Positions 1-64,000 of a DNA stretch of 64,000 bases are shown piece after piece (position 1 is the stretch's first letter; each line of letters opens with the position of its first letter). The position numbers were made by a program, and so were the translations under genes. The notes beneath the pieces were generated by a model, which was given only the letters and a program-made list of their open reading frames with translations, ran no database searches and was not told where the DNA came from. The DNA is taken from positions 6,011,910 through 6,075,909 of the forward strand of contig NW_027248277.1 in assembly GCF_041260155.1 (NCBI RefSeq), in the 5' to 3' direction. The DNA comes from Ptychodera flava. Its lineage: Eukaryota > Hemichordata > Enteropneusta > Ptychoderidae.

Positions 1-1170
1 TTAGGTACCTGTGTGCATTATGCAAATTAAATCATTACAGCCCTATTTGTCAGCTGCATATCGTCATTTTTCATGAGGCAGAGATAATAGGCTTTCAAAT
101 AACGTTTGATGTGGTTGTGTGATGCGGTTCTATGTGTTAAAATTATTAAAATATTGTTATTTAAAGGGGTAAATATATTGTTCTACATTAGTACGAAAAT
201 TTTTTAGTAAAATCATTTTAATATCTCTATGGATATCCATTTTGTATTCTCCGTGCAAATACCTTTCATTTGATATATCACTCGATAGTTTAAAGTATGT
301 TTATAGTAGTTAATAAATTTATAATTTTATATCGCATTTATGCAAATAGGGTACCCATGTAAATTATGCAAATTAAGGGCCACGTCCGTACTTGACAGCT
401 CCAAATTGTCAATTTTCTTGAAGTAGAGATAGTAAGCTTTCAAATAACGTATGATGATGCTGTAAGATTTGGCTTTTTGTATTAATTTTTTTTAAATATC
501 GTTATTGAAAAGGGGAAAATATTTTTTCAATAAAAATATGACAATATTTCAGTTAAATGAATTTAAATATTTTTTTGAATGTCTTTTTAGTATTCTACAT
601 GCAAATACCTTTCATTTGATATATCACTCGATAGTTAAAAAGTATTTTTCGAGTAGTGAATAATAAATATCTAATGTTAATCGCATTTATGCTTATTGGG
701 TACCCGTGGGACTTATGCAAATTAGGGGCTACGGCCGTACTTGACAGCTAAATGTTGTCTATTTTCTTCGAGTAGAGATAGTAAGCTTTCAAATGATGTA
801 TAATGTGGCTGTATGATGTGCCTGAATGTGTTCAAATTTTTAAAATATTGTTATTCAAAAGGGTAAAATATTTTTTTCAGTATTAATATGAAAATATTTC
901 AGTAAAACAATTTTAAATATCTTTTTGGATATCAATTTTGTATTCTACATGCAAATACCTTTCATTTGATATATCACTCGATAGTTTTAATGTATGTTTA
1001 GAGTAGTTAACAATGAATTTCCTAATTTTATATCGCATTTATGCAAATTGAGTACCGATGTGAATTATGCAAATTAGGGGGTTATGGCCCTATTTGGCAG
1101 CTCCACATCGTCAATTTTCTTAAAGTAGAGATAATAAGCTTTCAAATGATGTATGATGTGGCTGTATGTA
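1..1170. repeat. Tandem satellite, about 350 bp unit
   Basis: About 3.4 diverged copies of a unit of roughly 346-352 bp. Each begins near a TATGCAAATTA core (about positions 18, 363, 713 and 1064) preceded by a GGTACC-like motif. Each also carries the block CTTTCATTTGATATATCACT followed by CGATAGTT, and a GTAGAGATA-TAAGCTTTCAAAT block. The array starts before the window and stops abruptly near 1170. No coding potential is visible. Confidence 0.85.
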
Positions 1171-1672
1171 AGGTGGGTACATTAAGTGTGAAAAATAGGT
1201 GAGCCTGCCGCTAGCCTATATTACTCGGAGAGATACAGGAGCCGGTCGACTTAGGACTTCCATCCATCCCAGCAACGTTAAAGTGGAAATTAAAAGTTCC
1301 ACCATATATCTGGGTATTGACAAACATACCATGCAGTTGAGAAACTAAACGTGATTCAGCGTATTCAAGTTGTTGCTTGTCATTACGGAAGGGGTTGATT
1401 GCTCTGGAACGACGGCGGTTGTTGACGGTAACATCCCAGAAGTATGAGAATCGCGATCGACGGCTGCAGTACTGCTGCTACTCGGTCGCGGGTCGTAGCT
1501 TTCCTGTACACCGGTTAGAATATTACTCATCTGATGTTGTTGGCATTGGTTAGGTACAGCATACCTATTGAGACTTGACACGTTTTTATGTCCACTAAGT
1601 TGTGCCGCGGTGTTTGGAGGAATGCTGGCATCGAGGAGTCACTGAACACAGGCTTTCCGAGCGCTGTGATTA

Positions 1673-3359
1673 GGGAGCCTTCAGTAATTACAGGGGGGCG
1701 GGGGAATGGGGGGGGGTCACTTTTTAGAAAACAGTTCAAAGGGGAGGGTCACTTTTTATAAACCTATCTTGGGGGGAGGGTCACTTTTGACAGAAGCTGA
1801 TATTATGGCCAAAACTTTGATTGTCCGTGTGATATTTCCTGAATAGGAAATCACCAACAAAATACCACACACCACACACTTATAGACCGCCATGCATAGT
1901 GAATTGACATTTGGTGAGATTCCAAAATCAAATTTTTTACACAACCATAGACTTGTAACCACTGTAGTCTAATCGAAAACAATAATCTTAATAATCAAGC
2001 ATACATAAATGCACAGATTTATCTAATTTTGTACTGAAAAAAAATTATTCATAGTTTCATCATAGACCCCAATGCATAGTGAATCGACATTTTGGTGAAA
2101 TTCCAAAATCAAATTTCTTGCACAACCATGGACTTGTAACCACTCTAGTCTTATCAAGAACAATAATGTGAATAATCAAGCATACATAAATGCACAGATT
2201 TATCTAATTTTGTACTGAAAAAAAATTATTCACAGTTTCATCATAGACCCCAATGCATAGAGTATGGATTGAACATTTTGGTGAAATTCTGAAATCAAAT
2301 TTCTTGCACAACCATGGACTTGTAACCATTCTAGTCTTATCAAGAACAATAATGTGAATAATCAAGCATACATAAATGCACAGATTTATCTAATTTTGTA
2401 CTGAAAAAAAATTATTCACAGTTTCATCATAGACCCCAATGCATAGTGTATGGATTTGACATTTTGGTGAAATTCTGAAATTATATTTCTTGCACAACCA
2501 TAGACTTGTAACCACTGTAGTCTAATCAAGAACAATAATCTAAATAATCAAGCATGCATAAATGCACAGATTTATCTAATTTTGTACTGAAAAAAAATTA
2601 TTCATAGTTTCATCATAGACCCCAATGCATAGTGTATTGAATGCCATTTGGTGAAATTCCAAAATCAAATTTCTTACACAACCATAGACTTGTAACCACT
2701 CTAGTCAAGAAAATTAATATCAATAATCAAGAGTACACAAATGCAAAGATTTACCTATTTTTGTATTGGAAAAAAAACTATTCATAATTTCATCATAAAC
2801 ACCATGGATAGTGAACCAACTTTTTAGATGAAATTCAGAAATCAATTTTTTGTACACAAATGTACATTCAAATACATTATCAAACATATATAAAATACAG
2901 ATATAGCATGTTTGTGGGGGTAAATTGTCAATAATTTGCCTGATAGACTCCATGTATTATGATTTGATATTTTTGGATGAAGCACTAAATCAGCCACATC
3001 TTGCCTTCTTATAGTTGCACAAAATATGGTGACCCTCCCTAAACTGTATGAAATACCATATCTCTTCAAAAATTCTTGCGTGATAAATTGCGACTGTCCC
3101 TCCAAAAACACCAGCCCTCCCCTCTGTAATTTGTCCCTAACATAACAATTGAACCAATTGTTATGTAAATTAGCTGATACTGTTTTAGTTATTCCCGGGG
3201 AGAATACCGCAGTGGTTTGGGGGGAGGGTCAAGTTTTAGAATGTCGGACAAGGGGGAGGGTCACATTTTAGACAGGAGGATTGGGGGAGGGTCACATTTT
3301 ACGGTACAGGTGTTCGCGAAATTCCCCCGGCCCACCCCCTGTAATTACTGAAGGCTCCC
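1673..3359. mobile_element. Harbinger-like nonautonomous DNA transposon inside the Crypton relic
   Basis: The ends are perfect 25 bp inverted repeats (1673-1697 and 3335-3359) starting GGGAGCCTTCAGTAATTACA. They are flanked by a TTA direct repeat (1670-1672 and 3360-3362). A 3 bp TTA/TAA target duplication is characteristic of PIF/Harbinger elements. Removing the element and one TTA restores continuity of the recombinase reading frame across the site, which fixes the boundaries. Just inside both ends lie several copies of a G-rich motif around GGGAGGGTCAC. No transposase is present; the interior is an array of 182 bp repeats. Confidence 0.85.
1883..2960. repeat. About 182 bp tandem repeat array inside the Harbinger-like element
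   Basis: Five clear copies and one diverged copy begin near 1883, 2063, 2244, 2430, 2616 and 2796. Each carries TAGACCCCAATGCATAG, ACACAACCATAGACTTGTAA and an ACTGAAAAAAAATTATTCA block. The middle copies are the most alike, which suggests recent local amplification. A related sequence is found once in the element at 47914-49393 (around 49110-49170). Confidence 0.85.
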
Positions 3360-4640
3360 TTACTGAGCTTTCCGGTGAGTCCGGCCGCTTTCGAAATCGT
3401 CTTCATGAGCGTGTTCAGCTTGATGGTACATGGAACGTATTCAATGCCTAGATAGAATGGCGAAGTGGCAGATATCATTTTATCGGGTCTTCGCGAAGCG
3501 TAGGTCTAGCTAGCGTAGGTCTTGTACGCGATAACAGGATATGTATCTGGAGAAGCGGGGTAGCGTACGCTTTTGGGGCAAAACTTCGCGTATTGCCTGG
3601 TTCCCCTCGGCGAGTCTTGGTGAGCCTTTCGTTGTAGATAATATATTCCCCGTTTTCATCATGCCCCAGGGAAACGTCACCCCATTCCATCTGATGGTGT
3701 TCATTACTGGCGCGAAGACCGAATAGTTTTGTGTTATTCAGCCAGATGGTGTTAACCCTCATTGAATTCCTATGTAAAGGACCTTGGATGAAAAAGTTGG
3801 TTACATAAAGCACTTTTGGGTCATGGGAGAAAAAGTATTTTGACCTTATATTCTTTTACCAAGAATGCATATTTTGCTGTGGAAAACAATTTTCGACCGT
3901 AAAATTTAATTTGGTTTTCCTGATCATGTATTCTGTGTTATGCAAGACAGGGGCGTGTTAAGTAACGACGATGCGGAGCGGACTCCGAGCTGACCGGCTT
4001 TCAGCAAAGTGTTCTCGTGTTCAGATGTTATCGCCTCGGACTTGTTTGGCAAGTTCCCCTTTCCTGCTGCCTTGAGCTGTTTGCGTTTCGCTGCCAAAGC
4101 ACGACGACTTGATGCGAACGCTTCGTTACGGATAATGCTAGCACCGTAGTCATTATCACGCAAGCACCTTTCGATTGATTTTTGGTAGCTGGATATAGAG
4201 TCCGGCTCGTAGTCGTCGCTGTTCTTTTTCCTGATGCCGAGAAAAAAATTCGCGAGGAGGGGATCAAGATCGGACGGTGGTATTTCCGTTAACGTACGTC
4301 TCTCTGTCGTCATTGCTGTTTTCCATTCTTCAAACACGGCGACCTCTCGCTTCGTTTTCAAAACGGTATTCTTGTTTTTTGTGGTCGCCCACAAAAGCAG
4401 CTACTTCGTCCGCGGAGAAACTTACGAACCTCGGTTTCTCGCTAGCCGAAGTTGAAGTTGACGGGCGTTCGACTTCTGGCTCCATTGCTGTTTTCGACTT
4501 CGAAGGCCTGCATTGTCGTTTTGTTCACACTTTCCTCATCGTCTGGGTAATAAAATTCACTTTCTAAGTGTTCGACGTACATACAATTCAAACAGTCGTA
4601 ATATTTATCCTCCAGCTGTTCCATGAAGGACAAAGTTTGC

Positions 4641-7157
4641 AGACGACAATATTTACAAATAGAAAGTAGTTCCCCAAAGATGTTGTTTACTAAATTTGCA
4701 TACCGATGATATTATTTGCATATCGCCTGATAGAAAATACCAGTTTGTCACGCGCGGTATTAATTTGGCAAATTATGATTTTGATCACTTTGTGACCAAA
4801 TATTGCAATGAATTTAGTGTCAGACGTATCCCTTTACCGTTATATGTGTACAGTGTGGAAATAAAATGTTAGAAATTAGGTTTTTCCAAAGAAAGACACA
4901 GGGATTACTTTAATTTTTGCCAATTTGCATATCAGCTTGTAAAAATACGTGTTTTATTTTTCACTTGCAACTTGGAATACGGCAATACATATGTAATAAT
5001 TCGTGTTATTCCACAGCAGATTAATTCTTTCCCTGCCTTTTTACGAGGATGGCTAGTTCGCATATCGGATGACGCCCTCTACGATGACATTAACTTCGCT
5101 CTTTTGCATGAAGAGATCGTTGTATTAAATGCCTGTCCAGTCAACCACTGTATCGATTCTAATTAGCTGAACTACTATGGTGTGATCAAAAGGGCGGGCT
5201 AAGGCTTGATTTTATCCAGTCCGCTACCTATCTTGCTGTCGACAGGGGAAGTCTATTCTTGCATCTAATTAGTTTTCAAACACAATAAATTTTATTCCCA
5301 TTGCGGACTGCATTTCAAATGTTATACAGAGCAGACTTTATTAAAACTCGGTAAGTCAAGCGTGACATCGTGCCATGCTCTGGTGTATATTCGTATGATA
5401 TTTTGTAGTAGTACTCAGTTCATCGCCCAAAGTATGATTAGAGACGGGAAAAGATGAATCTTTCGTTTTTGCCGGTTATTACCTTTCTTCCGAACCAGGA
5501 CACGTTCCCTTGGGTTGTCTGCTCTGGTTTTTAAATGACCCGAGCTCCCAGCATGCAAAGCGAGGTATTGTTTATGGTTTCTAAACATATGTACTCGCAC
5601 AACTCGCCCTCAACGTGCAATACAATCCAAGAGTAACCGTCAGTATTTGCGTTAACCGACAAAATATTTACAATGGAACACACATAACAACTTAACGGTT
5701 TTTTGTAGGTTAAGAGGCATTGAATAAAATATTGCAGCCCGAACGGAGGAATTTGTTTGCACTGAGACCAGTGATGTCAGACAAGTCGTCAACTTCCATT
5801 GTAAAATAAAAGATGGGCTCATGATCATTAATAACTTACACTTGTGCATTTAACATCTCGTTTCACGGCGTCTCCCTGGCATCGTGTTTTGAAAATTGTC
5901 TGCATAGTTTGCCTACTTCACCTCTAAATGTATATGCGCAGAAAGATTAACATACAGCATTAAAAAGGAATTATGCGGAGCGTGGTGTGGATGTTGAATC
6001 GAAGTCAAAAGTCGACATATGGATATCTGTGTACAAATATCCACCAAAATTCAAAACTTATTTGAATTGGGAAAGTTTAAGGAATTTAAAATCAAATGCA
6101 GCGAAAGGAATTGGGCCAAAAAGGATAGTCTTTGTGCAGCTTTTGTTTTGAAGGGTTGTCCCTAACAATCGTTGTCTAGCTTGAAAGGGACCATTCTACA
6201 CCAACGGTATACTGTTGCCGGTACTGACAGTATAAAAGTTAATATATGTACACGTCAAAGAAGACGTTTCTTAGCGACAGCACGATAATTTAAGTCGGGG
6301 TCGTCTGGGTGTGAAACTTGAAATGAAACCTAATTACTAATTAATGTTTCATTAATTTATGTTTTCGTATACCTTAAGTTGGCAACCAACTTTTGTAGCT
6401 GCTTTCTGTTCATTTGGAACAGATAATCCGTCTGGATAGAAGATTAATTTGGCAGAGAAAGCTAATATCGAGGCCATTTTGTGAAAGGGCAACCTAAAAT
6501 AATTGTAAGCGTACCGTTTCTCTTGTACATGATAATTTGCATCCTGTGTCAAACGGGAAACTAATATCTTAGACCGGTATGCGTGGCTGGATGCATCGGG
6601 AAGCAAAAACACTGACCGGGAGAAAGCCGAACACTGCATTCTTTCAGCAGAACAATGGTATGATATGACCTCCCTGCATGTGGAACAACGTCATGTCCAG
6701 CTTGAATTCACATGTTACACAAGACAAGTCAAGACAGCTGACTCATTCAAGTGATACCTGTATGTACTGATCCAAAAACCATTCCCACACCAAAGAGATA
6801 CAAAATGACTAATAGCAAAATGTTAAGAGACTGAAACTTTAGTTTTAATTACCACCACGATTCCAACCCCCTAGTACACGTGTTTGTCATCAATATATCG
6901 TAAATTAGGTTGAAAGCAATTTTGAGGTCGTCCGTTTACGCGATTAAAATATCAAGTGAAGCAAAACCAATCGTTAAACGTGAGAAATCGATGACACGAC
7001 AATAGCTTATTCTTTCAAAAAAACTGATGTTAACGTTTACTGATATCAATTTGTATTGTTCGAAATTGTTACCTTTTCCAAAAACAACATGGCTACTTCT
7101 TAATTGCTAAGCAACAAAAACTGTTTGGGCGATTTGCGCTGAGAAACACAGAACAAC
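4641..7157. other. Intergenic, no supported gene
   Basis: Reading frames here are short, lack family signatures and are not joined by convincing splice sites. The longest (minus 6639-6352, 95 codons; plus 4972-5166, 64 codons) show no recognisable motif. AT-rich unique sequence with no clear repeat. Confidence 0.5.
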
Positions 7158-7390
<233 letters not shown>

Positions 7391-7400
7391 CGAGTGAAAA

Positions 7401-7471
7401 GTGACCCATGCGGGACTCGAACCCACACCCCCGAATACATTTCGGTTGCTCTAGCAACTGAGCCAATGGAT
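7401..7471 (-). repeat. tRNA-like SINE head or tRNA pseudogene
   Basis: On the minus strand this has a tRNA shape: a box A-like TGGCTCAGTTGCTAGAGCA, an anticodon-like stem CCGAA/TTCGG, a box B GGTTCGAGTCCC, and end segments TGATCCAT and ATGGGTCA that can pair as an acceptor stem. The anticodon loop lacks the invariant U before the anticodon and no CCA or oligo-T terminator follows. A SINE head is therefore more likely than a working tRNA gene. A second copy is at 7752-7813. Confidence 0.65.
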
Positions 7472-7751
7472 CAGTCGGCTCAATGTTGGCGGTCCTGACT
7501 CTTGTAGGGGAACGCTCTTCATTCTGTTGTGCGTGGATGGTGCATGGTGATTAAGACGGCTAAACTCATCACCTAACCTTTCAGCCTATGGATTAACTAT
7601 TGGATTCAACAGGGTATCGCGCAAAAGTTACCAACTTAGAAATCGGTTTTTGATAATGAGGATCAATCATATGAATGATGCAAAGCCAAAGAAGGTTATG
7701 TTTGAATTGACTCACCATACGAAATTATATGAAATACATTGACGGATAAAG

Positions 7752-8229
<478 letters not shown>

Positions 8230-8231
8230 GA

Positions 8232-8450
8232 AAGTACACAGATGTCTCTTGGAAAATTACAGTGCTCGATGCTAAAGGAGAGCGTTGTAAATAATAATAC
8301 AAAATTACTTCAAGTACAAAGTAATAATATCTGTTACATGAAAGTGTAGAGCTAAAAACCCGTTCACTTCTGTCTGAAGATTGTAGGATGCAAGAAACTT
8401 AAGTAGCAAATATTATTACTTTGTACTTGAAGTAAAATAATTTGTTTATA
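8232..8450. repeat. Foldback element, relative of the one at 20705-21095
   Basis: Contains ACTTCAAGTACAAAGTAATAAT near 8308 and its inverted partner ending ATTACTTTGTACTTGAAGT near 8434, so it can fold back on itself. The left part (GTCTCTTGGAAAATTACAGT) and the TGTCTGAAGATTGTAGGATG block near 8373 also occur in the element at 20.7-21.1 kb, which likewise abuts a TA run. Confidence 0.6.
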
Positions 8451-8526
8451 AATGTATGTATGTATGTATGTATGTATGTATGTATGTATGTATGTATGTA
8501 TGTATGTATGTATGTATGTATGTATA
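8451..8526. repeat. ATGT tetranucleotide microsatellite
   Basis: About 18 near-perfect copies of the tetranucleotide. Confidence 0.95.
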
Positions 8527-8803
8527 CCTGAGTCGCCACATGAACGCTACATATATTTTTAACAGAGCTCTTTTAACCCATTCTGTTCATTGCACTTGTT
8601 CAATTAACTGAGATATGAGCTGTCAGTAGTAATGAGGCCACGTCCATTGGGTGCCTTTAGCAGCCAATCAAATACCCATTGCCTGGAGTGGACGATCCAA
8701 CATAATAGAGTGTTAAGTAGCGTTCCCAATACATCTGTCCCAATAGTGTGAAGAGGCCACATCTGCATTGGTGAGTCAGTTTTTGTTACACGTCAAATGT
8801 GTA

Positions 8804-8807
<4 letters not shown>

Positions 8808-8868
<61 letters not shown>

Positions 8869-8975
8869 GTATAAATTTGTGTATATAGTATTTGACATGA
8901 TGCTAACGTTTTTCCAATGAACTGCGTCCTGTGTAAAGAAGGAAGAAGGTAGATGTATCGACAGAGGACCAACTA

Positions 8976-9056
<81 letters not shown>
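8808..9056. repeat. TC run (8808-8864) and GA run (8979-9056)
   Basis: A pyrimidine dinucleotide run and, 115 bp later, its reverse-complement type. Together they could pair as a hairpin. Leucine/serine repeat frames through them are artefacts. Confidence 0.95.
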
Positions 9057-9059
<3 letters not shown>

Positions 9060-9571
9060 GGACAGACAGACAAATAGACACGATGATTGAGAAAGAGTAG
9101 TTCAGAAGTCAAGTAAAGGAGAGTAAAAGAGAACAGTCTTGAGGTTTTGATAACTCGAAAAGCATTATGTGCAGCAGATCTTTGCCACTTACTGCATTCT
9201 GCAAATTAATTTCAAGCCTGGAAGAACTTTCATTATGTTTGCCCAAGCTGCGTGATCGATCATGTTTTATTCGATTGATGGCAACAATAGATGGAATAGT
9301 AGAGAAAAGCCGAGCATACAATAACGGAGAGTAATTTGCGATATTTCATTTGATCCGGGAGATAATTACAAATGTTTTATGGTCCTCAGATCCACGTAGT
9401 TACTATTTCCCAGCATCTATAGCGCCTGATCGTAGTTTTGGTGATACCCGATTCTAATTACGAGATTGCCGTGGGAGAAGTTAGCCACTTTTCTGCTGAA
9501 TGAGCAAAAAAAACCCCATAAGCATCACTAAAAGCATTGGAAATTTCATTATTGTTCCATAGAAAAACACA

Positions 9572-9629
9572 ATGAAGACCTTTGGTATTATAGCAGTTGT
9601 TGTTGGACTAAGCTCTATCGTTGGAGGAA
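9572..9629 (+). CDS. Exon 1 of the small secreted protein: signal peptide
   Basis: Starts at ATG and ends before GTAAGT, a near-consensus donor. It encodes almost only the hydrophobic leader, a common arrangement for secreted proteins with one-domain exons. Confidence 0.7.
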
Positions 9630-10689
9630 GTAAGTAACCAACAATTTCCGTCTGTTAACATGGCACCATCAGCGGGCAATCAAGTAAACATGGCCTTAAA
9701 TGCAATACTGTGAATTGTTTCACCGGTTATCTTCCATTATGGCCATACAGGGAATTATCCAGTGTGGATGATGAACTTGACTATTTTGATCCTCTGATCT
9801 AACTCATAGAATGTAATTCGCCTCGTTAAGCCAAGAATAGTTTGCGGAAGAACGGTATCACAGAGTTGAAAAATGGGAAAATCTTGTTCGGTAGTTTCTG
9901 CTTGTATTCGTGGAATACAAATTAGTAGTGTGTTTCAGTCGCTTGGCTCACGTTTGTGGACGTTTGCCTGCGATCTTTGTCTTCATCGCCTGCGATATAT
10001 TGTATTGATATGAGGAAAAGGTAGACTAATAAGTTCACATGTACAATTATTCACTCATTTCTGGCAGTGATAACTATCGAAGAGGGTAGCTTCCGCATCA
10101 TCGGTCCGGAGTCCTTCACTATCAGTCGCACTGCCGATACAACCATCACTTTCACCGTCACTCTGATGAACAGCCAGGAGGATGAAGCGGCAATCTCCGT
10201 CAAACTGTACCTGTCCGACAACGAAGACCTATCCGCCACAGGAGCGACGGTATCGCCGGCTATAGATGTCAATTCTGCCCCGACCGAGGTGCCCGGCATA
10301 GAGAGAAAAGGTGATGGCAGTGCCATCTTGACACCTGAAATGACGGCTGATATTCGGATCGAGTCGGCTGAAGAATGTGATGCATATAACAGACTTTGCC
10401 TGAAGGTTGAACTAGATAGTGACAGTGTTGTCGACTGCATCAACATGACCGACAATATCAACTGTGGTGGTGAGATTTATCGCTTAGAATGCTATTTACA
10501 CGTTCCCGTCTATAAATATTATATCGAAAAAAGTTTTGTTTGAAGGAGAAAACATCAAAAACGAATCAGAGTATTAGCAAAGGCAGCAAGTAGACTTACA
10601 CTTTACAAGGTACAAAGTGTTTTTTGTCCAACTTATTTTTAGATGCGTTAATTATAATCAGCGTTCTTGTTCACATCATTATGAAGATA

Positions 10690-10723
<34 letters not shown>

Positions 10724-10740
10724 GTTATTGTTATTATTGT

Positions 10741-10771
<31 letters not shown>

Positions 10772-13700
10772 TTTGATGATGCTGCTGTTGTAAAGTCACC
10801 ATCTTTCAAATTATATCGTCTCTTTGGTGTCTTGTGAGCAACAATTCATGTTGTTCTGCTCACTGACACATGCTAAATTGTCAGTCATCAGATCATTACT
10901 TCCTCCCTGCTTGTAAGGCTGCATTCACAAAAAATGGTTAGGGGGCTGGAGGAATTCAGGGGGTTTCGAAAATTTTTGGGGTAGTAGAGGGGGGGACTGA
11001 AAAATTATGCTTTGTCTGCAGGGGGGGACTTGAAAATTTTTCGGTTCCTTTTGTGTTTTACATTTTCCAAGTTTTTGTACGTCATTCAATGACAAATGAA
11101 TACCATTTTATGTCATCCAATTGTTGTAATGTTAGTAATAATTTTTAAAAAGTCTAGAACCATTTTGTCACATTTCATGACTTTTATCTCGAAAAAATCT
11201 AACTTGTGTGATTTGTCATAAAAAACAAACTTGAGCCTATTAAGGCAGAAGCTGCAACTGTTGATGATTTTTGCCATATTTCTATGCAATATATCACCTA
11301 CATTTTTTTGTTGTCTCCACAGCATGCTGAAACAAACAATATTCAGTTTGTCGACAAAGTCTGTATATATAAATATGTATTAGGTGATAATTATTAGAGT
11401 CCAGACTGACAGTCAGTTGTCAGTGATACAAATGCATGGTACACATACACAGGCTGTGATAGCAAGCTGAATACTGGACAGTTCAACATGCTGTAGGGAG
11501 TAGAACAAGAACGCAGTTGTATAAACTGAACAAAAATATTGTCAAAATTATCAAAGTTAATACAGCTACTCCCTACGGGCAGTGTCACTCTTACATACTG
11601 CCCTGCTACTGCAGTATCACTGTCACTGCATACCTGAGCAGTGAAAGAGATAGCTCTGACTCTGATGTACATGGTAGTTGAAGAAGAGTTTGGGTCAAAT
11701 GACGCTCATGACAGTGAAAAATACTTATACCCAAGATTAGGCCAGAGAGCAACACATGGAAGACCAGGGATTTTTGAATTCTGGCATATGAGAATAATCA
11801 AATATTAAAGAAAAAAGATAGGGTCACCATGCTTGTTTTCTAAATTTTCAAATTCTCGTCATAAAATAAAACTTTGAACAGTAAAAGACTAAATGAAAGA
11901 ATATGTGACTCAATGGAATTATTTATTTTTTAATAAAATTTGCCATTATTACACCCAACATTTCTGAGATTGAAACATTTATTTGATGGAATATTGTAAC
12001 TTTCCAGTATCGGCAATTTTGAATAGCATCTAATTCATATATGTCTTGTACTTTTGAAACAAATTTTTGGTGGGTCACTGTGCTGAGCTTTTTACAATAT
12101 GGCAATTAGCCAGAATTCACAATTTGCCTACTCTCTCATGATCGTCATTTCGTGTGCTCTTCGGCAGGAGCAATTGACCTGGCCAGAGTTGGATTAACTC
12201 AAGTTGGCTTAGACTGATAAATCCAAAAAGTTCACTGATGCGTTTAAAAATGAATCAATTTAAGAACTTGCCTTAGGAATATGACTTTACAAAGTGCTAA
12301 TAACAGGTAGTCTTGAACACCTGTGAGCGGAACGGCGCAATAAGAGTTTTTTTTTCTGCGCGCACAATTTGAAAGTCTGCGCCCGAGGCGCGTTCTACCT
12401 TATTAGTTTACAAGTTTGCAAATTATAACCATTTTCTGCAGTAAACAGAAATAGAAACAGAAATATGAAACAGGACAGATGATAAACGAGGCTGTTCTTG
12501 ACCTTAACGCGCGAGGATGACAAGAAACTGGTTTTTTACAGTAAAACAGTAAACGCACCGCGTTTAGCACGCGCCTCATATTTGAAATACTTAAACGTTT
12601 GATAAACATTTCGTCAACTTCAAGATGACCAGAAAAAGTATTGTGGGAAAGATTTATATTCGGAATATCTTTCCCTGATGTTCATGTTACCTTTATTACC
12701 AATACGCTAGGGAGTAAAAAAATAGGGTACATCGGAAAAAGCTCCCACGAAACATTATACCATTTAGTAACATTTAGCATTGTGCTTTAATGAATTCTAT
12801 TCCATAACGTCTCTGGTGCTGGTGATAGTTTTCGCTATTCTCAGCGGCAAAAGTTGCCAGCAGAAATAGCTACCGTCAAAGTCCCTGTCGAAGGAACGTT
12901 TACTTTTCACTTTTTAGCGAAAACAGCACATGACAATAACAATCCAAATAAATGCTATCAATAATTTCATCTCTGTTATCAGCTCGACTTTGCAACTGAT
13001 GTTCCCCCGCCTTTCTCTTCTCTGTCATTCCGGTCAAACAGGGAACGGTGAAGGTCAAGGGAATGGAGGAGAAAATCCAACGGTGAGAGACCCAGATGAG
13101 GAGGGAGATTCCGGTGCCACGCAGGGAGGTCTAGACCCAGCTATAAGAGATCCAGATCTAGGGCAAACCAATGGAATTGCTCTGTCTTTGGGCACCGAAC
13201 CGTTATTGGCTATCGCAAATACATCGGGTGCCTTGTTAAATGGTGAGTAAACCGTTGTCCGCTGCAGATGTGATCACATGCCCCACGTGCTTATTTGCAT
13301 ATCATCCAACGCAAAATTCTGCGTGATAGTTCAAACCTGTCATCTAATAATTCGAGCGTATTCGCGTTTTAAAAATAACACGGCTTTTATCATATCAAGA
13401 ATTACACGAGATCGATCACATTGTCGACTTATGTGTGGTCTTCAGTCATGCAATAAGTCCCTGAAAAGACTATATTTTGTATCTCGAAAACCCTCTTCCA
13501 TCAAATATGATGAAAAATTAGTTAACTTATTAAAAATGGATAAGTAGATATATTACTGCCAATATCGTTCAATGAATATAAAAGAATTCTTTATCACTGT
13601 AGTACCAGATCAACATGGCATACGCTACAATCAAAGGGCCAAAATGTTCAATTGTAATGTAGCATTTATTCATCACTTTGCTCCAGTAAAAAGTATATTT

Positions 13701-15425
13701 GGTTTTATTCTTCTTCACAATGTATGATGAAATACAAAGTAATGACAAAGCAACGCCCAATTCGCTGTTCATAGTACAAACCCACTCTTTAAATGATTCA
13801 AGCGTATTCGCTTTTATAAAAATAATACAGTTTTTATCGTATCGAAGATAATATAAGATCGGGCTTTCCCCATCGAGGAAACTTTCTCTGCACTGTTCGC
13901 TCATGAACACAATTCAACTTACCCCTGGTATAACATGTCCTGTCTGTAATAACATCACACATTAGACAAATACAGGCCTTATGGACAAGTTGGGTATTAG
14001 CCATTTTAACATGGGTGAGGAAATACGACAAGAAATATTTTACAATCGATTAAAAAGTAAAAAATTGCATCATGGAATATTTCAACAGCTACTGCTAACA
14101 ACGCTTGATCACCTATTTCAACAAAATATGATAGTAAAAGGCGAATAATCGATCGATGTGTTCTTTTAAATAACAATCAACTACAGACTTTCTAATTTGA
14201 AACTTTATTGTTCCCAGTAATCACCATTCACCGAGTATCATGATTAGTGTCCCGGTTGCTTAGCAACAAACACTATTTATATGAATATGATAAGAGTGGC
14301 TTCATCAAAAGCTGCAGCCAATCTACATGTTACGCACTGTCGACGCTGGCTTTCCAAGTGTCAATCATACCTTCACTACACCATCTCGAATACATATTCA
14401 GTGAAAACTTTGTATTGCCTTAACAAATGATTAGGTCCAATAAAATACATCTGCATTTCCGGTAACCCAACTACCCCATTGAAAACTCTCCGACCTAACT
14501 TTTTTGCGTTTTGAAAAATCACGGGACGCATGATCTTGCCAAATTTTGCTGTTGGTGATGGGTCACACCTAGATAAAAACGAATAATTTATGATTCCCGA
14601 CCGAACAACTTAATCACCTAGGAATTATAAACGGCGACAGACAATATGTGTATACCTTGTTAGTACGCGAACTTCGTAATCGTTAGCGATTCAGAGGGGC
14701 ACACATAAGTAAGGGCTGATTAATATGTATACCCAGAGGACGTTAGCGACAAAAGTTACCGATGTTTAGGGTACAAAGGTCAGTTGAAGCGCCCAGCAAG
14801 TAAACGAGGGAGGCTTTGTGAATACGAGTAAGGTTGATTAGAATATAGAGTCAGGAGCGCATAGCGTTGGGACTTGGCATCTGGGAATAACAGCTTTTTG
14901 GCGTGTAGAGATCGACTGCTTTTCTCATTGATTTGTGGCTGGTCAGCCTCTAGAGTCATCGATGTCAGGTGTGTAAGCGCGGTGTTTCTGAGGAAATGGA
15001 GTTAGGCTGGGAAAACGAGAAATATGGTCAATAGGAGTAAGATGCATGGTTCATACGACATTTCTGAGGGCACATTGTGGACTCAAACCTAATATCTAAC
15101 CAGTCAAATTTCGTTGCTATAGCGCTCTATTGTAAGATAATGCACACGATAGGCAAGCTGTATGGCGTTATCTTGAACAAAAGCTTCCATTTTCAACTCT
15201 ATCTGCTTACCTTCCAGCCATTCATTTTATTTAGATCGAAGTAACACTCTCTCTGGTCAACCTTTCTAAGCCACTAAATCCGTCAGAGTTCCTCATTACC
15301 TGTTGATCTGATGGTAACTTATCGAATCTCTTTCAGAAGAATCTCATGCAATGGTTACTGCGTCAAATTCTGCAGCTGTGTTTGGATTGGTCGCGACTGT
15401 GTTCGCCATGTGGTGCAGCATTTGA
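9572..15425 (+). CDS. Small secreted, membrane-anchored protein of unknown function (4 exons, 249 aa)
   Basis: Predicted exons 9572-9629, 10068-10469, 13042-13242 and 15337-15425. All introns have GT-AG borders and the same phase (1), and the frame closes exactly at TGA. Residues 1-19 (MKTFGIIAVVVGLSSIVGG) look like a signal peptide. Residues 20-154 form a beta-rich segment resembling a CARDB/Ig-type sandwich, with LYLSDNEDL, a late CDAYNRLCLKVEL stretch and NCGG at its end. Residues 155-221 are an acidic, Gly/Asp-rich linker with two similar RDPD phrases. The last 30 residues contain a hydrophobic stretch (VFGLVATVFAMW), so the protein is probably GPI-anchored or membrane-tethered outside the cell. 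I do not recognise the family, and the CARDB-like fold is inference. An alternative last exon may lie at 15745-15941. Confidence 0.7.
10068..10469 (+). CDS. Exon 2 of the small secreted protein: beta-sandwich-like domain
   Basis: Acceptor TCTGGCAG precedes, donor GTGAGA follows. The 134 residues are rich in Thr/Ile/Val alternation typical of beta strands. Cysteines in the second half (ECDAYNRLC, VDCIN, INC) could form disulfides. Codon and GC use is clearly richer than the flanking introns. Confidence 0.8.
10687..10772. repeat. TTA then TTG trinucleotide repeat in intron 2
   Basis: Imperfect TTA repeats pass into TTG repeats; intronic to the small secreted-protein gene. Confidence 0.9.
10917..11060 (+). 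mobile_element. End fragment of a G-rich Harbinger-like element
   Basis: TAA followed by GGCTGCATTCAC, then several G runs. The same terminal motif ends the element at 47914-49393. No matching right end was found nearby, so it appears truncated. Confidence 0.5.
13042..13242 (+). CDS. Exon 3 of the small secreted protein: acidic Gly/Asp-rich linker
   Basis: Acceptor CAAACAG and donor GTGAGT, phase 1 on both sides, so it can be skipped without breaking the frame. The sequence starts GNGEGQGNGG and includes two similar segments, TVRDPDEEG and AIRDPDLGQ. It looks like a flexible stalk. Confidence 0.65.
13348..13870 (+). repeat. Pair of about 75 bp direct repeats in intron 3
   Basis: Two diverged copies, at about 13348-13425 and 13796-13870, share GCGTATTCGC and TTTTATC segments in the same order. 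They look like remnants of a duplicated or transposed unit. Confidence 0.5.
15337..15425 (+). CDS. Exon 4 of the small secreted protein: hydrophobic C-terminus
   Basis: Acceptor TCTCTTTCAG, in phase with exon 3. Encodes a short hydrophilic lead, a hydrophobic run (AAVFGLVATVFAMW) and a stop after CSI. The absence of a basic cytoplasmic tail favours a GPI signal over a classic transmembrane segment. Confidence 0.65.
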
Positions 15426-15744
15426 ACAACTCACAATGTATATCCATTCATGGTGAGTACGGACAATGGCATCCATCGCCCATGGTTAGAAAGATGCAGC
15501 TGATAGCAAAGAAAATGTTTACAGTGGACTTCTCATTTTGAAAATGAATAATGTCAAATCTAGTGAATGTAAGTGATGCTTCCAAATGACACAGGCTCAG
15601 AATATCAAGACAACTCAGTCAAATGAGCACAAGCTTTTTTCAGACCCAGATTTTCAAAATGCAGTGCGCCATCAAATACATGTCATGATAGTTTGTTGGT
15701 ATATTGCTGTGAACTTTAAATCAATTTTCTTTTTTTTTTCACAG

Positions 15745-15941
15745 ATTATCACATGGTTAAGATTCGATTAAACGGCTTACTGTCATACTTATGTAAATAT
15801 GTGGAGCTCCTTAGGATGCTCCGATATATCGACTGGACAGTCACGGTTAAATTGACAACGAGTTTATTCCTTAGCATAGTTGTTTTGGCTGTCCTTGCAA
15901 CCACTACGTATTATGACGGCACTATGGATGACAAAGAATGA
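15745..15941 (+). CDS. Possible alternative last exon with a transmembrane segment
   Basis: A long polypyrimidine tract ending TTTCACAG precedes 15745. Joined to the exon 3 donor (phase 1), the frame stays open for 66 codons to TGA. It encodes a hydrophobic segment (TTSLFLSIVVLAVLATTTYY) and an acidic end DGTMDDKE. Used in place of exon 4, it would replace the anchor of the protein. There is no transcript evidence, and it could be chance. Confidence 0.35.
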
Positions 15942-16539
15942 GACACATTCGGCATATTTAGAACATTTTGCAAAACGCTGGGCTACCTTTCTCTTGGGGA
16001 GTAATGAGTAATTGTACCATCATCGGGGAATTCGTACAAAAGACCCGCTTGGATGATCTTGAATAGTGATGCAGCTCATCGTGGACCCAGTGTTGTTCAG
16101 TCTTGACTCACATTCGATAAAACGTGTCTTGTTTAAAGAATGACTCCGTTCCCGAAACATACTTTTGGTTCAAATGTTTAAAACTCTAAGATAGTGTCAC
16201 AGTTTTGGAAGTTTACCGATGACTTCTCCCGCCTAACACCATTTCACACGACAGGGGAGCTGCTTGATGTAAAAATGAAACAGTGAAGCAAATATATGTA
16301 GATTAATTAATTAATTAATTAATTAAATCGACACAATAACGTTCACATCAGCCGTTCTTGCGTAATAAATCTGCACACTCATTCATGATTATGATAAATA
16401 TACATAAGTGACATTTAGGAGGATATATCCTTCTATAAAATATCTCTCAGATGGAAGACCGGTTTGAACCGGCTCTGACTGGTTTGCAATCTGTTTAAAG
16501 TGGTCAGTTGTCCATGGAGGGATTCAAAGTGATTTTTTA
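15942..16539. other. Intergenic, no gene
   Basis: No supported coding sequence. Contains a short ATTA microsatellite at about 16299-16325. Confidence 0.5.
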
Positions 16540-16773
16540 TATAACACTATTGGAACTAATTTGGGATAATTGGATTTTCATATTTTTCGAATTTCTCAAA
16601 AGTGTTAGGTGCCGTATAGCTGAATGTTGTTATAATAATAATAATAATATTGCAAATTACTCATAAATTCAAGTGTGTAATGTAAAAAGAAAAGCAGATG
16701 AGATTATATTTGTAGATTAAATCGGCATTACTTCACAATCCAATTATCCCAAATTAGGTCCAATCGTGTTATA
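16540..16773. mobile_element. Small inverted-repeat transposon (MITE), copy 1
   Basis: About 30 bp terminal inverted repeats: TAACACTATTGGAACTAATT at the left, and at the right the inverse of a TATAACACGATTGG start, both followed by the TGGGATAATTGGA core. The interior carries AAAGTGTTAGGTGCC and GAAAAGCAGATGAG. A second copy is at 48381-48590. It is too small to code for anything. Confidence 0.85.
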
Positions 16774-18050
16774 CACGTATCAGATGATTTTTTCCCAATA
16801 TTTTCTTTAACTTACATATGCAAATTAGCATGGATTTTTGAGAAGCTGGAAGAAGTATTTAATTCTGTATCATCTGTATCATCTAATGTTATTTTAATTT
16901 TGCTCAGCTTGAGCTTCTCAAAAGTTTCTCTTCTCAGCTTGATGCCAAATTGTCGTCCCGCTCTGTATGTTTCCTTTTTAACCCTCCATAAAAATAGTGT
17001 TTACAGTATGTACCTTGTCCGGGACCTGTAAATGTGCCTTTTCGTTACAATGCTTTGAACAGAAGTGCTTCTCTCACTTTAACCAATTTTAACTGCTGGT
17101 GAGATATGAACTTGGCAGGATGAAATCCAAAAGCCCCCTTCTTAGATATCATTTACTCCAGCAATTTTAAGAGACCTGATGGCGGGTACAGCTCGGCTTA
17201 ATTTATTGCTAATTGCATAGAGCACCACATACTTCACAAAAACACCAAGTAATCGTTTATTAAATGTTAGTGGCGGCAGTATGCTGTAGCAATCCAAACT
17301 GTGAAAAAAGAAAGGTATCTTCGTTCTTAATATAACCCGAAAATAGGTAACTTAGTTAAAAATGGAAATCTGATATACATTCAACAAATAAAAGTCTCTA
17401 TCGCCAGACGGAACTATAGACAAAGGATAGGAGAGCCATCGCACGATAAGGCAGAGAAAAGATATTATGACCAACAATAGACTTGCTCGAGAAATTGTTT
17501 CATAGTACTCAAAACGCGCGGTGGACGGGCGAGTAGGTAGAGAATGTATGACATGCTACGACAGTGTCTTATACTCGCTGTCTCTTGACACTGTGATTTT
17601 CAGTGTACAGGAACAAAATGGCCGCGGCTCTCACGAGATTTCCTCCCTCGTACTGAAATTTAATAAAAGGTGGTTTACACCAAAAAAGGTGGTTACATAA
17701 ATACGTCCCAGTGTGGGGTGGAAGAACTCAACGCTTGTAAACTATAAAATTGTCATCGAGGAGTGTCAATAATGGTTTCATACAGGAAAGTAGTACAAAG
17801 AAGTACATTTTTGCTGTCAACGAAAGAAAGCTCACCATATGAGATTTACCTATGATCCAACAACATTTTGGAAATTTCGAACATCTGCAGTGTTCGTGGA
17901 AGAAGGCACTGTTGAATTTTATATAGTGTTAGAAATGCTACATCGATGACAGATCACTGGAAAAACATATCTTTGTCTATTGATTGTCATGGTGAAAGAA
18001 AGTTGAAAAAAATATCTCGATCCTTCGAGCACTTTAACATCTGCGCGTTT
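16774..18050. other. Intergenic, no gene
   Basis: AT-rich with no recognisable coding exon or repeat. Its right part borders the segment that is duplicated at about 29.68 kb. Confidence 0.45.
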
Positions 18051-18843
18051 TAATTGCATATTATTTAAAGTGAAAGAAATCAGACATTGACATACTCTGT
18101 CGTTTCATTCGAGCTTTATTACGACAGAAAATCCCTGATCTTTATGACAAAAAGCCTCTTAGCTTTTACAAAATAATATTGGCACAAACATCATCGTACA
18201 GAATGTTTCTTGATACCACATACAGTGACTGCTATTTACTCTGTATTGTGTTCAGTATGATAAGAACTTGTCGATATAAGTCTGGATATGGAAGTCATAC
18301 ATAATAAAATCATTCACGTTGCTGAACAGATGTGTCGATTCGTCTAATCTTATGAATATAATAAGTCACACAGTCTTGTCCTTGTTCCAATTAACCAAAA
18401 GGCAATATATAGATCAATTTTCCCCAGTTAGAAACATTATGTCACTTTATCTAATAATGCAGATCGGCGTGTGAACTGAATGTGTATATTGAACACCATG
18501 TCAAAGTGTCTTTGACTCCACTTAAACTAAACTGCCAACATATGGTGCAATAGCGAAAATGGGAAAGAAAGTTCGAAAGATTATGCCTTATTCTTAATTT
18601 GGGCAAAATCCAATTATCATATCATAAAATGGGATACTGATAACTTTTATTTAATGCTTTGTTAATGAGTGTATCAAAAATTAAGGCATTTAAGTTGTCA
18701 TTTAATGTCACTGATAACAATCGAGGTACCGTTGATATCATTGAACGTGTCACCGAAGAAAGAGACCACATGTTTATAGAAGAATATGTACTCTTTGTCA
18801 AATAATGGGCACCTGCAAGATAAGTGTCGTCATGGTTTAGTTC

Positions 18844-18849
18844 TTTATT
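18844..18849 (-). promoter_or_regulatory. Polyadenylation signal of the acyl-CoA dehydrogenase gene
   Basis: AATAAA on the minus strand about 43 bases after the stop codon. This is a plausible distance for a very short 3' UTR. Confidence 0.45.
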
Positions 18850-18891
18850 TGAGGTAACAGATTTCAAAGGAAGAAATCAAACATGGAGACA

Positions 18892-18991
18892 TCACTTCTT
18901 CTTCTTCTTCGTCGGTGTAGGTAATGATCCCATATACTTGGAGATAATCGTCAACATTACCTCGTCTGCTCCACCTCCGATTGACATTAAC
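18892..18991 (-). CDS. Acyl-CoA dehydrogenase exon 9: C-terminus
   Basis: Acceptor TTGAACAG. Encodes RLMSIGGGADEVMLTIISKY, then GSLPTP and a lysine tail, then TGA. Confidence 0.93.
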
Positions 18992-20856
18992 CTGTTCAAA
19001 ATAAAATACAATGGATTAACTATCATCTGTGATCTTATTTCAAAATCTTTGTTTGGCGTTTTGTGTTTTCATTATTCGAAATAATGTAAAATTACTGAAG
19101 GCTCATCAACACAGCCTGTCTCTGTGCAGCCAGAACCGTTTTTGTAAGAAACAGACTTTATTTCCAGACCAAAATTCGTCTCAGGCTGTTTTTAATAACA
19201 TTGCAAATCACATGAATTCAGGCTAAGGTAGTCTGATTTAATTTGGATGGCTAAATTTCTCCCGGGTACGAAAGAAAACAGAAAAATTGTAGACATGTAT
19301 CAAGGTACAACAATGATATAGCTTTAAATTCATACCAATAAATTATATTGATCAATCAAATTTCATTGAAGATAAATGAATTTTGAACAAACTGGGCAGC
19401 AAAAGCATTTTGGTTATCAATATCAGTGATTTGTAATCTATAAATTTTCGAAAGCACTTTAATTTTGTGAATGACTTCGACTTTTTAAGAAAGAACACGT
19501 AAGCAGTAATAAGTACAGAAGGTCAACCGTATGCCTTGTCTATGTTTGAATAATGTACAGTTTGAGCTCAAGTGATCTGGATTTTCTTTTGCTCAGTGCT
19601 TTTTAAAATAATAAAGGGTATCACTGGATCTCACCATGAGCAATGCTGAAAAGAACAATTGGATACTGTTTATTTCAATGATGGGGGAAAAGAAGGAACA
19701 CCCCACATACCTGAAATCCCTGTAGTATCTGCTGATGAGCACATCATCTGTAAAACCCATTCCACCCCAGTATTGCAGACAAGCATCGGCTGTTTCTCTG
19801 ACTAACCTTCCACTTTTCAGCTTAGCCATGGAGGCAAGTCTAGTGATGTCCTTACCCTGAAGGTACATGGCTGCAATGGTGGAGATGAAAAACAAAAGTA
19901 AAAATGAATATTTAATAGCTTTTTTGTTTGCCACAAAATAAATATATGAACCCTTTTGCCTTATGTAGTGATCAAATATCGAATTAGATTTCATAGAGGG
20001 ATCAAATGTGAAACTGGATATTTGGACTCTGAAAAAATTCATGTTGTGGCTTGAATTCCAAGTCAACAATACAGCTCCTTTTTGCGTGTGTCCTCATTTC
20101 ACAAATTTACATTAAGGTTATTCATATCGATAGAATAATTGGGCAATTATTTTCACTGTCCATGACAACCTTCCTTTCTTGGGGTCCATGGCAGTAAAAG
20201 TCAACATTTGGTACAAATGTTAATGATAATAATCAGGGTTTTGTGACACATACATCTAGTTTGGTAAGAGTCACATAATAATTTATTTGTACTCACCTGT
20301 GGCACGGTATATCAAAGACCTTAAGAGTTCCAGTTCTGTCTCAAGTTCAGCCAGTCTGAAATGTACGGATTGATTGTCAAGGATGGACTTTCCAAATGCT
20401 TTCCGCTGTTTGGTGTAGTTAATTGTCTCTGATATCATATCCTGTATTGGAAGTAACACTGTGAAGAAGAAAAAACAAAACATATACTTTTAGTTTTCAT
20501 GTAGTTTCAGTGTGATCACTTTTCAATTTCTACAATAAGAATCCGAAATCCGAAATCCGAAACTTTTATTACACAAAAATTTCGCATCTTTCTTTTTCAG
20601 TTGAATCTTTTACATGTACTGTTTCCGATAATACTTGACGTCACAAAATAAATACAGCCAGCTGGGACGTAACATTGTATTCTATTTTCCAACCATACAA
20701 ATAATAGTGTTGAGCTAAGAATCCTTTCACTTCAGTCTGAAGATTGCAGGATGGTGAAGTAATTTTTGTTATTATTCATACCGCTCCGAGCACTGTAATT
20801 TCCCACGAGGACACACACGGACACACAGACACAGTCACAGACAGACAGACACATAC

Positions 20857-20921
<65 letters not shown>

Positions 20922-23900
20922 GAAGTAAAGAGATGTCCTCGTGGGAAATTACAGTGCTCAATGTTAAAGCAGAGCTTTATAAATAAATAAACAGATTACC
21001 TCAAGTACAAAGTAATGAAATCTATTCCTTAAGTTTCATGCATCTTGCAATCCTCAGATAGAAGTGAAAGGATTACTAGCTCGACACTCTAACATATATG
21101 ATTGGGACGAACCTTTCTATTTGTAGGTGGTGTTAAAATTCGATAAATAATATTTGTTTTGGTGGCGACATTTTGAAACCAACTCAGAGCGTCTGTTTAA
21201 CAGTGTAGATTTGTCAGCATTGATAATGTGCAGCTTTTCTGATATACAAAAATTACATCGCTTGTTCATGTTAGAGTAGCTCAATTCTTTATCAATGATT
21301 GACCATGAAATGTCGAATATTCGATAAATCAAATGCAGATATTGTCCTCAGCAAATATAGTTTGCTTTTTAACCCTTTTTATATGCTGAATTATGCTTAT
21401 TTCAACAGAAGTTGGGGGTTAAGTAATCGGAGACACATCCTAGGATATAACATCATTGCTTAGGACCTCATGATGCTGCTCTAAAAACCCAAGGAGGCAG
21501 TTATCATGTAAAGATTAGGGCCTTGAGATCATGATAAAATGAGCGTTTTTGTTGTGGTTAATGTCAATGTATCCAAACTTAGATGAATTGCTCACCTACG
21601 CATGCCATCAAAATTCTTTCCACCTGGAATTGCAACATCTGGTATGTAAATCCCATGCCCTCTTGTCCAATCAGATAGCTCTGTGGTATTCTGACGTCTT
21701 CAAAGTAAATTTCAGCAGTGTCTGAGGAGTTCATTCCTAGCTTCTTAATTTCCCTGGACTTGGTGACACCTGATGAACCGTACACCCAGTAATGTTGTAG
21801 AATATGTCACACAATATTTGGCACTAATTTTATCCGATATCTTGAACTTAAAATATTTGATTCACTCCATAAGTCATATCGGAGTACTCAATGTTCAGAT
21901 AGTCCATACAACCCTCCCTGTATTCTAGATGAATTGTTGATGGTGGCTTTGAATTACTGTCTGGACTTCAAGCATTGTAAATATTATAAACGCAGTATTT
22001 AATGGTAAATACAGCCTGTAATTCTATAATAGGAATGGTGAATGGAAGACTTAAGTAGTGTTTGTCAATAAAACAATACAGCGCACTCAAATAACAAGTA
22101 TACCACTCGATTTTGACCGTTTCACTCATACGCAAGATTGATATCGAGAACCTGTTAATTCTACCAAGTTCTCATCGTATACCCTTGCCTTTGGTGTAAA
22201 TTATTACTTGAATAATGAACAAAAGGTGTCTTGATTTAAGTTTTTAACCCTTTCATCCCTACTATACTTCGTGTAGGTTCAGCCATCTCAGTGAAAACAA
22301 TGTAAATATATCAAAATTTGATTGTGAAAGGCCTAAACGGTATTCGATTCAACAGAGCAATGATAAGACTTTCAAAGAAATGCAAGCCCAACTCGCCAAG
22401 AGTTTGAACTTTTAGTTATCAAGATTCGAAAATTGAGCAATGTTTCAACTACAGTTTCTCCTTCACAGAATACAGGTTGTATGTGGAACTGAATTTGTTG
22501 TGAAGTGATTCATTTTCCAGAACAAGCAATCACTAATCAACAACAACAATAACAATGTATGGCATGGCTGTAATGTTTCCCGCATTTTTAACTCAAATAT
22601 CCGGGTTTTGATAGTACTCCAGGACAGAAACAGGTCTGCAGTGAAATTGACTGATGACGCACTGAAGTTCAAAGATGTTAATGAAAAATTGTTACATGTT
22701 CTATTGGTAGTGATGTTTTACCTTTGGTATCAAGGGGAACACAGATCATTGATTTATTCAGATGCGGGGGCCCATCACCAGTGTTAGCCAGCAAGCACAT
22801 CCAATCTGCTTGAATCCCATTGGTTATCCACATCTTACCACCATTGATGATGTAATCACCGCCTTTCTTGACTGCTGTGGTTTTGATGCCTGGATAGTGA
22901 AATTTCTAGCGGATAATCTAAACTTTAGGCAAGCCTGAATAGTAATACGACACTGCTGAGCATTTCAAAAATTCAGTTTTAACATAACATGTAATAGTGT
23001 CTTCTGGAAGGAGGGGGATCTAGCATTGTCTACGTGTGCTTTGTTTATTCAGTGAATCAGCACGATCAAACTCTCACATAATATGAAATCCATTAACTTA
23101 TTCCAATATACCATACAGTTAATTTACACTCGAGGATAAAAGATTGAGTGATTAATTGGTAAAGGAACGCATGCATATAAGTTAGTTCTCTGTGAGTCAA
23201 AAACTGTACGGTATATCTCCCTGCCTTTCTCATCGATAAAAAGCTTGGCATACCGGGTGATTATCTGGATATTTTGTACTTTCTTCCGACCAAACACATT
23301 AGGAATTTATGATTTTAATCTAAAGTACACAAAGTGGTAAAATTAGGGCATGAGTTAAAACAAACAATATTTTTGTGATGATTTGTTCGCAATGCGAACA
23401 ACCTTGCTATTTTTGTGAAAGTTTCATTGTTTGAGAATCAAGTTCAGAAATATGCTGTCTTTGTTCTATGAGATTCAACAATTTGAAATATCTTAATGTC
23501 GAATTGGGCGGGTATGGGTACAAGAAATACATGTCATTCTCAAAATTAACAGTTGTATTTATGGTATATAATTAGGTTTTGTTCATGCTTGATGGACGAT
23601 CGACCTGACGAGAGAGATTTTGAGAACGTTTCTGATGACCTTGAAGTGTGTAATACCGAGTCTTTGTCGCTCAAAACAAACATTCAGTACATAGTTTTTG
23701 TTTTATGACAAGTCGGCCCTTTATATTGGCCCTGTAAGTTTATATCTTGTAAGAATGTTAGTTCGCTTTGTACAGTAGCAGTGTTACCTACTAGCCACAT
23801 CTGAACCACTTCCAGTTTCACTGACTCCAAGACAAGCAACCATCTCTCCTTTGATGGTAGGTTCTAAAAACAGCTTCTTTAATTCATGGGAACCAAAACT

Positions 23901-26900
23901 AGAAAATACAAATAATTTATTGAGATTGAGATATGACATCACTGATATTCCCTGAAAACAGACGGTTGTTGACTTCGATTAAGGCTGTTTCTTGTCAAAA
24001 CGGCCAATTCCACTGTCTTTTTGCTGTACTTGAGAGAGCTGTGTTATACTTCGTTCATCCTTTGTTATGCTAAGGGACGAAGTTCATGGTCAAAACTCTT
24101 TTAATTATTTGAAGGCCATGGACGGTCATCACCGCAAAGTTTGATATAAATTAGACCTGTCAGACTTGTCTAAGCCTATTTGACATTAGAAGAAAGAAGA
24201 AAAGAAGTGATGTAGTCTCAGGGGAAGCAAAAAGAGTTGTAACAGTTGAAGAATTCTTATTTAAAAATACAATAATAACGTAAAAAGTGATCATGTATTT
24301 TGAATGAGTTCTCTCAGGTAACACTTGTCCTGGCGAAGTTCATTATCAGCTCAAGTTGCTTGAAACCACTGAGACATAACATGTCCCGTAAATGGTATGC
24401 CAACATGAAGTACATAAAATGAGTACCTGGTGAGGCCTGGTGTTGCTACGTCTGCCTGCATACCGATCGATAAAGGCAAACCACCACATCGGATTCCGCC
24501 GAGCTCCTCCGTGAAAGCCATAGTGTAGGAGAAATCTAAACCCATCCCACCATACTCTGTTCGTAAATTTAAAAAAAAAATGTTTATTAGATGCTAGATA
24601 TATGTGTTCATTATTGAAGTACAGACAAGTATGCAAGGTATATACCTAGTAACCTTATACATACTCTTACAAAAGAATAAAAAAACGTAAGCTTACAGTC
24701 CATACGCATTGCTTTTAGGATGGCACATGAAAGTAAAACACGTTGCATTACACTTCAAATATCGTATTGAGATCTTAACTACAGTTTGGTACTATCTAAT
24801 TATGATGAAAGGTGAATGAGCAATTAAAGTAGCCAGGTTGATTTTGATAGCTGTACGTTACAAATGAATACAAAAATTTAGGAGAATGCTTCTTGTGGAT
24901 ATATCAATACCTCCCAACTCATTTTGTTCTTCGCAGGTGATAGGTCTATGGCTTGTTTTGATTCATTCGAGCAAAGAGAAAATAACATTTTCAAAATCTA
25001 CCCTTTATCACAATGAAAAGTAATGTTCATCGGGCTAAAACAGAAAATGACAACCATTCTACTTTTTAAATATCAGCAGCTTCGAGGTGATATACCCGTA
25101 AATTCCAACGCTTCCTTTGGTTGCTCATTGATCCATTAAATTTTTTATCATGAGAGATAACAAGAATTTTAATGTCTTTGAGCAGCAAAGCAAGAGAAGA
25201 AAACCGTGAAATTTCATTGTTGACATCTAAATTAACTGTAGACTTTTTACAATATTTTCGGTTCGACTGTTTAAAGGTATTATTTCAAAAATCAGACCTC
25301 TGAGCATGGGAAGTGCACGGGCAGAATGATAAAATATTCTTTTGATAGCTGTATTCATGAATCAAACGATAAAATTACAAAGGCTAGTACTTGAACGTTG
25401 CCTACCTTTTGGTCTGTTGATGCCAAGGAATCCGGCGTCACCCATTTTCTTGAAGAGATCATGTGCCGGAAATCTCTTAGCAGCCTCCCACTTGTCGACA
25501 AAGGGGCTAATTTCCCTTTCAATAAACTAGGAAGAAGACAATTGACTTAGGTTTAACCCACAGACAGAAGAAAAAGGGGTATTTATCTCAGCAAAGTTTC
25601 CGTCGTGGTTATTTAGGATTGATTATAAGCTTAAGTGTTAATATGATGTTGAGACAGTGTGCAAAACTGTCCTCTATAAAGGACATACATCTTAGCTAAA
25701 TGATAAAGGAGGGCAAGGCTAACATATTGGTCCAAAGTTAGAAAATTTTCATGACAGTCTTGTACTTAAAGTAGTATGCGCCTCGAAAGTAAAGGACATT
25801 TGCTCAAACTTTTCTCAAAATCAAGAGTAATAATATTTTCGATATTTTGATGCACCAGCAGAAGCGCCAAAACAGTCAATGGCAGAAGTCAGTAATTTCA
25901 CTCATTTGTCTGTGTATATGTCAACTTACATGTTTACAAAGTTAATCGTCTAAATATATACGAGTATGTGCAACAATTCAAGTTGTGAAAGGGGCAATAT
26001 CGGATTAAACTATTAAAGACTTCTTCCTTGTTCACCGTTTTGTCTAAAAGTCCCTCGACATGACCTATTTAATGTACCGTTGTACCGTTGTTCACGAAAT
26101 CATTCTTTTCAGTTTGAATTCGGTAAAATAACGGATATCTTTGCATGGCTAAATTTGGTTTGGTTAACTTTCAAAATGGTCAGAAAAATATTATGGCAGT
26201 TTACGCCCGGTTACGATTTTTGAATTGCAAATGATCTATTAGTGCCGTACTGGACTGCCCTTTGAAAAGAGGCGATCGATAATTGGGTCACTATGACCCA
26301 GACATAGTATGGCCTCTTTCAACAGGGTACTGCCATTTTACCTCTCACGGGCATAGCCAAAATTGAAACGATTTGTTTCAGGTCAGACGTTTTTCGGTTG
26401 AACGTGTACTTAAAAGGTAACAGTATTCTACACTCGCAGAAAATAAGAAATGTCTGCCGTATGACACATGTACATGTATCTCTGTATCTCTGAACATAGC
26501 CCTACGTGAATGTAGTATCCGTTGCTGCTATACCTCCGTGTATATGTCGTGTCGCGCGCGAGTGTCGGGCCATTGTCACTGTTGACTACGCCGTCTCCCT
26601 GCTCGGAGGCGGCCTGCCCCCAACGGCCGAGCACTTGCAACATAGGGCTTCTCTGAACAGAGAATTGCTATCGGTTGCTAAGCCTGCTGTGGGTGTCAGA
26701 AGTACCCCGGTGAACTATAGCTGTATAGGCTATATCAAGCACTCCCTTTTGTGAAATTTTAGGTTGACCGTAGGGTATTGTTCGATAATGCAAATTATGA
26801 GAGTGACTATTAATGACGTGCATCGACCGGCCAGCTGACATGACAATGGGGTCATCTGCGCTACAACTCGACATCGTACAAACATCTGCGGCTATGGCTA

Positions 26901-27283
26901 TGGTAGCGCTGGCAATTGTAAACTGCACCTTTGGCCAGCTTTGTTCTCCTCTGTAGACTTGCATACACTACACACCGCCATTTACTGGGTGCCGTATGCA
27001 GGCTAATATATGCATTGCGGACACTGGTACACATAACGGGTGCCTGGAACAGTGTCGTGCGTTCAAAGTGCAAGTGCGTTATTACCTTGTTTACGGCACG
27101 ACGAAGCTCTACATGGCTCTCGTTGAATATCCCTTCCTCAGTGATATCTCCGGGTAATTCTCCTTCAAGGGAACTTGATGTGTAGCTTGACAGGCACCCC
27201 CTCGGGAGGCGCCCGACAATACTCGATACCTTCGATGGCAAGATGGTGCGTCGCGCCGCTCGTGTCAAAATACCGAGGGCCAT
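18892..27283 (-). CDS. Mitochondrial acyl-CoA dehydrogenase, ACAD6-like (9 exons, 439 aa)
   Basis: Predicted exons on the minus strand: 27283-27086, 25526-25406, 24556-24427, 23898-23792, 22889-22722, 21769-21596, 20458-20297, 19870-19711 and 18991-18892. All have GT-AG borders and consistent phases. The product is a flavoenzyme that takes two hydrogens from an acyl-CoA and passes electrons to ETF. Residues 1-45 are Arg/Ser-rich with no acidic residues for the first 35, a typical mitochondrial leader. Family marks are LGVSETGSGSDVA (signature 1), KMWITNG, KQRKAFGKSILDN, and QYWGGMGFTDDVLISRYYRD (signature 2). The likely catalytic base is Glu292 in MLQFQVERILMAC, the helix-G position used by long-chain and isovaleryl-CoA dehydrogenases; the medium-chain position is Gly here (GGGADEVM). 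The C-terminus is five lysines. Substrate cannot be told from sequence. Confidence 0.92.
19711..19870 (-). CDS. Acyl-CoA dehydrogenase exon 8: signature 2
   Basis: Acceptor CATTGCAG, donor GTATGT. Encodes LASMAKLKSGRLVRETADAC and YWGGMGFTDDVLISRYYRD. Confidence 0.93.
20297..20458 (-). CDS. Acyl-CoA dehydrogenase exon 7
   Basis: The acceptor CTTCTTCACAG is chosen over an AG 17 bases downstream. It gives VLLPIQDMISETINYTKQ, matching the family spacing between the ERIL helix and the RKAFG motif. Donor GTGAGT. Confidence 0.9.
20705..21095. repeat. Foldback element with a TA core in intron 7-6 of the dehydrogenase gene
   Basis: Outer arms AATCCTTTCACTTCAGTCTG (left) and its inverse near 21050-21075. 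Inner arms AGCACTGTAATTTCCCACGA (about 20790) and its inverse (about 20933-20957). The loop is a GACA-rich stretch and a TA run (20860-20918). The sequence is related to 8232-8450. Confidence 0.75.
21596..21769 (-). CDS. Acyl-CoA dehydrogenase exon 6: carries the candidate catalytic glutamate
   Basis: Acceptor TTCATCAG, donor GTGAGC. Encodes GVTKSREIKKLGMNSSDTAE, EDVRIPQSYLIG and MLQFQVERILMAC with Glu292. A nearer GTAGGT donor would give a wrong phase. Confidence 0.92.
22722..22889 (-). CDS. Acyl-CoA dehydrogenase exon 5
   Basis: Acceptor CTATCCAG, donor GTAAAA. Encodes KKGGDYIINGGKMWITNG and the MICVPLDTK end of the beta domain. Confidence 0.93.
23792..23898 (-). CDS. Acyl-CoA dehydrogenase exon 4: FAD/substrate signature 1
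   Basis: Acceptor TTTCTAG. Two overlapping donors exist: GTAGGT (used here) and GTAACA four bases later. Only the first keeps the frame into exon 5, giving DVASIKTTAV as in the family. Confidence 0.9.
24427..24556 (-). CDS. Acyl-CoA dehydrogenase exon 3
   Basis: Acceptor ACGAACAG, donor GTACTC. Encodes EYGGMGLDFSY through MQADVATPGLT. Confidence 0.93.
25406..25526 (-). CDS. Acyl-CoA dehydrogenase exon 2
   Basis: Acceptor CTTCCTAG, donor GTAGGC. Encodes FIEREISPFVDKWEA and the GDAGFLGINRPK segment of the N-terminal helical domain. Confidence 0.93.
25770..25860. repeat. Partial copy of the GCGCCTCGAAAG repeat family
   Basis: Carries GCGCCTCGAAAGTAAAGGAC followed by TTGCTCAAACTTT, as in the fuller copy at 55973-56297. 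It lies in dehydrogenase intron 1. Confidence 0.5.
27086..27283 (-). CDS. Acyl-CoA dehydrogenase exon 1: mitochondrial leader
   Basis: Starts MALGILTRAARRTILPSK. The donor after AAACAAG is GTAATA. It ends at codon 66 (LRRAVNK), in phase 0. The longer open frame beyond the donor is intron. Confidence 0.85.
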
Positions 27284-27809
27284 CTTGTAGGCTAAATGGG
27301 TCAGCGAATGAGAAACCTGTGTGTAATAAAGGTCATATCAGGTCATAAAAGCAACACCTGTTCACAACAAAAGGCAAGTTGTCATTCTATATTATGGTTG
27401 GAAAATATATGTTGACAGCATGACCTGTATCGGGCAAACTTTATAAGAACCGGAAATAAAGCAGTGTCGTCTACACAGCCGAATATGCAGCCTGAAAATA
27501 TATTATCATTTTTTTCAATAAATGTATTTGATACAACGAGCCATGCATCTGATGTATGTATACAATAAATGTTATTGATATTAATGTTAAAGCTTGTAAA
27601 TGCTAAAGCTTGTAATACAAAAATTGCCTGCGTCATGATCCGAGGTGAAAATCAGACTAGTCAGGATTTGACAGTATCAAGTTGCACATGTAGACATTTC
27701 AGATGCAAATTAAAAAGTGTTTAGAATCTGGTGACACATTCTCTATGTGAAGAAAAAATTGGAAGAGTGATTTTCCTGTACAAAAAGCAACTTTATAGTT
27801 TTGACTCAA

Positions 27810-28784
27810 CGGTTTTTTTCACAGTACCGTTGATACATGTATCGTCAGTGTTCGGATTGATCTGTGAATCTGCATACACGTGACATTTGTAAAGGAACAT
27901 TTGGAAATCTATAATGGAAGTTTGGCTGTAATTTGCCATGCAGCAATATCAATGCACATGACGAAAATCGACGACTGAATTGTATTTCCAGGTGAATGAT
28001 GAAAAAGTAAGATGTATGCACTGTTCTTTTTCGTCTTATTTCTTGTCTACACACTGCCATCCAGAGAACATTAAATCGATCATGAGAGAAACTGCCACTT
28101 AAGGGGTCTCTGTCACACCACACCAGGTCTATGCTGGAGATAAGAAAATTACCATCACAGTGCAGTGTTGGGATTTTTCGGGGGAGCTGATCAGAGAAAG
28201 ATCGTATCCAGGTATAAAAATGGTGAAATATTGGTATAATGAAATAATAATAATGAAGTGTTGCGTTTCTGACCGGACGAAATTTACCGTCCTCGTTTGT
28301 CATGGCAACATGTAATGCCAAGCGCAGCATTAACATCTGTGACCTTTCTGTGTAAGCGAACAACAGCGAACACTCATGTGACCTAAAATGACCTTTTGGA
28401 CGATGAGAGGTTTTAATACTGTGTGATATCCGTCGCAGTTTGTCACTTCACTCCCATATTTACCCACAGTATTACCAAAAACATCGGGACAAGTGAAACT
28501 TACTGTTATATCGCTGGGGAGCCTTGACTTCGCACGCCCGCTTCGGCAGAATGTCGATCACATTATGCAAAATTTACCGCTTGAATCATGATGTAATGTA
28601 TTTATTTATGCAAATCAATTTCATAACAACCTCTCTTATGCAAAGCTATACTTGCATATATATTGCGCAAAAATTAAAGTTTAACCTGTGGATGTCCCTC
28701 TTTGTAGTACATCCATTCATAAACTAGATTTTACTTGATGCTACTCATTCTTTCTCCTTATATATAATCTTCTTTCATCATCAA

Positions 28785-28824
<40 letters not shown>

Positions 28825-29227
28825 CATTCAACTATACTCGCAGATGCACAGAAGTCCTCAGAAAAATTTTGTTCAATTCTGTACTGCCAATCTCCACCAC
28901 ATGTGGGCGACTCTTGCAAAATTTCGCTTCTGCCATCGAAATGAAAATTAATTGTGGCTCGCTTTGAATTTTAAATATTCGTAAATTCCTAATTTTGGAT
29001 TCACTCCGATCCAGGTAGCCCCTCATTTGGACCCTAATTTTGAGGTCACAGAGAATTTAGTTACAGCAAACTGTGAACAAAATATTTTTCAAGCGCATGA
29101 CAGCGCTGTGATTGGAAGATAGCAAACGCCGGCAATGGTATGCTAGGAATATAAGCACTGGGATATGCCTGTTGTAAAAACTGGCCTAGACTAGCGTACA
29201 AGAACGAAGCGAATGCCGTTTGACAGA
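27810..29227. other. Spacer between the two dehydrogenase copies, no gene
   Basis: No supported exon. A TC microsatellite lies at 28788-28821. The minus-strand open frame at 28363-27845 has no family features. Confidence 0.5.
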
Positions 29228-29450
29228 TTAACCCTTTGAGTGCTGTAATTGTTCCCTCCAAAATTTTAGTGCAAAATTTTTACCGATTTTTATGAATTTT
29301 TCTGTAATTTTTGATGATTTCGGACCTAATAAATATGACATTTCATTGGTTACAGTTTGTTATCAAAATTTTGACAAAAATTCGAAAAAAATGGACTGGA
29401 GTATATTTTCTAAAGGAGACAAAAATTGTCTTTGGCGCTCAAAGGGTTAA
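29228..29450. mobile_element. TTAA-ended MITE (TTAACCCTTTGAG family), copy 1
   Basis: Bounded by TTAA at 29228-29231 and 29447-29450. Ends are inverted repeats of TTAACCCTTTGAG; subterminal motifs are AAAATTTTAGTGCAAAATTT and GACAAAAATTGTC. TTAA target sites are typical of piggyBac-type elements. Other copies: 41196-41415 and 52182-52404. Confidence 0.8.
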
Positions 29451-29679
29451 ACATATCTAAGAACAAAATAAACTTTAAAAAATAGGGAGATAATTGGACA
29501 GACAGCTTCAACTTTCAAAAGTGCTTCTTCTCATCATTTGCCATTTATCCAGCCAACAACTTTTTGGACATTTCAAATGCTTGCAACGTCAGTGGTGTGA
29601 TAGATTGCAGAAAAGTAAACTTACCGTTGGGCGATGGTTTAATTAGAAAAAGCTGAACACAAAACGTTTATGATTTTAA

Positions 29680-32600
29680 GTATAAAGAGATCAGACATTC
29701 TTGACATTTTATATTTCCAACGAGCTTTTCTTATCATAAAATGTTCAAAAAATACCGGCATTATAAACCGAAAACTTTACAACATAAGAATATTGCCTCA
29801 AACATCATCATACAGAATTCTTCTTGACACAAGTGCATGTATAGTGACTGGTATTCTCTCTGTATCATGTTCAGTATGAGAACTGGTCGGTCAATATACG
29901 TCTGGATATGGAAGTCAGACATAAAAAATCCTTGCTGAGTAGATGTATCAAGTCTTCTGATATTCATCACCAATGTCAAAGCGTTTGCAACCTAACGTAA
30001 CCTAACCTTAAACATAAGGTTGGATAGTGCAAAGGGCAAGGATAGTTCGAAAGAATATTTTTAATTCTTAATTTTGGCAGAATCCCATTAATATACCATA
30101 AGCTTGGATACTAGTAACTTTTATGTAACGTTTTGTAAGTCCGAGCCGGGTTCAAAGGATTAATATATACATTTTCAAAGTTGTCATTTAATGTCACTTA
30201 TAACAATCGAGGTACCGTTGATATCATTGAACCGATAAATGCGTTGCCATGTTTACAGAATAATGCGTACTCTTTTTCTAAATTATGGGCACCTGCAATA
30301 TAAGTTGCATCACATGATGGTTTAGTTAAAGTTTGAGGTCACAGATTTCAAAGGAAGAAATCAAACATGGAGACATCACTTCTTCTTCTTCTTCATCGGT
30401 GTAGGTAATGATCCCATATACTTCGAGATAATCGTCAACATTACCTCGTCTGCTCCCCCTCCGATTGACATTAACCTTTTGTGGAGGGACCGTGGTTTAT
30501 GCTTAATAGTCGACAGCTCAGTCACGACAGATTGCAAGGACATTTCTGATGACGTAGACGTACGTTATATTTATTCTTTATCGCTCTAAACTAATGTTCG
30601 GTATATAGTTCTTATTTTATACCAGGGTACATAATGATTCTGGAGGGTTGAGGAGTGTACTTAGTCGAGTCATAAGCAATGTTACCTACTAGCCACATCT
30701 GAACCAGTTCCAGTTTCACTGACTCCGAGACAAGCAACCATCTCACCTTTGATGCTAGGTTCTAGAAACAGCTTCTTCAATTCATGTGAACCAAACCTAG
30801 AAATGACGTATGATTTTTGGAGATATATCAGCACTGATATTTACTAACAAGAAATAACTGTTGCGTTCGATAAAGGCTGTTTCTTGTCAAAAGGGTCAAT
30901 TCCAATGTTTTTTTCGCTGTACTTGAGAAAGAAGTGTTGTTCTTCGTTCAGTCTTGGTTATGCTAAGTGGCTGATATGTCCCGAAGATTATACTCAAAGA
31001 TTGTTAAACTTTTTTAATTATTTGAAGGCAATCGCAAATTTTGATAAAAATTACGCCTGTCAGAGTTGTCTAATACTGTTTGATGTTTGTCTCAGTTAAC
31101 CCTAGATTTGCTCTATGTCTGGGATTATAAACATCAAAACGAATAAATTGAAAGATTTAACTTAGTTCAGCAGACTGTCAGGCTAAGTTGTTGGCTGGTG
31201 CTTGGATCGCGGGGTGAACGCCTTGGCCGGCCAGTAGCTGCTCTAGCGGGACAAGCTATGCGACTGGGAGCCGGTCTGAATTAACCCTTGTCCTGCGAAG
31301 TTCTGTCACCATCAGCTCAATTTACTTAAAACCAGTGAGGTATGACATACACCATACATTGCATTTAACAAAGACTTGAACATTGATTTTCGAAGGCCAA
31401 GAAAACATAACGTAAAATGATTTAAACTGACATGATGTGCCATTGACTCACTGATCACAGGCTAAATAGATGAAAATACGTATAGGTTTTAGATTCATAC
31501 GACTTTTTACGGACTTGGAAGGTCAGGAAGAGCCAGACATGAAAGGAATGATTTTGTTTGAAGCTGTTCTGCCGCTCTGTTTAATGTTTGTGCACAACAA
31601 ATTCCGAATTCTTTGTTTGTGGATGGTACAATGTGCTTAATGGTTATTCCGTTGCATTTAAAATGAGAATTCACACTTGTATCTGTCTAGGCCTTGTGTT
31701 GCTATGTCTGCCTGCATACCGATTGCTGAAGGCAATCCGCCACAGCTGCATGGTTCCGCCGAGTTCTTCTGTGAATGCGACAGCGTAGGAGAAATCTAAA
31801 CCCATCCCACCATACTCTGCTCGTAAATTCAAAAATGTTTATTGGGTGCTACACATTTGTGTTATTGAAGAGCAGAAAAGTAAGGTATAAACTCAGCAAT
31901 ACATACACGGACAAAAGAATGAAAAAGGTCCATACGCATTGTGTTTAGGCTTGCTCGTGAAAATAGAAGCGGTCGCATTGTGCGTTAAGTATCCGAACTT
32001 CTGATTTGGTACTAATTCTGTTGAAAGATAAATAACCAATTTAACTAATTAAGCTAATGTTAATAGCTGTACGTTACCAAAGAATACAACAGATTGAGGC
32101 AGAATCCTCCTTGTAGATATGTTAAGCTCCCAAAATATATTGGTTATTTGCTGGCGAGTGATCTATAGCTCATTCCAACATAAACATAGATATTTCAAAA
32201 TCTACCTTTTATCGGAATGAAAAGTCATTTTCATCGAGCTAAACAGTAAATGTCAGCTGTTCTACATTTTCATTATCAGTAGCTTCGTGGTTATGTTCCC
32301 ATAAATTGTAAAACTTTCTGTGGTTTCTTATAAATCTATTTATGATCAAAAGGGAAAGCAATAGTTTTTGGTATCTTTGAGGAGCAAAGTGCGAGAAAAA
32401 AACCGTGAAATTTCTTTCTTGACATCTAAATTAACTGAAGATTTTTTACAAAATTTTCGGAGTCTGACAAACTGTTTTCATGCCTCTGTAGATAAAAGTT
32501 TCCTTTAGCTATCATGTGTATTCAAACAATAGAATTACAAGGCTAAAGTACTTGTACGTTGCACACCTTTTGGTCTATTGATGCCAAGGAATCATTTTCT

Positions 32601-33287
32601 TGAAAAGCTGATGGGCTGGAAATCTCTTAGCAGCCTCCCACTTGTCCACAAAGGGGCTAATTTCCCTTTCAATAAACAAGAAATCTTGAAGACAATTGAC
32701 TTAGTTTTAAACCAAACACACACATCTCCGGGTAATTCTCCCTCCAGGGAACTTGACGTGTAGCCAGACAGGCACCTCCTCGGGAGGCACCCGACAATAC
32801 TCGATACCTTTGATGGCAAAATGTTGCGTCGCGCCGCCCGTGTCAAAATACGGAGGGCCATCTTGTATATGGGAAACCTCTGGTCAATAAAGGTCATATC
32901 AGGGCAAGTCCAACACTTGTTCACAGCGTGACCTGTATCAGGCAAACTTTATAAGAACCCAAAATAGAACAGTGTCGTCTACACTGCCGAATATGCTGCC
33001 TGTAAATATAGTATCATTTTTTTTTCAATAATGTATTTGATATATCACAACGAGCCATGCATCTGATGTATGTATACAATAAATGTTATTGATAATAAAG
33101 CTTGTTATACGAAAATTGCCTGCGTCATGATCAGTGGTAAAAATCAGACTATCTAGTCAGGATTTTACAGTATCAAGTTGCACAAATATTTAGACGCAAG
33201 TTTTAAAAATTGTGTTTAGCAACTAGTGACACATGCTGTTTTTCAGAATAAAATAAGGTGGCTGTTTTTCTACAAAAGCAACTTAAT
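29680..33287. repeat. Degraded copy of the dehydrogenase segmental duplication
   Basis: Aligns by eye with 18060-27800 in the same orientation, including introns and the upstream flank (GAGCCATGCATCTGATGTAT is shared at about 33053 and 27538). It is 3.6 kb instead of 9.7 kb: the part from intron 4 to intron 8 and large intron pieces are gone. The right end meets a transposon at 33288. Confidence 0.85.
30380..32861 (-). pseudogene. Acyl-CoA dehydrogenase pseudogene (exons 1-4 and 9 only)
   Basis: Exon relics on the minus strand: exon 1 at 32861 to about 32725, cut after GELPGD; exon 2 at 32675-32569 with an 11-base deletion after AAGAAAATG and its acceptor AG lost; exon 3 at 31816 to about 31690 with a net 4-base insertion after CTCGGCGGA and its donor GT changed to AT; exon 4 at about 30797-30691, still open and with intact splice sites; exon 9 at 30480-30381, intact. 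Exons 5-8 are missing, which removes the candidate catalytic glutamate. It cannot make a working enzyme. Exon 4 has few amino-acid changes from the parent, so decay is fairly recent. Confidence 0.9.
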
Positions 33288-34157
33288 AAGAGAGCCGTGA
33301 TTTACGGCCAGGGGGTCGGAAGAATATGAGGGGGTCACTCAAAAATTGTGAACTTCAAAGGGGGTTGCTCGAAATGTGGAGAGGAAGAAGGATGTGGGGT
33401 TACTCAATTTTTCATGCAAAATAAATTGAAACACCTCTCAAATTGCACCATTAAACACATCAATTTCTCAAAATTTTCAATACCAAAGAGGGAAACCTCT
33501 CTTCCTTGGGGTGTTCTAGCAGGTTTACTTGGTAAAAACAAATTAAAAGCGCTCTCCCCCTTGGGGTGCTCTCACAGGTTTACTTATTTAGTAAAAAAAC
33601 CAACTTAATTAAAGCACCTCTCAGATTACACTAGACTGCACCGTTGCACACATCAATTTCTAAAAAGTCTCATGCAATGGGGACAGCCCCCTCTTACACT
33701 TCCCCCTCAGCCTCTTACGTGTTCTCCCCCAGTACGTTCGAATTCTACCAAGTAAGATATCCTTGTGAAAACATTGTCATGATACCCATCAAACAATATG
33801 GTTGGATACTGATTATATCGTGAGCTTTATATCTGTATATTTTGTTGTGACTTTTAATTTTATTTTGATGGTTTCCCCTTTTTCAGAAGTCATGAGATAA
33901 CCGATAATAAACCAGCAGGGTACATCAGGATTTGAAAAGTCTTTATTGCTGTATTTTCTGAATTTTACAACTAGTATGTATTGGTATTTAACTTTTCTAA
34001 GTGTGAAGGGGAGTCAGTCAAAGTATCTGAGTTATATAAGGGTACTCAACTGACTCAAATTAATCATGATTGACAGGGGGGGGGGGTCCTCAAAATTTCG
34101 GAGTTTCCGATGAAATTCCTCCGACACGCCCAGGCAGTAAATAATGACGGCCTCCTA
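33288..34157. mobile_element. G-rich inverted-repeat element next to the duplication edge
   Basis: The left end GAGCCGTGATTTACGGCC...GGGGGTCGGA and the right end (inverse of GGAGGCCGTCATTATTTACT...GTCGGAGGAATTT) form imperfect terminal inverted repeats, flanked by TAA/TTA-like triplets. The interior has repeated GGGGTGCTCT and AGGTTTACTT phrases. No transposase is present. Confidence 0.65.
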
Positions 34158-34189
34158 ATTGTGTAAAAGTGCCTGAGCTCAGGGACATA

Positions 34190-34265
34190 ACACCAAAGCC
34201 ATGTTAGTGCTGGAACTCGCAATCCTGTGATCATGCGTCCACAGCTCTAGCCACTGGCCCATGAT
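34190..34265 (-). repeat. tRNA-like SINE fragment
   Basis: On the minus strand, box A-like CCAGTGGCTAGAGCTGTGG and box B-like GCGAGTTCCAGCAC at tRNA spacing. Diverged and without a terminator. Confidence 0.45.
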
Positions 34266-34898
34266 CACAGGCGGGTATGTTTTGGAACTTAACTAATGAT
34301 AACAATCTCTATGGAGCGTCCAAAGAAACGAGCAGTGGCACATGACATGCCGTCCAGAAAGTTTGTTTTGCTTTTTGGTCACAACAAATAACATATATTG
34401 ATAAACTGCAATGTATCATTCTTTCTCTTTCTTAAAATACCAAACTATCTACTGTGACCACACATTCTTGTACATTGTATCACAGCTTTTTCAATAGCGG
34501 TGAATTTTGTTTCGTCATTCCCCAAAATTTTTACTGATATTATATCAGATTATCCAGTTATAAGATTCCAGATGTTTCCTACAAATTTCCCGGCATTGCC
34601 AAAACTATAAAACAGTAGCAACAATGTACCTAATCCTGGCCCATCATCTAATGGGCTCAAGCAAACTTTGCACAAGATAAGGTACGAGCCTTCACCTCGT
34701 ACATTATGTTTTTGCAAAGTTTCCTGTCGTCTAATATAGTCTGGGAGAGCGGTATATTATTGCATAAATTGTGAGCAATATTCAAATGAGTGAATAACGA
34801 ATTACGAATTTCGACCTTGTGTTATCGGACTATGGATGGTGTGATTGTTTGACACTGCTGCTAAAATATCATTCTTATTCCAGTGCATGCCGTTAGGT

Positions 34899-35039
34899 CA
34901 ATCTGGTTATTTAAAATCAGATGTAGAGTACGGCGACGCTATACTTAGGCGCGGTATTCTCTAGCTGTCGCCTCTCACTACGTAGTGAGAGGCGTCAGAG
35001 TACCGTCGCCGTACTCTACATCTGATTTAAATCAGATTG
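34899..35039. mobile_element. Foldback element with 10 bp target duplication, number 1
   Basis: Long inverted arms (CAATCTGGTTATTTAAAATC... and its near-inverse) with a perfectly symmetric centre of 26 bases around CACTACGTAGTG (34968-34993). Flanked by the exact direct repeat GCCGTTAGGT (34889-34898 and 35040-35049). A 9-10 bp duplication suggests a Mutator-like or foldback class. Confidence 0.75.
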
Positions 35040-35385
35040 GCCGTTAGGTATTTACTTACTGTGTACATAATGATCAAATATTTTTTTTTCACTACAAACA
35101 ACTGTTATATTTGTAAATTTATTAAGAAGACAAGCAATATTGTTGTAATGAGCAATAATGCCAAAGGACAGCGAGTCCCTCCACCCAGGAGCGACTGTGG
35201 CCAAAGTAAACCTGCGAAAACTTAGACAGTACGCCCTCAGCGACAAGACATGAACTGGGGTAAGGTCAAGGGTGATTCTACCAACGAACATTACTGTGCG
35301 CGTGCGCACAACATAATTCTGGCCTTTTCAACTGCAAACTGGTCACTGTTTGCCATCAACGCGAAAGGCGTCGAACAACCTTATC

Positions 35386-35475
35386 ATGGCCGAACTGATA
35401 ACTGTGGCGAAGCCCCAAGACACTGCAGAATCAGAAATGTCAAAGACAAACATGATTGACCAGCTTTTTTATCGG
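35386..35475 (+). CDS. Predicted exon 1 of the zinc-finger gene
   Basis: ATG in a good context (ATCATGG); 30 codons MAELITVAKPQDTAE... ending IDQLFYR; then donor GTATGT. Phase 0 fits the acceptor at 41918 and gives FYRGEELIEKLG across the junction. The intron would be 6.4 kb. No transcript evidence. Confidence 0.5.
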
Positions 35476-38400
35476 GTATGTACAAGCTCTGCGTTGTATT
35501 GCAGTGGCGTCACCATGTGTGTAGGGCACATTCCATGTAGCCGACAATGCACAGTCCCTCGTGGGCTATTCAGCTCTTCGACTATTTGCCCCGTAGACGA
35601 GCGAGAAACAACCCTCGCTTATGTACACTCGTCTATGGGGCAAATAGTCCAAGAGCTGAATAGCCCACGAGGGACTGTGATGAGATGCTCAGCTGCAGTA
35701 CAGTCTGTGTACATGTACGTAGAGTAGCTCGAGGTTTTGCCTTGGGTATTTGGGTCGCCGTCCGACCCAAATACCCAGGCAAAACCTCGAGCTACTGTAC
35801 TGCAGCTATGAGATGCTAATGATATGTGTAGTGTACAAGTTTAAGGTCTCCTCGACTAACTTTCAGCTGGTTGCTCACTTTCTGCTATTTCCATACTATT
35901 TTATACAAAGTCACAGACTTTCCTACCTGCAACTTAAAACTGATAGTGACTTTGTGGCTCATTCTTTACTATTTTTCATAGTACATGTATTTGGTAGCCA
36001 GTATCAGACAGTTCGTGGTCGTGTCGGCTACATTGTGTAGTGCAGTGTGTCTATTTTGACCCGAGAAAAATAGGGTACTTCGTCTTGACCAAGACCTGTA
36101 CCTGAATTTTTTCAGCCAAAATTCAAACGAGCCGACAAAACGTAGATGAAGCATACAACGTAAGATGATTGAGATAGCTGACATTAGTCCCTTTTCTGGC
36201 GAATCCATAACCTGGAACTACAGTCGCATGTTCCTTACATATTACTTGCATGGCCCCGGGTACACGGAAACAAATTCGCTATGATGCACACGTATCACCT
36301 ACCGCCAAGTCAGGACACTTATTTCCTTCAGGAAAATGCGGTAGTCACTCAAAAAACCAACTTCTACTCCACGTCTAAATTCATACCTGCTATCCCCTTT
36401 GCGTAAAATCTCCATGCTATGTATTTTGGAGTGTGATTTTCCGAGGGAACCTATGCTCTGTCTCAAAAACGAAACAAATGCCACGCTTCAAGCAATCCCC
36501 TCACGGGGAGCAGGTCATCTCGACCCCTGTCTCTTTCGACCCAAGTAATTAACACCAGGGTCGAAGTGACTAGAAGCCCGCTCACTCAATTTAATTTCTT
36601 CAACTGATCGCACTCAGAATTCACTGAAGATAGCCAATTAGAGCATCTCAACTTTATATTAGGGATGTACCAGTATTCAGTGTTTTGCACTGACATGGCA
36701 TGGAATGATTAGCTGAACTTTATGTTCACCTAATGTTGTACACTATGGAACTATATTTCACATAGCTAAGTAGTCTGGCAGAGACCCTGCTATTCGCGTT
36801 CTCCCCTGTTGGAACACGCGCGCCCTTCAGAGATGCGACGCAAATCCCAGGGTCTGGACGTTCTTGCAAGCGACCGGTCGGATTTCTGCCAGATCCGGGT
36901 ACTTTATAGAACTCCACACATCCATTAATCAAAACAAAAACGACAAGTAGCATAGCCAAATAAAATGAAAAATAAAAACATACCACGTATATAGGTCTAC
37001 TGGCTACTGGTTTAAATTCTCTCCGCCCAGTTACATAGGTTTTCTTTTGAGGTCACTACCCTTATGAATATTCATACCCTTGCAAAAACGGACAGTTGCT
37101 GTGTCTGGCAGCGCGTGCTCACAGCTGCACAGCGTAGTCTTCGAATGCACGCCCATCATGCATCAGGGGCGCGCAAAAAACAAGGCACAGCGACTGACTG
37201 TGGAGAGTGTAATAGCTAAGCTGTGAGCACTGAATACGCAAGCAGTTCTTTGGCATACATTGATCACGGTCTGGTCTGGGGTTATCGCCACAGGACTGCT
37301 CTGAGCCAGCCAACTGCAGCGCGGTAAACCTTCAACTGGATGACGTCCTGGGCCTATCTTCACGCAAATAATGTGACCTTTGCAAACAAGATGACCCAGG
37401 CCTGTCCACAATACAATACACAGTATATGTACACATCATGGCAGAAGGTGACCCACTGAAGCCTATCCACAAATACATGCATGCTATGGAAATGACCCAG
37501 GCCTATCCAGAATTCAAATACAGGTACTATTTGTATTGATCATAGGCCTAGGTCCTCTTCCATAGTTATATATGTATTCTAGATAGGCCTGAATCATCTT
37601 CCATACCGTGTGCATGTACAATGTATGTGTATTGATGATAGGCCTGGGTCATCTTCCATAGTGTATACATGTATTCTAGATAGGCCTGGGTCATCTGCCA
37701 TACTGTGTACATGTATTTGTATAGAGGATAGGCCTGGGTCATCTTCATTACCGTGTACATGCATTTGTATAATTGTATTGTAGGTAGGGTCATACCATAC
37801 TGCATACCTTTATTTGTATTCTGGATAGGCCTGGGTCATCTTCCATAGTTTGTACATGTCATCTTATTTGCATAGGTCATAACATTTGCATGAAGATAGG
37901 CCCAGGACATCATCCAGTTGAAGGTTTACTGCACTGCAAGCCCAACCGTAGGCTTTTCCTAGTTTACCAATCGGTGTCGCTGATTTAGCTCATTTTCAAA
38001 CCACCATGATAGAACGAAATACTGCAAAATTTTTGTCTGTACGTGAAGAGAAGCAAGACTCTACGGTATAAGTAGAAAGTTAGCTGGAAGCTAAGCCAGT
38101 CCATTATAGATTTGTCATGTTGACAATACCAAGCTAAAGATTGAATTTTTCAGTGACTTTGCCAATTGTAATAAGATTTCTTGAAAAAATAGCACAAGAA
38201 ACTCTCCCAACAAATTAATGAATACTGATAGTTTTCTTTTTTGCTGCATGGACAATGCTTTGCTCAGTTACACACACATCATAAATTGATGACCATAAGC
38301 AGCACTTCAAGAAGTATAAATGTCTTTAAAAGGAAAATTTATGCAGTATCAGCAGTTTCAGTTTCCTACTTGCACAATTAATTTGCAGTTGTAGAGACAC

Positions 38401-41400
38401 TGCATATTTTGTGTGAACCCACTGTAAAGAATATAAGGCAAAAAAAATAATAGGTTTGTTTCTCTCCGCTAGGCGACTGATGCCGTATGTTGTGGGTTCG
38501 AACCCGATTGAAAACTAGCCGTATTGACGTGTGGCAAAAATGATGCAGCCACGCACTTTTTTTCTTCAATTTTTTTATTTTATTTTTGGTGGAATTTGAT
38601 ACATTTTTCCCTTTTTTCCATAGGGGCAAATGAAAAACAGGAAAAAAAAAGAGTTGATGCGCACACTTTGAAATGATGCGCGTGATGACCAGATTCAAAT
38701 CATTTTTTTTTTGGCCCAAGTCTATGTCATCTGTACGATATTCTGATCAACAAAGAGTTTCAGAGCAGGACACAGTGTGAAGACTTCAGCTAGAGAGGCA
38801 CCACCAAATTTGAATTTTGAAAAAACAGAATCAGGCAGATTTCTAGCATCGTCATGCTAAAGGTGGTGCAAGCACTGATAGTTAATGGCCACCTGATGCA
38901 CCAGAGATTTCAGATAATTTGCCCAGGGCGTTAAAAATGGGTAAATTTTCAGGGGTACACCTGGAGCTTAAAGCCCCACTAGCTGTAACTATTCTCTTGG
39001 TTTTCTCTGAATTCTACCCTGTGAAGGGGTATGAGCGTTTACTGCATTAGGAAACCATTTCTTTGTGAATCATTTGTCAAGTCAAATTTGAACAATCGTT
39101 TTGATGTCCTGCCATTTTCAAAAAGTCTTAGTATTACAAAGGAAACAGAACAATGTCACAGTTGAAAACAATCAACCCTAAGTATTACATTGGACTACTC
39201 TGTGCTGTTTATGTGAAGATTTCAGTGCAGATACGCACATGTCCATGGTTTTTGCTTTATTGCATGAGACTGCAATTTAATGAGCAGGCACACATTTAAT
39301 CGCAGTGTAATCTTGTTCATAAATACAGTATCAGCGGGTAGTTAACAATAAGTGTACATCCTCACAAATTTATTTTAGTTTGAAAGTAAAATCATAAAAA
39401 TAATGCTAACGTTACAGCCAGTGGGGATTTAATAAATTCCCAGAGCATTAACACGGTAGGGTGTTAAACCAACACCCACTCAGTACTCACAAAAGCTTAT
39501 TTTTGAGTTGAAGCTTACAGAAACCATGACAAGTAAAGATTAAGATGTTGCAAAATACCTTTTATTGAAAGTTGTATTTCATCTTTTCCTCAGTAAATTC
39601 TGACAAATCCACCTGTGCCTCAGAAAGGACTCAATGTTTCACTTTCTCTAGATAATCTGTGAATGCTGTAGACAACACACAGATGTACATGTTCTCACAC
39701 ACACATGCATGCATAACAGTACAACTAATCCCATGATACAAAAAGATGTCTTGTCATAAACTGCTACAATGTCTCAATGTCTACTATTGGCCTGTTCAGA
39801 TTGACGACTTTGCGTCGGCCTAGGTCCGGACCTGGGCCGGGGCTGACGTAAAAAACCAATGTGGACACGCTGAGTCGGCCTTGGGCCGACACAGTTTGGT
39901 CCCGGTGAGAAGGGGGGTTCAGGGCCGACGCAGGGCCGACGCAAAATTTGGTCCGACGCAAATCGCCAGTGTGGACACGTTGCGTCGGCCCTGGTCCCAG
40001 TTGACCAGGCCTCCGCCATGGATCGAAGTTGAACTAGTCACCCTATTCGCACAAAACAAACGACGTTTGAAACTAAAGTTTACACCTATCGAAAGTTTTC
40101 AATCCAGTCTTTACATTTTAATATCATCCCATGTACGCAGAACTTCCCACCAACCTTTGTTCCGCAAACGAGACCATGTCATTTGATTCCACAGTGCACG
40201 TAATAGACTAGAGAGGCATGTCAAAAATGCCCGCGCACTGGTTATTTCTCAACCGCGGTCTTATATATACCATATGCTCATCCAATAAATAGTGAAGATC
40301 TCTCCGATGATTAAAAGGGTGAGTGTTAGTCATATTTGCCCTTCTTGTGCGTAAAAACGCAGGAAAATCATGAACAGTAGAAACAGCGTGCCATTATTCA
40401 AATACGCCATTTTGAACTTTGACAGGTCAGAGGTCACAAAGGAAGGTAAAGTTACGTCGGCCCTAATTCTGGTACCGGTAAGTGTGGACACGGACCAAAT
40501 TTAATCCCAAAAGGACAATTATTTTGCATCAGCCCAAATTTCAGTTGGGTTGCCAATGTGAACAAGATGATTGTGTCTCTGGATCATTCCATTTACAGTT
40601 ATTTTCAGTACAACAGGGGTGTCTGATGTAAATGGCTGTAGTCAGGAAGCCAGAAGCCTCAATATATTTATTTTGTTTGCCACACAACAGTCACTTTATG
40701 ACAGCTTATTGGTAAATGAGGCAAATTGAGATGTCACTGGTAAAGATCAAGCAAAACTGAAAATAAGAAATAAGTGCCCACCCCAAAATAATTGCTGATG
40801 TGCCTATATTTGGTGGGCCTATTATCAGAAATCTCTTATATAAACTAATCAATCATTGACTACAGGTACATGTAGAGATCAATAATTTGTCTTACAGTTT
40901 TCTTGAAAGTTTTATCCACGTTGATGATGTCCTTCTTTGTACTCGTATTGTATCTTACTTTATTTCTCTTCATCACCGCCCGAGGACCATGTCACCACCA
41001 AGGGACCAGAACATGTGAATTAACAAAATCAATGGGGTTGGTGCTTTCCGGGCAACCACCTGTGAAATGTGTTTGCTAATTTGCATATGGGTATACATTC
41101 CACATACACTGCATATCTGCAACAATTTACAGTACCATCAGACGTAAGGCAACTCCCCATCCTTAGCATAGTACTCGTTGCGTAATCAAGGTTGATTAAG
41201 CCATTGAGCACCAAAGTCTATTTTTGTCGCCTTTACAGAATATATCTCAGTTTTTTCAGATTTTTGCCAAAATTTTGATAAAGAACTGTAGCCAAGGAAA
41301 TGAAAATCTCCATTTGGTCCAAAATTATCAAAAAAAATACAGAAAACTTTATAAAAATTTGGTAAAATGTTGCACTAAAATTTTAGTGAGAAAATTATTG

Positions 41401-43469
41401 AACTCAAAGGGTTAAGTCAATAATATTTAAGGGTCAGTTGACCAAATGGCAATCTGTGTTTTTGATGAGGGTATCCACCAGTACGAAATTTAAAGGTTAC
41501 AAGCATTCATGACCTGTGATGCAATGGATTTTTTGAAAATCAGTATCATAGTTAGAATATTCAGTGTAAATAAAAAGCATACTCTTTGTATGAAAGTAAA
41601 AGGCAAATGTTTTATTCAGTTTTGTCTATCTGATTTCTGAAATTTTATATCATGAATACATTCCTTGTTGTTCCCTTAAAACCATTCATTGAGTACCAAA
41701 AGTATTTGTTGCAAATTTTGGCTAGGGGGGTCAGCATTTCATAATTTGTACGTACTAATTTTTTCAAACCAACTTTATAAATTCACTGACAGATACAAAA
41801 TGCCAAGGAAGGCACAGTTGTGGTTATTTCAATCTTAAACTTATGTTTGACTGGTAGTTGAATGTGTAAATGACTGTCCTCATTTTTAGTCTAAGTTAAA
41901 TGTGTATTGTTTTTCCAGGGTGAAGAATTAATTGAAAAGCTTGGATGTCAGGTGTTTATCCTTGTCTCAGAAGATGGAATCTATTCCAATTACATGGGAA
42001 GTGAAGTCTTCTTGAAAGACTTCCGTTCATCCGGACTGAAAATAAAGGAACAGGATGTTGTCAGAAGAAAGGAAAACAGCAGGATACAATCTGGTCCTTT
42101 GATTGCAGATTCCAAGGAAGGTGATGAAAGTCAAGAAATGGAATCTCATGGAACAGAAATTGCTGCGAGGAGAGACAACCGTAGGCGTATGAAAGTCAAA
42201 CCTGGAGAATCTTGTAAGAATGACAAAGATAAGATACAGAAAGTAATTACAGAGTGGTATGCTGGTAAACCAAATTTATGTCAGAGTTGTGGACTTTCAT
42301 TCAAGAATCCAAAGCGATTGGAAGATCATCAAATGAAGGCAACTTGCTCCGGACGCAAATGTCGCTTTTGTGGGAAGATGTTTCCATTCAAGGACTGGAA
42401 AGATCATATGGTTGACAATCACTTGGAAAAGATGAAGATCTATGAGTGCCGACACTGCAAGAAGCAATTACTGCTCTCTTGTAATTATACAAGTCATATG
42501 AGGATGCATAGAAGAGAAGGTAACCTCGCAGGGAAAAAGTTACAGAAACAGAAATTAGAGTTGCATAGAAGAGAAGGTAACCTCGCAGGGAAAAAGTTAC
42601 AGAAACAGAAATTAGAGTCGGTAGATGATCTTGAGAATCACAGAGTGAGAATACAGAAGATCTTCAAAGAATTTTATGACAGGAAACCGAATTTATGTGA
42701 AAGGTGTGGATTCTCGTTCAAATATCCTAATGGATTAGAAGTTCATCAGCAGAATGCATCATGCTCCGAGAAGAAGTGCAAGTTTTGTGGGATGAGTTTT
42801 CTGCACAAAGACTGGCAACAACATCTGCTTGATAGTCATCTGGCAGAGGTGAGAATCTATGAATGTAAGATCTGTCAAAAGCAGTTCTTGCGATATATTG
42901 ACTTGAAAATGCATGTTGAGATGCACACGGCAGAGACGACCCCATATGATTGTGATATCTGTGGATGTACCTTAAAAAACAAGAAGAGTCTGGCAACTCA
43001 TAAACTTTTACATCAGGGCAAGGAATTTAAGTGCGACTACTGTGATTATAAGACTGTCAGGAAAAGTGAACTGACAAAACACGTACACCGACACACAGAA
43101 CGTGGGAAATTTGACTGTAAGGAGTGTGGTAAGCATCTAGCCAATGCTCACAGTCTGCGCCAACACTTTCAGCGATTCCACACCAACTTCAAATATCAGT
43201 GCAGTGATTGTGAGAAAGAGTTTTCTATAATTTATGAATTGCAGCATCATGTGGAACGACACCATAAGGGCGACAACAATCTTCACATCTGTGAAAAATG
43301 TAAGAAGGGATTTCATACAAAAAAACTCTTGAATACCCATGTGAGAGTGGTTCACAGTGAGGACCGCATAAAGTGTCATTTTTGCGGGAAAGAGTATAGA
43401 CATCACTCTAGACTGAAACAACATCTGATAGTTCATAGCAAGACCAAGGTTACAAGTGTCACAAGTTGA
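35386..43469 (+). CDS. C2H2 zinc-finger protein (2 exons predicted, 546 aa)
   Basis: Exon 2 (41919-43469) is certain; exon 1 (35386-35475) is a prediction from a good start context, a GTATGT donor and matching phase 0. The protein is probably a nuclear DNA-binding regulator. After the unrecognised N-terminal region (residues 1-80, with GEELIEKLGCQVFILVSEDG and FLKDFRSSGLK) comes a basic linker. About twelve zinc fingers then follow from residue 151 to the end. The first six form two repeated three-finger modules, each opening with a C2HC-like finger (KPNLCQSCG, KPNLCERCG), followed by FCGKMF/FCGMSF and CKKQ/CQKQF fingers. Six more follow, from YDCDICGC to IKCHFCGKEY. Linkers mostly lack the canonical TGEKP. 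A 57 bp exact duplication lies between the modules. Targets are unknown. Confidence 0.8.
35550..35679. repeat. Long near-perfect hairpin in zinc-finger intron 1
   Basis: Arms of about 52 bases: CACAGTCCCTCGTGGGCTAT... at 35550-35602 and its near-exact inverse at 35628-35679. They differ at only a few positions and surround a short loop that itself holds GAGCGAG/CTCGCT. No flanking direct repeat was found. Confidence 0.85.
35690..35807. mobile_element. Foldback element with 10 bp target duplication, number 2
   Basis: Inner arms of about 35 bases (AGTAGCTCGAGGTTTTGCC... at 35723-35757, its inverse at 35763-35796) and outer CTGCAGTACAGT/ACTGTACTGCAG arms, with an unpaired stretch on the left. 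Flanked by the exact direct repeat ATGAGATGCT (35680-35689 and 35808-35817). Confidence 0.8.
35818..37309. other. Zinc-finger intron 1, no exon recognised
   Basis: No supported exon. Short GC-richer patches with local inverted motifs (for example TCTGGCAGAGACCCTG near 36775 against CAGGGTCTGG near 36848) may be relics of foldback elements. Confidence 0.4.
37310..37945. mobile_element. Palindromic element with an internal minisatellite
   Basis: Ends are inverted repeats of about 65 bases: GGTAAACCTTCAACTGGATG at the left, and its inverse ending GTTGAAGGTTTACTGC near 37932. Between them lie about seven copies of a 60-70 bp unit containing TAGGCCTGGGTCATCTTCCA. The left ones are inverted relative to the right ones, so the whole unit is roughly symmetric around 37530. 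Confidence 0.8.
38465..38530 (+). repeat. tRNA-derived SINE head, copy 1
   Basis: CGCTAGGCGACTGATGCCGT followed by box B GGGTTCGAACCCGAT and TGAAAAC. It matches the copy at 49508-49575. Confidence 0.55.
38968..39432. mobile_element. TTAA-ended inverted-repeat element (AGCCCCACTAGCTG family), copy 1
   Basis: TTAA at 38968-38971 and 39429-39432. Terminal inverted repeats are AGCCCCACTAGCTGTAAC and the inverse of ATCCCCACTGGCTGTAAC. A related copy starts exactly at the stop codon of the deaminase-like gene (62346). Confidence 0.8.
39787..40573. mobile_element. Inverted-repeat element with repeated GTGGACACG motifs
   Basis: The left end GGCCTGTTCAGATTGACGAC resembles the inverse of the right end (TTGTTCACATTGGCAACCC). 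Several copies of CAGTGTGGACACG-like phrases next to GCGTCGGCC repeats occur at both ends. GC-rich against its surroundings. No transposase is recognised. Confidence 0.55.
41196..41415. mobile_element. TTAA-ended MITE (TTAACCCTTTGAG family), copy 2
   Basis: TTAA at 41196-41199 and 41412-41415, the right end reading CTCAAAGGGTTAA. The interior matches copies 1 and 3 (TGGTCCAAAATTATCAAAAA). It lies in zinc-finger intron 1, 500 bases before exon 2. Confidence 0.8.
41919..43469 (+). CDS. Zinc-finger gene, large last exon
   Basis: Preceded by a TTTTTCCAG acceptor. The open frame has no usable ATG at its start, which shows that an upstream exon exists. It ends with TGA at 43467-43469. It holds all the zinc fingers and most of the N-terminal region. 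Confidence 0.92.
   Translation, partial: GEELIEKLGCQVFILVSEDGIYSNYMGSEVFLKDFRSSGLKIKEQDVVRRKENSRIQSGPLIADSKEGDESQEMESHGTEIAARRDNRRRMKVKPGESCKNDKDKIQKVITEWYAGKPNLCQSCGLSFKNPKRLEDHQMKATCSGRKCRFCGKMFPFKDWKDHMVDNHLEKMKIYECRHCKKQLLLSCNYTSHMRMHRREGNLAGKKLQKQKLELHRREGNLAGKKLQKQKLESVDDLENHRVRIQKIFKEFYDRKPNLCERCGFSFKYPNGLEVHQQNASCSEKKCKFCGMSFLHKDWQQHLLDSHLAEVRIYECKICQKQFLRYIDLKMHVEMHTAETTPYDCDICGCTLKNKKSLATHKLLHQGKEFKCDYCDYKTVRKSELTKHVHRHTERGKFDCKECGKHLANAHSLRQHFQRFHTNFKYQCSDCEKEFSIIYELQHHVERHHKGDNNLHICEKCKKGFHTKKLLNTHVRVVHSEDRIKCHFCGKEYRHHSRLKQHLIVHSKTKVTSVTS
42507..42620 (+). repeat. Exact 57 bp tandem duplication in the coding sequence
   Basis: Units at 42507-42563 and 42564-42620 encode HRREGNLAGKKLQKQKLE twice and differ by one base at the end (TTG against TCG). 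It keeps the frame and lengthens the linker between the two finger modules. Confidence 0.95.
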
Positions 43470-43527
43470 CTCTGCCTTTTGATGGTTCATGATTTGATCA
43501 CAAGGAACTACCGTATGTTTGTCAAAA

Positions 43528-43885
43528 TTAAAGGGACAAAGTCGGCCATTTTTCATGAATTTTGTTTGATACAAGATACTACATATTTTGGTTGACATGT
43601 TGAAAGATACTGATTGAATAGGTGACCATGCATATATTCGACCCCGGTTTAAGGCACGATACATGAAAACATCGCGAAAATGAATTAATGGTCATTACCA
43701 TTAATTCATTTTTGCTATGGTTTCATTTAATTTGTCTAAAACTGGGGTCAAATATATGCATGGTCGCTCATTTTTCGGTACCGTATCTTTCAACTTGTCA
43801 AACAATACAATGTATACATGTAAGTACATTGTAGTATCTCGCATCAAACAAAATTTATGAAAAACAGCCGACTTTGTCCCTTTAA
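43528..43885. mobile_element. TTAA-ended near-palindromic foldback element after the zinc-finger gene
   Basis: TTAA at 43528-43531 and 43882-43885. The arms start TTAAAGGGACAAAGTCGGC and are inverse over nearly the whole length, meeting at AATGAATTAATGGT/ACCATTAATTCATT near 43694. It begins 59 bases after the stop codon, so it may sit in the 3' UTR. Confidence 0.85.
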
Positions 43886-44483
43886 CTCTGACTATGATTT
43901 CCAGTGGTGTAAAATAGCAACATTTAAAATAGCAACATTTAATATCTTAGGCAATGCTTTAAACCTGGAATTCAATTGACCACACTAAAAACAAATTCAT
44001 GTGGACAAGTGTGCATAATAGTACGTGAATTTCAATGTGCTTTGTACACATGGGTTGGTTTGTACTGTCATCCCGTGATCTTTTGGATGCACTGAATCTG
44101 ATGATGATCACATGTCCTTTTTATAACAGAGTAGAATCATTGAGGGAATATTGGCCATGACTGTAGAGACGTACAGTTTTCTGTGTAAACTTTCTCCAAG
44201 AAAACTTTAAAGCATTTTGCTTCATAATCACAAATGAAAATTGGGTCAAAATGCGAAGTGTTTGATCAGAGAAACAACATCACATGCGTGTAAGTGCATC
44301 ATGTGAGAAATCCAGAAATGCCCCATCCCGTGGTCAATCCTGGTGAAAAAATCTAAATTTTAGATCTTCGTAAAAATCAAGGCTACAAAAACTTTATTTT
44401 TTCAACAGTTTTTAGACTTAGTCCATACAAGCAGCAGTCTTCTATATTTGAACAACTGAAAAATTGTCCCATAGACACAATCC

Positions 44484-44837
44484 TCAAAGGGGCCATTAAT
44501 ACTAACTTTTAATTATTTTTTCAGTATTTTTATTTTGTACATCCATTGCAACTTCTAATTCTACTCCCCAAACAATGTTGAAACACCCATTATTTAGCAT
44601 GTTATCTTAGCGTCTATATGTTTAAAATGCATTGTTATTGTTTACATTTGAATTCTAGTATGGACCAGAATTCACTTGTCAACAATAACAATGCAATTTA
44701 CACATGTACAGGCTGAGTTGACAAGCTGAATACTGTGTATCTCAACATGCTTTGGGGAGTAAAACAAGGAATTATGGTTGATATTCAAAACAAAAATGGT
44801 GAAAAAATATCAAAAGCTAGCATTACTGGCCCTTTAA
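44484..44837. mobile_element. Palindromic foldback element (AAAGGGGCC family)
   Basis: The left end TCAAAGGGGCCATTAATAC matches the inverse of the right end GCATTACTGGCCCTTTAA. Inner arms TACTCCCCAAACAATGTTGA and CAACATGCTTTGGGGAGTA; the centre is ATTGTTATTG...CAATAACAAT around a CAGAATTC pair. Related partial sequences lie near 11395-11680, 48210-48360 and 50572-50932. Confidence 0.75.
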
Positions 44838-45467
44838 TCAGTGCATTTGCATGCTATGGAAGATACTGTAAAACCTGTCTTTTTACCTTGCATCCTATTT
44901 TACCGAATTTTGCCAAGTCTTTAAATTTGATAATTTAATTTTGCTGCAACTTTAGACTTTTCCTTGTATTTACTATGGATAGAATGTCTTTTTAGCTAAA
45001 TTGCTGACTGTAAAGAAAGTCTGAAAACACTAAAAAGCATGCAGCTAATTCCACATGTTTTATAGTAATTAGCATAATTTCTTAGTTTTAGTAGTAGAAT
45101 GCCACAGCAGGCATATCCTGCTGTGATAAGTATGTTTTGCCTTGCATAATGTGTATCTTATATATCCCAAGTGCAATCTCAGTAAACATATGATAATGAT
45201 TTCTACCTGCACATTTGGCAGTCTATTGCAAAACTCTAACTGCTCAGGCCAAAAATTCAGCTGGCCCAGGCTCTATTTTTTGGCCCTACAGTGTTCTGCA
45301 GATATAGAGTGGCAGTAAAAGACAACTTGGAAAACTTGGAATTTTGTGAGTGTTTGCATGTGTATGTAATGAAAACAACAAATTTACATGTAGCATGTGG
45401 ATACTTGTGTCAAACAATAGAGTGGGGTTCAAAGGTTAAAGTATGTAAAATGATGTCATGCACGATG

Positions 45468-45530
45468 ATTTAAATCATGTATTCCATCAGTCATGGTGAT
45501 TTAAATCATGTATTCCATCAGTCATGGTTA
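45468..45530 (+). repeat. 31 bp unit repeated twice
   Basis: TGATTTAAATCATGTATTCC followed by ATCAGTCATGG, exactly repeated in tandem. Intergenic. Confidence 0.9.
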
Positions 45531-46840
45531 CTCAGGTAGAGTAACTGTGCAGCAGTATTGTTGAATGTACGTGATAAAACAACTTTTTTTCAATTTTTGA
45601 CAGTAAAATGTTATAGTAGCTTTAGTGATTTGATATTATGCATTCATATCTTGTGTGAATAGCAATAAAAAACAAGTAAAGGTGAATGACGTTGTCCTGG
45701 ATTGAATATTCGTGGTAATGTTTGATCCTTGTTTCCGTTGTAACAGTTCTTGTCTATGATTTGTGGATGACTATGTACAATTGTTAACAACTTGAGATCC
45801 AAGAGTCATGGCAAACTCGAAATTGCTTTGAAGGTAGGACCATACATTGTTGGAAACAATGAAAACAATTGTCACAATGCAGCAATAGTTCTTTTACCGG
45901 TTCCATGATGCAGTGCACGCCAGGGTATACTAAGCGTATAAAATAGAACGTTTTAGCCGTAGGGTACACGCAGAGAACGTTACTCATAGAAGTCTATGGC
46001 AGATTACACCCTGACCTATATTATCGTCGCTGATGGTTAGATTATACACGGGGCATTATTTGGTATTGCAAATTTGTATCATTCTTCTATAACAATCTGT
46101 TGTACAAAACAAAGCAGCATGTTTTCGCTGTTTTGAGCTTATATACGGTGTTTGATAAAGTTGTTGCAATGGATTGTGGGATAACCGGGAAAAGGCCTAT
46201 ACTGGTGACATGGTTGCGGCGTTGTTATTGAAATTGAGGCACTTGATAAATGCATAGCATAGGCTGGCCTGTGTATGGCTGCAACATCACATTGATTTAT
46301 GTGAATTCTCATGGAATTATCACTTTATGTGGCAAGTCAAATCACCTGTGATCAAGTCCAGGTTTGATGTGCCAAATTGTGAAAACTCATGAATTATGCA
46401 AATAACAAATTAGCTGATGTGAAAAATGCAAAATGTTTTCACTGTTACATCATTACATCATCAACAGCAAATTTCACCAACTTTTGTAATGATGTCCTCC
46501 TATTCTTTTGTCCCTTATTGGCAACATCATAAAGGTGGAACATGCCTCTGGGACAGATATTTGGACTCTAATATTTCTACAATTTTTTTCTCATCGACTA
46601 CTAGAGGGGTCTCATTTTAAAGTGCTTGGGGAAAAACAACTTTCAGCGTCATAGTTTCTCGAAAATCCAAAATTTCATTTTTCACCCAAAGAGTCGAAAG
46701 AGGAATGGTGGCCATTTTGAATTTCAAATCTCACAAAATGTTGGGTAATTTGTTTCGCTAGTTCTAAACTTTGCACGGTAACCCCCGATTTTTAGCTCAT
46801 ATTTGGTATGTTTATAAATACCAAAAAGAGCTTATATGGT
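45531..46840. other. Intergenic, no gene
   Basis: No supported exon or clear repeat, apart from short local inverted motifs. Confidence 0.45.
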
Positions 46841-46849
46841 GAGTCGGTG

Positions 46850-47000
46850 GCGTCTGTACCGGTATGTATGTATGTGGGTATGTATGTGTGGATGTATGTC
46901 CGTCACACGCAAAAGCTCCCATACTGCCTAAGCTGCCATCTCAGTATTTGGTGTACAGGTAGATGCAGGGGTTCAGATGTGACGTTGTTCAAATGAACAC
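46850..47000 (+). repeat. Probable dispersed repeat with TATG-rich head
   Basis: GTGAGTCGGTGGCG, an irregular TATGTATG stretch, then CCGTCACACGCAAAAGCTCC and a CAGTATTTGGTGTACAGGTA tail. Its layout is like dispersed repeats I associate with other marine invertebrates; the family is not identified. Confidence 0.4.
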
Positions 47001-47913
47001 GTCTGTGTCAAAAATTTGCAAATGAGGTAAGAAAAAGGGAAATTCTGCAAATGTGCAGGACTGAGTGGTGGCATGCCAGTGACTGAAACACTCAAGTGAC
47101 CTTGAGTCATTTCCTGTCACTGTTTATGAACTGTTACACATTAACAGACCTGCTCAAACTAAGGGACGGATCATTAGATCTTGGGAGGGGGTGGTCACAA
47201 TGAAATTGTGAACCTTTTTTATACAATTGTAAACTTTCTAAAAAAATTTGTTTCCAAATGAGAAAAGCTGTGCTTATGTAAATTTTCAGATTTATAATTT
47301 TTTTTCAGTTCGACGCTATCTGAGGATACATTGTACATCCATATCACTAGCGCAAATAAGATTGTGTGCTGTAACTACAACATACATATGGCCTAGTGAT
47401 TTATATTGCTGATAGATTTCGCGAAATGTTGCAGATCATATTTTGACAAGCGGAGAAGCTGTTTGCAAAAAATGTGGTGAAATTTCAATATTTGTGTTTT
47501 TAGGACAATTTTTGCCCTTTTTTGATCAAAACATCTATTTCTCTGTAGCAGCATGTCCAACTTTCGTCATTCTTGTTTTTCTGGTTTAAATTTTCCTTGT
47601 TGTTTTTCTGGTTGTACTATGCAGAAATCATTGTCATAACATCAACGTAGAATTTTCCTGCACTGAAGAGATAGAAACAAGATTTATTGTTAATCTTTGG
47701 TACCCATACTTGTATGTATTGTACCAATTCTGATCAAATGTGAGCGACACTGTATAATTACGGTATTTTTATTGTTGATTTGTTTAGAGAATGGTTGAAG
47801 TTTCATTCAGGAATGTTCGATCAAAAGTTTAAGTCTTTCACTCAATGGGTGCATAAGGGTCTATGGTTGACACAGATAAATCTCGATGGCAGCACAGCAC
47901 TATGGCTATCTAT

Positions 47914-49393
47914 GGCTGCATTCATAAACACCTTTGGAGATGGGGTGGAAGAATTGACAGGATGGGAGAGACTTGAAAATATGAAGGGTATGTTTGAGGG
48001 ACTTGAAATGATCTAGGGACTTAAGGGGGGCTGGAAACAAAACTGATATTAAATATGTGTTGGGTTGTCAATCTTAATCTATAATATTGGGCTAATTTTT
48101 GGTGGTTTTGCTTTGTGAATCCACAGTACAGTTTCTTGTTATGCTCCATGAATTATGATTGAAAGTTCAGCACAGCCATATGTGTACAGTCAGTATTGTT
48201 ACAATTGTTTAACTTGAATTCCAAGTCCGGACTAGAATTCATTTGTCATCAGTAACAATGATTATGGTCTTTACACATGCATACACAGAGTATTTGCCAA
48301 ACAGAATTTTGTTATTCCAGCATGCTTTGGGAGTAGAACAAGAAATTGTAGTTGATACAAGGTACACCTTATTTCCCTTTTAACACGATTGGAACTAATT
48401 TAGGATAATTGGATTTTCAAATTTTCAAAATTTCTCAAAAGTGTTAGGTGTTCTAAAGCTGATTGCTGATCACTCATAAAAACAAATGTGTAACTTATAA
48501 AGAAAAGCAGATCTGCTTACATTAATTTGCAGATTAAACAGATATTACTTCACCGTCCAATTATCCCAAATTAGTTCCAATTTTGTTTTTATACAAATAC
48601 GTACTTGGGTCCAGTTTTCCTAACAGGTGAAGTAGGTCATCTTGTTTTCAAACCATTCTTATATGATCACAAAAAGGACAATACTAGTAATGTTTTCATA
48701 CATTTATAGTTTGGCTTGTAATTGTACAGAAAGCACTTATTGTTAATTAAGAAACTTTTAGTCTAAAAGTCAACATTTAACAATACATATATACATTTTA
48801 CATATATACTTACATGTTACAGATATAGCAGTTTTGTGAGAGAGAAAAAATAGTTTACCTGTAGACTACAATGAGAAGTGAAATGATAATTTTTATTGAA
48901 ATTCGAATATCATATTTGTTGTCCACATCTGAATTTTCAAACACCCTCTTTGAAGCAAGTACATTTGTATCAATTGTCAAACACTTATGAAAGCACAGAT
49001 TAAGTGTAGTATCTTAAAAAATATTTATAACTGTGTCAATTTATAGTATGTCTATTATCAACGTCTATATATTCACAAATATTGCAAGTTTTATATTGGG
49101 AAAAATTGTCCACAGTTGTGTCATAAACTCCCATGTACAGTAAGTCAACATTTTCGGTGAAATTCCTGCAAAATTCATGACCCTTCGAAAACGCTTGGGA
49201 AAAAATTGCGATCTATCTATAATTTCTGTCCCATCTCTTTGAGGAGCATTTCAAAATTGCAGCATGTCGGGGGGGGGGGGGGGCGTTGAACGCATTGTGA
49301 GTTTGTAACGGGGCCTGGTGGGGCCTGGTGGAGCATTTGAAAAAATCTGAGAACTTTTTTGAATTCCACCCGGAAGTGTTTGTGAATGCAGCC
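47914..49393. mobile_element. Harbinger-like nonautonomous element, GGCTGCATTCA ends
   Basis: Terminal inverted repeats start GGCTGCATTCATAAACAC (left) and GGCTGCATTCACAAACAC (right, inverted), with a GGGTGGAA block shortly inside. TAT flanks both ends (47911-47913 and 49394-49396), fitting a 3 bp target duplication. It contains a nested MITE (48381-48590), part of the 44484 foldback family, and one unit like the 182 bp repeats of the element at 1673-3359. Confidence 0.75.
48381..48590. mobile_element. Small inverted-repeat transposon (MITE), copy 2, nested
   Basis: TAACACGATTGGAACTAATT at the left and the inverse of TTGGAACTAATTTGGGATAA at the right; interior AAAGTGTTAGGTG and GAAAAGCAGATC as in copy 1 (16540-16773). 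It inserted into the larger element, so it is younger than that insertion. Confidence 0.85.
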
Positions 49394-49507
49394 TATAGTT
49401 TCAGTCCATATTGACTGGTTGTTCTTTGATGGAAAACTCACAAACAAAGAAATTATAAAATCATAATAGACCTCTACAAACATGATTTTGCCGAGCGGTT
49501 TCGACTT

Positions 49508-49575
49508 TGATGTCTTCGCTAGGTGACTGGGTGCCCATACGTTGCGAGTTCGAATCCGATCGAAAATCTTCTGTA
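49508..49575 (+). repeat. tRNA-derived SINE head, copy 2
   Basis: CGCTAGGTGACTGGGTGCCC, then box B GAGTTCGAATCCGATCGAAAA. It matches the copy at 38465-38530. Confidence 0.55.
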
Positions 49576-49724
49576 TGATGACAAAAGAAAAGCACGTCTT
49601 CAGAAGAGCTATGGAGCTATGTTGAGTTGTAAAACGCTGAAATGAAATAAACTTTGCTCTCCATAATGTACTTGGCTTCGCTTCGTTTATTATGTTGTGG
49701 AAAGTTTCCTTTCGTCAAATGTTT

Positions 49725-50240
49725 TGAAACGGGACGGGTACACACAATTGCGTAAGGTTACAAGCCAGGTGCAGCCAACGGGGCTATTCATCGAAAAAGC
49801 TTTTCTAGGAGCAATTTTTGAGGACAGGGGAAATTTTAATTTTGCGTGGGCAGGGGACATGTTTTTAAGTGGTTGGGGAGCAAATTTTAGGGGTTTTTTG
49901 TAGGGCAGGGCAGATATCGGTTGATTGTCCTGCGGACAGGGCTTGGCGAAAAACGAGGAGAGGGAAAGCTACTTTTAAAACGGGGACAGGGGAAGTTGAG
50001 CCATGGTGTTTCCGGGGATCGGGACACAGGGCAAGTACTTATAACTTTTCATGTCTGCAGGGGAAATGGAATGACAAAATTTTGAGGGGAATTTTTTCCA
50101 GGGCAGGGGAAATCGGCAAGTTTTTTCGCCACAGGGCAGGGGAGCTTCAAAAATACACAGTGGGGAGGGGAAACAGGCAAAAATAATTGGTTTGGGTAAA
50201 AATGAAGTTTGAGTGCGGGAGGATAGGTCGATTTTTTTTT
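49725..50240 (+). repeat. G-rich degenerate repeat region
   Basis: Many irregular copies of GGGCAGGGGAAA-like phrases at 20-60 base spacing. No stable unit length and no credible gene; open frames through it reflect the purine bias. Confidence 0.55.
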
Positions 50241-50571
50241 AGTGGGAGGGCAAATTATGAACAGCTAATTAATTACCTTCTTGACTTAAAATTAGTCAGT
50301 TCACATTGCTTGTCATACACAATATATTTTATCATAGTAAGGACCCCTTTAAAAGTGCATTGTTCGTTGGCTGCTCCTGACAAGCATTCATGACCTTTGA
50401 CTTACTGTGATGCAATTGATCTCTTGGAAATGCGTGTCAAAATTTGAGTGTTCAGAGAAAATATAAAGCATACTCTATACGAAATAGTAAAACAGGAATT
50501 TTTCATTTGCTTTCTTCTATCTGGTATAGCCAAGTTTTCCATCATGAATATATTCACCATTTTACTTTCCC

Positions 50572-50932
50572 TTAAAGGGACATAAACTGTAACTTGTGGC
50601 AAGTTTTTCAATATTCCTCTTCTGTATATCAACTACCGTGTTTGACCCCAGTGCGTTTGTCATGCTGAAATTTTGAGTAACTATTCTTTTTGTCAACACA
50701 GCTGGTATGTGTGTAGTGATCATTGTTTATTCATAATTTGTTTATAAATGAATTCTAGTCCGGACGTGAATCAACAATAACAATGGAGTTTACACTCATA
50801 TAGGTTGTCTTGATATGCTAAATACTTAGCATTAAATTACAGTTCAGGGATTCAATGTAGAAAGTGTAGGGAAACCACAAAACAAGAGTTCTGAAAAAAA
50901 ATAGCCAAAAGATACGGGTTATTGAGCTTTAA
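50572..50932. mobile_element. TTAA-ended foldback relative of the 44484 and 43528 elements
   Basis: Begins TTAAAGGGACATAAACTG and ends AGCTTTAA. Its centre carries ATGAATTCTAGTCCGGAC and CAACAATAACAATGGAG, as in the 44484 element. Confidence 0.6.
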
Positions 50933-52181
50933 AATCATACATTGAGTACCAGAAAAAAAATTGGTAAAAGGAGCGGGTCACGTGTGTGTGTGTGTGTTTG
51001 GGGGTGTAGCATTACATAATTTGTGCTGCCTAATTTTTTTCAAACCAAATTCGTAAATTTACTAACAGTTAGGAAAGCAAATGTAAATCCAAAAGAGTTT
51101 AGAGCCTTGCAACAAAACGACGATGAGATAACTACTTCATTTCCTGGTGCTTCATTACAATGTAAGACAAATATCATTACACCTAAATTAGTTACTGAGC
51201 ATTTTATCCCACCTAAAGCCCTGATTTTGCTTTAACAACATTCTTGGTACCAATGTGCATGCCTTGGAACCATTCCATTTACTGCCTCTTAAACTTACAA
51301 TTGCCACAAAAGTTAGAGACTTCCGAGGGAAACTTTTACACAACATTTTACCATCAATACAAAACTACACAAAATTTTCTCTACAACACCGTTGCCTCCG
51401 GCCTGCACATTTTTAGATGTGGAAAAGGAGACTTTATCACACCTGTTTTTGTATTTGTGTGAAAACTATCCAGTTTTGTCAAGGTATCTACCAAAGGTGG
51501 GGGCAAACACCTGAAATGTAGATGTCCTTTCCCGGCAGAAACTATCCTTTTGAGAGACCCCATGTTGAATGTATTATCAAACTTTCTACTTTTAGCTGCG
51601 AAACGGTATATATATGTGTGTTGATGTGGCCGAAAGACCTTTCATTTATTTAAAGTTTTCAGAGCATTTGCAAGCAACATGCAAAGAATTGATGTACATT
51701 GCTTAACGAAAGGGTTTTGTCAGAAAATACGGAAAAATTGGGTGAAATTCTTCAACTTCTTGACCAATAAAGATGCAATTCATATTTGAATGTTTACTAG
51801 AAATGTACTTATCTTTTCTAGAGATGTTAAAACTTCATTGTTCGAAATGACTGCATATAAAAGAACATTAAAAAACAAAACGAACAAAAACAAAAACAAA
51901 AATACAATTAGCTAGGTGAGGGAGAGCACTGCAGTTCAGTCCGACGACAAATTAACCATAGTGTCACTATAGAAGAGTTCGTAATTGTAGAATTATCTAA
52001 TCTGTGATCTCCATTACCTCAACGGTTTTCCTACCTATTTAGACCCTAAAGAGACTGTCAATAGTTTTGATACGACTTGAAGGCTAACCGCCCTACTATG
52101 TCACTGTAGTAACTATGCAACTTATAAGTGACCTTGGTTTATCGATTGGTCAGCGTCATGTTACATTCTAGTAGATGCTAT

Positions 52182-52404
52182 TTAACCCTTAGAGCGCCAA
52201 AGTCTATTTTTGTCCCCTTTATAAAATAAACCCCTGTCAATTTTTCTCAGATTTTTGCCAAAATTTTGAGAAAAAAGAGTAGCCAATGAAATGTAATGTC
52301 CATCTGGTCCAAAATTATCAAAAATTACGGAAAAATTCTTAAAAGTTGGTAAAATTTTGCACTAAAATTTTGGCGGGAGAAAATTACAGCGCTCATAGGG
52401 TCAA
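52182..52404. mobile_element. TTAA-ended MITE (TTAACCCTTTGAG family), copy 3, beside the deaminase-like gene start
   Basis: Left end TTAACCCTTAGAGCGCCAAA with TTAA; right end GCGCTCATAGGGTCAA, where TTAA has mutated to TCAA. It ends 90 bases before the ATG of the deaminase-like gene, so it lies in its promoter or 5' UTR. Confidence 0.8.
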
Positions 52405-52493
52405 GGAGGTGAGAATGCACGGCTCTGCGCTCGTCTGATTTCCTTCGTGAACTCAAAAAGTTGATTCGCTGTGATCAGATCTCTTGGTAAACC

Positions 52494-52785
52494 ATGGGCC
52501 GTTTCGTGAACGCACTGGTTCTCATCTTACCAGTAATTGCCCAGTGTTCGTATTTGTCTCAAAGAGAAGAACTGTTGGCTGAGGACGCGTCGTTCGCCAC
52601 TGGAAGCCAGATACAACTCGAGGGTAAAGAATGGGCGGTGAACGATGTCTTGATGAGTTTCAAGGGTAAGGAAATCGAGAAGGGAGTCAACACCAGCGTC
52701 TATCCGCCCAACATGCATTTCTTTCAGGCAAAGCCACTAATCGAACAAAGTGAGGTATTCAAAATCATTAAACTGATGCCAAAAG
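52494..52785 (+). CDS. Deaminase-like exon 1: signal peptide and N-terminal domain
   Basis: ATG in a strong context (ACCATGG). Encodes [20 protein letters not shown] and runs to IIKLMPK; donor GTGAGT. Confidence 0.92.
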
Positions 52786-55700
52786 GTGAGTTATGTTACA
52801 ACACTGATCTATCCAATAATTGTCGCTTGAATTCTTGACATTTTGAGGTCAACAATTGTACGCTACACGATCCAAAGACATGGTTTGACGTCATGACATA
52901 ATTTCTTGTCTTTTAAATGAAGCTTACCACCAACCCAGTATTACTTCATGACCCCAACCGTTAGAAAAAGGTGTTACTTTTTCCGACAAATTTTAAGGTA
53001 ATCCTAGATTATTTCAAGAATAACAATAACCTAAAAATTTAAAAAATTCAAGCGAACTTACATTCAGCGTCTTTCAGGATGTCATCTAATATGCAAAAAT
53101 AACAGTTTGGCTATAATCTCACCCAATACAGGTTGCATTCACATTCAATTATTTTTCGAATTTATGACATTGTTACTTATGTTCTCGAAGTTCGCCTTGT
53201 ATTAAACAGCGGGCATTTACTGACCGCCGACTGTGTACATTAAGCTTATGTCGCTTGTGTTAAAGGCGCGTTTTACAGTGTGACAGAGTGACACATAAGA
53301 ATCCTCGTGAAAAACGGTATATCGGATACAATTTCTATTCAATGAACCCTATCAAGAAAGAAATTACCACCCAATCTAGAAATATTTTATGTAAGGCAGA
53401 TAACCGCCCCCAATGCGTGTCATGGCATGTGCGGTCAACAAATATTTGACGCGCTGACAGTCGACAGTTGAACATGCACGTATTTTTTGAGGAGTCGATC
53501 AATAGATCTTGTTGACCGCACATGCCACAGGCGTAGTTTACATTTTTAGCGGTTATGTGATTTCAATTGAAATATTTGTAGGTCACTTTCACTGAATAAA
53601 AACCGTATCTCCAATGTACTGTTTCGCTTGAGATTTCGTTTGTGTCATATTGTCCTATTTTAAAGCACGCCAGTCAAGATTTATTACTTTGGCTGTCGCA
53701 ATCAATAAAGTCAAGAGTTGTTTCGTCGACCATATAGCATTGGCAGTTAACAATGAAAACGGTTGCCGGATAAAGAGTGTTATCAGGCGAATTTTGAGTA
53801 GAAGTGTATTGTGTCTTTTGTGAGAGGGCGGCGCTGGGCAAATATTTTTTGTTATCGAAGTGCGGGAAAGTTTATTCCTTTGTGTTAAGTGAAAATTTGA
53901 ATGTAACCCATATTTTCGAGGATTTGTGAGAAAGGTTTAGCTAGACAGTATCGCACGAAGGAAGAAAGTTGTGGGGATAATTTTAGACAACAAAGGAGGC
54001 ATCTTTCGCGATGGGTGAATATGAATGATACGGGAAATATTATTGGTTGAAAAATTTTCGAATAAAGGCGAGAAGGCAGACGATGATACAAAGTTGCTTA
54101 TTTCACAGCAGGAAAATCCTTTGTTTGGAAAATTCAAACGTAGGACTTAGTACGTCAAACGTTGATACTTCGTTGGAAGTTAAAAGGAGGGGGTCGTAGG
54201 AATTGAGCATGCGCGACTTTCTGAATTACAAACAATGAATTGCATACATGATTCAGATGCATCACGTCAACGTAGCTGCAACATTTAAATTTTTTGATGA
54301 ACGAACAGAACGGAAAACATGGTTTCTTTCATCAATCGCCAACGTACATCAGATACATTTTTTGTGTCGGTCATATGGGTCCCCGTACGTATGGGTCCCT
54401 TGCTAGAACATATCATTGCAAATTATACAAATGTATCTTCATGTCCTCATATTGCAATGTTTATAGTTGTCATGGTTTTATTATATTGCTTTTTTGCTTT
54501 GTTTTTCCTAACCCCTAGGAGCTAGTTTACATCTTCACGCCGACTCAATCACTGATATAGACTGGCTGGTCAAGAACGTAACATACCGCCCTCACTGCTA
54601 TATGTGTTACACCAAAAATGGCGGGATGCTGTCGTTCCGTTTCAGCGAAGAAGCACCACCAGACGACGAGCAATGTTCTTGGAATTTAGTTGCTTCTGAA
54701 CGAGCAGCCGCTGCAAATGCCAGTTTGTTTGATGAAGAGTAAGGTCTATGTAATTTTATTTTACAGGTCTGTACTGAAATCATTTCAAACGTTTGTAGAA
54801 GGTTGAAAGGTGTTCTCTAATTGTCCGGGGGAAATTTTGAGAGAGATTGTGTCTCATTGCATTGAAATTGAACGTCTAGAACCTCGAGCTCTCCGTAGAT
54901 TTGCAATAATAGTCAAAACTAATGCACGTATCGGTGTTTTCCACCAAGAAAGAACAGACATCAGGGCTGTACCCTATCGTCCTGGTACCTTAAGTTTAAA
55001 AGACTTGAAAGCTCTATAATTATTATTTTCTTTGATGTTATTAAGAAGGTAAACTTAGAGTACCAACGAATCAACAAAAAGAAGACATTTACGTTCTTCA
55101 ATTTCATTACCCAATAATAACAAAAACAAAACAACAACAACAACAGATACAACGAGATTGCCGTCCTCCCTTTGCCTCAAGAAAAATGGTGTAGACGTCG
55201 CTAGAAGTAGGTTTTTGTGGGGAGCATGCCGTACACCGTAACCAAGGAGATGTCTTTCACTCGCCAAAATTAAAACACTACAACTACCATTATCTGTCAT
55301 TGTCAAATATTCCCCTAACCCGACGGGGAACTGTGCGTATCGTATAGATCAAATGCCCCTATACCGGGATACAATTTACGATCAACTTCTCCTGGATTTG
55401 AACGATTTGAATTACGCGCTTAACACGCGTATATATGTGCCAGCCATATTTGTGTTGCAACTCGAAAATTATTTTTTAGTTTTTAAATCTCTCAGTGGTG
55501 CGACAGCACTTTTACAAAAGTTGTACATGTATTTGATTTCAAATCGTCTTACCAAAAATGCAAACAAAGATAATGGGGCTTTAATATCATTACTTTTGCG
55601 AATGTACACATTTGACGCAAATCAGGTGAAATATTGCTCATCATAATAAATCCATCAGCATTACCGTCAAAGTCGAACTTCATTCAAGTTAATGCACATG

Positions 55701-57196
55701 TATGAAACGTGTTGAGCGTACATCGCTGATGGTTAGAAAACGCCCTCTGTGGCCATACTTCGATAAGCACTTTTACATAAGTTGCATTTGATTTCAAACC
55801 ATCTTATCAAAATAATGCAAAAAATATAAACTTTAAGTGAATTTGGCTTTAACATCAGTACTTTTGCAAATGTTAATGAATCCCATTAGCATCGCTGTCA
55901 AAAACATTTTACTTCATTCAAGTGAATGCACCATATATACGAAGCTTAGTCTGTGAGCGACTTACAAAATCACATTGAGGAGGTTTGCGCCTCGAAAATG
56001 AAAGACCTAAACTTTTGCTCAAACTTTACAAAAGCAAACTTTCAACCATTCTCTTTCTAAATCATGAATAAAAATTGAGGATCACACTGCCAATTTTATA
56101 GCAACAAATTGTCGAATATTTAGCACTATATTTACTGTGTAAACTGTATGGTGGAAAATACGATTCCCGATTTTACAAAACTAAGCCGTTGAACTCCATA
56201 AGATTCAAAATAATCCCCAACAAGTGGTAGCCAAAATAATACTGTAAAAATTAGAGAGTTCGAACATCTTTCCAAGAGGCGCAGTCTACTTTAAAGGAAA
56301 AGCAATAGCTATTTCTAACTCGTATCTACAAAGTATATTGAAAAAAAAAACGAAGTCATAGTCTATTCTGCATGATGAATCGTGTAAAATAAGCCATATC
56401 ATTGTTGACACACTAACTCTGCTAGTCAGGACTAAATTCAGATGTCATCAGATATTGGACAATTTCTACTCACAGGCCGTGTCGAAAAGCTCTAAATTAA
56501 AACAACAGTTTGTTAGAAGAGCAAAGAATTCTATTCTTAAAATGCAAAGAATATTGTGAAAACAATCTGTTTATGGAGCTGTAAAGTCGTTAAAAATCGA
56601 GAAGTTTTGAATTCCCCACTCAACACAACACCTTGTCAAATCTATGTCGTCTTTCTCAACTAGGTTGTACAGACAAATGACCTTAGTAGTGGATGACCCA
56701 CAAACAGCGTACACAGATCAGAACAACATTTGGACACATTTTCTGGATTACTTTGCGATCAATAGTGGACTAATGAATTTTGCCGATGTCGTAGAAGATC
56801 GCTACTACGAAGGTTTGCGACAGTTCCACGAAGACGGGGTTCAATTTGTCGAAGTCCGGTCCCATTTGACACCTGTAAGTCAAAGAGTGCTTGTGTGTTC
56901 GTTTGGTTGTGATTCAGATGCAACTGGAATGGACGGTGAGAAAGAAATTTCTCCAAAAGATATCAATCACACCATCGACATATGCTGAGAAGCACCATTT
57001 TCAAGCAATTTAGTGTTGATCAAACAGAGGAAACTGATCCTTGTCATATGGCATTGTTAATTTGCATAATTGGTGAAGCGATTGCTTCTACATTTCCTGA
57101 TATTGTCAGTTTCTAAACGCCTTATTGTATTCCGGTAATTTTGCTACGTGAAACCCAAATAATGTGCTAACCTGACTAATTTCTCGCCTGTTCTTA

Positions 57197-57260
<64 letters not shown>

Positions 57261-60200
57261 GGGCAGGGGAGGGAAATAGACCACACATACAAACAAGAAT
57301 GGTGTTCTTGCGCATACTGTCTCGGCACTACATCAATCTAGTACTCACAAAGTATTGTGCCGCTCCTGAGAGTATATACCGGTAATTTGTCTGATTAAAC
57401 ATTCCCCAATGTCTACACTGGTTCATCCCATACGTGTGTCACTTAAGAATAAAGAGTTCTGCATTTTTATTACACTGACAAAGCTATACGAGCTGAATGG
57501 TACAACACATGATGAAGAATACTTAATCAAAACATTGGAAGCCGCCAACCGAGCTTTTCTGGCAGACCACGCCGACTCTATGGGCTTCAAAGTCATCACT
57601 GGTCAAGTGAGGTAGGCATCCAGGATTGAAATGTGTATTCAGTGAATTACATAATACATACTGATTTACCATCAGTTATCTCATGACGGTTCAAAAAAGG
57701 TGAACCAATCAAAATGAAATTCAAAGTCACAAAAAATACAGATATAAAAGCTCACGGTATAACCAGTATCTAACCATATAGCATATTGTTTAATTTGGAT
57801 GGGTATTATGACAGGGTTTTCACTAGGATATCTGACTGGGCAGAATTTGAAAGTGCAGGGGGAGAACACGCGAGAGGCTGAGGGGTAAAGTGTTACAGGG
57901 GCTTTCGCTTATCTTGCATGGAAATTTTTAAGATATTGATGTGTGCAATGGTGCAGTCTGGTGCAATCTGAGAGGTGTTTTTAATTTTTTTTACTAAGTG
58001 AAACTGTTAGAACACCCCAAGGGGGAGAGCACGAGAGGGGGTTATTGAATCCTGTCTTGTGTTTTAAATTTTCACAATTTACAGAAGTCAAATAGTCTCC
58101 TTTAGATAGTGCCTTTGCCATTGAGATATTGCAACAGAAATCCTGAAATATTGCTTGGGTCAGAAAAGGGAAGGAAAACATTGAGTGCACCGAGGTGTAA
58201 AGTAGACCTATGTTGTGTAAAGTGCTGGAAAAAAAACATAAGAATTTTTTACTTCTGTCTATTATGACAATTTTCTTTCCTCAGGCCATTACAGAATCAT
58301 TTTTTTTCTTCTATTTCACCTGGTGACATTTTTTCCCTCAAAATCCTCCATACCCCCCCCCCAGAAATCAAATGGTTCTCCCCTTACTAGTAGTAAAGGG
58401 TAGTAAAGGGTAGTAGGTCGCAGTGCGCTGGAGCGCCCGCAGACTGAATCTTTCAGTCTAATAAATAAATAGATATATAGATACATGAATACATACACAC
58501 ATACATGCATACATACACACATACATTCATACATAGATACATAGATATATACATACATGACCATCATACATACATACATACATACATACATATACATACA
58601 TACATACATACATACATACATACATTCATACATACATACATACATACATACATACATACATACATACATACATACATACATACATACAATGCATATATTA
58701 TTATGCATGTACATACCTACATATTGGCATAAAGAAGGCATCCCTCTTGACAAATACAGTCATTTCGAATTTGATTGATAGTTTTTTGGCACATCACTGA
58801 GTCGCCGAAAGGTACCTAAATAGCATGTATCTTAGCCTAACTCGATGATATCTGATATCAAATTCTAGAGCTTTTACCAAACCGGATATGGAAAACAGGG
58901 TACGGCTCTCCATTGACCTCAGAAGGAAGTACCCAGATTTCGTCAGTGGCTTTGACATAGATGGACATGAAAACAAACCGAATCCGCTACTTTACTTCTG
59001 GGAAGAGCTTCAGATACCGTCGCATGAGGGCGTCGATTTACCATACTACCTACATGCCAGCGAAACAAGTGAGTGGACGTATTGTGTATATACGAAAATA
59101 TTTTTTCCAAAGAGAGTATTCAACTTAATATAGGATTTTAGACATATCTTCTTGAGAGCTAAAGTGAGGGGGTCGTCGGAACTGCGCATGTGCGACTTCT
59201 CTTGTTTGCAAACGATGTATTTTTATGCACGATATCTACCTGCATATCGTCGACATAGCTGTAACTTTAAAAGTTCATTATATGCATTATGACAAACTTT
59301 CATCAATAATCGACTTACCTTGGAAACAGTGTTTATGTTGTTCGTATAGCTCCCATATGACTTCTGTGTGCCGTTTTTGTGAGTATTATGTGGTATGCGT
59401 ATTTTTACGTTTTTTTTCGCTTGCCAAGGTCTTTTGTCGGAGCAGCTTGATGCTCGTTAGTTAGTGGGAGACTGTAGTCGAATAGTGCGGATGGAGGATT
59501 CGATGGAAACCGGGGAGGGATGGTTTTAACCAAATAGTTTTTTTTCGGGGGATCTAATTTTACAATCAATGGTTTTTGGTCAAACATTGTTGCATACAAT
59601 TACGGTAAAAATCATCAGAATTGACCGAAAATTTATGTACTCCACATTTTATGGGCTTCAAAATGAGCCACCACAAGTGGTATATCAGAAAGCTATTGTA
59701 ACAAATTTGAGAGTCCGAATATCTGTCAGCGAGGCGTATTCTAACTTAAAGGGAACAAATTCAAACATGAAGTGAACTAAATGTGTCATTTACCAAAGAT
59801 GGATCGATGATGTTCTTCTTTATTTCGCAAAATTCTCGTCACCCAGACAACCGATAAATGGCCAATTGATAAACGAAAATAACATCTTTCTACCTCTTGT
59901 AAGAATTTTTTCTAATTTTCGTAAAAAATACATTTAAAAATCTAATCAACGGATTAACAAACTAAAAAAACAACGTAAAGTCAATGTTAAAAAAAGAAAA
60001 TTACACAAGTTTTCAGTAAAATTTTTTGAAAGCCCCGATGGTACCCCTCGTCTGTATCTGTCGTCTTAAACGGTATTACTTTGTGAGGAAGCGCAAATAG
60101 ACATGTCGTAAGTAATCTTCGCATTTTGTGAAGAGAGAAATATGATAACCCAAATGAAGACAGAGAAACATTAACAGGAAGGTGCGTTTTCTAATTGACA

Positions 60201-61761
60201 CAATGAATATAAAATATGAGAAAACATCAGAATCTCTATCTAACTACTTTTTACGTCCATTATGCCCTACAGACTGGCAGGGCACATTTGCGGATGAAAA
60301 TCTTTTCGACGCACTACTTCTGAACGCCGTACGAATTGGACATGCCTATGCAGCTGTAAAGCACCCAGTTGTGTTAAAGCAAATTAGAGATCGCGATATT
60401 CCCATTGAGATAAGCCCGATATCTGGTCAGGTTTGTATTTATGTAAACAGGTATTTCTTTACATACATACATAGATACATAGATACATACATAGATACAT
60501 ACATACTATACATACATACATACATACATACATACATACATACATACATACATACATACATACATACATACATACATACATACATACATACATACATACA
60601 TACATACATACATACATACATACATACATACATACATACATACATACATACATACACATACATAGATACATACATACATACATACATACATACATACATA
60701 CATACATTACATACACACATACATACATACATACATACATACATACATACATACATACATACATACATACATACATACATACATACATACATACATACAT
60801 ACATACATACATACATACATACATACATACATACATACATACATACATACATACATACATACATACATACATACATACATACATACATACATACATACAT
60901 ACATACATACATACATACATACATACTCACATACATACATACATACATACATACATACATACATACATACATACATACATACATGCATGCATGCATACAT
61001 ACATACATACATACATACATACATACATACATACATACATACATACATACATACATACATACGAAATAACAAGGAAACATGCAGCTGTGTAAGATTTCTT
61101 GTCGCTTGACTATATCTAGCGACTCATTTCTTAGTCCAAGCCAATCATCTGAAAAACAATGCTGTATATTTAACTTATCTAAAGGTGCTGATGCATTTTG
61201 CTGACATCCGTAACCATCCTGGAGCTTACCTACTATCACGTGGCTATCCCGTGGTTGTGACTTCAGACAACAGAGCATGCTGGGGAGCGAGTCCCGCATC
61301 ACATGACTACTACGAGATGTTCATGGGTATCGCCAGTGCTAAAGCCGATCTACGCTTATTGAAACAGCTGACAAGGGATTCGATCAAGTAAGTTGCTGTG
61401 TTGACGTAATGTGCTCGTCGGTGTACACGATTACTGGCAGACATAGACCCTTCGTTGATAGGTGGAATGGTAGAGATACAAAAAAAAGATAAACGGAAAG
61501 AATTTTGCTTCTTCGAAAACAGAACAGAATACTTCATATTCCATGTTTACTTATTTGTCTATTTTTACTCGATTTTGTGCCTTCATATCTATTTATATGT
61601 ATCCATTTACATGTATTATCCTTTTCCCTATTTTTGTGTCAATCCATCTAATCATTTATCTAAATCTACTTCTTCTCTTTTTCCATTTATATATTCACCT
61701 TTCTATTTATCAATTGGCCTATGAATCGATTGTCCGTCTTTCTACATATCTATCTACCCAC

Positions 61762-61829
<68 letters not shown>

Positions 61830-61970
61830 CCGTCTATTTATCTATCCATCCATCCATCCATCCATCCATCCATCCATCCATCCATCCATCCATCAATCCA
61901 TCTATCTATCTATCTATCGATCGATCTATCGATCTATCTATCTATCTATCGATCTATCTATCTATCTATC

Positions 61971-62042
<72 letters not shown>

Positions 62043-62349
62043 AATCTATCTATCGATTGATCAATGATCGATCGATCTACTTTCTCTATACAGATACAGC
62101 AGTCTGAGTGATGTCCAAAAAGTAAAATGTACCAATATTTGGACTTCAAAATGGAACGATTTTCTGGATCAAGTCTTGGAGATGTACAATGTAACCAACT
62201 GGGAAGATTACATACCAGCTGAATCGACACAAACGACGCGTACACCCGTTGTTCGAGATGCTGCTTCGTCAATTTCACTGAGTTTCACATTTGTGGTTCT
62301 CATGTCCGTTTTCCTGTGTTTGCGACACGTACGACTAGTCAGTGCTTAA
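52494..62349 (+). CDS. ADGF/ADA2-like (CECR1-type) adenosine deaminase family protein (8 exons, 555 aa)
   Basis: Predicted exons 52494-52785, 54519-54738, 56664-56874, 57484-57611, 58869-59068, 60273-60430, 61185-61387 and 62094-62349; all GT-AG, phases consistent, stop TAA. Family members are secreted zinc enzymes that turn adenosine into inosine and can act as growth factors. Residues 1-18 are a signal peptide. The N-terminal ADGF segment is followed by MPKGASLHLH (His102, His104: zinc), [13 protein letters not shown] (His346, Glu349), RIGHA (His374), EISPISGQ and TSDNRACWG (Asp431). Differences from the usual motifs are Ser for Gly in HAGE, SGQ for SNQ, and Asn432-Arg433 for Asp-Pro in SSDDP. 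In adenosine deaminase that second Asp binds purine N7, so activity or substrate may be changed. Zinc ligands and the catalytic Glu remain. Residues 530-546 are hydrophobic, suggesting a membrane or GPI anchor, which is unusual for ADA2. Confidence 0.92.
53417..53529. repeat. Inverted repeat in deaminase-like intron 1
   Basis: TGGCATGTGCGGTCAACAA near 53419 and its exact inverse near 53507-53526, with a 70-base loop. Confidence 0.85.
54187..54290 (+). repeat. Intron repeat shared with 59163-59275
   Basis: GAGGGGGTCGTAGGAATTGA, GCATGCGCGACTT and ACGTAGCTGCAACATTTAAA. The intron 5 copy carries GTCGTCGGAACTGCGCATGT and CATAGCTGTAACTTTAAAA in the same order, so two introns hold copies of one dispersed unit. 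Confidence 0.65.
54519..54738 (+). CDS. Deaminase-like exon 2: zinc HxH motif and cysteine-rich insert
   Basis: Acceptor ACCCCTAG, donor GTAAGG. Encodes [30 protein letters not shown] and a charged QCSW region at the place of the putative receptor-binding insert of ADGFs. Confidence 0.92.
55973..56297. mobile_element. GCGCCTC-ended inverted-repeat element in deaminase-like intron 2
   Basis: The left end GGTTTGCGCCTCGAAAATGA is inverse to the right end AAGAGGCGCAGTCTACTTT. Related copies: 62875-63175, a right half at about 59600-59755, and a fragment at 25770-25860. Confidence 0.65.
56664..56874 (+). CDS. Deaminase-like exon 3
   Basis: Acceptor TCAACTAG, donor GTAAGT. Encodes [20 protein letters not shown] and [10 protein letters not shown]. 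Confidence 0.92.
57200..57257. repeat. GA microsatellite in deaminase-like intron 3
   Basis: Uninterrupted dinucleotide run. Confidence 0.95.
57484..57611 (+). CDS. Deaminase-like exon 4
   Basis: Acceptor TGACAAAG has a weak pyrimidine tract; donor GTAGGC. Encodes [14 protein letters not shown] and GFKVITGQV, in the right phase for both neighbours. Confidence 0.85.
58485..58690. repeat. ACAT tetranucleotide microsatellite in deaminase-like intron 4
   Basis: Imperfect at the left, nearly pure at the right. Thr-Tyr-Ile-His frames through it are artefacts. Confidence 0.95.
58869..59068 (+). CDS. Deaminase-like exon 5: HASE motif
   Basis: Acceptor AATTCTAG, donor GTGAGT. Encodes [20 protein letters not shown] and [10 protein letters not shown]. 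Ser replaces the usual Gly of HAGE. Confidence 0.92.
59163..59275 (+). repeat. Intron 5 copy of the 54187-54290 repeat
   Basis: Matches in order and orientation with several substitutions and short indels. Confidence 0.65.
60273..60430 (+). CDS. Deaminase-like exon 6: RIGHA and PISGQ motifs
   Basis: Acceptor CCCTACAG, donor GTTTGT. Encodes [32 protein letters not shown] and IEISPISGQ. The open frame continuing into the ACAT repeat after it is intron. Confidence 0.92.
60457..61062. repeat. 600 bp ACAT microsatellite in deaminase-like intron 6
   Basis: About 150 tetranucleotide copies with rare interruptions (ATAG, ACAC, GCAT). It lies 27 bases after the exon 6 donor and 120 bases before the exon 7 acceptor. 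Long open frames across it on both strands are repeat artefacts. Confidence 0.97.
61185..61387 (+). CDS. Deaminase-like exon 7: zinc-binding Asp
   Basis: Acceptor TCTAAAG, donor GTAAGT. Encodes [40 protein letters not shown] and [10 protein letters not shown]. Confidence 0.92.
61764..62075. repeat. TC, ATCC and ATCT microsatellite cluster in deaminase-like intron 7
   Basis: TC run at 61764-61826, ATCC repeats at about 61840-61895, ATCT repeats with ATCG variants to about 62075. The pyrimidine-rich array runs up to within 20 bases of the exon 8 acceptor. Confidence 0.95.
62094..62349 (+). CDS. Deaminase-like exon 8: C-terminus with hydrophobic tail
   Basis: Acceptor CTCTATACAG, directly after an ATCT microsatellite. 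Encodes [32 protein letters not shown], a Thr-rich spacer, the hydrophobic run [16 protein letters not shown] and the end RHVRLVSA. Confidence 0.92.
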
Positions 62350-62845
62350 AGCCCAACTAGCTGTATCTTTTAGCATTATTTTTATGATTTTACTTTTATG
62401 CTAAAATAAGTTTGTGTTAATGTACTAATTTAGGTGTGTGTAAGCTTATACACTCGATATCATTAACTACCCGTTATGAATGTATTTGCAATTTTGAACA
62501 AGATAAATATTACACTGCGATAAGATATTTGCTAAAACATTAAATCGGAGCCCCATGCGGAAAAGCAAAATCCATGGATACTGTGCATATCTGCACTGAA
62601 ATCTTCACATAAACTGCACAGAGTATTCCAATGTAATGCATAGGGGTGAATGTTTTCAACTGTGACATTGTATGGTGTGTTTCCATTATATTATTACCAA
62701 TGTTTGAAAATGGCGGGAAATCAAAATGACCGTTACAATTTGAATTTACTTGTCAAATGTTTCATAAAGGAAAGGTTTTCGAATGTAATAAAAGCCAATT
62801 TCCTTTTATAGGGTAGAATTCAGAGAAAACCAGGGGAGAATAGGA
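62346..62845. mobile_element. TTAA-ended element (AGCCCCACTAGCTG family), copy 2, at the stop codon
   Basis: Starts TTAAAGCCCAACTAGCTGTA and matches the inverse of 38968-39432 through AGCATTATTTTTATGATTTT, CTGCACTGAAATCTTCACAT and GGGTAGAATTCAGAGAAAAC. The far terminal repeat is not recognisable. It forms the presumed 3' UTR of the deaminase-like gene. Confidence 0.8.
62787..62792 (+). promoter_or_regulatory. Candidate polyadenylation signal of the deaminase-like gene
   Basis: AATAAA 438 bases after the stop, inside the transposon copy. No transcript data to confirm use. Confidence 0.4.
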
Positions 62846-62874
62846 AGATATTTTGAGGTCAACAAATTTAAAGA

Positions 62875-63175
62875 GTTACCGCTAGTAGGACGCGCCTCGA
62901 CAGAGAAAGACTTGAACTTTTCTCTCATGAAATTTTCAGCAATACTCTTACCAAATGAAGAACAAAAATCAGGGTTCACAGTCAAACGTTCATTCAAAAT
63001 GACCGCCATTACATCTACGCGGAAAAAATGAAATATTGGAATTTTTGAAAAATTAAGAGTGTAATTTTATTTTTGCTCCAAGAGCTTTAAAACAAGCCCC
63101 CGAGATCAGAAAAGAATTGTAAAAATTTTCAAGTCCGAATATCTGTTCCCAAGATGCACTCTACTCTCAATCTAT
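62875..63175. mobile_element. GCGCCTC-ended inverted-repeat element, second copy
   Basis: Left end GGACGCGCCTCGACAGAGAA, right end AAGATGCACTCTACTCTC. The interior AAAAATTTTCAAGTCCGAAT and ATCTGTTCCCAAG match the copy at 55973-56297. Confidence 0.6.
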
Positions 63176-64000
63176 CAATTTTTCTCAATCATTACACTGC
63201 TAGTGGTTCAGCTATATTGGTGACACCGACTCCGTTTTATATAGGTTATCGAAAGAATTCGACCGGGTCGACCAAGTAACAGGAAAACGATAAATGCACT
63301 ACAAAAAAGCAGTTTCGTGAAATTGTTTTTGTTCCCAGATTGACACTGATGTTTGATAAATTTTCGTCATCGAGATATATGTCAAGGCTGTGAAAGACAT
63401 CGTCATTTCACGGCATTTGTCAAACTTCAGCTTCGAGATTTACTTGTACTTTCAGTGGTTCATAATATCCAAAATAAGCATTTATACTTGAGTGAATTTT
63501 TCTTTCTTTTTTTGTTATCAAATTATCCAATGAATATGCTTCTCTGTTTAATAAAAACTTCACTTGTTTGCTAAATATTAAAATTACAGGCTATGGTGTG
63601 ATGTAAACGCAGCGAATGCATTAAACTTTATCGCTTTCCAGTAAGTGATTTTCACTCTGGGTATTTTTCTAATAAAATGGATCGCGACCTCCGATGACCT
63701 AATGATCGTTTATGCAACGCTGAGCTCCTCACAATATGAAAATATGTCACCACTGTGGAGTAAGGTCGTCGATCATAAAAACTGACACACTAGAAACGCA
63801 ATCTATTATTTTTGGCGCCCCCCCCCCACCAAACACCACCACAACCACCGAAACGAAATTGTTTAAAAACTGTGTTGTTGATATTCTTCTTCATCATAGT
63901 TATTAATTGAAATATATTCTGAACGTAAAATTAGAGATGGCAGGCATTAACCTCTAGTAACAGTGAAACATGACACCAAAAAATGTTCGATAAACATAAC
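63176..64000. other. Intergenic, no gene
   Basis: No supported exon. Contains a short C-rich run near 63822. Confidence 0.45.

Follow-up and report, generated by a model that had tools for sequence, protein, structure and literature searches.

The window, by which we mean the whole stretch of 64,000 nucleotides analyzed here, carries a gene whose product, judged by its sequence, belongs to the animal-type adenosine deaminase-related growth factor (ADGF)/ADA2 family; the zinc-binding and catalytic residues are all retained, and eight pocket residues are replaced. The reading that we prefer, and in which about half of our confidence is placed, is that of a working purine deaminase with an altered substrate preference.

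The gene model was built on the window DNA and consists of eight exons and 555 codons (52494-62349, plus strand) with the stop codon present. The coding frame of 1668 nt has no internal stops, and all seven introns have GT-AG borders with consistent phases. The presence of introns and repeats marks the source as eukaryotic. Residues are numbered as in the window protein; the residue numbers of human ADA2, which we take to be the window numbers plus 10, agree in this way at all named sites except near C150. The features are as follows.

52494..52785, plus strand: exon 1; ATG, probable signal peptide and PF08451 A_deaminase_N (aa 18-92); the MPKG motif begins here
54519..54738, plus strand: exon 2; HxH with the zinc His residues H102 and H104, A105 (human D115) and D106
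56664..56874, plus strand: exon 3; W194 retained (human W204) and L198 (human E208)
57484..57611, plus strand: exon 4 of the gene model
58869..59068, plus strand: exon 5; GFDIDGHE loop (D315 against human V325, G316 retained) and HASET
59053..59067, plus strand: HASET; zinc His H346, S348 (human G358) and catalytic Glu E349
60273..60430, plus strand: exon 6; RIGHA (catalytic H374, A375 against human G385) and PISGQ (G402 against human N412)
60460..61062, plus strand: (TACA)n array of about 151 copies within intron 6
61185..61387, plus strand: exon 7; SDNRACWG with zinc Asp D431, N432 (human D442) and R433 (human P443)
62094..62349, plus strand: exon 8; last part of the ADGF domain, C-terminal tail and stop codon
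62200..62346, plus strand: tail (aa 507-555) with a 19-aa hydrophobic segment (62266-62322) followed by RHVRLVSA; possible membrane anchor

The original prediction placed the protein at 58869..61387. This interval does run from the start of exon 5 to the end of exon 7, but the HxH lies outside it, in exon 2 (within LHLHAD, 54527-54544). The three changed motifs that it named were found in the translation: HASET at 59053-59067, PISGQ at 60416-60430 and SDNRACWG, preceded by Thr (TSDNRACWG), at 61260-61286; RIGHA is at 60332-60346. The replacements D115A, E208L, V325D and G385A (human numbering) and the hydrophobic C-terminal tail were absent from that prediction, and P443R was displayed in it and left undiscussed.

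The protein scored 550.4 bits against TIGR01431 (adenosine deaminase-related growth factor; NCBIfam), of which the cut-off is 315, with the match covering model positions 1-479 of 479, and 78.9 bits against TIGR01430 (plain adenosine deaminase; NCBIfam), under its cut-off of 216.55. PF08451 A_deaminase_N (4.8e-16) and PF00962 A_deaminase (4.6e-21) were both over the Pfam cut-off; they were the sole Pfam matches at E values up to 0.001, and a CARF domain was not among them. The nearest solved structure was human ADA2 (1.3e-139 over aa 24-498), followed by the Helix pomatia AMP deaminase (4.9e-117) and an AGSA-labelled ADGF/AMP deaminase chimera (PDB 9nti; 2.4e-113). Because the TIGR01431, Pfam and nearest-structure matches agree, the protein is assigned on sequence to the animal-type ADGF/ADA2 members, and the earlier claim that the zinc site is intact while residues of the substrate site differ was upheld, together with this membership, by the family score and by the alignment with the three structures. 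Two paired cysteines of the inserted domain, C127 and C150, are invariant across the four aligned proteins and presumably form a disulfide. The N terminus is hydrophobic (mean hydropathy 1.8 over aa 4-22), and the protein is likely a secretory one with a zinc-dependent deaminase site.

In the alignment with human ADA2, the Helix enzyme and the chimera, the zinc ligands H102, H104, H346 and D431 and the catalytic residues E349 and H374 are retained (6/6), as had been stated for the HxH, the His and Glu of HASE, the His of RIGH and the first Asp; W194 is also retained, and G316 is as in human ADA2. Since the zinc and water-activating residues of the ADA2 type are present, the chemistry of deamination has most likely been preserved.

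The eight pocket changes are, in human ADA2 numbering, D115A, E208L, V325D, G358S, G385A, N412G, D442N and P443R, of which E208 and V325 are sites that we assume to be functional parts of the human ADA2 pocket. Their rarity was evaluated with 61 sequences, namely three animal-type structures and 58 distinct bacterial homologues. The bacterial set derived from 61 matching frames (loci L001-L061), with 32 ADGF-like (E < 1e-40) and 26 more distant among the 58 distinct ones; the sources were 30 matches from a search of 395 genomes with hits in 121, 30 of the 53 genomes that matched when 246 were searched, and three others. Two columns were constant in this set: column 385 is Gly (61/61) and column 412 is Asn (61/61), and Ala at the former (A375 of the window protein) and Gly at the latter (G402) were each found in none of the 61 compared homologues. 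The invariant Gly beside the catalytic His may be needed. Outside the 61, column 412 is Ser in three of the five displayed solved adenosine deaminases (1a4l, 2ada and 9vlv) and Gly in none. Column 358, Ser in the window protein, is Gly in 60 of the 61 and Ala in one, the chimera. At column 442, Asp was found in 54, Ser in five and Asn in two; all 35 ADGFs (the three animal structures and the 32 bacterial frames) have Asp, so that the 26 distant sequences account for Asp in 19, Ser in five and Asn in two. Column 208 is acidic in 35/35 ADGFs, and column 115 holds Asp in all three animal structures and Ser in 32/32 distinct bacterial ADGF-like frames.

Whether the replacements are part of a wider change was considered with columns that show no variation among the 32 bacterial ADGF-like frames and two of the three animal structures, the third being left out. 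The window protein departed from 17/71, 15/71 and 20/75 of these columns, against 4/71, 4/71 and 8/75 for the left-out animal protein (Fisher p = 0.0037, 0.012 and 0.020); the three tests are not independent, because the Helix enzyme and the chimera share their first-half sequence. In the C-terminal half alone, the departures were 15/50, 13/50 and 14/49 for the window protein, against 3, 3 and 2 for the left-out protein. There is thus a general excess of change from which the metal and catalytic residues are spared, and this combination fits a functional shift. As for the location of the departures, 4 of 14 lost invariant columns and 12 of 53 kept ones lie within one residue of a contact residue (p = 0.73), i.e., no clustering near the contact residues was found in this comparison. 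Since the departures are not concentrated there, a general relaxation of constraint is also possible.

Several of the replaced residues have counterparts in bacterial ADA1-type relatives. Eight of the 26 distant bacterial sequences are single-domain proteins of the ADA1 type, in which the zinc Asp is followed by Asn-Arg in two, Ser-Arg in five and Asp-Pro in one, so that the Arg matching R433 is found in 7/8. The E208 column is Leu in 8/8, as L198 in the window protein, and an Asp two residues past the HxH is found in 7/8, as D106. Since L198, D106 and Asn-Arg match the bacterial ADA1-type residues, part of the ADA2-type pocket has come to resemble that of ADA1. The motif NTDNR was also found in four relatives from plasmid records (Streptomyces, Arthrobacter, Ilyobacter and Photobacterium) and in two further bacterial ADA1-type sequences, L066 and L067, which were picked for their long frames. 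Of the 14 bacterial ADA1-type relatives read, eight therefore have Asn-Arg after the zinc Asp; this non-random sample gives no frequency estimate, because the query of the plasmid search, in which 30 of 103 matching records were listed and four of them yielded the relatives, was NTDNR itself and biased to the motif. One of the 14, L028, reached 322.5 bits with the adenosine deaminase equivalog model, of which the cut-off is 216.55, and the NTDNR gene of Ilyobacter is annotated as add. Counter-examples are the solved adenosine deaminases 6n91, 6n9m, 1a4l, 2ada and 9vlv, which carry Asp-Asp (5/5 of those displayed). The long bacterial frames were considered as candidates for a Cad1-type relative, an idea that was abandoned when the two inspected, L066 and L067, proved to be single-domain ADA1-type proteins with long upstream frames. 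Among viral contigs, five pattern matches with exon 7 only and 89 with the alignment were obtained, of which none was confirmed as a relative.

The AGSA segment of PDB 9nti, which we take to be Aplysia ADGF (the construct being assumed unmutated there), forms the C-terminal part of the chimera and reads HAAET. HASET or SDN alone was therefore rejected as a sign of lost activity, because HAAET is found in the AGSA segment and Asn-Arg, as NTDNR, in bacterial ADA1-type proteins.

The role of the second Asp of the DD pair was taken from the literature. In ADA1, Asp19 contacts the 5' and 3' hydroxyls, Gly184 N3, Glu217 N1 and N6, and Asp296 N7 (PMC12388660), in agreement with the original prediction that this Asp contacts purine N7; the textbook statement applies to the present site because D442 is the equivalent of Asp296. 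Computed alanine scans of ADA gave the greatest weight to H17, G184, D295 and D296 (PMC6239307), and in mouse ADA the D296N replacement is reported to have severely impaired both binding and catalysis (Sideraki 1996, as cited in PMC12669630). A search of the open-licence literature for mutants of ADA D295 or D296 gave two papers, neither of which, by its title and the first part of its abstract, dealt with such mutants; a further search led to PMC12669630. In TaqCad1, Asn occupies the D296 position and Gly that of Asp19. Once cyclic oligoadenylate has activated it, this enzyme turns ATP into ITP, and its adenosine activity is weak; its N549D variant gave no reaction with ATP, and changing both residues to Asp raised the adenosine activity but did not rescue it (PMC12669630). 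Since N549D is unreactive with ATP, TaqCad1 makes use of the Asn at its N7 site, which is more than a tolerated residue there. The step from changed motifs to an altered or weak activity in the window protein is accordingly favored by the mouse D296N result (cited in PMC12669630) and weakened by the bacterial Asn-Arg pairs and the HAAET of the AGSA segment. A change of substrate within the ADGFs has been described before: the Helix AMP deaminase is an ADGF with a shifted substrate, of which the authors expect further cases, and the Aplysia ADGF acts on adenosine, with hardly any deamination of AMP (PMC10358891, Table 2 for the latter).

The C-terminal tail has no comparable part in the crystallised constructs. 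The human and chimera chains align up to window residue 498 and the Helix chain up to 506, and the three chains extend only 26, 22 and 15 residues further, possibly including tags. The mean Kyte-Doolittle value of the 19-aa tail segment, 2.13, is the maximum of the protein. These features suggest that the tail tethers the protein to a membrane, as a single-pass or GPI anchor. To our knowledge, ADGFs are usually soluble. A search of the open-licence literature for GPI or transmembrane forms, covering titles and the first parts of abstracts for 15 of the 46 matching papers, gave no description of a membrane-anchored ADGF.

From these data we infer catalysis, an altered substrate, membrane tethering and an extracellular role, in the following manner. 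The ADGF/ADA2-type protein would enter the secretory pathway and would probably be held at the cell surface by the C-terminal hydrophobic segment. Zinc would be bound via H102, H104, H346 and D431, and E349 and H374 would activate water for deamination as in ADA2. Residues lining or adjoining the nucleoside pocket have been replaced as a set, which would most likely yield a purine deaminase with a changed substrate preference or affinity. As for such a change, several of the replacements match the ADA1-type set, and the Helix enzyme is an existing substrate shift within the ADGFs; on the other side are the impairment of mouse ADA D296N (cited in PMC12669630) and the two residues, A385 and G412, unprecedented in the 61 sequences. 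A substrate shift of an ADGF does not require the pattern of the window protein, because the Helix enzyme kept D115, the acid at column 208 and D442.

A narrower form of this reading, contained in it and quite unlikely in our estimate, is that of a membrane-tethered animal ecto-deaminase derived from ADA2 that would act on extracellular ATP, ADP, AMP or another modified purine instead of adenosine. The different substrate would follow from a pocket without its ribose-end acids and with a new Asn-Arg pair on the N7 side. The switch would be separate from that of the Helix AMP deaminase, with one key residue as in the ATP deaminase Cad1.

The alternative that survives best, although we hold it to be doubtful, is that the protein keeps the fold, the zinc site and the receptor-binding and dimer surfaces, turns over purines inefficiently and acts by binding, as a growth factor or a sink for adenosine. 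The N7 Asp and the ribose-side acids are lost, as are two residues constant in 61/61 sequences (one adjoining the catalytic His, the other within PxSN), the excess of departures is protein-wide and not limited to the pocket, the D296N replacement is described as severely damaging in mouse ADA (cited in PMC12669630), and a catalysis-independent role of human ADA2 has been reported (cited in PMC3055890). However, the six unchanged zinc and catalytic residues would be unexpected if catalysis were free of constraint, Asn-Arg occupies the N7 site in the 8 of 14 bacterial ADA1-type relatives (of the non-random sample), and the growth-factor action of molluscan ADGF is stated to require enzymatic activity (PMC9598359).

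It is unlikely that the protein is an ordinary adenosine deaminase in which the replacements have no effect or offset one another and adenosine is still preferred. The pocket motifs carry eight joint changes, two of which are unprecedented among the 61 sequences, and the invariant columns show an excess of departures. Nevertheless, HAAET occurs in the AGSA segment of 9nti and the Aplysia ADGF is specific for adenosine (PMC10358891), Ser occupies the D115 column in 32/32 bacterial ADGF-like frames while adenosine deamination has been reported for a bacterial ADGF homologue (Skaldin, cited in PMC10358891), and three pocket positions carry ADA1-like residues, namely Asp, Leu and Asn-Arg.

An artefact, that is, an assembly error, a wrong exon choice or a decaying pseudogene, is highly improbable, since the TACA array of about 600 bp within intron 6 and the arrays in introns 4 and 7, which make the assembly hard, are set against 555 stop-free codons with consistent phases and GT-AG at 7/7 introns, a human ADA2 alignment over aa 24-498 with only short indels, altered codons of one or two base changes each that are spread over five exons, and a window lacking a second gene copy that could be confused. 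Similarly, it is unlikely that the residue changes are reading noise, because the eight changes span five exons of an open 1668-nt frame and three of them (E208L, N412G and P443R) each take two or more base changes from any codon of the usual residue. As for a second ADGF copy within the window as the source of a mosaic, tblastn (E up to 1) returned the gene's own eight exons and one match with an E value of 0.36, and this candidate was rejected.

Extracellular adenosine is under the control of ADGFs, most of which have been annotated as adenosine deaminases purely from similarity, and such an annotation can mislead, as in the case of Helix (PMC10358891). With a heavily replaced pocket and all chemistry residues kept, the window protein would be a natural test of the residues that set the purine preference of ADA2 and also of whether growth-factor action needs catalysis. 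Loss of the second Asp of the DD pair alone is not a sign of a dead deaminase. No description of this combination of replacements with the tail was found in the open-licence literature.

Compared with known systems, the window protein shares with human ADA2 (CECR1, PDB 3lgd/3lgg) the N-terminal and ADA domains, the zinc and catalytic residues, W204 and G326, with an identity of 44.5% (211/474; 40.9%, 194/474, between the Helix and human proteins), and differs from it by the eight pocket changes and a 49-residue extension with a hydrophobic segment. With the Helix pomatia AMP deaminase (PDB 9nte) it shares the ADGF architecture and the zinc site; however, HAGET, RIGHG, SNQ and SDDP are all present in the Helix enzyme, its D115 is retained and its column 208 is acidic, so that its switch uses other residues. 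The AGSA segment of 9nti likewise departs from HAGET, whereas SDDP, SNQ and RVGHG are retained in it. The bacterial ADA1-type proteins with NTDNR or NTDSR have in common with the window protein Asn or Ser and then Arg after the zinc Asp, the Asp past the HxH and Leu at the E208 column, but they are single-domain proteins, not ADGFs, and retain HAGE (HGGE in one), GHG and SN. TaqCad1 resembles it in having Asn where the N7 Asp would be and, close to the ribose-side Asp, a small residue (PMC12669630); in the window protein the ADA2-type D115 is Ala, but D106 lies in the column of ADA1 D19. TaqCad1 is a bacterial, CRISPR-linked protein that is activated by cyclic oligoadenylate and fused to a CARF domain, which the window protein lacks.

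The ADGF/ADA2-type gene of the window ends in an extension, before which the alignments to the three solved animal ADGF constructs (human ADA2, the Helix pomatia AMP deaminase, and the chimera PDB 9nti) stop, and tetranucleotide arrays form part of three of its introns:

58461-58688, ATAC array of 57 copies, in intron 4
60460-61062, TACA array of about 151 copies, in intron 6
61747-62054, TATC array of 77 copies, in intron 7
62200-62349, C-terminal extension of 49 residues with a hydrophobic segment

Other frames and matches were located elsewhere in the window:

3478-4400, minus strand, weak matches to QRICH1 (1.7e-05) and DUF3504 (0.0042), both under the Pfam cut-offs; possibly a recombinase of transposon origin
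19596-20093, minus strand, match to the acyl-CoA dehydrogenase C-terminal domain (7.5e-11)
41895-43466, plus strand, C2H2 zinc-finger frame of 524 residues, stop to stop

Near the second of these, six pairs of diverged direct repeats (blocks of 72-150 nt, 79-92% identity, spacing of 5.5-7.3 kb) were observed at 23777-33151; together with that frame, they possibly represent a tandemly duplicated gene.

Full-length bacterial ADGF-like genes were seen at loci L001-L003, L005-L008, and L035-L061; within the family to which a Chryseobacterium genome belongs, 53 of 246 genomes carried such genes. The column of human ADA2 D115, which is Ala in the window protein, was Ser in all 32 distinct bacterial ADGF-like frames compared. 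Eighteen further bacterial proteins (L009-L014, L016, L017, L019-L021, L024, L025, L027, L029, L030, L032, and L034) were encoded by frames of 470-608 amino acids with the motifs HxHF(T/S), HAGEL, and LTSN or LVSN; judged by these motifs, the group is different both from ADGF and from ADA1.
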